A stretch of DNA of 35,514 nt from Lachnospiraceae bacterium (lineage in GTDB: Bacteria > Bacillota > Clostridia > Lachnospirales > Lachnospiraceae): positions 1 through 35,514 of the forward strand of contig JAQXZD010000034.1 in assembly GCA_029227035.1 (NCBI GenBank), given 5' to 3'. Below, piece after piece: positions 1 to 35,514 of this stretch. The notes beneath the pieces were generated by a model that was not told the origin of the DNA, did no database searches, and worked only from the letters and a program-made list of their open reading frames with translations. Position numbers and translations under genes: made by a program. The stretch's first letter is position 1. Each line of letters begins with the position of its first letter.

Positions 1-2
1 CG

Positions 3-365
3 ATTCTTGCAAAAGTGGGAATTGAGGGGGTGAATTCAAATCTGGCAACGGCAATCCGGACGGTTGTTGTGGTGGGCATGGCATGGCTTATGGTATTTCT
101 GACGCATCAGCAGGGTGGAATTGCGGATATCGGAAAGAAAAGCTGGATATTTCTGATTTTATCGGGACTGGCAACCGGCGCATCCTGGCTGTGCTATTAC
201 AAGGCATTGCAGATTGGGGAGGCATCCAAGGTGGTTCCGATTGACAAAATGAGCGTTGTGATTACGCTGATTCTGGCATTTGTGTTTCTGCATGAGCAGT
301 TCACCTGGAAATCGGCAGTGGGCTCCGTACTGATTACTGCCGGAACCTTGTTTATGGTGTTGTAA
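3..365 (+). CDS. EamA/DMT-family membrane transporter, 3' part
   Basis: The reading frame is open to the window edge, so the N-terminus is missing; about 120 residues are visible. They contain four hydrophobic spans, roughly at residues 14-30, 45-67, 77-97 and 100-120, and the pattern G-L-A-T-G-A-S-W-L-C-Y-Y-K-A-L followed by I-G-E-A-S-K-V-V-P-I-D-K, which is characteristic of EamA (DUF6) domains of the drug/metabolite transporter superfamily. Clostridia commonly encode single-EamA proteins of about 140 residues that probably act as dimers, and the fragment fits the end of one. The substrate cannot be told from sequence. A GTG at 15 could be taken for a start, but the frame continues upstream with sensible residues (I-L-A-K), so it is more likely internal. 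The stop codon overlaps the -35 box of the next promoter. Confidence 0.8.
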   Translation: MLAKVGIEGVNSNLATAIRTVVVVGMAWLMVFLTHQQGGIADIGKKSWIFLILSGLATGASWLCYYKALQIGEASKVVPIDKMSVVITLILAFVFLHEQFTWKSAVGSVLITAGTLFMVL

Positions 366-388
366 TTTCGGACAAGTTTGGCTATAAT
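360..388 (+). promoter_or_regulatory. Sigma-A-type promoter for the small membrane gene and alaS
   Basis: TTGTAA at 360-365 and a perfect TATAAT at 383-388 are separated by exactly 17 nt. The expected start point is about 395, giving a leader of only about 30 nt before the 49-residue ORF. There is no room for, and no sign of, a T-box leader, although alanyl-tRNA synthetase genes in Firmicutes often have one. Confidence 0.7.
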
Positions 389-424
389 TAAAGCAGACAT
401 TATTGTTTATGCGGAGGTGGCAGG

Positions 425-574
425 ATGGAATTTTTATTATGTATTGCACAGTATCTTTTGGAGATGATTGTAATTATTGCAGTCGGTGCTCTTGGGGGAT
501 TTATAGGAATTAAGCTTCGCAAACGCAAGGATGCGAAAGTGGCTGCACAACAGGCAGACACGACAAATGAATAA
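425..574 (+). CDS. Small single-span membrane protein, 49 aa, upstream of alaS
   Basis: ATG at 425 follows a strong GGAGG site (412-416) at normal spacing. The product has a hydrophobic segment at about residues 3-29 that includes a small-residue stretch (A-V-G-A-L-G-G-F-I-G). A basic K-L-R-K-R-K cluster comes next, then a polar tail ending in T-T-N-E. This predicts one transmembrane helix with the positive cytoplasmic end at the C-terminus. It ends 18 nt before the alaS start and shares the alaS promoter. I do not recognise a named family; similar tiny ORFs are often left unannotated. The good ribosome site, codon pattern and membrane topology make it a real gene, but its function is unknown. 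Confidence 0.7.
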   Translation: MEFLLCIAQYLLEMIVIIAVGALGGFIGIKLRKRKDAKVAAQQADTTNE

Positions 575-592
575 ATTTTGGAGGAATTCGTA

Positions 593-3253
593 ATGAAGAA
601 GAGTTATGGCGTGAATGAACTGCGCCGCATGTACTTAAACTTCTTTGAGAGCAAGGGACACCTTGCCATGAAGAGTTTTTCACTGGTACCACACAATGAC
701 AACAGTTTACTGCTGATTAATGCGGGAATGGCGCCGCTTAAGCCATATTTTACAGGACAGGAGATTCCACCAAGGACACGTGTGACCACGTGCCAGAAGT
801 GCGTGAGAACCGGAGATATTGAAAATGTCGGCAAGACAGCCAGACATCTGACCTTTTTCGAGATGCTGGGTAACTTCTCTTTCGGAGATTACTTTAAGCA
901 TGAGGCAATTGCCTGGTCATGGGAGTTTCTGACACAGGTGTTGGGTCTGGAAGCAGACAGACTTTATCCGTCCATCTATGGAGAGGATGATGAGGCCTTT
1001 GATATCTGGACGAAGGAAATCGGAGTGCCGGCAGACAGAATTACCCGTTTTTACAGAGATCCTGAGACCGGAGAGTGTGATAACTTCTGGGAGCATGGTG
1101 CGGGACCGTGCGGACCATGTTCGGAGATTTATTATGACAGGGGAGAAAAGTACGGCTGCGGCGGCCCGGATTGTAAGGTGGGTTGTGAATGTGACCGCTT
1201 TATGGAAGTCTGGAACAACGTCTTTACCCAGTTTGAAGGAGACGGCAAGGGCGGCTATACAGAGCTTTCCCAGAAAAACATTGATACCGGTATGGGACTG
1301 GAGCGTCTGGCAGTGGTAATGCAGGATGTGGATTCCGTATTTGATATTGATACCATGAAAGCAATTCGGGACAAAATCTGCGAGATGTCCGGAAAAACCT
1401 ATCAGACTGACGCCATGGATGATGTTTCCATCCGTCTGATTACGGATCATATCCGTTCTGCCACATTTCTGGTATCGGATGGCGTTATGCCGAGCAATGA
1501 AGGCAGAGGCTATGTGCTTCGCCGTCTGATTCGTCGTGCGGCGCGTCACGGCAGGATACTCGGAATTGACGGACTTTTCCTGGCAAAGCTTTCGGAGACG
1601 GTAATCGGCGAGAGCAAGGACGGTTATCCGGAGCTGGATGAGAAAAAGGATTTCATCTTCAAGGTTCTGACACAGGAAGAGGAAAAGTTTAACAAGACCA
1701 TCGATCAGGGACTTGCCATCTTAAATGACCTGATGGAGGATATGCAGAAAAAGGGAAGCAAGGAGCTGTCCGGAGCAGATACCTTTAAGCTCTATGATAC
1801 ATATGGTTTCCCGGTAGATCTGACGGAAGAGATTCTGGAGGAAAAGGGCTTCTCTTATAATGAGGCTGATTTTAAGGCATGCATGGAGGAGCAGAGGCAG
1901 AAGGCGAGAAGTGCCCGCAAGGTTACAAACTATATGGGTGCGGATGCCACGGTATATGAGCAGATTGACAAGAATATTACGACGGAATTCGTCGGTTATG
2001 AGAAACTTACCGACACTTCAAAGGTTTCGGTACTGACAACGGAGACAGAGCTTGTTGAGGCATTGTCGGACGGAGACAACGGAACCATTATTGTGGACGA
2101 GACTCCGTTCTATGCAACCATGGGCGGACAGCAGGGAGACAAGGGAATCATCCGTTCAGCCGGAGGAACCTTCCAGGTAGAGGATACCGTGAAGCTTCTG
2201 GGCGGAAAGTATGGACATATCGGACATATGACTTCCGGTATGATACGCGTGGGAGAAGAGGTTGAGCTGGTTGTGGATGCGAATCTCAGGGCACAGACCT
2301 GTGCAAACCATTCTGCAACACACCTTATGCAGAAAGCGCTTCGCGAAGTACTCGGAACACATGTGGAGCAGGCAGGTTCTTATCAGGACAGCGAGCGTAC
2401 CAGATTCGACTTTACGCATTTTGCGGCAATGACTCCGGAGGAGCTTGCAAAAGTAGAGGATATGGTTAACGAGAAGATTAACGAGCATCTGGAAGTACGG
2501 ACAGACATCATGACTGTGGATGAGGCAAAGAAGACCGGAGCCATGGCACTTTTCGGAGAAAAGTACGGCGAGAAGGTTCGTGTTGTATCCATGGGCGATT
2601 TTTCAAAAGAGTTCTGTGGCGGTACCCATGTGAAGAATACCGGAGACATCAAAGCCTTTAAGATATTGTCGGAGAGCGGTGTTGCTGCGGGAGTGCGTCG
2701 TATAGAAGCACTGACCGGAGACAATGTACTGGCTTATTACAAGAAGATGGAGACGGAACTTATGGAGGCCGCAAAAGCAGTAAAGGCAACTCCTTCCAAT
2801 CTTTTGGAGCGTCTGGAGCATCTTACGGCAGAGCTGAAAGCCCTTCAGAGCGAGAATGAATCCTTAAAGAGCAAGGCAGCACAGGATGCCCTTGGGGATG
2901 TTATGGATCAGGTAAAGGAAGTCAACGGAGTGAAGCTTCTGGCTACCGGCGTTGCAGGCGTGGATATGAACGGTCTGCGTGACCTTGGCGATCAGCTTAA
3001 GGGCAAGCTTGGCGAGGGCGTGGTTGTTCTGGCTTCCGAGTGTGACGGAAAAGTCAGTCTGGTGGCAATGGCTACGGATGGAGCAATTAAGCAGGGAGCC
3101 CATGCAGGCAACCTGATCAAGGCGATTGCAGGAAAAGTCGGCGGTGGCGGCGGCGGAAGACCGAATATGGCACAGGCAGGCGGCAAGAATCCTGCCGGTA
3201 TCCCGGATGCGATTGCAGAAGCGGAGACGGCATTGGCGGCAATGTTGAAATAG
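593..3253 (+). CDS. alaS: Alanyl-tRNA synthetase
   Basis: This cytoplasmic class II enzyme attaches alanine to tRNA-Ala and clears mischarged serine or glycine. The 886 residues match the usual bacterial length of about 870-890. The N-terminal aminoacylation core shows F-F-E-M-L-G-N-F-S-F-G-D-Y-F-K (motif 2 region) and G-M-G-L-E-R at about residues 233-238 (motif 3). The editing domain carries the zinc/editing residues N-H-S-A-T-H-L near residue 573 and C-G-G-T-H-V near residue 674. The C-terminal C-Ala domain ends in the glycine-rich block G-G-G-G-G-G-R-P before A-Q-A-G-G. I chose ATG 593 rather than the in-frame TTG at 578, because that TTG lies on the ribosome binding site GGAGG (580-584). 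All key motifs are intact. The next gene follows after 20 nt, so alaS may head a longer transcript. Confidence 0.98.
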   Translation: MKKSYGVNELRRMYLNFFESKGHLAMKSFSLVPHNDNSLLLINAGMAPLKPYFTGQEIPPRTRVTTCQKCVRTGDIENVGKTARHLTFFEMLGNFSFGDYFKHEAIAWSWEFLTQVLGLEADRLYPSIYGEDDEAFDIWTKEIGVPADRITRFYRDPETGECDNFWEHGAGPCGPCSEIYYDRGEKYGCGGPDCKVGCECDRFMEVWNNVFTQFEGDGKGGYTELSQKNIDTGMGLERLAVVMQDVDSVFDIDTMKAIRDKICEMSGKTYQTDAMDDVSIRLITDHIRSATFLVSDGVMPSNEGRGYVLRRLIRRAARHGRILGIDGLFLAKLSETVIGESKDGYPELDEKKDFIFKVLTQEEEKFNKTIDQGLAILNDLMEDMQKKGSKELSGADTFKLYDTYGFPVDLTEEILEEKGFSYNEADFKACMEEQRQKARSARKVTNYMGADATVYEQIDKNITTEFVGYEKLTDTSKVSVLTTETELVEALSDGDNGTIIVDETPFYATMGGQQGDKGIIRSAGGTFQVEDTVKLLGGKYGHIGHMTSGMIRVGEEVELVVDANLRAQTCANHSATHLMQKALREVLGTHVEQAGSYQDSERTRFDFTHFAAMTPEELAKVEDMVNEKINEHLEVRTDIMTVDEAKKTGAMALFGEKYGEKVRVVSMGDFSKEFCGGTHVKNTGDIKAFKILSESGVAAGVRRIEALTGDNVLAYYKKMETELMEAAKAVKATPSNLLERLEHLTAELKALQSENESLKSKAAQDALGDVMDQVKEVNGVKLLATGVAGVDMNGLRDLGDQLKGKLGEGVVVLASECDGKVSLVAMATDGAIKQGAHAGNLIKAIAGKVGGGGGGRPNMAQAGGKNPAGIPDAIAEAETALAAMLK

Positions 3254-3273
3254 AGATAAGCAGGAGAATAAAA

Positions 3274-4083
3274 GTGGAAAGTAATCAGGTGACCATCCTT
3301 GGAGCAAGAGGCAGCGTTCCCGTCAGCGGGGCGCAGTACTCTTTGTACGGTGGCGCGACGCCCTGTGTGCTGGTGGAGACAGATGCGGCGGCATTGGTAT
3401 TTGATGCAGGAACAGGCTTGAACAATTTACCGCAGCGTGTGATGAAAAAATATAAGAAACTGCATATTTTTTTATCGCATTTGCATCTGGACCATCTGCT
3501 TGGGATTCCCATGAGTCCGGTGCTGTTCGATGAATCCTTTGAGGTTGTTTTTTATGCGGAGGATGCCGGTGCAGCCAAAAATGCCTTGCGGCAGATGATG
3601 GAGAGACCTCTTTGGCCGGTAGGACCGGAGGTGTTTTCGGCGAAGGTTGATTTCAGGAGCATCGGAGAGGGCTCCTGCAGAATCCCGGACAGTCCGGTTA
3701 CAGTTCATGCAATGCGGACGGCTCACCCCGGGGGAGCATTGGCTTTTCGAACCGAATGGGAAGGGAAAAGTCTGGTGTACGCCACGGATTGCGAGCTGGA
3801 TGCTTCCGGCAGCAGACAGATGGAGAAATTTGCCGCAGATACACAGCTTTTTATTCTGGACGCACAATATACAAAAGAAGAATATGAAAAATGCAGAGGG
3901 TATGGACATTCTTATATACAGAATTCTGCAGCTGTGATTGAAGGCAGTCATGCAACGAGAGGGCTTTTGTTTCATCATGCACCGACGCACACGGATGAAC
4001 AACTGCAGGGTATGGAACAAAAGCTGCAGCAAAAGTGGAGCAACATTGGATTTGCAAAAGAAGGAGAACAGATACCGCTATGA
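3274..4083 (+). CDS. Metallo-beta-lactamase-fold hydrolase (cyclic phosphodiesterase-like)
   Basis: The 269-residue protein starts at GTG 3274 behind an AGGAG site (3262-3266). It opens with G-A-R-G-S-V-P-V and Y-G-G-A-T-P-C-V, the entry of the COG1235/Lactamase_B_2 type of the superfamily. The metal-binding motif H-L-H-L-D-H is at about residues 69-74, with further ligands likely in T-A-H-P-G-G, Y-A-T-D-C-E and H-H-A-P-T-H near residues 234-239. Relatives hydrolyse cyclic nucleotide or phosphoribosyl cyclic phosphate bonds and are often fused to signalling domains; the substrate here is not known. Its stop overlaps the start of the HD-GYP gene by 4 nt (ATGA), so the two are almost certainly translated together. 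That pairing makes a role in cyclic-nucleotide turnover plausible, but this is inference. Confidence 0.85.
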   Translation: MESNQVTILGARGSVPVSGAQYSLYGGATPCVLVETDAAALVFDAGTGLNNLPQRVMKKYKKLHIFLSHLHLDHLLGIPMSPVLFDESFEVVFYAEDAGAAKNALRQMMERPLWPVGPEVFSAKVDFRSIGEGSCRIPDSPVTVHAMRTAHPGGALAFRTEWEGKSLVYATDCELDASGSRQMEKFAADTQLFILDAQYTKEEYEKCRGYGHSYIQNSAAVIEGSHATRGLLFHHAPTHTDEQLQGMEQKLQQKWSNIGFAKEGEQIPL

Positions 4084-5528
4084 AAGAGGATGTACTTCAG
4101 AAAATTTTGAATGTTGGAATTGCATTGTCAAAGGAAAAGGATATCAATTGCCTCCTGGAACAAATTCTGACTGCGGCTATGGACATTACGAATTGTGATG
4201 CAGGAACCCTGTATATCAGGAACAAAGATGTTCTGGAATTTAAGATTATGATTACAAGATCCAGAGAAATTCATCAGGGCGGGAGCGGAGATGCGATTAC
4301 AATGCCTCCGGTGCCGTTGTCCCAGGAGAATGTCTGTGCCTGCGGGGTGTTGTATCACCATCTGATTAATATTCCGAGTGTGTATGTGGATTCCACTTAT
4401 GACTTTTCAGGTCCTCGGAAATATGATGCTCTTACCGGATATCAGACCCAAACCATGATGGTTGTTCCGATGGAGGATGATAACGGCAGAGTCATCGGTG
4501 TGCTGCAACTGATTAATGCGATGGATGATGAGGGCAATGTCATCTCATTTCAAAAAGAGTATGAGCAGATTATTTTATCCCTGAGTTCACAGGCGGCAAT
4601 CTGCCTGATGAACCGGAAATATGCTCTGCGAATTATAGAAATGTTGGATTCCTTTGTGGGAGTTATGACGACGGCGATTGATGAGAGATCTTCGTATACT
4701 GCAAATCATACACGGAATATGGCAGCCTATGCAGAGAACTTTGTGGAGTGGCTGAATCGACAGGAAACAGACTGGACTTTTAGCGAAAAAGAAAAGTATG
4801 TTTTTATGATGAGTGTGCGGCTGCATGATATCGGAAAACTGATTACCCCTGCGGAGATTATGGATAAGCAGGACCGGTTGGGAAACAATTATGTCAAGGT
4901 GATGGACCGTCTGGAAAAAATCCGGTTACTGACAAGAATTGCAAGGCTTCAGAAAGACATTGGAGAAAAAGAAGAGCAGGAGCTTTTGCATAAGGTACAG
5001 AGTGCAAAAGACCTGGTAGATAAAGTGAATAAAACAGGGTATCTGACGGATGAACTGGCAGAACAGATAGAGGTACTGTCGGAACAGACCTATCGGGAAG
5101 AAGACGGCACGGAATATCCGTGGATTACCCCGGAGGAAAAGGAACAGCTTTTGATTCGCAAGGGAACACTAACGAAGGAAGAACGTCAGATTATGCAGGA
5201 ACACGTGGAAATGACACGGGTTATGCTGGAACAGATGGCGTTTGGGGAAGAGTATAAGGATGTTGTGACTTTTGCGGCGCAGCATCATGAGCGTCTCAAC
5301 GGAAGCGGTTACCCGAAGGGATTAAAGGCGGACAAAATCGGAAAAGAAGTTCGCCTTTTGGCGATTATTGATATATTTGAGGCACTGACGGCGAGAGACC
5401 GTCCTTACAAAAAGGCGATGCCTGCAGAGAAAGCACTGGGTATTTTGTACGATATGGCACAGCAGGGCGAACTTGATGCGGAGATACTGGCGTTGTTTGA
5501 ACAGAGCAAGGCATGGCAATGCGAATAG
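4080..5528 (+). CDS. GAF + HD-GYP cyclic-di-GMP phosphodiesterase
   Basis: The 482-residue cytoplasmic protein has an N-terminal GAF domain (about residues 15-165, with C-D-A-G-T-L-Y and V-I-G-V-L-Q-L-I-N-A) and a C-terminal HD-GYP domain. The metal site is visible as H-T-R-N-M near residue 217, H-D-I-G-K at 249-253, and H-H-E-R-L-N-G-S-G-Y-P from residue 402. HD-GYP domains linearise c-di-GMP and often hydrolyse pGpG. About 150 residues separate the HD pair from the HHE motif, where about 65-70 is usual, so there is an insert of roughly 85 charged residues between D-K-Q-D-R-L and K-G-T-L-T-K-E-E-R. ATG 4080 is chosen over an upstream TTG at 4035 because GGAG lies at normal distance and the start couples to the previous stop. 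The GAF ligand is unknown. Confidence 0.92.
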   Translation: MKEDVLQKILNVGIALSKEKDINCLLEQILTAAMDITNCDAGTLYIRNKDVLEFKIMITRSREIHQGGSGDAITMPPVPLSQENVCACGVLYHHLINIPSVYVDSTYDFSGPRKYDALTGYQTQTMMVVPMEDDNGRVIGVLQLINAMDDEGNVISFQKEYEQIILSLSSQAAICLMNRKYALRIIEMLDSFVGVMTTAIDERSSYTANHTRNMAAYAENFVEWLNRQETDWTFSEKEKYVFMMSVRLHDIGKLITPAEIMDKQDRLGNNYVKVMDRLEKIRLLTRIARLQKDIGEKEEQELLHKVQSAKDLVDKVNKTGYLTDELAEQIEVLSEQTYREEDGTEYPWITPEEKEQLLIRKGTLTKEERQIMQEHVEMTRVMLEQMAFGEEYKDVVTFAAQHHERLNGSGYPKGLKADKIGKEVRLLAIIDIFEALTARDRPYKKAMPAEKALGILYDMAQQGELDAEILALFEQSKAWQCE

Positions 5529-5560
5529 AATGTGATACAAAAGAGAGGAAAAACATAAAA

Positions 5561-7549
5561 ATGAAGAGAACGAAGGCAGGAAGACTGCTTAGCTTTCTGA
5601 TGAGTGTTTTATTGGTGATATCTGCGGCAGTACCGGTGCAGGCGGCCACGGCAAGGGCAACCACCATGAAGCTGGAAAAAACGGTGGGAAGTGTCAGCGT
5701 AAAGACACAGAGTGGTTCTGCGCGTAAGATTTCAGAAGGCATGCGTCTGTATAATGGCAATACCGTGAAGACCGCAAAGGCAAGTTATGCCTATATCAGT
5801 CTTGACAGCAGTAAAGCAGTAAAGCTGGATGAAAAATCAAAGACGACTCTCCGGCAAAAAAACAAAAAATTGGAGCTTCTGCTCAAGTCCGGCAAGTTGT
5901 TTTTTAACGTCAGTACAAAGTTGAAAGATGATGAGAGCATGAATGTCAGGACATCCACCATGGTTACCGGAGTCAGAGGAACCTGTGGAGTTGTGGAGAA
6001 TATATCCTCGGACAGCTCTAAGCTGTATCTGCTGGAAGGACGGGTTTCCTTAGGCGGGAAGAATCCGGTTACGGTTCATGGAGGACAGATGGCAACGGTA
6101 CAGGCATCCGCAAGCGGTGGTATAGTAGTGGAGACCATGAAGGAGACGGATATTCCGAAGTTTGCCATTGAAGAAGTATTAAAGGATCCGGCATTGCAGA
6201 AGCGGATAGAAGACACTACGGATTTAAGTGTTGAGAAGATGGAACAATATTTGAATTCGGAAAGTGATGCTTCGGAGGAAGAAAAGCCGGAGGAACCATC
6301 CGTACCGGTTGTGCCGAGCGAACCGTCCGGGCCGAGTAATACGAACCCATCAAACCCATCCAATCCGGATACTTCAAAGCCGGAGGAGAAGGTGCCGACA
6401 AAAGTGGAAGTGACAGGAACCAATGGGACGGCACAGAATCTTCAGGATGCATTGGACAATGGGGATATTGTGACGATTGCAACAAACGCCAAAGTGCGCG
6501 TGAATGCCGGCGAGACCATCACGGTAGGACAGGATAAAAAACTGGTCATCGGTTCCGGTGCAACACTGTATCTGGCAAGCGGATCATGCTTGCAGATACA
6601 GGGCAAAGAAGGATTGCAACTGGACGGAACGATCGAAGGAAGCAGTGGTTACGGAACGATACAGTTGGGAAGCAGCGACGGCGCGGTCAAGGGAGAAATC
6701 CTGATCAATACCAGCGGGGCAATCCGGGCAGAACAGATAAATCTGAATAATGCAACATTGGAAAATCATGGACTGATTGACATAGGCAGTATGGAAAACA
6801 AAGGACAGGCTGAAATTGTCAACGGAGGATTGATTAAGTTAAAGAATGCATATACGAATACCGGCGCGGCGATTGGTACATACACCGGTACAAAAACAGG
6901 GGTACTTATCAGTAATGATAAGTCCACGGCAATGCCGGAGGATGCCTGCATGGCTCAAGCAGTGAATAATGGTACGGTTTCCGTAATCAAAGAGCGGTGG
7001 TTTTATGCAACGCATCTGAATGCAACCATGGAAAAGTATATGAGTGTCGGACAGGATGACGGGTTTGTGAGAGAAGACACGGATTGGTCTTTCTGCCGGG
7101 ATGTGGTTGTGGATGGGGACATTACCCTGTCCGATATGAGGGCAACTTTAAACGAACACAGTATACAGATAGAATCCGGAAACAGCCTGACTCTTACAAA
7201 TGCAGGTGAAATAACGGGACATGGAGAAGCCCTGATTAAAATGAAAGGCGGAACGCTGACATTGGATGCTACCGGAAATGCCGGAAATGCAGGAACGGCG
7301 GCAACAAGTCGATGTCTGAATAACTCCAACAGCACAGGCTATGTGATAGCAGTGGAACAGCCGTCGACGTTGAACTGGACAGATAAAGATCTTGTATTGC
7401 AGTCCCAAGGCTCTCTGGGACAGATTATTCAGGGACTGGATATCTCGAATCCGGACCAGTGTGCATGGGTGAACACTTCCGGGTACTCCATTGTGGGTCA
7501 GGATAAGGATGTCGGCAGTATATTGCAGTTGAATGCGTCTACACCATAA
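5561..7549 (+). CDS. Secreted FecR-domain protein with C-terminal solenoid
   Basis: The 662-residue product starts at ATG 5561, following GAGAGG (5543-5548); an in-frame ATG at 5513 lies inside the HD-GYP gene. A Sec signal peptide (K-R-T-K-A-G-R, hydrophobic core, cleavage near V-Q-A-A at 26-29) shows export. Residues about 38-190 form a FecR-like domain: G-S-V-S-V-K-T-Q-S-G, an L-Y-N-G-N-T-V-K-T turn, and the T-S-T-M-V-T-G-V-R-G-T stretch. A Pro/Ser/Asn-rich linker follows (about 230-275). The rest is Gly/Asn/Thr-rich with regularly spaced L-x-I, L-x-L and V-x-I strands, consistent with a beta-solenoid. There is no LPxTG or lipobox, so I cannot say how it stays on the surface. FecR-domain proteins are often paired with CHASE2 cyclases; the cyclase is next, 18 nt downstream. 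A sensor or ligand role is inferred. Confidence 0.82.
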   Translation: MKRTKAGRLLSFLMSVLLVISAAVPVQAATARATTMKLEKTVGSVSVKTQSGSARKISEGMRLYNGNTVKTAKASYAYISLDSSKAVKLDEKSKTTLRQKNKKLELLLKSGKLFFNVSTKLKDDESMNVRTSTMVTGVRGTCGVVENISSDSSKLYLLEGRVSLGGKNPVTVHGGQMATVQASASGGIVVETMKETDIPKFAIEEVLKDPALQKRIEDTTDLSVEKMEQYLNSESDASEEEKPEEPSVPVVPSEPSGPSNTNPSNPSNPDTSKPEEKVPTKVEVTGTNGTAQNLQDALDNGDIVTIATNAKVRVNAGETITVGQDKKLVIGSGATLYLASGSCLQIQGKEGLQLDGTIEGSSGYGTIQLGSSDGAVKGEILINTSGAIRAEQINLNNATLENHGLIDIGSMENKGQAEIVNGGLIKLKNAYTNTGAAIGTYTGTKTGVLISNDKSTAMPEDACMAQAVNNGTVSVIKERWFYATHLNATMEKYMSVGQDDGFVREDTDWSFCRDVVVDGDITLSDMRATLNEHSIQIESGNSLTLTNAGEITGHGEALIKMKGGTLTLDATGNAGNAGTAATSRCLNNSNSTGYVIAVEQPSTLNWTDKDLVLQSQGSLGQIIQGLDISNPDQCAWVNTSGYSIVGQDKDVGSILQLNASTP

Positions 7550-7567
7550 CCAAAAGGAGAAGTTCTC

Positions 7568-9352
7568 ATGAAAAAACGTCGGAGAAATCTTATAGGGAGT
7601 GTGGCGGCAGGTCTGTTTTTCGCTTTTTTATGTGCCAAAGGCATGTTATATGCGCAGGATTCCTATATGGCAGATGCGCTGTATCAAAGACCGGTTCCGC
7701 AGAATGGAGAGATTGTACTGATCAATATCGACCGGGAGAGCCTTGAGGAGCTTGGACCGTTTGCATCTTGGGGAAGAGCACTGATGGGCGATGTGGTCAA
7801 CACCTTAAATCAGGATCCGGAGACGGCACCGGCGGTCATAGGTATTGATGTGCTTTATGTGGGAGAATCCGACGATCCGGACGGGGATGCTTTCTTTGCG
7901 GAGGCATGCGAAAAGGGATGTCCGGTGGTGACGGCCTGTGCAGGGACTTTCGGTACGGACCTGATCGAGGAAACGGATGCGGTTACGGCGTTTGACGAGC
8001 CTTATGAGGCACTGAAAAATGCAACGTGGCAGGGGCATATCAATTCCATGTTTGATGCAGACGGAATTCTGCGTCATGGAATCTGGCAGGTGGATTTGCC
8101 GGATGGAAGACAGATTCCGTCTTTTCACCGGCAGATTTATGAGCAGTATTGTAAGCAGACCGGCAGGAAAGCGGATACGGTTCCGTATTGTGATCGGAAT
8201 TATTGCTATTATGTGTCGTTTCAGGGGAAGCCCGGAGCATACGATGACGGATATAACGTGGTGGAGCTGTTGAATGGGGAAATAGATCCGGAGGCCTATG
8301 CCGGAAAAATTGTGTTGATTGGACCGTATGCCGCCGGGATGCAGGACGATTTTACGACGGCTGCCGATCATGCAAGTAAGATGTACGGTATTGAATATCA
8401 GGCAAATATGATTGATGCGCTTTTGCAGGGAACCACAAAACGTGAAGCGTCAGGCATGCCGCAGGCACTGGCGGTATTTCTGGTAAGTGTGCTCTGCGGA
8501 TTGTTTTTCTATAACCGGAGTTTACTTCCTTCTCTTGCGGTATGGCTTGGGACGATTCTGGGCTATTTGGGAATCTGTTACGGAGCCTGTGAGGGAGGAA
8601 TCATATTGTCACCGTTATACATTCCTCTGGCTGTATCTGCCATGTTTGTGTTTCAAATGGCATCGAACTATGTGCGTACAGCCGTGGAAAAAAGAAGGGT
8701 GACGGCTACTTTTCAGCGTTATGTGGCACCGGAGATTGTCTCGGAGCTTCTGAAGGAAGGCTCCGGCGCAGAGGAACTTGGCGGAAAGCTGTGTAAAATA
8801 GCAGTTCTTTTTGTAGATATCCGCGGATTTACTGCCATGTCGGAAGCCTTGACACCGGAAGAGGTGGTTCGGATTCTGAATCGTTATCTGTCGCTGACAA
8901 CGTCCTGTATCTTTGAGAATGGCGGGACCTTGGATAAGTTTGTCGGAGATTGTACAATGGCATTCTGGGGTGCGCCGCTGCCGCAGGAGGACAGTATTTA
9001 CAAAGCGGTGAAGACGGCGTTTGACATGATGGAGAAATCCCGGGAGCTGCAGACGGTTTTGCAGGAAAAATTCGGAAGAACCGTGAGTTTTGGAATCGGA
9101 ATTCATTACGGAGAGGCTGTAGTCGGAAACATTGGAGCGAAAAACCGGATGGACTATACGGCAATCGGTGACACGGTCAATACCGCGGCAAGACTGGAAT
9201 CCAATGCACCGGGAGGCTGTATCTATGTCAGCCGGGAGGTTGCGGATGCGCTGAAAGACCGTGTGCGGTTTACTTCTCTGGGAGACAGTGTTCGGCTGAA
9301 GGGAAAGGCCGCGGGTTTTGAAGTCTTACGCGCAGAAGAATTGCTATCATAA
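7568..9352 (+). CDS. CHASE2-domain class III adenylate cyclase
   Basis: The 594-residue membrane enzyme starts at ATG 7568 after AAAGGAGAAG. One N-terminal helix (about residues 8-28) is followed by an extracytoplasmic CHASE2 sensor (about 30-290, with I-V-L-I-N-I-D-R-E-S, A-V-I-G-I-D-V-L-Y and G-K-I-V-L-I-G). Three more helices (about 298-370) lead to a cytoplasmic cyclase domain (about 405-590). Metal-binding Asp417 (F-V-D-I-R-G-F) and Asp461 (F-V-G-D-C) are present, as are Lys457 and Thr531 (Y-T-A-I-G-D), the adenine-selecting pair of class IIIb cyclases, and Asn538 and Arg542 (transition-state residues). ATP to cAMP is therefore the expected reaction. It lies between two exported proteins (FecR-solenoid and NHL propeller), which are candidate partners for CHASE2. 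Confidence 0.93.
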   Translation: MKKRRRNLIGSVAAGLFFAFLCAKGMLYAQDSYMADALYQRPVPQNGEIVLINIDRESLEELGPFASWGRALMGDVVNTLNQDPETAPAVIGIDVLYVGESDDPDGDAFFAEACEKGCPVVTACAGTFGTDLIEETDAVTAFDEPYEALKNATWQGHINSMFDADGILRHGIWQVDLPDGRQIPSFHRQIYEQYCKQTGRKADTVPYCDRNYCYYVSFQGKPGAYDDGYNVVELLNGEIDPEAYAGKIVLIGPYAAGMQDDFTTAADHASKMYGIEYQANMIDALLQGTTKREASGMPQALAVFLVSVLCGLFFYNRSLLPSLAVWLGTILGYLGICYGACEGGIILSPLYIPLAVSAMFVFQMASNYVRTAVEKRRVTATFQRYVAPEIVSELLKEGSGAEELGGKLCKIAVLFVDIRGFTAMSEALTPEEVVRILNRYLSLTTSCIFENGGTLDKFVGDCTMAFWGAPLPQEDSIYKAVKTAFDMMEKSRELQTVLQEKFGRTVSFGIGIHYGEAVVGNIGAKNRMDYTAIGDTVNTAARLESNAPGGCIYVSREVADALKDRVRFTSLGDSVRLKGKAAGFEVLRAEELLS

Positions 9353-9364
9353 AGGAGCAGAAGA

Positions 9365-10348
9365 ATGAGAAAAAAAGGGATTATCTTTTTACTGGTGCTG
9401 ACGCTTTTGAGTACGGGAAGCTTTGCACGGACGGCGGAGGCACAGACAATCGCAGAAGACACGCAGAAAAGCAACAGTACAGTGGCACCGTCCGGAATTG
9501 CAAAGGACAAGAATGGCAGTATGTATATTGCAGACCGGTCTTATCATGTAATCCGCAGGCGCAGCAAGAGCGGAACCTATACCATACTCGCAGGGCAGGA
9601 AGGCAAATCGGGATACAAAGACGGCAGTGCAGAAAAAGCTCTGTTTTCCTCTCCGTGGGATATTGTATCGTATAAAAAAGGCTGGGCAGTTTCCGATACC
9701 GAGAATCATGTCATTCGTTATTGCAAGGGCGGCAAAGTGACCACACTTGCCGGTTCCGGGAAAAAGAGTTACAAATTCCAGAGGCCGACGGGACTTGCCG
9801 TCGGGAAAAACGGAGAACTGTATATTGCGGATACCGGAAAACATGTCATTTACAAAAGAGATAAGAATGGCAAAGTGACGGTATATGCAGGCAGCAAAAA
9901 GGGCTGTGCAGACGGAAAAGTAAAAAAGGCACGTTTTTGTGAGCCAACCGGATTGTATTATTACAAGGGAGCTCTTTATGTGGCAGACTCCGGCAATCAT
10001 AGGATTTGCAAGATTAAAGACGGCAAGGTGACCACTGTGGCAGGAAGCACAAAGGGGGTGGAAGGAGATGCCGTCGGCAGTGCAAAAAAAGCACGTTTTT
10101 CCAATCCGCAGGAGATAATCCTGTATAAGGATGTGATGTATATTGCAGATACCGGAAACGGTTCTGTAAAGAAGCTTTCCAAGGGAAAAGTGACAAGGCT
10201 GATTGGCGAATTTTCCATGGAGGACGGCAGAGGTCCGGCAGAGCCATGCGGCTTGATGATACAGGGCGGAAATCTGTATGTAGGGGACATTTTTTTGGAA
10301 GAACTGCTTGAAAAGCTATTGACAAATGTGGATATTCTGTTAGAATAA
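9365..10348 (+). CDS. Secreted NHL-repeat beta-propeller protein
   Basis: The 327-residue protein has a signal peptide (M-R-K-K-G plus a hydrophobic stretch, cleavage near A-E-A at about residue 25). It then carries five or six repeats of the NHL type. Each has a P-x-G-I/L-A segment, an L/M-Y-I-A-D-T/S-G-N/K-H-V/R-I core and a K-V-T-T-x-A-G-S tail. Repeats like these fold into a six-bladed propeller used for protein or ligand binding, without a conserved catalytic site. ATG 9365 lies 12 nt after the cyclase stop and follows AAAGGAG, so it belongs to the same operon. There is no lipobox cysteine and no anchor. Being co-transcribed with a CHASE2 cyclase and a FecR protein suggests a shared extracellular sensing role, which is inference. 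The promoter for rpsU lies inside its last codons. Confidence 0.82.
10319..10346 (+). promoter_or_regulatory. Promoter for rpsU inside the 3' end of the NHL gene
   Basis: TTGACA (10319-10324, perfect -35) and TAGAAT (10341-10346) are spaced 16 nt apart. This would start transcription about 60 nt before rpsU and gives the ribosomal gene its own expression, independent of the signalling operon. Confidence 0.65.
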
Positions 10349-10413
10349 ATGATAGTGCAATTATTACCTTACAGTTGATGCACAATTTCGCAACTGGAGG
10401 GAGGTTAGGAAGA

Positions 10414-10590
10414 ATGTCTAGTGTAATCGTAAAAGAGAATGAAACTTTGGATAGCGCATTACGTCGTTTCAAGAGAAACTGTGCTAAGGCTGGTATTCAG
10501 CAGGAGATTCGTAAAAGAGAACATTACGAGAAGCCAAGCGTAAAGCGTAAGAAGAAATCTGAAGCAGCTAGAAAAAGAAAATACAATTAA
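10414..10590 (+). CDS. rpsU: 30S ribosomal protein S21
   Basis: The 58-residue basic protein matches bacterial S21 throughout: [19 protein letters not shown] near the N-terminus, [10 protein letters not shown] in the middle, and the lysine/arginine-rich tail ending R-K-R-K-Y-N. S21 sits on the 30S platform and helps initiation. ATG 10414 is used because a strong GGAGGGAGG site ends about 10 nt upstream; an in-frame TTG at 10375 lies before that site. It is a single-gene unit with its own promoter and terminator. Confidence 0.98.
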
Positions 10591-10599
10591 TGTATTCAT

Positions 10600-10629
10600 A
10601 CCCCCGGAGAGATACCGGGGGTTCTTTTT
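10600..10629 (+). terminator. Rho-independent terminator after rpsU
   Basis: CCCCCGG (10601-10607) and CCGGGGG (10615-10621) form a perfect 7-bp GC stem, extended by one A-T pair, with a 7-nt loop. A T-rich tract (TTCTTTTT) follows, 10 nt after the rpsU stop. Confidence 0.92.
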
Positions 10630-10637
10630 GCATATTA

Positions 10638-10827
10638 AGAATTATTCACAGAAACCAAGTGAAATCGGAAATTCGGGCGTCAAGCTTGCTTGTAAGCCGA
10701 ATTTATGATTTCGCTTGGTGAGTGAATAGAATTCACTCACCACATAGCCTCAGACAAAAGCTGCGAAGCAGCGACAGTTGCGCATTGTGCAACTGGTCTG
10801 TGGCCTGTGGTGACTGTGAATAATTCT
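10638..10827. repeat. 190-nt multi-arm inverted-repeat element between convergent genes
   Basis: A perfect 14-nt inverted repeat (10638-10651 with 10814-10827) encloses several nested hairpins. Arm 1 pairs 10655-10666 with 10707-10718 and, inside it, 10669-10676 with 10697-10704. Arm 2 is an 11-bp perfect stem, 10717-10727 with 10731-10741. Arm 3 pairs 10738-10744 with 10806-10812 and 10751-10755 with 10796-10800, and encloses two small hairpins (10760-10772 and 10775-10795). Arms 2 and 3 share a few bases, so they may be alternative states. No ORF fits it. It lies just after the rpsU terminator and 6 nt from the end of the minus-strand LUD gene. It could be a MITE-like or REP-like repeat, a structured RNA, or a two-way transcription barrier. 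Duplicated target sites are not evident. Confidence 0.7.
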
Positions 10828-10833
10828 AGTGAA

Positions 10834-11472
10834 TTAATACCCAAGGGATTCTCCCACAAGGATGACTTTGATGCGGTCCTTATTGCCGCTTCGTCTTGTG
10901 ACAACAATCTGATTGCAGATGCAGTCGGAAGAAAGGCAATCGGCGCAAGTACCGGTTGCGGCACATGGGGTATTCTTATGAAGACGGATACAGTTTGGAG
11001 AGGAAGCCTGACTGCGAACCCGGTGCATACCGTCTTCCACGGACGAAACCACTTTGTTGATTCCGACAATGAGAATGACCTGTTTCGGACCATAGATGAG
11101 GGAAGCAACGCGGTTGCCGTTTCCGTCGATATTGATTAATTCGCCGGAAGCTGTGATGGCGTTTGTGCTCATAAAATAGCAGTCGCAGGAGAGCGCCTCG
11201 TGCATAATCCGATTGACTTCTTCCGGAGAAGAGGCACTGTCACGGTCTAAAAGCGTGATATCTTCTTTTTCCCGAAGTGCATCAAGAATACCGGATTCTG
11301 CAAGCGTCATGGAGCCGCCGAAGGAGACAGAAGTTCCCGGTTTGGCAAAAGAAAGTGCTTTTTCGCAGGCTTCTTTTGCAGTGGCGCAGTAAAAGCCTTC
11401 CATCTGTCGTTTGGCAAGGTTTTGTATGATTGTTTTTGCAAGTGTTTCATGATATTGTTCTTTTACTGTCAT
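10834..11472 (-). CDS. LUD-domain (DUF162/LutC-like) protein
   Basis: The 212-residue minus-strand protein starts at 11472, behind a strong AGGAGG (complement of 11481-11486). It shows the LUD-domain order: N-terminal helices (Y-H-E-T-L-A-K-T-I-I-Q-N-L), the glycine loop V-S-F-G-G-S-M-T-L-A-E-S-G, L-L-D-R-D, S-T-N-A-I-T-A-S-G-E-L-I-N-I-D-G-N-G-N-R, and G-P-K-Q-V-I-L-I-V-G-I-N-K-V. LutC and related proteins take part in L-lactate oxidation with LutA and LutB, but stand-alone LUD proteins of this length are common in Clostridia with unknown roles, and no lutA or lutB lies nearby. A cysteine cluster near the C-terminus (about residues 169-187, C-A-A-T-G-T-C-A-D-C then S-S-D-C) could bind metal. 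It is transcribed away from the ABC gene, from its own promoter. Confidence 0.85.
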   Translation of the reverse strand: MTVKEQYHETLAKTIIQNLAKRQMEGFYCATAKEACEKALSFAKPGTSVSFGGSMTLAESGILDALREKEDITLLDRDSASSPEEVNRIMHEALSCDCYFMSTNAITASGELINIDGNGNRVASLIYGPKQVILIVGINKVVSSVEDGMHRVRSQASSPNCIRLHKNTPCAATGTCADCLSSDCICNQIVVTRRSGNKDRIKVILVGESLGY

Positions 11473-11502
11473 GGCAGTTACCTCCTGATAATGAATAGCT
11501 AT

Positions 11503-11531
11503 ATCTTAAAACAATTTCCTTGTTTTGACAA
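11503..11531 (-). promoter_or_regulatory. Promoter for the LUD-domain gene
   Basis: Read on the minus strand, TTGTCA (complement of 11526-11531) and TAAGAT (complement of 11503-11508) are 17 nt apart and point into the LUD gene, about 30 nt before its start. I could not find an equally good plus-strand promoter for the divergent ABC gene in the same 87-nt gap. Confidence 0.5.
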
Positions 11532-11559
11532 GCAGGGTGAGAACGGAAAGGAAAAGGAA

Positions 11560-13296
11560 ATGAGTGAAAATTTGAAAAAAATGATTCGTTATTATAAGCC
11601 GTATCTGAAGATATTCTGGGCAGATATGATTTTTGCGGCTTTGTCGGCGGCGGTGGCACTTGTGATTCCGCTGGTGGTGCGGTATGTGACGTCAACGCTT
11701 ATCTATATGAAGCCGGAGGAAATCCTGCAGCGGACTGTCTATATCGGAACCGGTCTGCTGGCGCTTGTGGCGCTGGATTGTTACTGCCGCTATTTTATAG
11801 GTAATTACGGACATGTGATGGGAGCAAAGATTGAGTACGATATGCGTGCGGAGCTGTTTGCGCATCTGCAGAAGCTGTCCTTTTCTTTTTATGATGATGC
11901 AAAAGTTGGGCAGCTTATGAGCCGCGTGACCAATGACTTGTTTGATATTACGGAGCTTTTGCATCACGGGCCGGAGAATATCATACTCTCTGTATTGAAA
12001 ATTGCGGGAGCATTTGTGATATTGGTAAATATCAACGGATGGCTGGCGCTTGCCGCATTCGCGGTTCTTCCGTTTATGTTTGTGTTTGCTTTTTCCCTTA
12101 ATAAAAAGATGCGGCGCGCGTTTCGCAACAACCGTGTCAAAATTGCGGAGATTAACGGACAGATAGAAGATAATCTGTCGGGAATCCGGGTTGTGAAATC
12201 TTTTGCCAACGAGGATATGGAAAATGAGAAATTCCGCCGTGGCAATGACGGTTTTCTGGCTGCAAAAAAGAACAGTTACCGGTATATGGGAAGTTTTCAG
12301 GCGGGAGTCGGTGTGTTTACGACTCTGATTCAAGTGAGCGTGATTGTTGCAGGAGCGGTTCTGATTGCCTATGGCAGGGTTGATGTCAGTGATCTGGTTA
12401 CATTTTTGTTGTATATCGGGGTGTTTACGGATCCAATCCGGACTCTGGTGGATTTTACGGAGCAATTTCAGAACGGCTATACCGGTTTTGAACGGTTTCA
12501 GGAGATTATGAATATCGAGCCGGATATCAGGGACGCCGAAAATGCGGTTGCGCTTACAAAGGTGCAGGGAAACATCAGCTTTGAAAATGTGTCCTTCCGC
12601 TATGATGAAAATCAGGAAAAAGTACTAAATCATATTAATCTTTCGGTGCCTGCGGGGGCATATGTGGCGCTTGTGGGTTCTTCCGGAGCCGGAAAGACAA
12701 CGCTCTGTTCTCTGATTCCACGTTTTTATGATGTGACAGGTGGAACCATCCGAATCGACGGCAGGGATATACGAGACGTTACCTTAAAGAGCCTCAGGGA
12801 TCATATTGGCATGGTACAGCAGGATGTCTATCTGTTTTCCGGAACCATCTTTGAAAATATCCGTTACGGAAAGCCGGATGCCACCAGGGAGGAAGTGATT
12901 GAAGCGGCGAAGAATGCCAATGCCCATGAGTTTATCATGTCATTTCCGGACGGTTATGACACGGATATCGGACAGCGAGGCATCAAGCTTTCCGGAGGGC
13001 AGAAACAGAGACTTTCCATTGCCCGCGTATTTTTAAAGAATCCTCCGGTTCTGATATTTGACGAGGCAACTTCCGCTTTGGACAATGAAAGCGAAAAAGT
13101 GGTACAGGAGTCGTTGGAGAAGCTTGCAAAAAACCGCACGACATTTGTGATTGCCCACCGGCTGACCACGATTCAGAATGCCGAAAAAATTCTGGTTCTG
13201 ACGGAGGATGGAATCGTGGAGAGCGGTACACATCAGGAACTGTTGGAGCGCGGCGGGGTATATGCCGGACTGTACCGGGTGAACAGGAATTCTTAA
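11560..13296 (+). CDS. ABC half-exporter, fused membrane and ATPase domains (MsbA/LmrA type)
   Basis: The 578-residue protein has a six-helix type I exporter domain (about residues 15-310), then a nucleotide-binding domain. It shows Walker A G-S-S-G-A-G-K-T-T, Q-loop M-V-Q-Q-D-V-Y-L-F-S-G, signature L-S-G-G-Q-K-Q-R, Walker B V-L-I-F-D-E-A-T-S-A-L-D with the catalytic glutamate, and switch histidine I-A-H-R-L-T-T. The ATP site is complete, so the protein can work as a homodimer. The cargo (lipid, drug or peptide) is not predictable. I chose ATG 11560 because GGAAAGGAAAAGG precedes it and the M-S-E-N-L-K-K-M start matches relatives; an ATG at 11491 has a poorer site. It is divergent from the LUD gene and stands alone, followed by a weak hairpin. 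Confidence 0.93.
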   Translation: MSENLKKMIRYYKPYLKIFWADMIFAALSAAVALVIPLVVRYVTSTLIYMKPEEILQRTVYIGTGLLALVALDCYCRYFIGNYGHVMGAKIEYDMRAELFAHLQKLSFSFYDDAKVGQLMSRVTNDLFDITELLHHGPENIILSVLKIAGAFVILVNINGWLALAAFAVLPFMFVFAFSLNKKMRRAFRNNRVKIAEINGQIEDNLSGIRVVKSFANEDMENEKFRRGNDGFLAAKKNSYRYMGSFQAGVGVFTTLIQVSVIVAGAVLIAYGRVDVSDLVTFLLYIGVFTDPIRTLVDFTEQFQNGYTGFERFQEIMNIEPDIRDAENAVALTKVQGNISFENVSFRYDENQEKVLNHINLSVPAGAYVALVGSSGAGKTTLCSLIPRFYDVTGGTIRIDGRDIRDVTLKSLRDHIGMVQQDVYLFSGTIFENIRYGKPDATREEVIEAAKNANAHEFIMSFPDGYDTDIGQRGIKLSGGQKQRLSIARVFLKNPPVLIFDEATSALDNESEKVVQESLEKLAKNRTTFVIAHRLTTIQNAEKILVLTEDGIVESGTHQELLERGGVYAGLYRVNRNS

Positions 13297-13333
13297 GATT
13301 TTGTATCTTGAACATTCTGCATGTCCATGTTAC

Positions 13334-13356
13334 AATCTGCTTGAAAGCAGATTTTC
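13334..13356 (+). terminator. Weak terminator-like hairpin after the ABC gene
   Basis: AATCTGC (13334-13340) pairs perfectly with GCAGATT (13347-13353) around a 6-nt loop, and a short TTT follows. The stem is only 7 bp and the T tract is short, so termination may be partial. The rest of 13297-13552 is AT-rich and I see no gene in it. Confidence 0.4.
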
Positions 13357-13552
13357 ATAATGGCATGTAAATAAGCAATTCTGTTACAATTTATTGCATA
13401 TCTTAGAATTTTTGCTTTTATTCAAATATTACAATTGAAAGTAAGGCAGGAATTCTTGATATGCAGGGGTAGTGCACGGAACTTTTCTCTGATGAATTGC
13501 CGGAGACAGAGTTGCAGTGGCTTTCCTGCCTGCTTGTGGAGGAGGAAAAATT

Positions 13553-14497
13553 ATGGCAGGAAACAGAGAGTACAAAAGCGACGTATTCAGTATGTTGATG
13601 AAGGACAAGAGCAACGCACTTCAGCTTTACAATGCTGTGAATCATTCGGATTACAAGGATCCGGAGCTGGTGGAGCTGCAGATGATGGACAAGGGAGTGT
13701 CACTGACGGTGAGAAATGATGCGTCTTTTGTAGTGGATGCGGCTCTTAGCGTGTATGAGCACCAGTCTACGGTTTGTCCCAATATGCCGGTGCGGAGCTT
13801 GATTTATTTTACGAATATTTTGGAACGTATGTTGAAGGATCGCAATATTTATGGGCGTTCACTGGTCAGAATACCGATCCCGAAGTTTGCGGTATTCTAC
13901 AATGGAGAGGAAAATCAGCCGGAGCAGTATGATTTGCGGTTATCGGATGCGTTTGAGAAGCCGGTTGACAGGCCGGAATTGGAACTTACCTGTCGTGTGT
14001 ACAATATCAACAAGGGACACAACGAGGAGCTTCTTGCGAGATGCCCGGTGTTGAAGGAGTATATGATATTTGTGGATTATGTGCGCCGGTATCATAAGGA
14101 AGAGGGATATGAAAATCTGGAGACAGCGATTGATCGAGCAATCTATAGATGTATCGAAGAGAATGTTTTGAAGGATTTCCTGAAAGAACACCATTCGGAG
14201 GTGGTTAAAGTGACACAACTGGATTATACGTTTGACAGACAGATTGAACTGGAGAGAGAGGATGCAATCCGCGAAGGCCTGCAGGAAGGAAGACGCGAAG
14301 GCCTGCAGGAAGGAAGACGCGAAGGTCTGCAGGAAGGAAAGCGCGAAGGTTTGGAACAAGGCTTGGAGCAGGGCTTTGAGCAGGGTGTACAGACAATGAA
14401 ACGGGTTTTGAAGCTTTCCGGGCAGGGCATGTCTCCGGAAGAGATTGCAAGAGAAACAGGTATTACAAAAGAAAAGGTTCTTACCATTTTGGAGTAG
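13553..14497 (+). CDS. Rpn/PD-(D/E)XK nuclease-family protein with repetitive tail
   Basis: The 314-residue protein starts at ATG 13553 behind GGAGGAGG; an in-frame ATG at 13517 lies before that site. The N-terminal part has the layout of the Rpn (recombination-promoting nuclease, transposase_31-like) families: R-N-D-A-S-F-V-V-D followed by L-S-V-Y-E-H-Q-S, where the D and E-x-Q fit a PD-(D/E)XK active site. A hydrophobic Y-F-T-N-I-L-E-R segment and the P-K-F-A-V-F-Y-N-G strand come next. The tail has E-G-L-Q-E-G-R-R units encoded by a 24-bp repeat and ends in a small helix-turn-helix-like motif (S-P-E-E-I-A-R-E-T-G-I-T-K-E-K-V). Such genes occur in many copies in Lachnospiraceae. E. coli Rpn proteins raise recombination in cells; activity here is unknown. 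It is a single gene with its own terminator. Confidence 0.75.
   Translation: MAGNREYKSDVFSMLMKDKSNALQLYNAVNHSDYKDPELVELQMMDKGVSLTVRNDASFVVDAALSVYEHQSTVCPNMPVRSLIYFTNILERMLKDRNIYGRSLVRIPIPKFAVFYNGEENQPEQYDLRLSDAFEKPVDRPELELTCRVYNINKGHNEELLARCPVLKEYMIFVDYVRRYHKEEGYENLETAIDRAIYRCIEENVLKDFLKEHHSEVVKVTQLDYTFDRQIELEREDAIREGLQEGRREGLQEGRREGLQEGKREGLEQGLEQGFEQGVQTMKRVLKLSGQGMSPEEIARETGITKEKVLTILE
14270..14356 (+). repeat. 24-bp tandem repeat in the Rpn-like gene
   Basis: Copies at 14270-14293 and 14294-14317 are identical, the copy at 14318-14341 differs at a few bases, and a degenerate partial copy follows. Each unit encodes R-E-G-L-Q-E-G-R. The near identity suggests recent slippage and possible copy-number variation between strains. 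The frame is kept because the unit is a multiple of three. Confidence 0.9.
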
Positions 14498-14507
14498 AAG
14501 AAAGGAG

Positions 14508-14546
14508 AAGCGGAGCATCAGGAAGTGCTCTGCTTCTTCTTTTTTT
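14508..14546 (+). terminator. Rho-independent terminator after the Rpn-like gene
   Basis: AAGCGGAGCAT (14508-14518) pairs with GTGCTCTGCTT (14525-14535) through 11 bp including two G-U pairs, with a 6-nt loop. A long T-rich tract follows (14537-14546). Confidence 0.88.
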
Positions 14547-14847
14547 GTTCCGTAAATGTCGAAAGAAACGTAAAACAGATGAAAAACAACGAAAAATTGA
14601 TGTAAAATTCACGAAAACGAAACTAAACGAAACGAAATTACGGAATGTGCTCGTGAACGGAATGAAAAAACCGTGAAAATGCATAAATTTCAGTGCGACG
14701 TATGATGAAAAAATATAAAACACAACTGAAATTGTACGAAAACAGGTACAATCGAATGTGAAAAATATGAAAAAGACTTTACATAATTGTGCAAAACAGA
14801 TAAAATGTAAATAGACAAAAATAAGTACGGTTGAGCAGGGGGAGATT
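14547..14847 (+). promoter_or_regulatory. A-rich leader of the pilus locus with repeated ACGAAA-like motifs
   Basis: No ORF fits this 300-nt stretch, which is very A-rich on the plus strand. It carries many copies of CGAAA/ACGAAA, densest at 14611-14640 (five within about 30 nt), with others near 14558, 14589 and 14737. The motifs end upstream of a clear promoter (14778-14806). I see no c-di-GMP-I or c-di-GMP-II riboswitch pattern. The repeats may bind a regulator or curve the DNA, which is inference. Confidence 0.45.
14778..14806 (+). promoter_or_regulatory. Promoter of the type IV pilus operon
   Basis: TTTACA (14778-14783) and TAAAAT (14801-14806) are separated by exactly 17 nt. Transcription from here would begin about 35 nt before the pilB start codon. 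It is the only clear promoter I see before the pilus genes. Confidence 0.7.
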
Positions 14848-16584
14848 ATGGGCAGAATGTTTGGGCGCGGAGCGAAGAAGCGCCTGGGAGAGATATTAGT
14901 TGAAGATGGAATCGTCACAGACGAGCAGGTGAGCACTGCCTTAGAGGAGCAGAAAAAACCGGGAAACGAAGGCATGAAGCTGGGCGATGTGCTGGTAGAT
15001 ATGGGATACGTCACGGACATGCAGATGGCCGCCGCGCTGAGCAGACAGCTTGGATATGAAAAGGTTAATCTGTCGCAGGAGCGTGTCAGTGACACGGTCA
15101 TTAAGCTGGCGAACGAGTCTATACTCAGAAAGTACAGCGTTATGCCCTTTGGCTACAGTGAGAGAAATGCCAATGTGCTCAAGATGGCAATGAGTGATCC
15201 TCTGGATATCCGTGCGGTGGATGACATGATGGTGATTACGGGATGCCATCTGGAGATTTATATTACGACGCAGAGGGATATTGCGGCGGCAATCGACCGG
15301 TATTACGGAAATGCGGAGGCCATGAAGATGGCACAGCAGTTCTCCAAGGAACGGGAAGAGAGAGTTCCGGTACAGAGAAACCTGACGGAGCAGGTCGGCG
15401 GAGACAGCGCCTTAAATGACGCGCCGATTGTCAAGCTGGTACAGCAGGTTGTGGAGCAGGCAGTACATAAGAGAGCCAGCGATATCCATATTGAACCGTT
15501 TGAGGAGAAGTTACGAATCCGTTTCCGAATCGACGGTGTGCTGGAAGAAGAGATGGTGCATGACATTGAACTGCATGCGGCAATGATTGCACGTATCAAG
15601 ATTGTCAGCGGCATGGATATTTCCGAGAAGCGTAAGCCACAGGACGGAAGAATGACAGCCATGGTAGACAGACAGGAATATGATATCCGTGTATCCATGC
15701 TCCCGACGGTATACGGCGAGAAAGTCGTTATGCGACTTACCTTGAAAAAAGGACTGACAAAGGATAAAAAGGAATTGGGCTTTACGGATGAGGCGTTGGC
15801 GAAGTTCGACAAGATTCTGAGCCATCCAAACGGCATTATCCTGGTAACGGGACCTACCGGAAGCGGTAAGTCCACCACACTGTATACGGCGCTTAGCGAA
15901 CTGAATACGGAGGGTGTGAATATCGTCACGGTCGAGGATCCGGTGGAGGCGAATATCAACGGCATCAATCAGGTGCAGGTCAACGAGAAAGCAGGACTTA
16001 CATTTGCCAGCGCACTCCGTTCCATATTAAGACAGGATCCGGATATCATCATGATCGGAGAGATTCGAGATCAGGAGACGGCGGAGATTGCGGTCAAGGC
16101 ATCCATCACCGGACACCTGGTGGTATCCACACTGCATACCAACAGCGCAGCCAATACCATTACCAGACTGGCAGACATGGGCGTGGAGACCTATCTTCTC
16201 GCGGATTCTGTGGTGGGTGTTATCGCACAGAGACTGGTGCGTTGCGTATGTCCGGACTGCAGCAGCGAGTATGAGGCGGACGAGCGGGAAAAAGAGATAC
16301 TGGGTATCAAAGACAGCGCCCGCAAGATTACCCTGAGGAAAGCCCATTACAGAGACTGCCTGACCTGTAACGGAACCGGATACCGGGGACGAAAAGGTGT
16401 CTACGAGATTATGGAAGTCACGCCGGAGCTCAGACAGGCAATCAGCAAGGGCATGACCGCGGATGAAATCGAAGAGATTGCACTGCGGGAAGGAATGAAG
16501 ACACTTCGCGGCACCATTATAGAAGAAGTGCTTGCAGGTAACACCACCATGGACGAACTCAAGCGTGTTACCTATGACGAATAA
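14848..16584 (+). CDS. pilB: Type IV pilus assembly ATPase PilB
   Basis: The 578-residue cytoplasmic hexameric ATPase drives pilin polymerisation. The N-terminal MshEN domain (about residues 5-150, starting with L-G-E-I-L-V-E-D-G-I-V and L-G-D-V-L-V-D-M-G-Y-V) is of the type that binds c-di-GMP in some relatives. The T2SSE ATPase domain has Walker A G-P-T-G-S-G-K-S at 335-342, the acidic box around V-T-V-E-D-P-V-E, Walker B-like I-I-M-I-G-E-I-R-D, and a histidine box S-T-L-H-T-N. A zinc-type cysteine set is present (C-V-C-P-D-C and C-L-T-C-N-G-T-G-Y), typical of GspE/PilB and absent from PilT. ATG 14848 follows AGGGGGAG. It is the first gene of the pilus operon; pilT follows after 54 nt. Confidence 0.97.
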   Translation: MGRMFGRGAKKRLGEILVEDGIVTDEQVSTALEEQKKPGNEGMKLGDVLVDMGYVTDMQMAAALSRQLGYEKVNLSQERVSDTVIKLANESILRKYSVMPFGYSERNANVLKMAMSDPLDIRAVDDMMVITGCHLEIYITTQRDIAAAIDRYYGNAEAMKMAQQFSKEREERVPVQRNLTEQVGGDSALNDAPIVKLVQQVVEQAVHKRASDIHIEPFEEKLRIRFRIDGVLEEEMVHDIELHAAMIARIKIVSGMDISEKRKPQDGRMTAMVDRQEYDIRVSMLPTVYGEKVVMRLTLKKGLTKDKKELGFTDEALAKFDKILSHPNGIILVTGPTGSGKSTTLYTALSELNTEGVNIVTVEDPVEANINGINQVQVNEKAGLTFASALRSILRQDPDIIMIGEIRDQETAEIAVKASITGHLVVSTLHTNSAANTITRLADMGVETYLLADSVVGVIAQRLVRCVCPDCSSEYEADEREKEILGIKDSARKITLRKAHYRDCLTCNGTGYRGRKGVYEIMEVTPELRQAISKGMTADEIEEIALREGMKTLRGTIIEEVLAGNTTMDELKRVTYDE

Positions 16585-16638
16585 CAGTAACTGTTCAGAA
16601 CAGATACGAATAAAAAACAAATGGATGGAGAAGGAAAA

Positions 16639-17700
16639 ATGGAGACAACAATTGAAAGCCTGATGAGGTATACCAAGGCAAATGGGGCATCCGACCTGCA
16701 TATTACGGTCGGAATCAAGCCGAAGTGCCGTATCAACGGAACACTTGAGGCGATGGAAGAATTTGACAAAATCACACCGGAGGTATCCGAGGAGCTGGTG
16801 CGTTCCATGCTCAATCCCACCAGAGAGGAAGAACTCATGGAAAAGGGAGAGGTGGACTTCGCATTCGCCATACCGGGAATCGGAAGATTCCGTGTCAATG
16901 CGTTTAAACAGCGTGGCTCCTATGCAGCGGTATTGAGAACCGTGTCGGAGGAGATTCCCTCCGCAAAAAGTCTTGGAATTCCGCTGTCCGTTGTGGAACT
17001 GACCAAGAAAAAGAGAGGACTTGTCCTTGTGACGGGACCTACCGGAAGCGGTAAGTCCACCACACTGGCATCTTTAATAGAGATTATCAACAGGGAACAG
17101 AGCACCCATATCATTACCCTGGAAGATCCGATTGAGTATCTGCATGCACATCAGAAAGCAATCGTCAACCAGAGGGAAATCGGAATCGATACCAAGTCCT
17201 ATGCGAATGCGCTCCGTGCGGCACTTCGTGAGGATCCGGACGTCATTCTGGTTGGAGAGATGCGAGACCTGGATACTATCTCCACCGCCATCACTGCGGC
17301 AGAGACCGGCCATCTGGTATTCTCGACCTTACATACCATCGGAGCGGTGCCGACCATCGACCGTATTATCGATGTGTTCCCGCCGCATCAGCAGGATCAG
17401 ATTCGTGTGCAGCTTGCATCCGTGTTGGAATGTGTCATATCCCAGCAGCTTATGAAGACGGCGGACGGCAAGGGACGAGTGGCAGCCTTTGAGGTCATGC
17501 ATTCCACACCGGCCATCCAGAACCTGATTCGTGAGGCAAAGTCCCATCAGATACCGTCCATCATCCAGACCAGCAAGAAGCTTGGAATGGTACTTATGGA
17601 TGATTTCTTAATGGATTTGTATATTAAGCACAAGATAGATGGGGATACTGCCATTGAATATGCGCAGGATTCAGAAGCAATGGCGGCAAAAATGTTTTAG
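16639..17700 (+). CDS. pilT: Type IV pilus retraction ATPase PilT
   Basis: The 353-residue ATPase disassembles pili and powers twitching. It has the typical PilT length, an N-terminal A-S-D-L-H-I-T-V-G strand, Walker A G-P-T-G-S-G-K-S at 133-140, T-L-E-D-P-I-E-Y, V-I-L-V-G-E-M-R-D, and S-T-L-H-T-I. Near the C-terminus it has R-E-A-K-S-H-Q-I-P-S-I-I-Q-T, which marks PilT rather than PilB. There is no cysteine zinc motif. I chose ATG 16639 over the in-frame ATG at 16621, because GGAGAAGG (16626-16633) lies between them at correct spacing for the later start. Having pilT inside the assembly operon predicts active retraction. Confidence 0.95.
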   Translation: METTIESLMRYTKANGASDLHITVGIKPKCRINGTLEAMEEFDKITPEVSEELVRSMLNPTREEELMEKGEVDFAFAIPGIGRFRVNAFKQRGSYAAVLRTVSEEIPSAKSLGIPLSVVELTKKKRGLVLVTGPTGSGKSTTLASLIEIINREQSTHIITLEDPIEYLHAHQKAIVNQREIGIDTKSYANALRAALREDPDVILVGEMRDLDTISTAITAAETGHLVFSTLHTIGAVPTIDRIIDVFPPHQQDQIRVQLASVLECVISQQLMKTADGKGRVAAFEVMHSTPAIQNLIREAKSHQIPSIIQTSKKLGMVLMDDFLMDLYIKHKIDGDTAIEYAQDSEAMAAKMF

Positions 17701-17715
17701 GAAAGGATATGAAAG

Positions 17716-18930
17716 ATGGCTAGTTTTAAGTACGAGCTGATTACAAAAGAAGGCAAACGGAAAAAAGGAACCATCGACGCGGCAGATGAGGAAGCGGCAA
17801 GAAAAGACTTAAAGAGAGACGGGGCAACCATCGTATCGCTCGCTTCCGCAAGCGTGTTGGAGAAGGATATAGAGATTCATATTGGAAAAATAGTAAAGCC
17901 CAGGGAGATGAGTGTCTTCTGCAGACAGTTCCAGAGTGTGTTGAAGGCGGGAGTTACCGTTATTGAGGCGCTGGATATGCTGGCAGAGCAGACGGAGAAC
18001 AAAGCCTTCCGGAAGGCAATTGCAGAGTCGAGGGATTCGGTTAAAAAGGGTGAAACCCTGGCGGAATCCATGGCGCAGCATCCGAAAGTATTCCCGGAGA
18101 TTATGATACATATGGTGGCAGCGGGTGAAGCATCCGGAGGACTGGATATCGCCTTTGACCGTCTGGCATCTTACTTCGAGAAAAGCTCCAAGATATCGGG
18201 ACTGATTGTCAAGTCCATGATTTATCCGATTGTATTGATTTGTGTTATTGTGGTGATTGTCATTATCATGATGGTGAAGATTGTACCAACCTTTACAGCT
18301 AGTTTTGATCAGGTCGGAGGCGCAGAGCTTCCGGGTATCACAAAAGCGGTGATTGCGGTTAGTGATATGTTTTCACATAACTGGTATATTATGCTGGCGG
18401 TGATTTTTTTAGCAGTCTTTTTCATCAAAGGCTTCAAGAGTACGGAGCGTGGTGCCATCCTCTTCGGAAAGCTGGGACTCAGCTTGCCGCTGGTGGGGAA
18501 TCTCACCATCAAGAACGCATCGGCACAGTTTGCGCGAACCTTAAGTACGCTGATGGCATCCGGTATCTCCGTGGTGGAGGGTATTGGGATTGTCGAGAAG
18601 ATTATCAAAAATCAGATTGTAAAGCAGGTCTTAAAGCGGGCAAAAAAGCAGGTCACGGAAGGTGTGGCGCTTTCGATTCCGTTGGAGGAGAGCGGAGTCT
18701 TTCCACCGATGGTGTACCATATGATCAGAATCGGTGAGGACACCGGTAATATGGAAGAGATGCTGGAAAAGATCGCGGATTATTACGATGAGGAAGTGGA
18801 GATGGCAACAGAGTCCCTTCTGGCAGCGATGGAACCGCTGATCATTATTTTGATGGCAGTGATTGTAGTACCGATAGTCCTTGCCATTATGCTTCCGATG
18901 TACTCACTTTACGATGCTATCGGAGCCTAA
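17716..18930 (+). CDS. pilC: Type IV pilus inner-membrane platform protein PilC
   Basis: The 404-residue membrane protein has the two T2SSF domains of GspF/PilC. The first (about 70-195) holds F-C-R-Q-F-Q-S-V-L-K-A-G-V and the second (about 270-395) holds F-A-R-T-L-S-T-L-M-A-S-G-I, each followed by G-E-A-S-G or G-E-D-T-G turns. Membrane helices lie at about 170-195, 217-240 and 375-400. It links the ATPases to the growing pilus. ATG 17716 follows GAAAGGAT and lies 15 nt after pilT. All parts look intact. A hairpin follows before pilA. Confidence 0.95.
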   Translation: MASFKYELITKEGKRKKGTIDAADEEAARKDLKRDGATIVSLASASVLEKDIEIHIGKIVKPREMSVFCRQFQSVLKAGVTVIEALDMLAEQTENKAFRKAIAESRDSVKKGETLAESMAQHPKVFPEIMIHMVAAGEASGGLDIAFDRLASYFEKSSKISGLIVKSMIYPIVLICVIVVIVIIMMVKIVPTFTASFDQVGGAELPGITKAVIAVSDMFSHNWYIMLAVIFLAVFFIKGFKSTERGAILFGKLGLSLPLVGNLTIKNASAQFARTLSTLMASGISVVEGIGIVEKIIKNQIVKQVLKRAKKQVTEGVALSIPLEESGVFPPMVYHMIRIGEDTGNMEEMLEKIADYYDEEVEMATESLLAAMEPLIIILMAVIVVPIVLAIMLPMYSLYDAIGA

Positions 18931-18941
18931 TCAGGTTGTCG

Positions 18942-18961
18942 GCAGTCTGCCATGAGACTGC
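18942..18961 (+). promoter_or_regulatory. Hairpin between pilC and pilA
   Basis: GCAGTCT (18942-18948) and AGACTGC (18955-18961) form a perfect 7-bp stem with a 6-nt loop. No T tract follows, so it is not a standard terminator. It could stabilise the 5' end of a processed pilA message or pause transcription. The stretch up to the pilA start is AT-rich, but I see no convincing -35/-10 pair there. Confidence 0.45.
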
Positions 18962-19019
18962 TTGATATACATAGTAACTTATATTTATTTAATGTGAAAA
19001 AAGAAAGGGGTAAACAGAA

Positions 19020-19508
19020 ATGAAAAAGTTACAGAACAAATTACAGGAAAAGTTACAGAACAGAAAGCAGAACAACAAAGGTTTTTCTCTCGTGGAGCTG
19101 ATTATCGTTATTGCGATTATGGCAATCCTTGTGGGAATCGTAGGTACACAGGTAATTCCTTATATCAATAAGTCTAGGGAATCTAAGGATCAGCAGATTA
19201 TTAGTAGTTATTGTACTGCAGCAGTATCGGCTTATTCTAGCAATGCAGGTTCACTTAATAAGCCAGCAGATCCGCTGACTCTTGAGGTATATGCAGGTAC
19301 CGTTACAGGTGATGCAGCTGATGGTGCGAAAGTAATAAGCGATATTAAGAATTATACATATTCAGCGCTTCCAACAGCTAAGTTCTCATCTCCGGAAGGT
19401 AAAAAAATTACAGAAATTGAGATTAAAATTAATCCAACTGCACATACAGTTGAGGCTAAAGGAGTAGGTGCAACAGGTGATTTCGCAACTGTTAAGGGTG
19501 ATTTATAA
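19020..19508 (+). CDS. pilA: Major type IV pilin PilA
   Basis: The 162-residue prepilin has a 21-residue leader ending in glycine and the cleavage/methylation motif G-F-S-L-V-E-L, with Glu at +5. A hydrophobic helix follows (V-E-L-I-I-V-I-A-I-M-A-I-L-V-G), then a globular part rich in Ala, Thr, Gly and Lys. The leader is longer than the usual 6-10 residues and repetitive (K-L-Q-N, K-L-Q-E, K-L-Q-N). The mature part has one cysteine, so no disulfide-bonded loop. I call it the major pilin because it is short, has a strong GAAAGGGG ribosome site, and uses codons unlike its neighbours (more AT-ending), as in highly expressed genes; this is inference. It sits between pilC and the peptidase gene. 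Confidence 0.92.
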   Translation: MKKLQNKLQEKLQNRKQNNKGFSLVELIIVIAIMAILVGIVGTQVIPYINKSRESKDQQIISSYCTAAVSAYSSNAGSLNKPADPLTLEVYAGTVTGDAADGAKVISDIKNYTYSALPTAKFSSPEGKKITEIEIKINPTAHTVEAKGVGATGDFATVKGDL

Positions 19509-19549
19509 TTCATCGGTTCTAAGAGACTAAACAGAGGAGACAGACAACC

Positions 19550-20308
19550 ATGCCAGTACATATCACAATCATGCTCTACAGTATCATATTTCTCTTTGGA
19601 ATCGTCATCGGCAGCTTTTTAAATGTCTGCATTTACCGGATTCCAAAGAAGGAGAGTCTGATTCCAGGTTCTCACTGTATGGACTGTGGGCATAAGCTGT
19701 ACTGGTATGACCTGTTTCCGGTATTTTCTTATCTCTTACTAAAGGGTAGATGCCGGTACTGTGGCAGCAGAATTGCAAAGCAGTACCCACTGGTAGAACT
19801 TTTAAATGGGGTGTTCTATATGGTCGTTTTCATGGCAAATGGCTATAACCTTGGGAGCATTTTCTACTGCCTGATGACATCTGCCTTGTTAGTATTATCT
19901 GTGATTGATGAACGCACGTATGAGATTCCGCTCGGAGTGAATCTGTTCCTTCTGGTCATCGGAATCTTGTTTAGTGTATGGGACAGAACGAATCTTGTCA
20001 GTCATCTGATTGGATTTGTCTGTGTAAGTATTCCTCTGTATCTGCTTTTTCTGGTAACCGGAGGCAGGGCAATCGGAGGCGGAGATATCAAGCTGATGGC
20101 AGTCTGCGGACTGATTCTCGGCTGGAAAAATATTGTGCTGGCGTTTTTTATCGCCTGCATCTTAGGTTCTGTAATTCATGTGATTCGCATGAAGGTATCC
20201 CACGCAGAGCATATGCTGGCAATGGGACCTTATCTGGCGATGGGAGTCTGGATTACGGCACTGTTTGGTAATGCAATGATTGACTGGTATATGTCACTTT
20301 TGTTATAG
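19550..20308 (+). CDS. pilD: Prepilin peptidase PilD
   Basis: The 252-residue membrane aspartic protease (A24 family) cuts prepilin leaders after glycine and usually methylates the new N-terminus. It starts with the G-S-F-L-N-V-C-I-Y-R-I-P signature. The zinc-type pairs C-M-D-C-G and C-R-Y-C-G are present, so the methylase domain looks complete. The two catalytic aspartates are in V-I-D-E-R-T-Y-E-I-P and G-G-G-D-I-K-L-M. About seven hydrophobic spans are visible. ATG 19550 follows AGAGGAGA. It is the only prepilin peptidase in the window and should process all five prepilins here. Confidence 0.96.
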   Translation: MPVHITIMLYSIIFLFGIVIGSFLNVCIYRIPKKESLIPGSHCMDCGHKLYWYDLFPVFSYLLLKGRCRYCGSRIAKQYPLVELLNGVFYMVVFMANGYNLGSIFYCLMTSALLVLSVIDERTYEIPLGVNLFLLVIGILFSVWDRTNLVSHLIGFVCVSIPLYLLFLVTGGRAIGGGDIKLMAVCGLILGWKNIVLAFFIACILGSVIHVIRMKVSHAEHMLAMGPYLAMGVWITALFGNAMIDWYMSLLL

Positions 20309-20314
20309 AGGTGT

Positions 20315-20369
20315 TTGTTCTTTGATGTGAGGATTTTGGAACAATCAGCTTCTTCACATCAGAGAACAA
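20315..20369 (+). promoter_or_regulatory. Long hairpin between pilD and pilMN
   Basis: Bases 20315-20330 pair with 20354-20369 through 16 bp with one G-U pair, around a 23-nt loop. There is no T tract after it, so it does not look like a terminator. Its place just before the pilMN ribosome site suggests an RNA-processing or stability element. Confidence 0.6.
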
Positions 20370-20396
20370 CAGGAGAATGAGTAAAGGAGAAGTAAT

Positions 20397-22058
20397 ATGG
20401 CAACAAAAAAAGTCTTAAGTATTGAAGCAGGGGGAGTATGGAGCAAGGTCTGTCTTGTGGAAGCGAAGAGAGATATGCCTTTTGTTTATCAGGCATTTTA
20501 TTTCCAGACACCGGAGCATGCGGTGGAGGATGGGTATATCCGTGATAAGGATGCTTTTGCATCAGAGCTTCGGGCAGAGCTGGGACAGCGTGGAATTGAG
20601 GAACGGAATGTCATTATTACCGTCAATTCTTCCCGCGTGGTAACCAGAGAGGTGGAGATTCCACTGGTAAAGGATAAGGAGATTGACGGCGTGATCCAGT
20701 CTCAGCTTAAGGATTATTTCCCGATGGATGTCTCCAGTTTTACCATCAGCCACAAGAAAGTGGGCGTTGTGGAGACACCGGAAGGCAAGCGCATGAAGCT
20801 GACACTGGTTGCCATTCCGGATAACCTGTTGCAGAATTATGTGAATTTTGCGGAAGAGAACGGCTTTGAGATTGAAAGCTTTGAGTATATCGGTAACAGT
20901 GCGGTTTCTTATCTGGTAAAGCATACGGCCGAGATGGCAATGATGGTACAGATGGAGGAACAGGCAACCATCATCAGTATCATTGCGGATAAGCAGCTTT
21001 TGTTCCAGCGTATCGCTCCTTACGGTTACGGCAATGCGATTTCCACGGTTCAGGAGCACCGCCTGAGCGGACTGGAGAATGATGCGGATATCTTCAATTA
21101 CCTGATTGAGCACAACGTCATGAGGGAAGAGCCGGAGTCTGAGGAACTGAAGGATACCTATGCGGATGTGGCAGAGTCTCTGGATTATCATGTGCGCATG
21201 GTAGAGACGGCTTTGGAATATTTTAAGAATGAGATGCGTTATGATTTTTCCGGTAAGATGTATCTGCTGGGAGACGGTGCCAGAATTGCGGGAATCCGGG
21301 ATCTTTTCTTCAAGGAAATTCCGATTCCTCTGGGAGATTTTTCTTACTCCACAATGATGAAGATTATGCCGTCGGCAAAGGCAGATATTGAGCGTTGGGG
21401 AGAGAGCGGTCTGCTTTCCGTTATCGGCTCTCCGATTGACAGTTTTGGAATTATGCCGAAGCAGTCCCATCTGGAAGAGGATAAGCAGGCGAAACTCAAG
21501 AATTCTTATGTGGTTCTGGTGGCTGCCGCAGCCATCAGTGTTGTGGTGATTGCAGCGGGAACGGTTCGCTGGGCACTGGCAAACAGTGAGCACAAGCGGC
21601 TGACGCAGCAGATTAACGAGATGAGTTATATTGAGGATGTCTATCAGGAGAATACGACGGCGAAGGCAGAGGCAACGCCGTATGTTCTTTTCGATTGCGC
21701 AACCCGTACCCCGAATGAAAAGTTCGGAGATCTGATTGCAGATCTGGAGGCACAGCTTCCGACGGATATTGTTGTGAGCAGTATTACCATTGACCAGAGT
21801 GTCCTTACCATCAATATGTCTTCTTCCACGAAGATGTCCGTGGCACAGATGCTTATGAATTTTGACGGCATTACCTATCTCTCCGGTGTCAGTGTTCCGT
21901 CCATTGTTGAGGAAGAGTCGGAGACAGGAGCCGTGAGATGGAATTATTCGGTTACGGCAAATTATGCACAGTCAATCACATATTCGGATGTGGAGATGCT
22001 TTTGGGAGTCCTTGGAACGGACGGTAGTACCGCCGCAGACACCGGGGCAGCACAGTAG
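20397..22058 (+). CDS. pilMN: PilM-PilN fusion, pilus alignment protein
   Basis: The 553-residue protein joins two proteins that are separate in Gram-negative bacteria. Residues 1-360 form an actin-like PilM domain (L-S-I-E-A-G-G-V-W-S-K start, V-N-S-S-R-V-V-T-R-E-V-E-I-P, I-Q-S-Q-L-K-D-Y-F-P, and G-D-G-A-R-I-A-G-I). A single membrane helix lies at about 370-393. A PilN-like part follows, with a short coiled stretch and a ferredoxin-like end domain (L-P-T-D-I-V-V-S-S-I-T-I). Clostridioides difficile has the same kind of fusion, called pilMN. The usual Asp of the first phosphate loop (D-I-G-S) reads Glu (E-A-G-G), so ATP binding may differ. It connects the cytoplasmic motor to PilO. ATG 20397 follows AAAGGAGAAG. 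Confidence 0.9.
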   Translation: MATKKVLSIEAGGVWSKVCLVEAKRDMPFVYQAFYFQTPEHAVEDGYIRDKDAFASELRAELGQRGIEERNVIITVNSSRVVTREVEIPLVKDKEIDGVIQSQLKDYFPMDVSSFTISHKKVGVVETPEGKRMKLTLVAIPDNLLQNYVNFAEENGFEIESFEYIGNSAVSYLVKHTAEMAMMVQMEEQATIISIIADKQLLFQRIAPYGYGNAISTVQEHRLSGLENDADIFNYLIEHNVMREEPESEELKDTYADVAESLDYHVRMVETALEYFKNEMRYDFSGKMYLLGDGARIAGIRDLFFKEIPIPLGDFSYSTMMKIMPSAKADIERWGESGLLSVIGSPIDSFGIMPKQSHLEEDKQAKLKNSYVVLVAAAAISVVVIAAGTVRWALANSEHKRLTQQINEMSYIEDVYQENTTAKAEATPYVLFDCATRTPNEKFGDLIADLEAQLPTDIVVSSITIDQSVLTINMSSSTKMSVAQMLMNFDGITYLSGVSVPSIVEEESETGAVRWNYSVTANYAQSITYSDVEMLLGVLGTDGSTAADTGAAQ

Positions 22059-22083
22059 GAGATAGGTTGGGAGGATAAAGACT

Positions 22084-22845
22084 ATGAAAAAATTCAAGAT
22101 TTCAGATTCAGAGATGCGTCTTCTGGTTCTACTGCTGTCTTTGATTATCGTGGCAGCGGCGTATTTTCTGGCATTTAAAAATATTTCAGCCGCCGCAGAT
22201 AAGCTGGATGAGCAGAACACAAAGGATGCACAGAAGGTGACGCAGCTTCAGCAGATGATTGCGAACGAGGCAACGGTTAAGGAACAGACGGAGATGTTCA
22301 AGCAGGCAGTGCAGGATGTAATTGCAAAGTATCCGTCCGATGTGCCGGAAGAGAAGGCAATTGCTATTATGCAGGATATGGAAGACCAGACAGAGGTACA
22401 TATCAAGTCCATGAATTTTGTGCTGGGAAATGTGGTGCCGGTCAGCCAGGCGGTTGCAGACACAACAGATACCGCAGCAACAGATACAGCAGATACCGCA
22501 TCAGACGGTGCGGCTGCGGCAGATGCTGCAACGGATACAACTGATACAACTGATGCCACGACAGCGCCGGCATCATCCATTATGGGGTATTACGATCAGG
22601 TAACAGTGACTTATGAGTGTGGTTATGACAGCCTGAAGGCATTGGCAGATTATGTGATTGCGGCATCTGACCGTATGACCATGCCGTCCATGACTTCCAG
22701 CTTTGACAGCGAGACAGGATTGTTAAGCGGACAGATGACCTTCAATTTATATTATCTGAAGGATACAGGAAGAGAGTATCAGCCACCGGTTATTCACGGC
22801 ATTGATAATGGCGTATCGAATATTTTCCGGGCAAAGAACGATTAG
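22084..22845 (+). CDS. pilO: PilO-like pilus alignment protein
   Basis: The 253-residue bitopic membrane protein has one helix at about residues 12-32, then a coiled coil (about 33-80) and an extracytoplasmic domain ending in a ferredoxin-like fold (V-T-Y-E-C-G-Y-D-S-L-K-A-L-A-D-Y). That is the PilO pattern, and the position after pilMN agrees. A low-complexity insert of Thr, Asp and Ala (about residues 125-162, many T-D-T and T-A-D units) splits the folded part and is absent from typical PilO. It may be a flexible linker able to vary in length. ATG 22084 follows a GGGAGGA site. The PilN part of pilMN and this protein should form the heterodimer that lines the pilus machine. Confidence 0.85.
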   Translation: MKKFKISDSEMRLLVLLLSLIIVAAAYFLAFKNISAAADKLDEQNTKDAQKVTQLQQMIANEATVKEQTEMFKQAVQDVIAKYPSDVPEEKAIAIMQDMEDQTEVHIKSMNFVLGNVVPVSQAVADTTDTAATDTADTASDGAAAADAATDTTDTTDATTAPASSIMGYYDQVTVTYECGYDSLKALADYVIAASDRMTMPSMTSSFDSETGLLSGQMTFNLYYLKDTGREYQPPVIHGIDNGVSNIFRAKND

Positions 22846-22856
22846 GAGGAGGCACT

Positions 22857-24080
22857 ATGGGGCAGGAGCGGATTCGAAAACAGAATAATGCAGGTTTTTC
22901 ACTTCTGGAAGTAGTTCTTGCGATGGCAATTCTCGCAATCATTTCTCTTCCTCTGCTTCAGTATTTTTCGTCCTCGGCAAAGTATAATGCCATGATGAAG
23001 AACAAACAGAAGGCAACTATTATGGCACAGGAGCTGACGGAGAATCTGAAGAGTGAGAAAGGACCTCTGATTCAGACGGTTACCGGAGCTTCCGTACAAT
23101 ATGGGGTGCCGTATCTGGAAAACAGGGGATATCGGAATACAACACCTTATCTTTCAGTGAATAAAGGAACAATTACTTATAATAATCTGGCAGATTCGAC
23201 GCGGGAGTATGATGTGGAAGTGAAAGTCAGTACGGCAGAGAACATTTCCAATACGAGCGGTGCTGCCATCAATCTGCAGAATGTCAATGATGCTAAGAGG
23301 GATCTGGTTTACGGTCTGGACTATGAGGCAAATAATCTGACGGATGTGGTGGCGCAGGAGCAGGATCAGAGGGATGAGGCAATCATTTACTTTTCTGCGA
23401 TAAGCGACCAGTATATCGCAGAGAATGAGGGATTGTCTCCGGTACCGAAGACGGATATCCAGAAGGATATGACACAGACTTTTCATATTGATATCTCCGG
23501 AACAACAGGAAATTACAATGTCCGGGTATGGGTGGAGTTTAAATGTCTTGGATTGCGGGGAACCGACGCATTGGGTAATCCGACAGAGGATACTTATCTT
23601 GCACCGGATATTGTAAATGTGGCAAGAACGGATGTAAAGAATATTTATCTGATTTACGATAAGATATCCAATAAGGACAGTAAGAACAATTCGAAACATG
23701 ATGACCTTAATATTACAATTCCAATGGGATTAACAACACCGCCAAATCTGATTTTGTATTGTCAGGATCAGTATGATGCAAATGCGGATGCGCTTACGCA
23801 GCCGTATCTATATTATAGACTATATGTATCTGGACTTGCCACGAATCAGAAAATCTATACGAATATCCGTGATTACGGCGGCGGTAGAAACTATGGTGCT
23901 GTTACGGATAATATAGGAGTGGCGACGTTTTCGACACAGCCAATTAAGGAAACCGGCACGGCGTACACCAGTAACCGACCGGTGAAGGCAACGTATGTGG
24001 AAGTCACAATCTATAAGAAGAATCATAATGATGCAACGGATCAGGCATATGTATCCATGACTACAACAAAGGGGGAGTAA
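22857..24080 (+). CDS. Minor prepilin, PilV-like
   Basis: The 407-residue protein has a prepilin leader of 13 residues ending A-G, then F-S-L-L-E-V-V-L-A-M-A with Glu at +5. The hydrophobic helix runs to about residue 32. The remainder is a large extracellular region (about 370 residues), polar and rich in Asn, Asp and Thr, with many beta-type stretches and no clear known domain. A type I-like start (G-F-S-L-L-E) and the order before the PilX-like gene suggest PilV/GspI, but it is about twice the usual length. ATG 22857 follows GGAGGAGG with no gap to pilO beyond 11 nt. It is probably part of the tip-initiating complex with the three following prepilins. Confidence 0.8.
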   Translation: MGQERIRKQNNAGFSLLEVVLAMAILAIISLPLLQYFSSSAKYNAMMKNKQKATIMAQELTENLKSEKGPLIQTVTGASVQYGVPYLENRGYRNTTPYLSVNKGTITYNNLADSTREYDVEVKVSTAENISNTSGAAINLQNVNDAKRDLVYGLDYEANNLTDVVAQEQDQRDEAIIYFSAISDQYIAENEGLSPVPKTDIQKDMTQTFHIDISGTTGNYNVRVWVEFKCLGLRGTDALGNPTEDTYLAPDIVNVARTDVKNIYLIYDKISNKDSKNNSKHDDLNITIPMGLTTPPNLILYCQDQYDANADALTQPYLYYRLYVSGLATNQKIYTNIRDYGGGRNYGAVTDNIGVATFSTQPIKETGTAYTSNRPVKATYVEVTIYKKNHNDATDQAYVSMTTTKGE

Positions 24081-24083
24081 CCG

Positions 24084-26327
24084 ATGAAGAGATTTTCGCT
24101 GAGAAAAGAAAACAGGGGAGCTTCTCTGTTAGCCGTACTGGTTGCTCTTGTGTTTGTAGGGGCAATTGCGGCAATCATTACCAGTATTACGATGGTAAAT
24201 ATCCGTATGCGTGAAGTGGAGCAGGCTGGCAAGAAGAATTTTTACAGTGCAGAAGAGTACATGGATGTGGTGAAGTCTGCGGTGAATACCGTGGCTGCCG
24301 AAGCTCTGGAGGAGACGCAGGAGGATGTCTATGCCAGATATAAGACGTTGAAAGCCACCGGTGGCAGAGAAAATGTGGAGAGAGAATTAAAGTCTGCCTA
24401 TGTGCAGAACCTAGAGAAAAAATTCGGGGTGGAAAACGGAACTTCTACGAAGTCGGGTTCGGCAATTGTTTATAAGAAGGATGCGAATTACAAGGCTTCT
24501 GCTGACGGTCGTCTGATTACGGAAATCTGTAAGAGTATGGGTGAGTCTGTTGTGGCAGTGCCGAGCTGGTTTCAGACCACTGCTACTGATGCAAAGTGTG
24601 ATTTGGATTATGAGAAGGGCATGCTGACCTTGAAGAAGATCAAGGTGACATATAAGAATGCGCAGGATTATGAGACTACGCTGTCTGCGGATATCGTCAT
24701 TAAGACTCCGGAACTGAATGTCAATAAGGCGGATAAGGTGCCGGACATTACCAAGTATTCCCTGATTGCGGATGAGCAGATTAATGTAGATGTAACAAAT
24801 CCTGTGAATGTGAGAGGTAATGTATATGCAGGCCCGGAAGGAATTCTTTTTGACAAAAGTGGAGTTGGCACTTTTGCCGGAGATACCATTGTAACCAGAG
24901 GAGATATCTGTACGGATGCCGGTTCCACAGCAATTGTGGGTGATGGAAGCAGTAAAATATGGGCAGAAAATATTAAAACTACTGGCAAAGGAACAGGACC
25001 GGTCATGACAATCAATGGAAACGCTTTTGTTGCCAATGATCTGCTTGTGGCAGGAAAAGACAGTCAGGTGACTCTGCAGGGCAAGTATTACGGGTACAAT
25101 TTTCAGGATAAGTATACTGGAAATTATACCGGAACAGATGCAGATATTAAAGATAATGCAGCATACAACAGTGCCATCTTAATCAATGCCCAGTCCGGCA
25201 AGGTAGATATGATGGGACTGAATTATCTGATGCTTTCCGGTCGCGCGTTTATTGCAAGAGGTAATAATGCGAAGAATAATGACATCAAACTGGGAGAGTC
25301 CGTGTCTCCGAGAACCAGCCAGCTTGCGATTTTGGTGCCGATGGAATATGTGAATGATAATAATGACAATCCGAAGTTTAAATCATCAGATGAACAGAAG
25401 AGATATGCACAGAGTATTCATATGGATCAGGTGGAAAGCTATCTGAATCCGGGAAAACCTTTGGTTAAGTACTATTATGTGGATGGAGGAGCACCACAGC
25501 ACAGATATTATCTGAACTTTAAGGATGACCAGAGTGCAAATAATTTTTACAGCGAGTATTTTTCTAAGAACCAGGATGTATACAATGCGACAGCCGGCAG
25601 CTATCTGGATAACGATGCACTGGTGGTAGGCAGTTCCATGCTTTATACATTAAGGGGAAATCTGTTGTATCGGGATGTAGCAAGTGCATCTTTACAGGAG
25701 AAGCAGATTACCATAAATGCTACGGACTGGCAACCGACCGGTGGATTTTACTGGGATTTTGCGGATAGTCTGGCGAAGAAATACAAGTCTTTGCAGACCA
25801 ATCTGGATCCATCCGGAAACGGAGTGAATTCTACAGATGTTCGTTTTGCATCCGCGGATAAGAGCGAGAATTCGATGTTTGATGTATTGGTGGATCGGGA
25901 TGTATTGCTTTCCAAGATTCCGGGAGCTTCCGGGAGTGGAATTCAGTCGAAAGAAATAGCAAGAGAAGCTGCATCGGATGGAACATCCAGGAGAGTCATC
26001 TATTTTGTAAAGAATGATGGGGTGGCAGATCCGGCATTTGTGGTCAATGAAAGCGATATGATGGAAGGACTGATTATCGCAACCGGAGATGTATTGGTAA
26101 ATGGACCACATTTTAAAGGAACCATTATTTCGGGAGGAACGATTAGATTTGCCGGTGGCGCAAGTATTCAGGCAGATTCCGTTATGCTGACGAATCTGAT
26201 ACAGGCACATGGAGCAGACTTATCCGGAGTGTTAAAGAACTACAATGTGGTGGTTGGTAATCCGACGGATTTGGGTACTATTGATCGCTATACAACTTAT
26301 GACAATTGGAAGAAGAATGAGGAGTAA
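24084..26327 (+). CDS. Large minor prepilin, PilX/PilK-like, with beta-helix domain
   Basis: The 747-residue protein starts with a 12-residue leader ending R-G, then A-S-L-L-A-V-L-V-A-L-V-F-V. The +5 residue is Ala, not Glu, as in some PilX/GspK-type tip pseudopilins. F-Y-S-A-E-E-Y after the helix resembles the F-Y-x-A-E motif of PilX. Residues about 225-330 (V-R-G-N-V-Y-A-G, T-I-V-T-R-G-D-I, I-N-G-N-A-F-V-A-N-D-L) and about 640-715 (M-E-G-L-I-I-A-T-G-D-V-L-V-N-G, G-T-I-I-S-G-G-T-I) look like right-handed beta-helix or bactofilin-like turns. This is much longer than usual for the family. ATG 24084 follows GGGGGAG, 3 nt after the previous stop. It is a good candidate for the exposed tip adhesin base. 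Confidence 0.78.
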   Translation: MKRFSLRKENRGASLLAVLVALVFVGAIAAIITSITMVNIRMREVEQAGKKNFYSAEEYMDVVKSAVNTVAAEALEETQEDVYARYKTLKATGGRENVERELKSAYVQNLEKKFGVENGTSTKSGSAIVYKKDANYKASADGRLITEICKSMGESVVAVPSWFQTTATDAKCDLDYEKGMLTLKKIKVTYKNAQDYETTLSADIVIKTPELNVNKADKVPDITKYSLIADEQINVDVTNPVNVRGNVYAGPEGILFDKSGVGTFAGDTIVTRGDICTDAGSTAIVGDGSSKIWAENIKTTGKGTGPVMTINGNAFVANDLLVAGKDSQVTLQGKYYGYNFQDKYTGNYTGTDADIKDNAAYNSAILINAQSGKVDMMGLNYLMLSGRAFIARGNNAKNNDIKLGESVSPRTSQLAILVPMEYVNDNNDNPKFKSSDEQKRYAQSIHMDQVESYLNPGKPLVKYYYVDGGAPQHRYYLNFKDDQSANNFYSEYFSKNQDVYNATAGSYLDNDALVVGSSMLYTLRGNLLYRDVASASLQEKQITINATDWQPTGGFYWDFADSLAKKYKSLQTNLDPSGNGVNSTDVRFASADKSENSMFDVLVDRDVLLSKIPGASGSGIQSKEIAREAASDGTSRRVIYFVKNDGVADPAFVVNESDMMEGLIIATGDVLVNGPHFKGTIISGGTIRFAGGASIQADSVMLTNLIQAHGADLSGVLKNYNVVVGNPTDLGTIDRYTTYDNWKKNEE

Positions 26328-26330
26328 GGT

Positions 26331-26834
26331 ATGAAGGCTTGGAAGAATCAAAAAGGTTTTTCAATGGTTGAAATCATCATTGTATTTGCCATATTAGCAA
26401 TCCTGACAACTGCGGGACTTTCCATGATTGGTTATATCTCCAATGCCAATACCAGGAAGGTCACACAGACGTTGGATAAACAACTGAGCAGGCAGCAGAT
26501 TGAGTCTATGAGTAAGGCAGAGGATTCCTATCTGTATATTTATAAAGCAGATGACGGTTGTTGCTATATGCGTTCGCTGAATGAGGAGATCACCTCTTAT
26601 GACAGCACGAAGTTTACCACGGACGGAGTAAAGCTTTGCGGAACGAACGTGAATATTAAAATGGAAAGCGGAACACAGGTGGACAGTAGCAATTTTATCT
26701 GTATCAAGTACAAGAAGAACGGTACGTTCGACACAACCAAAACAAATACTAAGGAGATTACGATTGACGGAAATCGGGATTTTGTTGTGAATCTGTACAA
26801 AGATACCGGCAGACATATCATGAAGGAGGTATAG
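26331..26834 (+). CDS. Minor prepilin, FimT/GspH-like
   Basis: The 167-residue protein has a short leader (M-K-A-W-K-N-Q-K-G) and the motif F-S-M-V-E-I-I-I-V-F-A-I-L-A-I with Glu at +5. A compact domain follows, with Q-L-S-R-Q-Q-I-E-S-M near the top of the helix, as in GspH/FimT-type pilins. Two adjacent cysteines (D-D-G-C-C-Y) and two later ones could form disulfides. It starts 3 nt after the previous stop, behind GGAG, and ends 4 nt before the next start, so the run is translationally coupled. It probably belongs to the tip complex. Confidence 0.82.
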   Translation: MKAWKNQKGFSMVEIIIVFAILAILTTAGLSMIGYISNANTRKVTQTLDKQLSRQQIESMSKAEDSYLYIYKADDGCCYMRSLNEEITSYDSTKFTTDGVKLCGTNVNIKMESGTQVDSSNFICIKYKKNGTFDTTKTNTKEITIDGNRDFVVNLYKDTGRHIMKEV

Positions 26835-26838
26835 TGCG

Positions 26839-27396
26839 ATGAGGGAAGATAATCGGGGTATTACCTTTGTGGAACTGATTATTGCCATGGCGATATCGGT
26901 TATTATCATGGGTGCTGCAACAGTTTTCATCGGGACATCCGTAAAGGGATATCAGAATGCATCCGATAATATAGATGTACAGACCGATACCCAGATGCTC
27001 ATGGAGCAGATTGCGACATGGACCATGGAGGGAAACGGTGTTAAGATTGAATCCGGCATGTTGGTGATTTATAACATTCCAAGAAAAGTGGACAGTAGTG
27101 CAAAAGCGGATAAGAGAGTTATCTGGCTGAATCACGGAAATTTGTATACGGTATGTTACAAAAGAGATTTGCCACTATCCGGAAAATGGAGTGATGATAC
27201 AACGACTTTGACATTTATTTCATCGGAGGAAAAGCCGGAGAACCTGCTCTGTGAGAATGTGCAGACTTTTACACCAAGTCTGGATACGACAAGCGATAAT
27301 CCGGCAGTATCCGTAGACTTGTCATTGAAGAAGGGTAAGGAAGAATATAATTTGACGGATAAATTTGTGTTGAGAAACGAGTGGCTTTTACAATAG
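26839..27396 (+). CDS. Minor prepilin, PilW/GspJ-like
   Basis: The 185-residue protein has a 7-residue leader ending R-G, then I-T-F-V-E-L-I-I-A-M-A-I-S-V with Glu at +5. The helix is followed by a domain with the M-E-Q-I-A-T-W-T-M-E-G-N-G-V-K and L-V-I-Y-N-I stretches, the pattern of PilW/GspJ proteins. ATG 26839 follows AAGGAGG at 26823-26829, which overlaps the end of the previous gene. It completes a set of four minor prepilins with H-, I-, J- and K-type characters, which in other systems start pilus assembly. Specific letters are inferred from motif and order. Confidence 0.8.
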   Translation: MREDNRGITFVELIIAMAISVIIMGAATVFIGTSVKGYQNASDNIDVQTDTQMLMEQIATWTMEGNGVKIESGMLVIYNIPRKVDSSAKADKRVIWLNHGNLYTVCYKRDLPLSGKWSDDTTTLTFISSEEKPENLLCENVQTFTPSLDTTSDNPAVSVDLSLKKGKEEYNLTDKFVLRNEWLLQ

Positions 27397-27449
27397 TTTG
27401 GAACAGATACTGACTTTTAAATTAGGAGAAGGAGAAGGAGGAGAAAACC

Positions 27450-28094
27450 ATGAAGAGTTGGAGCAAGAGAGTTATTTCGGCAGTACTGGTTATTGCCATG
27501 CTGGTGACACTCTGTCCGTATGTGGCGCAGCGGATGACTGTGGAAGCGGAGGAGAGACCGGCGGGAGCAGCAAGCACCACGGCAGATGGCAAGCATGTCA
27601 CAAGGGGTGTCGTGGATAAGATTACAGAGCTGCCGCAATATCGCGAAAATATTGAGGAATATCTAGAAAACGAAAAAAAATATTATAGGACAGATGATAT
27701 TGATATACGAGGAGAAGTGGATGAGAGGCCGTTCGTTGTTCTTGAAATTGTGCCGGATGAATGTTATGCAGAATTTGGATATCAGATTAGCGGTTGTGAG
27801 CCTGTGGATATGAGCAACTTGTATGGACATGGGGATGTGGTAAATAGAGTAGCAGGGCTTGTGAATGCAGAAACGCATCAGTATACAGCATATTTTTTCC
27901 CAGATGAGCCAGAAGGAAAAGAAAAAAATTATGCAGATGGCAAGCTTAAGGTTTATGATACTGGGAGCGAGATACAATTATATGGATATTATGAAATTGT
28001 AGAGGATGGAACAGGTACTTTCGAAGCAAAAGGAACTGGAGATGACATAACCTTTGTAAAGGGTGGCAAAAAATTGTTATCTGGCATACCGTAA
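27450..28094 (+). CDS. N-terminal fragment of a giant secreted pilus-locus protein (frameshifted)
   Basis: The frame starts at ATG 27450 behind a long purine-rich site (GGAGAAGGAGGAG). It encodes a signal peptide (K-S-W-S-K-R, hydrophobic core to about residue 25, likely cleavage near V-E-A), and then R-P-F-V-V-L-E-I-V-P and I-S-G-C-E-P-V. I believe that start is typical of the DUF5057 type of clostridial exported protein, though I recall this from memory and did not search. The frame ends after 214 residues, just past an A6 run (28068-28073), while the -1 frame continues smoothly as K-I-V-I-W-H-T-V-N-D-G-V-E-K into the next ORF. One extra A would join the two into about 1457 residues. Codon use becomes AT-rich after about 27650. 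Confidence 0.8.
   Translation: MKSWSKRVISAVLVIAMLVTLCPYVAQRMTVEAEERPAGAASTTADGKHVTRGVVDKITELPQYRENIEEYLENEKKYYRTDDIDIRGEVDERPFVVLEIVPDECYAEFGYQISGCEPVDMSNLYGHGDVVNRVAGLVNAETHQYTAYFFPDEPEGKEKNYADGKLKVYDTGSEIQLYGYYEIVEDGTGTFEAKGTGDDITFVKGGKKLLSGIP
28068..28073 (+). other. A6 run where the reading frame breaks
   Basis: The first frame stops at 28094 and the second is open from 28046 (a TGA lies at 28043-28045), so the switch must happen between them. The A6 run is the only homopolymer of note there. With seven A residues the frame reads straight through. Candidate reasons are a real 1-nt deletion, phase variation, transcript or ribosome slippage on A-A-A codons, or a sequencing error. Confidence 0.75.
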
Positions 28095-28111
28095 ATGATG
28101 GTGTTGAGAAG

Positions 28112-31100
28112 ATGGGGGAATCTTCGACTTCATTTAGTAATATTGGTGATAGATATTATCCTAAAGAAGGAAGAGTGGGAACTAATTCTTCTGGAAAAGA
28201 TCCGGTAATGATTACATACGAATACTATACATATAAGAATAATGATCATTTTTTGAGGAATACATTGCAGAAGAGTGAAGAAGCTGCAGCAAACTTTAGG
28301 ATTGTTGTTAAAACAATTACTCCGGCAGAATTGAACAAAACTTTAGATTGGATTCAGTATGCAGATTTGATTAATATTACACCGAGAAGCCATGATGCGC
28401 AGGCTTTCCCAGAATTGTGGATTAATGAGAATCGGCTGAAGCATTCGCAAACGTATGAGTGTCCAGTTTCTGAGAAGCCAGCATTTTGGAATACAGAGAA
28501 ATATCAGAATGCAGATATTTCGTGGGATGCGGCACTTGCAATTTACAATCGTGTTACAGAAAAAGAGGATTATGCAGCTTTAATGATGGATGAGACTGTA
28601 TATAATGTGACAGGAGATGCTGATTATTCTAAAAAAAATGTGACAATAGATATTAAGGATTGGAATTTAAATTCAGCCGGATGTGAACGAAATAGAGATG
28701 GTTACAATAACAATATGTTTAAGTTGACGGTCATGTTGTTGTCAATGGATTCAGACTTGTTTAAGGCTTATTATTTGAATGAAGATAATCCGGTTATAGT
28801 CGATGGAAAAAATACTCTACAGAAAGGGGATGCTGCGGAATATTGGGACTTTTGGACGTTTTTACTTCTCCCTGTAAGAGAAAATATGCTTAAAGAGGAG
28901 TATGATAAAATCATTGGTAATCCAGAAGGCTTTTGGACTAATTCTGAGTATAAGTATTGGGAAAATTATAACATAACACCACGACCAACAGAGAAAAAGA
29001 ACTGGACAGTGGATCATGTGTTTACCTATCAGGGAGGAAATGATCTTTTACGAGGTGATTACACAACTCATGAAATAACTAATTACACGGATTATCCTGA
29101 GTATAAGGGCTATATAGATGATAATAATATTGAAAAAGCAACCCCTTCCATTGCTGTACGTTATATTTTAAATATGGAAAGAGATGGAAAGTCTGATGCG
29201 GATAAATCCCTTAAAATCCTTGATCTGGAGCCGAGCGTGGCTTTAAAGAAGAACGCTAAGGGAGAGTATGAGCAGAACTGGCAGGTGACTGAGGGATATA
29301 TCCGAAGACTTATTCCTCAATATGATGGTAAGATTGATATTACCCACCAGACGACGGCAGAGTTTAACGGTAAGATTGAAGATTTGAACAGTACCTACGA
29401 TATGATTTATCTGGGACTGGATTTGGGAGAGTACTGTGCCTATAACACGAAGAAGAGCACGATTGATGTGAATTTTGATGGAAACGAAGGAAAAGTTCAG
29501 GCAGTGCTTCCAGAGTGGACTTCAGCAGAGGGCTTAAGTACAAACCTGGTATATTTCCATACCGGTTCCAAGATTACGGGACCAACGACCGGAGAGAAGT
29601 CGGTGAATTTCGTGGATGGTGTCAGCGACGGAGAGATTCGTTTTTCCGGGAATGACATCACAACTCTGAAACAGGCAGAGTTGGAAAAGTTTTTACAGAG
29701 CGGGAAGCCGGTTGTGGCGGCAAAGAATCTGTATTATCTGACAGATGCATTGATTGAGAAGAAGTCTAATATTTACAATTTTATCAATGATGCACAGACT
29801 GAGAAAGACAAGGATAAGCAGGTAGTCTGTATGGAGGAAGACTATAGGCTGATTCAGGGAAAAATTGCCGAAATTACCAAAGATGTTACTTTCGAGAAAC
29901 TTCCGACTGAATATAAGGGAGCTGCGGATAACGGAACGGTGAGCGCGGATTCTTATCTTCCAACCGGAACGGATGGTATGCCTTATCTGGAATTCAGGTT
30001 TAATATTAAATCGGACAAAAATTATGTTTATACGGTTTATGTGGACGGAGACCGGGACAGCCGCTTTACAGAAGAGGAATGTCTCCAAGAGCATAAGGAA
30101 GTTTCGGTATCGAAGGGAACAGTGAATGTCAACTGTTCCTTGGATAAGATGTATCTTGGTGTAGTTAACTGGAAGATTGTGGTTCATCAGAAAGATAATC
30201 CAAATATCCGCTATGAGAGAACCGGATGCTCTGTGGCGAAGGGTGCTGACAAAGAGACCATCAGCGTACTTCAGATTATGCCAACGGAAGATTTGAATAC
30301 GGAACGTCAGGGATTAAATCTGCAGACAAATGAACATTTCCAAAGCTATACAAAGTTGCAGGATTATCAGATTGATATTACGGCAATTACCTGGGAGAAG
30401 TTCTGCGAGTATTTTAAGGATATTGAGTTCTCCTTTAACCTGTCTGAGGAGATTTCGGATCAGGAAGAGAATCAGAATCCGGTAGTGAAAGGAGAGGGCG
30501 CAGCTCTGAACAATTATAATGACCTTGCCGGATATGATATGTTAGTTTTTGGATTTGGCGATGAGTATGGTGCGCAGGATCTGAAAAGTATCGAGGCAGT
30601 ACAATATATTCAGTACTTTATTGCCCAGGGTAAGAGTGTACTCTTTACGCATGATATTACTTCTGTGTTTAACACAGGGTTGGGCAGTAAATATGGTTCT
30701 ACTGCAAATGCAATGCTTCGTGATGTTATGGGAATGAACCGCTATCAGGCGGTAAGTAATCAGCTTTCGTCAGATTTGAAGGATGAATTGAAGGAGTATC
30801 AGAGTAAGCAGAAGACAGGAAACTATGATACTTTGTCCACAAAAGCAACGCAGGGATTTACCTATGCGGCAATGATGTCTCTGGGTGACGGATGCGGCAA
30901 TAGCCGGTTACCGTATGCGGCGCTCAATATCAATGAGGGGGATCAATATACTAAGACAAACGGATATCATGATTGTGTCAACAGCACCAATCAGGTTTCA
31001 GAGCTGAACAAGGGACAGATAACCTCTTATCCATACAAGATAAAGGAATCTTTTGACATTGCAACGACACATGCCCAGTATTATCAGGCAAATGTACAGG

Positions 31101-31822
31101 ATGATAATCTTACGGTTTGGTATACACTTGACAGCCCGTCCAATCCGGATATTACAGATGGATGGGGAAATGGGGATAATGCAAAATCCCTGACTTATGC
31201 GGTATCACCGAATGATGCATCAAACAACTACTACATTTACAGTAAGGGCAATGTATTCTATTCCGGTGTCGGTCATTCGACGATTAACGGAAATCTGACG
31301 GATATGGAGGCGAAGCTGTTTGTCAATACCATGATTGCGGCATACCGCAGGTCTCCGGGCGTGGAAGTCAATGATTTGTATCATACGCCATTGGGAGAAA
31401 CCACTGAAATTCATGATGGTGTACAGAAGGTTGCTGCCGGAAGTTATACCGGTATTATTCCAAGAGAATATGATACAGAGAACGATCAGCTTGGGGATGG
31501 TGCACAAGCATATAGGATTTGCTTTACACCGGTTGAAACCAATAAGCAGGGAAAACTAAAGTGCAGTATTTCTCTTCCGGATATGCCATCGGTAAAGATT
31601 ACAAAGGTATACTATGGTAATGATATTGAGGTTGATTTGACGAAGGAATCCCTTGAGAGTGGTAAGCAGTATTACATTCTGTTGGATGGTGATCACGGAA
31701 TCAGCGAAGATAACGTGAAAAATATCAAGAGTGTCAAATTTACCGTGACCAACACGGTCACAAAACGACAGGGAGAAGCAGTATTATCCATTCTGGCAGA
31801 TCCGCTGTTTGAATTGAAGTAA
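28112..31822 (+). CDS. Giant secreted pilus-locus protein, main C-terminal part (frameshifted)
   Basis: The 1236-residue frame starts with ATG 28112, but no good ribosome site precedes it and the same frame is open back to 28046, so it is the continuation of the upstream gene. Three similar modules can be picked out. Each has an L-x-I-x-P strand (F-V-V-L-E-I-V-P in the first ORF, K-I-L-D-L-E-P, S-V-L-Q-I-M-P), and the last two also share an I-D-I-T strand, a Y-D-M-I/L stretch and a G-K-P/S-V hydrophobic strand. The pattern resembles Rossmann or glutamine-amidotransferase-like folds, but no catalytic triad is obvious. There is no LPxTG, lipobox or membrane anchor. Being last in the pilus operon and directly behind the minor pilins, it may be a tip-attached or pilus-exported protein. 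This role is inferred. Confidence 0.75.
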   Translation: MGESSTSFSNIGDRYYPKEGRVGTNSSGKDPVMITYEYYTYKNNDHFLRNTLQKSEEAAANFRIVVKTITPAELNKTLDWIQYADLINITPRSHDAQAFPELWINENRLKHSQTYECPVSEKPAFWNTEKYQNADISWDAALAIYNRVTEKEDYAALMMDETVYNVTGDADYSKKNVTIDIKDWNLNSAGCERNRDGYNNNMFKLTVMLLSMDSDLFKAYYLNEDNPVIVDGKNTLQKGDAAEYWDFWTFLLLPVRENMLKEEYDKIIGNPEGFWTNSEYKYWENYNITPRPTEKKNWTVDHVFTYQGGNDLLRGDYTTHEITNYTDYPEYKGYIDDNNIEKATPSIAVRYILNMERDGKSDADKSLKILDLEPSVALKKNAKGEYEQNWQVTEGYIRRLIPQYDGKIDITHQTTAEFNGKIEDLNSTYDMIYLGLDLGEYCAYNTKKSTIDVNFDGNEGKVQAVLPEWTSAEGLSTNLVYFHTGSKITGPTTGEKSVNFVDGVSDGEIRFSGNDITTLKQAELEKFLQSGKPVVAAKNLYYLTDALIEKKSNIYNFINDAQTEKDKDKQVVCMEEDYRLIQGKIAEITKDVTFEKLPTEYKGAADNGTVSADSYLPTGTDGMPYLEFRFNIKSDKNYVYTVYVDGDRDSRFTEEECLQEHKEVSVSKGTVNVNCSLDKMYLGVVNWKIVVHQKDNPNIRYERTGCSVAKGADKETISVLQIMPTEDLNTERQGLNLQTNEHFQSYTKLQDYQIDITAITWEKFCEYFKDIEFSFNLSEEISDQEENQNPVVKGEGAALNNYNDLAGYDMLVFGFGDEYGAQDLKSIEAVQYIQYFIAQGKSVLFTHDITSVFNTGLGSKYGSTANAMLRDVMGMNRYQAVSNQLSSDLKDELKEYQSKQKTGNYDTLSTKATQGFTYAAMMSLGDGCGNSRLPYAALNINEGDQYTKTNGYHDCVNSTNQVSELNKGQITSYPYKIKESFDIATTHAQYYQANVQDDNLTVWYTLDSPSNPDITDGWGNGDNAKSLTYAVSPNDASNNYYIYSKGNVFYSGVGHSTINGNLTDMEAKLFVNTMIAAYRRSPGVEVNDLYHTPLGETTEIHDGVQKVAAGSYTGIIPREYDTENDQLGDGAQAYRICFTPVETNKQGKLKCSISLPDMPSVKITKVYYGNDIEVDLTKESLESGKQYYILLDGDHGISEDNVKNIKSVKFTVTNTVTKRQGEAVLSILADPLFELK

Positions 31823-31841
31823 CAGAATACGAAGAAGTATG

Positions 31842-31874
31842 AAAAGGCGGTTGCATTTGCGGCCGCCTTTTTAA
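31842..31874 (+). terminator. Strong rho-independent terminator of the pilus operon
   Basis: Bases 31842-31854 pair with 31859-31871 through 13 bp (two G-U pairs) around a 4-nt loop. The stem ends in a T tract (31868-31872). It lies 19 nt after the stop of the giant protein and closes the 17-kb locus. Confidence 0.9.
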
Positions 31875-31966
31875 TCCCTTTTTCGTTGTGTGTCTGCAAT
31901 AGAATATGTAAATTTATTTGAGTACATAAAAAAGGAAACGTTAAGAAAATGTTTAGAATTGTTTTA

Positions 31967-31995
31967 TTGTAAACGCCGGCTTCAAATGGTAAAAT
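31967..31995 (+). promoter_or_regulatory. Promoter for the ABC exporter pair
   Basis: TTGTAA (31967-31972) and TAAAAT (31990-31995) are spaced 17 nt apart, and the expected start point is about 30 nt before the ATG at 32031. The 40 nt just upstream are AT-rich, but I see no clear operator. Confidence 0.6.
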
Positions 31996-32030
31996 ATTCA
32001 AAGTGCGTAAAAAAGATGAGGGAGGAAACG

Positions 32031-34187
32031 ATGAAGAGAATATTAAAAAACATGCTCCCATATTGGAAGTGGATTCTGGTTATTGTGGTTTTCCTGACGG
32101 TGCAGGCATATTGTGATCTGTCGTTGCCGCAATATACATCACAGATTATCGATGTGGGAATTGCCAACAGTGGAGTAGAGCATATCTTGCCGGAGAAGCT
32201 GACAGAAGAGGATTATGCAAAAACACAGCTTTTTATGACGAGTGAGGAGCGAGATCAGTTTGCTTCTTATTATACAAAAGATGCGGATTCTTATCAGTTG
32301 GACTGTGAAAAAGAAGAACTTGAGGAAGCGGATGAAGCATTCTTGGAGCCGATTGTCATGGTCTATCAGATGACGCAGATGGAGAATGCGGATGTGGACG
32401 AGGAAGCAGCGCAGATGATGCAGGCATTGGCTGCGGGAGCCCTGCCGGATGAACAAATTCTTGAGATGCGTGAGAAAGTATCTGAGCAGATGGAGACCGT
32501 GGGAAGCAGCACCTTACAGTCCATGGGTGTTACTTATGCGGTGGCATGTGATAAGAGTGCCGGTGTGGACGTGGATGCGATTCAGACCAGATATCTCTGG
32601 ATATCCGGTGCAAAGATGCTTGGGTTCACGCTTCTTATGGTGGCTGCGGCAATTGTTGTGGGTTACTGTGCTTCCATTGTGGGAGCCGGTGTCGGACGTG
32701 ATCTCCGTGATAAGACTTTCCGAAATGTGGTTTGTTATTCCAATGCGGAGATGAATCATTTTTCGACGGCATCTCTGATTACGAGAAGCACGAATGATGT
32801 TCAGCAGATTCAGATGGTGACAATTGTTTTCCTGCGTATGATTTTGTATGCGCCGATTGTCGGAATCGGTGGTATTGTGAAGGTGGCAGAGACTAAGTCC
32901 GGCATGGAATGGGTTATTGCACTGGCAGTCCTTCTGATTTTAGGTCTGGTTCTGTTTCTGGTATCGATTGCCATGCCGAAATTCAAGATTATGCAGGACC
33001 TTGTGGATCGGCTGAATCTGATTTCACGTGAGATTCTTACCGGATTAAATGTAATCCGGGCATTTGGAAGAGAGAAGAAGGAAGAGGAACGCTTTGATGA
33101 AGCCAACCGGGATCTGACGAAGACGCAGTTGTTTACCAACCGTGTCATGACTTTTATGATGCCGGGAATGATGATGATTATGTACTGCATTACCCTTCTG
33201 ATTGTATGGGTTGCTGCGGGAAGAATTGATAAAGGTTACATGCAGGTTGGTTCCATGACGGCATTTATTACTTACACGATGACAATCGTGATATCCTTTT
33301 TGATGCTGACTGCCATGTCCATTATGATGCCGCGTGCAGGTGTTGCTGCGGATCGAATCGAGGAGGTAATTAAGACCAAAAGCTCCATTAAGGATCCGGA
33401 GAATCCAAAGAAACTGGATCAGTGCAAGGGAGTGGTAAGGTTTTCACATGTAAATTTCCGGTATCCGGGCTCCGATGAGGATGCTGTGTCGGATATTGAC
33501 TTTGTGGCAGAACCGGGTAAGACCACCGCGATTATAGGAAGTACCGGCTGCGGTAAGTCCACGATTGTAAATCTGATGGTTCGTTTTTATGATGTGACAG
33601 GTGGAAAAATCGAACTGGATGGAGAAGACATCAGGGATTATACGCTGGAAGATTTGCGAGGACAGATTGGTCTGGTTCCGCAGAAGGGAATTCTGTTTTC
33701 CGGAACCATTGAAAGCAATCTTCGGTTTGGAGCGGAGAATGCTTCGGAGGAAGAGATTCATGAAGCTGCAGAGATTGCACAGGCTGCTGATTTCATCAAT
33801 GAAAAGTCGGATGGTTATGACAGTCATATCGCACAGGGCGGAAGCAATGTGTCCGGTGGTCAGAAGCAGCGTCTTGCAATTGCAAGGGCGATTGCAAAGC
33901 ATCCGAAGATTTATGTCTTTGATGACAGCTTTTCCGCGCTGGATATGAAGACGGATGCGGCTTTGCGGAAAGAGCTTGGAGAAAAGACAAAGGATGCAAC
34001 GGTTCTGATTGTGGCACAGCGAATCAGCACGATTTTGCATGCAGACCAGATTCTGGTACTGGATGATGGAAAGATTGTGGGAAAAGGCACTCATGAAGAA
34101 CTCCTTAGAAACTGCGAGGTATATGAGCAGATTGCGAGAAGCCAGTTGTCGGATAAGGAGCTTGGACTTGCAGGGGAGGTGAGATAA
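32031..34187 (+). CDS. ABC half-exporter with degenerate ATP site and large outer loop
   Basis: The 718-residue protein starts at ATG 32031 behind GAGGGAGG; the frame is open upstream but has no ribosome site there. After the first helix (about 10-35) a loop of about 145 polar, acidic residues (about 45-190) comes before the second helix, where ordinary half-exporters have a short turn. The remaining helices are normal. The ATPase domain has Walker A G-S-T-G-C-G-K-S-T and signature V-S-G-G-Q-K-Q-R. Walker B reads V-F-D-D-S-F-S-A-L-D, so Asp replaces the catalytic Glu, and the switch His is Gln (V-A-Q-R-I-S-T). Such a site is typical of one partner in heterodimeric exporters like TM287/288 or BmrCD. 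The next gene begins at the following base. Confidence 0.93.
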   Translation: MKRILKNMLPYWKWILVIVVFLTVQAYCDLSLPQYTSQIIDVGIANSGVEHILPEKLTEEDYAKTQLFMTSEERDQFASYYTKDADSYQLDCEKEELEEADEAFLEPIVMVYQMTQMENADVDEEAAQMMQALAAGALPDEQILEMREKVSEQMETVGSSTLQSMGVTYAVACDKSAGVDVDAIQTRYLWISGAKMLGFTLLMVAAAIVVGYCASIVGAGVGRDLRDKTFRNVVCYSNAEMNHFSTASLITRSTNDVQQIQMVTIVFLRMILYAPIVGIGGIVKVAETKSGMEWVIALAVLLILGLVLFLVSIAMPKFKIMQDLVDRLNLISREILTGLNVIRAFGREKKEEERFDEANRDLTKTQLFTNRVMTFMMPGMMMIMYCITLLIVWVAAGRIDKGYMQVGSMTAFITYTMTIVISFLMLTAMSIMMPRAGVAADRIEEVIKTKSSIKDPENPKKLDQCKGVVRFSHVNFRYPGSDEDAVSDIDFVAEPGKTTAIIGSTGCGKSTIVNLMVRFYDVTGGKIELDGEDIRDYTLEDLRGQIGLVPQKGILFSGTIESNLRFGAENASEEEIHEAAEIAQAADFINEKSDGYDSHIAQGGSNVSGGQKQRLAIARAIAKHPKIYVFDDSFSALDMKTDAALRKELGEKTKDATVLIVAQRISTILHADQILVLDDGKIVGKGTHEELLRNCEVYEQIARSQLSDKELGLAGEVR

Positions 34188-35514
34188 GTGCATAAAAAAC
34201 CAAACACAGAAAAGCCAAAGAACTTTAAAGGAGCAGTGGGAAAGCTGGTCCGTTATCTCGGAAGATATAAGTTCGCAATTCTTGCGGTCATGATTTTTGC
34301 CACGATATCCACGGTTTTTTCCGTTATCGGACCGAAGGTAATGGGAAAGGCAACGGATGCGCTGGCAGAAGGCTTGGGTAATAAGATTGCCGGAACCGGT
34401 TCCATTGATTTTACTTATATCGGAAAGATTTTACTGTTTACCTTGGGACTGTATATCTGCAGTGCGGTGTTCAGTTTTGCCCAGGGCATGATTATGACGG
34501 GGATTACCCAGAAGACCTGTTACCGTATGCGGCAGGACATCTCTAAGAAGATTAACCGCATGCCGATGAAATACTTTGAGAGTCGTACTTACGGAGAGGT
34601 TCTTTCCCGTATCACGAATGATGTGGATACCCTGGGACAGAGTCTGAACCAGAGTATTACCCAGATTATTACAAGCATTGCCACGATGATTGGAACACTT
34701 GTGATGATGATCTCAATATCCGGAATCATGACGCTGATTTCCATAGTCATCATTCCGATTTCCATTGCGCTGATTTCACTTGTGGTAAAGCATTCACAGA
34801 AATTCTTCCGGAAACAGCAGGAATATCTGGGACATATCAACGGACAGGTGGAGGAAGTATACAGCGGACAGCTTGTCATTCAGGCATACAATAAGCAGGA
34901 AGAGACCATTAAAAAGTTCGAAGAGACCAATGATATCCTGTATCAGTCCGGCTGGAAATCCCAGTTTTTGTCCGGTCTGATGCAGCCGATTATGATGTTT
35001 GTGGGAAACCTTGGCTATGTTGCGGTTGCAATATCCGGAGGACTTCTGGCAATGCAGGGAAAAATCGGAATTGGTTCCATACAGGCATTTATCCAGTATG
35101 TAAAGAATTTTTCACAGCCAATCCAGCAGATTGCGCAGGTTGCCAACCAGCTTCAGTCCATGACGGCGGCTGCGGAGCGTGTTTTTGAATTCCTGGAAGA
35201 AGAGGAAGAGGATATTGTTGTGGAAAATCCGGTGAAGCTTTCGCATTGTGACGGAAGCGTGGATTTCTCCCATGTTTGTTTTGGATACAACAGCGACCAG
35301 ACGATTATCCATGATTTTTCCGTCAACGTAAAGCCGGGACAGAAGGTTGCGATTGTTGGTCCGACCGGTGCAGGAAAAACCACGATGGTGAAGCTTCTCA
35401 TGCGTTTCTATGATGTGACTTCCGGTGCGATTCTGGTGGACGGACACGATGTTCGTGATTTTAACCGTCAGGATTTAAGAGATGCGTTTGGTATGGTGCT
35501 TCAGGACACATGGC
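34188..35514 (+). CDS. ABC half-exporter, partner of the previous gene (3' end missing)
   Basis: GTG 34188 directly follows the TAA of the previous gene, with a GGGGAGGTGAG ribosome site inside that gene's end. At least 442 residues are visible and the frame runs off the window. The N-terminus is cytoplasmic and basic (K-K-P-N-T-E-K-P-K). It is followed by helices of a type I exporter domain, a cytoplasmic coupling segment (I-N-R-M-P-M-K-Y-F-E-S-R-T-Y-G-E-V-L-S-R), and the start of the ATPase domain with Walker A G-P-T-G-A-G-K-T-T and the Q-loop M-V-L-Q-D-T-W. The signature and Walker B lie outside the window. Because the first partner has a degenerate site, this one should carry the catalytic Glu and His. 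The cargo is unknown. Confidence 0.92.
   Translation, partial: MHKKPNTEKPKNFKGAVGKLVRYLGRYKFAILAVMIFATISTVFSVIGPKVMGKATDALAEGLGNKIAGTGSIDFTYIGKILLFTLGLYICSAVFSFAQGMIMTGITQKTCYRMRQDISKKINRMPMKYFESRTYGEVLSRITNDVDTLGQSLNQSITQIITSIATMIGTLVMMISISGIMTLISIVIIPISIALISLVVKHSQKFFRKQQEYLGHINGQVEEVYSGQLVIQAYNKQEETIKKFEETNDILYQSGWKSQFLSGLMQPIMMFVGNLGYVAVAISGGLLAMQGKIGIGSIQAFIQYVKNFSQPIQQIAQVANQLQSMTAAAERVFEFLEEEEEDIVVENPVKLSHCDGSVDFSHVCFGYNSDQTIIHDFSVNVKPGQKVAIVGPTGAGKTTMVKLLMRFYDVTSGAILVDGHDVRDFNRQDLRDAFGMVLQDTW

Follow-up and report, generated by a model that had tools for sequence, protein, structure and literature searches.

Clostridial Gene Cluster Around a CHASE2 Adenylate Cyclase: A Candidate Envelope-to-cAMP-to-c-di-GMP Relay

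The DNA analyzed here (the window) is a stretch of 35,514 nucleotides from Lachnospiraceae bacterium (GCA_029227035.1, contig JAQXZD010000034.1, positions 1 to 35,514, forward strand). Positions 3274-10348 contain five genes, all on the plus strand, coding for an MBL-fold hydrolase, a GAF-HD-GYP protein, an exported FecR/beta-helix protein, a CHASE2 adenylate cyclase (AC), and an exported NHL protein. Judged from their sequences, the chances are about even that these genes form one signalling unit that relays envelope signals through cAMP to c-di-GMP. According to this model, the exported FecR/beta-helix and NHL proteins would bind a cue from outside the cell, possibly a glycan or wall polymer, and the bound cue would act on the CHASE2 domain and thereby set the activity of the adenylate cyclase (the cAMP writer). 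The MBL phosphodiesterase would degrade cAMP, keeping the signal short (the eraser), and the GAF domain of GAF-HD-GYP would read cAMP and control c-di-GMP hydrolysis by HD-GYP (reader and output). The model builds on parts with intact catalytic residues, on their repeated linkage, and on domain swaps and fusions in relatives.

Organization of the Gene Cluster

The five genes were described as co-directional, and this is how they are arranged, the intergenic distances ranging from -4 to 32 nt (Table 1). A GGAG- or GAGG-like ribosome-binding site was read from the sequence at every one of the five starts, and none of the 13 predicted terminator-like sites fell in the gaps of the cluster. Upstream, alaS ends at position 3253, 20 nt before the MBL gene; downstream of the NHL gene lies rpsU (ATG at 10414), for which a strong promoter-like site (10319-10346, 11/12 matches) is found within the 3' end of the NHL gene. 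The alaS gene, originally presented as the neighbour of the cluster, is not part of the unit: it adjoins the cluster only in the window, and no alaS match was found in the 120 stretches of DNA compared.

Table 1. Genes and domains of the cluster (positions in the window).
Feature	Position	Strand	Remarks
MBL-fold hydrolase gene	3274..4083	+	GTG start; 269 aa; Pfam Lactamase_B_2
GAF-HD-GYP gene	4080..5528	+	ATG at 4080; 482 aa; Pfam GAF + HD_5; 4-nt overlap with MBL gene
GAF domain, residues 22-176	4143..4607	+	cyclic-nucleotide-binding GAF group by PDB sequence matches
Insert, roughly 100 residues, between HD and GYP halves	4881..5139 (approximate)	+	motif spacing
FecR-domain protein gene	5561..7549	+	662 aa; Pfam FecR; 32 nt after GAF-HD-GYP gene
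FecR domain, residues 68-162	5762..6046	+	Pfam PF04773, 4.2e-10
Beta-solenoid part of FecR protein, residues about 281-450	6401..6910	+	structure model and fold search
CHASE2 adenylate cyclase gene	7568..9352	+	594 aa; Pfam CHASE2 + Guanylate_cyc; 18 nt after FecR gene
CHASE2 sensor domain	7622..8494	+	Pfam; predicted outside membrane, topology inferred from hydropathy
Class III cyclase domain	8795..9307	+	D417, D461, K457, D529, N538, R542
NHL-repeat protein gene	9365..10348	+	327 aa; Pfam NHL; 12 nt after AC gene

Recurrence Across Clostridia

The unit occurs in Lachnospiraceae and Oscillospiraceae. The AC loci named in this work are the best 80 of 576 that passed, and they therefore lean towards close relatives. 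Among these best 80, 39 loci had 6 kb of flanking sequence to either side of the AC gene; FecR and a GAF enzyme of c-di-GMP turnover were each present in 32 of them, MBL in 26, and NHL in 11. The unit thus recurs, with NHL as an optional member. Lack of conservation of the gene order in relatives had been set as an outcome that would refute the original proposal. The order MBL-HD-GYP-FecR-AC-NHL, intervening genes ignored, was found in 4/76 named loci (again among the best 80 of 576) and in 1/38 loci of the family; in the Clostridia loci compared, content is conserved and order is permuted, so half of the refuting outcome was obtained. Neither MBL nor the TIM barrel described below was present in 7/36 family AC loci, three of which had 9 kb on both sides; like the permuted order, this speaks against the relay model.

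Co-occurrence was analyzed in a set of 200 family genomes that included the window's own; 36 of the 200 contained a CHASE2-AC. The MBL orthologue (E <= 1e-20) was found in 18 genomes, 16 of them also with CHASE2-AC (Fisher p = 5e-12, phylogeny not corrected for). For the HD-GYP orthologue (E <= 1e-60) the figure was 26 of 31 genomes (p = 1e-19, Fisher, phylogeny likewise uncorrected), and above 300 bits, a cut chosen post hoc, 25 of 27 (p = 4e-21). Co-occurrence of both with CHASE2-AC exceeds chance.

The Adenylate Cyclase and the Exported Proteins

AC matched Pfam CHASE2 (6.6e-34; 118.1 bits for PF05226, cut-off 26.3) and Guanylate_cyc (3.7e-28), and hydropathy analysis showed four hydrophobic segments. 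Class III adenylate cyclases use two metal-binding Asp, a Lys/Asp pair for adenine, and an Asn/Arg pair for the transition state. All six residues are present in the window AC and invariant in 26 aligned cyclases, as expected of an ATP-specific enzyme.

The FecR protein, which starts with a hydrophobic segment (9-27, by hydropathy) and is predicted to be exported, has a C-terminal beta-helix; this part was found by both the structure model and the fold search, in agreement with its earlier description as a solenoid. Foldseek matched its FecR domain weakly to the FecR-like anti-sigma domains BDI_1681 and PupR (E 0.007-0.02). The NHL protein (Pfam NHL, 9.1e-21) also carries a hydrophobic N-terminal segment (6-24, by hydropathy) and is predicted to be exported. 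We infer that these two proteins are receptors of the cue and that control runs from them inwards. The envelope-sensing unit of the original prediction is retained as one that recurs and in which, by sequence, one enzyme should make cAMP and another should turn over c-di-GMP.

The GAF Domain as a Probable cAMP Reader

Comparison of the window GAF with PDB yielded 13 sequences at E <= 0.01, including CyaB2 (7.5e-13), PDE5 (3.1e-11), PDE2, PDE10, Lcd1 (5w10; a weak match, E 0.0035), and PmGH. Of these closest solved structures, all but the HD-GYP protein PmGH have GAF domains that bind cyclic nucleotides. Since the domain belongs to the CyaB2/PDE group, cAMP probably controls HD-GYP, and the protein is probably a cAMP-controlled c-di-GMP phosphodiesterase. 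It had been proposed that the unit makes one messenger and removes another; enzymes predicted for both steps are present, and the proposal is amended in that the two signals are probably coupled one after the other by way of GAF.

The main alternative, to which we give roughly one chance in four, is that the genes constitute one co-regulated envelope unit with parallel outputs, not wired in series: cAMP would act on CRP-type or cNMP-PP2C receptors, MBL would erase it, and GAF-HD-GYP would answer a different small ligand. The GAF motifs are consistent with this alternative. According to the portion of PMC4411481 consulted, the complete NKFDE motif is conserved in most characterized cNMP-binding GAF domains. 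In the window GAF, N, F, and E are present, K is replaced by A, and D is missing. Of the module GAFs without a following GGDEF domain (57), 48 have A at the K position; N, F, and mostly E are kept in this group, and D is absent. The cAMP-contacting Arg of CyaB2 is A or G in 56/57 window-type GAFs. In all 20 GAFs of the GGDEF type, N, K, F, and a D are conserved. In addition, a cNMP_binding protein over cut-off is encoded in 11/15 module genomes, where cAMP may therefore have other readers, and a cNMP-binding/PP2C-like protein lies near AC in L051, L056, and L059 (TIM clade) and in L060 (MBL side). Against parallel outputs, no cNMP_binding protein over cut-off was found in the other 4/15 module genomes or in the window's genome, the closest solved GAFs bind cNMP, and GAF is kept while the output swaps HD-GYP for GGDEF in relatives (three changes on the AC tree). 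GAF-GGDEF proteins are encoded at L042 (same contig as L144), L127, L136, and L139, and MBL-GAF-GGDEF fusions also occur; the GAF of one such fusion, L150, matches the Lcd1 GAF at E 1.4e-9.

The MBL Hydrolase as a Candidate cAMP Eraser

The window MBL contains the HxHxDH motif and further His/Asp metal ligands (H69, H71, D73, H74, H151, D172, H234), and its predicted fold matches the class II phosphodiesterases YhfI, PDE1, and Apyc1, as expected of a member of this class. YhfI, Apyc1, and yeast PDE1 are class II (MBL-fold) phosphodiesterases (PMC9117128), and YhfI prefers cAMP and cGMP. The window MBL stands apart from these three, with about 14-21% identity in alignments, and by the GxRGS and YGGxT-like N-terminal motifs common to the 15 aligned module MBLs. 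Against this placement, the top match by both sequence and fold is RNase Z, not a cAMP phosphodiesterase. Assignment as RNase Z is not supported: the protein scored below the cut-off of the RNase Z equivalog TIGR02651 (292.95 bits), and a true RNase Z is encoded elsewhere in the window's genome. With NF041851 (cyclic nucleotide-degrading phosphodiesterase, cut-off 400 bits) it reached only 49.6 bits, over residues 5-243. Because of the class II phosphodiesterase fold and the RNase Z elsewhere, MBL is probably a class II cyclic-nucleotide phosphodiesterase removing the cAMP made by the cluster's cyclase. The predicted hydrolase is thus reassigned from an unrelated hydrolase to probable eraser of the cyclase's own product. 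It is unlikely that MBL cleaves another phosphodiester instead (RNA ends, a product of cyclic dinucleotides such as pGpG, or a cyclic phosphate), leaving cAMP without a dedicated eraser.

The HD-GYP Domain as the Probable Output

The protein contains both the HD pair (HDIGK at 249) and the GYP motif (HHERLNGSGYP at 402), with 114 bits for HD_5, and its best PDB match was PmGH (4mcw, E 2.4e-22). The distance from HDxGK to HHE is 147-149 residues in 51/54 module proteins (47/50 without duplicate contigs) and 48-55 in 8/9 other HD-GYP proteins; judged by this spacing, the insert of about 100 residues marks the HD-GYP subtype of the module. It is very improbable that HD-GYP acts instead on a cyclic dinucleotide other than c-di-GMP, for example 3'3'-cGAMP, in which case the final messenger of the relay would not be c-di-GMP. 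Second to PmGH in the PDB comparison came a phosphodiesterase specific for 3'3'-cGAMP (5z7c, E 2.3e-19), but GGDEF domains take the place of HD-GYP in relatives, and c-di-GMP is the likely pool because the window's genome has 22 GGDEF matches.

A Possible Exchangeable Module

Some relatives fuse CHASE2 to HD-GYP, and others, in a sister clade of cyclases, have an endonuclease-IV-like TIM barrel instead of MBL. We tentatively suggest, as somewhat less probable than the relay itself, that Clostridia possess a self-contained, exchangeable cluster of writer, eraser, reader, and output, in which the swap from HD-GYP to GGDEF would invert the c-di-GMP response, the CHASE2-HD-GYP fusion would skip cAMP, and the TIM barrel, with endonuclease-IV-like metal ligands, would represent an undescribed class of cyclic-nucleotide phosphodiesterases. 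To our knowledge, little has been established about how gut Clostridia use cAMP as a signal, and the unit is a candidate for the production, removal, and reading of cAMP together in Lachnospiraceae and Oscillospiraceae. The conversion of one second messenger into another could be approached with a few purified proteins from the unit, the natural swaps (HD-GYP/GGDEF, MBL/TIM barrel, CHASE2 fusions) serving as ready-made controls.

Relation to Known Systems

All the parts have known relatives. No account of the unit as a whole was found, judging by title, in the literature on CHASE2 with FecR, adenylate cyclase, HD-GYP, and Clostridia/Firmicutes, nor in that on Lachnospiraceae adenylate cyclase with cyclic AMP and c-di-GMP, which fits the original statement that it had not been described in Lachnospiraceae. 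The nearest system is a related Campylobacterota gene cluster of CHASE2-adenylate cyclase, phosphodiesterase, FecR, and TPR (PMC9239204, as far as its accessible text goes). Both place a CHASE2 cyclase beside a FecR envelope protein and a phosphodiesterase, said there to hydrolyze cAMP and here the candidate MBL. By that description, the present unit differs in occurring in Clostridia, in joining GAF-HD-GYP or GAF-GGDEF, and in having an NHL protein; a scan of the cluster's five genes plus four adjacent ones gave no TPR match at E <= 0.01.

Three other systems, known to us from excerpts of the sources cited, connect cAMP to c-di-GMP. Tlr0485 of Thermosynechococcus, a cAMP-activated c-di-GMP phosphodiesterase (PMC8846402), also joins GAF to HD-GYP; as described there, it differs from the window protein, which adjoins a putative source and eraser of cAMP and has the HD-GYP insert. 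Lcd1 of Leptospira is a cAMP-activated GAF-GGDEF diguanylate cyclase (PMC8846402, PMC6717892), whose GAF structure is 5w10 (PMC11800159); the four GAF-GGDEF loci and the MBL-GAF-GGDEF fusions resemble it, whereas the window protein, with its weakly matching GAF, carries HD-GYP, which catalyzes the opposite reaction. Bd1971 of Bdellovibrio, a cAMP-sensing EAL phosphodiesterase (PMC6717892), wires cAMP directly into c-di-GMP removal, as the proposed relay would, using cNMP_binding and EAL domains where the window protein has GAF and HD-GYP.

Organization of the Module in the Window

The five co-directional genes of the original prediction were borne out at positions 3274-10348, all on the + strand, and code for an MBL-fold hydrolase, a GAF-HD-GYP protein, a FecR protein, a CHASE2 adenylate cyclase and an NHL protein (see the table). 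None of the terminator-like sites detected in the window falls in the gaps of the cluster, and the module ends at rpsU; an rpsU promoter-like site (11/12 matches) lies at 10319-10346, within the 3'-terminal part of the NHL gene. Since the alaS stop codon is located only 20 nt upstream of the MBL start codon, alaS and the module could possibly share one transcript. This predicted position behind alaS holds for the window but not elsewhere, alaS being found at 0/120 other fetched stretches. The source genome (2.40 Mb, 121 contigs, 85.6% complete) contains the window as contig C34 (1-35514), and the nearest genus-named cyclase among those listed in the tree is that of Agathobacter sp. SUG487 (Lachnospiraceae). 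The - strand encodes a LUD-domain protein at 10834-11472, flanked by the module on one side and an ABC transporter on the other.

Coordinates of the module genes and of the TIM-barrel protein gene (window positions unless a fetched locus, L, is named)
Feature	Position	Strand	Remarks
MBL	3274-4083	+	starts 20 nt after alaS
GAF-HD-GYP	4080-5528	+	4-nt overlap with MBL gene
FecR	5561-7549	+	32-nt gap after GAF-HD-GYP
CHASE2-cyclase	7568-9352	+	18-nt gap after FecR
NHL	9365-10348	+	12-nt gap after cyclase
TIM-barrel protein	L053:10786-11577 and 14 other family loci		endonuclease-IV-like metal ligands conserved

Recurrence of Gene Content and Gene Order

The cyclase query gave matches in 47 of 200 same-family genomes, and 36 genomes of the 200, that of the window among them, were counted as having a CHASE2 cyclase (best E <= 7.2e-74; two matches partial or split). 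Stretches of up to 20 kb were fetched for these 36 and four further CHASE2 matches (40 family stretches). GTDB species genomes were also pattern-scanned with a 26-cyclase alignment, and the best 80 of 576 loci (named loci), which belong to Lachnospiraceae, Oscillospiraceae and other Clostridia, were retained; five contigs are common to both sets. The cyclase ORF was called in 76 of these 80; in 39, the flanks reached 6 kb or more to either side. Counting genes on the cyclase's strand within 6 kb, these 39 well-flanked loci from the best 80 of 576 contained FecR in 32, a GAF protein in 32 (HD 19, GGDEF 13), MBL in 26 (fused ones counted), MBL and GAF together in 23, and NHL in 11. Among typed same-strand genes, HD-GYP immediately followed MBL at all loci having both (12/12 family, 24/24 named from the best 80 of 576). 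The window's order, MBL-HD-GYP-FecR-AC-NHL (AC, adenylate cyclase), occurred in 1/38 family and 4/76 named loci (again from the best 80 of 576); permuted orders were common, and this order is rarer than the MBL-HD-GYP pairing. Of the five-gene neighborhood, the content recurs in Clostridia but the exact order only rarely. One genome (G111) carries two MBL-CHASE2-cyclase loci on contigs C14 and C24 (L035 and L060), with cyclases far apart in the tree.

Co-occurrence profiles, with kinship ignored in all p values, gave MBL orthologues (E <= 1e-20) in 18/200 family genomes, 16 of them with the cyclase (Fisher p = 5e-12). HD-GYP orthologues at E <= 1e-60 were accompanied by the cyclase in 26/31 genomes (p = 1e-19), and those above 300 bits, a cut picked after viewing the list, in 25/27 (p = 4e-21). 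Fifteen of 19 MBL copies have a cyclase no more than 8 kb away; the remaining four sit on contigs of 3.8-7.8 kb, with HD-GYP and FecR (genome G006), HD-GYP (G168), FecR (G063) or alone (G048).

The module is made of familiar parts in an uncommon, recurring assembly. The closest printed system found (PMC9239204) is a Campylobacterota cluster of CHASE2 cyclase, PDE, FecR and TPR, to which the Clostridia module adds GAF-bearing c-di-GMP enzymes. This joining appears to be new: in agreement with the claim that it is not described in Lachnospiraceae, no description of a GAF-joined Clostridia module was found in the open-licence papers searched.

Cyclase and FecR Protein

Residues D417, D461, K457, D529, N538 and R542, which we take to serve metal binding, adenine recognition and catalysis, are invariant in 26 cyclases and all present in the window protein; therefore, its product should be cAMP, as judged from sequence. 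Hydropathy revealed a hydrophobic segment at residues 8-26 and three more at about 296-362, by which the CHASE2 domain is predicted to lie outside the membrane. In the FecR protein, an N terminus resembling an export signal is followed by a FecR domain and, starting near residue 281, a beta-helix; the top Foldseek hits of the protein are to FecR-like anti-sigma domains (E 0.007-0.02). Since polysaccharides are frequent ligands of such beta-helices, our guess for the cue is a glycan.

GAF Proteins and Fused Chains

The HD and GYP motifs of the window's GAF-HD-GYP protein are intact. Its GAF domain gave 13 PDB matches, to enzymes under cyclic-nucleotide control (CyaB2, PDE5, PDE2, PDE10), the Lcd1 GAF and the HD-GYP protein PmGH, with E 0.0035 against 5w10, the Lcd1 GAF structure (PMC11800159). 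Within 8 kb of the cyclase on either strand, the GAF protein was of HD type in 53/76, of GGDEF type in 20/76 and neither in 3/76 cases (duplicate contigs counted), and on a 108-cyclase tree made by a quick method the output requires three changes. All 20 of 20 GGDEF-type GAFs retain the NKFDE residues N, K and F together with a D, and the GAF of the fusion at L150 matched CyaB2 (8.6e-20), PDE10 (4.3e-14) and the Lcd1 GAF (1.4e-9). HD-type GAFs, the window's type, keep N (56/57), F (55/57) and mostly E (42/57), but not K and D. Among the CyaB2 contacts to cAMP listed in PMC4411481 (T293, D356, R291), a Thr and an Asp aligned, in our reading, with T293 and D356 are kept in 56/57 HD-type GAFs, and the counterpart of R291 is not. 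Given that K, D and this Arg are missing, cAMP is no more than a candidate ligand of the window-type GAF. Both architectures are activated by cAMP, according to PMC8846402: Tlr0485 shares GAF-HD-GYP with the window protein, whereas Lcd1 is GAF-GGDEF, as are the module's GGDEF-type proteins.

Module HD-GYP domains carry an insert of about 100 residues, the HDxGK-to-HHE spacing being 147-149 in 51/54 (47/50 minus duplicate contigs). It is 48-55 in 8/9 non-module HD-GYP proteins; the ninth (143) is a CHASE2-HD-GYP fusion. This fusion with the module-type insert (L069:9357-11411), followed by a FecR gene, has a counterpart at L070:8413-10455 (spacing 148), and both genomes (G002 and G086) have a further CHASE2 cyclase on another contig. 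A further fusion, at L067:9351-11291, joins CHASE2 with a SpoIIE-type phosphatase, adjoining FecR and NHL genes. Single MBL-GAF-GGDEF chains are encoded directly after the cyclase in several loci, mostly of Oscillospiraceae or unplaced Clostridia (Pfam at L150 and L157; eight chains by our own profiles, in the best 80 of 576). These fused chains tie CHASE2/FecR sensing and MBL to c-di-GMP turnover independently of gene order.

Exchange of MBL for a TIM-Barrel Protein

The second main cyclase clade is without MBL and has an AP_endonuc_2 TIM-barrel protein of 254-270 aa near the cyclase (10/10 scanned). Among 36 family loci, 15 had TIM, 14 MBL, none both and seven neither. Residues H64, H105, E144, D172, H175, H198 (or H196), D207, H209 and E238, invariant in 12 TIM sequences, align in HMMER alignments with the endonuclease IV pattern of nine zinc ligands. 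The TIM protein could represent another type of phosphodiesterase; since the swap may be one evolutionary event, this stays a lead.

Candidate Readers of cAMP and c-di-GMP

No cNMP_binding domain exceeded the cut-off in the window's incomplete genome, which gave one 24.9-bit match in a large ORF. Such domains were over cut-off in 11/15 other module genomes and not in four (three without a match, one weak), although incomplete genomes may conceal a reader. A CRP-type reader is not found in every genome with the module; where one is present, it may read cAMP. Proteins read from sequence as having a cNMP-binding-like N-terminal and a PP2C/SpoIIE-like C-terminal part are encoded near CHASE2 cyclases of the TIM clade (L051:4590-5789, L056:7897-9075, L059:12451-13641) and of the MBL side (L060:3150-4514, where a profile found cNMP_binding), and are candidate cAMP readers at these loci.

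Type IV pilus genes occupy 14848-26834 of the window, coding for PilB with an MshEN domain, PilT, PilC, pilin-like proteins, a prepilin peptidase and PilM/PilN. Two 24-residue stretches of PilB are close to the c-di-GMP-binding MshEN motif (PMC11731258), and therefore PilB is a possible c-di-GMP receptor, separated from the module by about 4.5 kb. The proximity is not a conserved trait; only L044 and L051 have pilT/pilC-like genes near the cyclase. The pilus genes are followed by a gene for a 1236-aa DUF5057 protein (28112-31822) and two ABC transporter genes.
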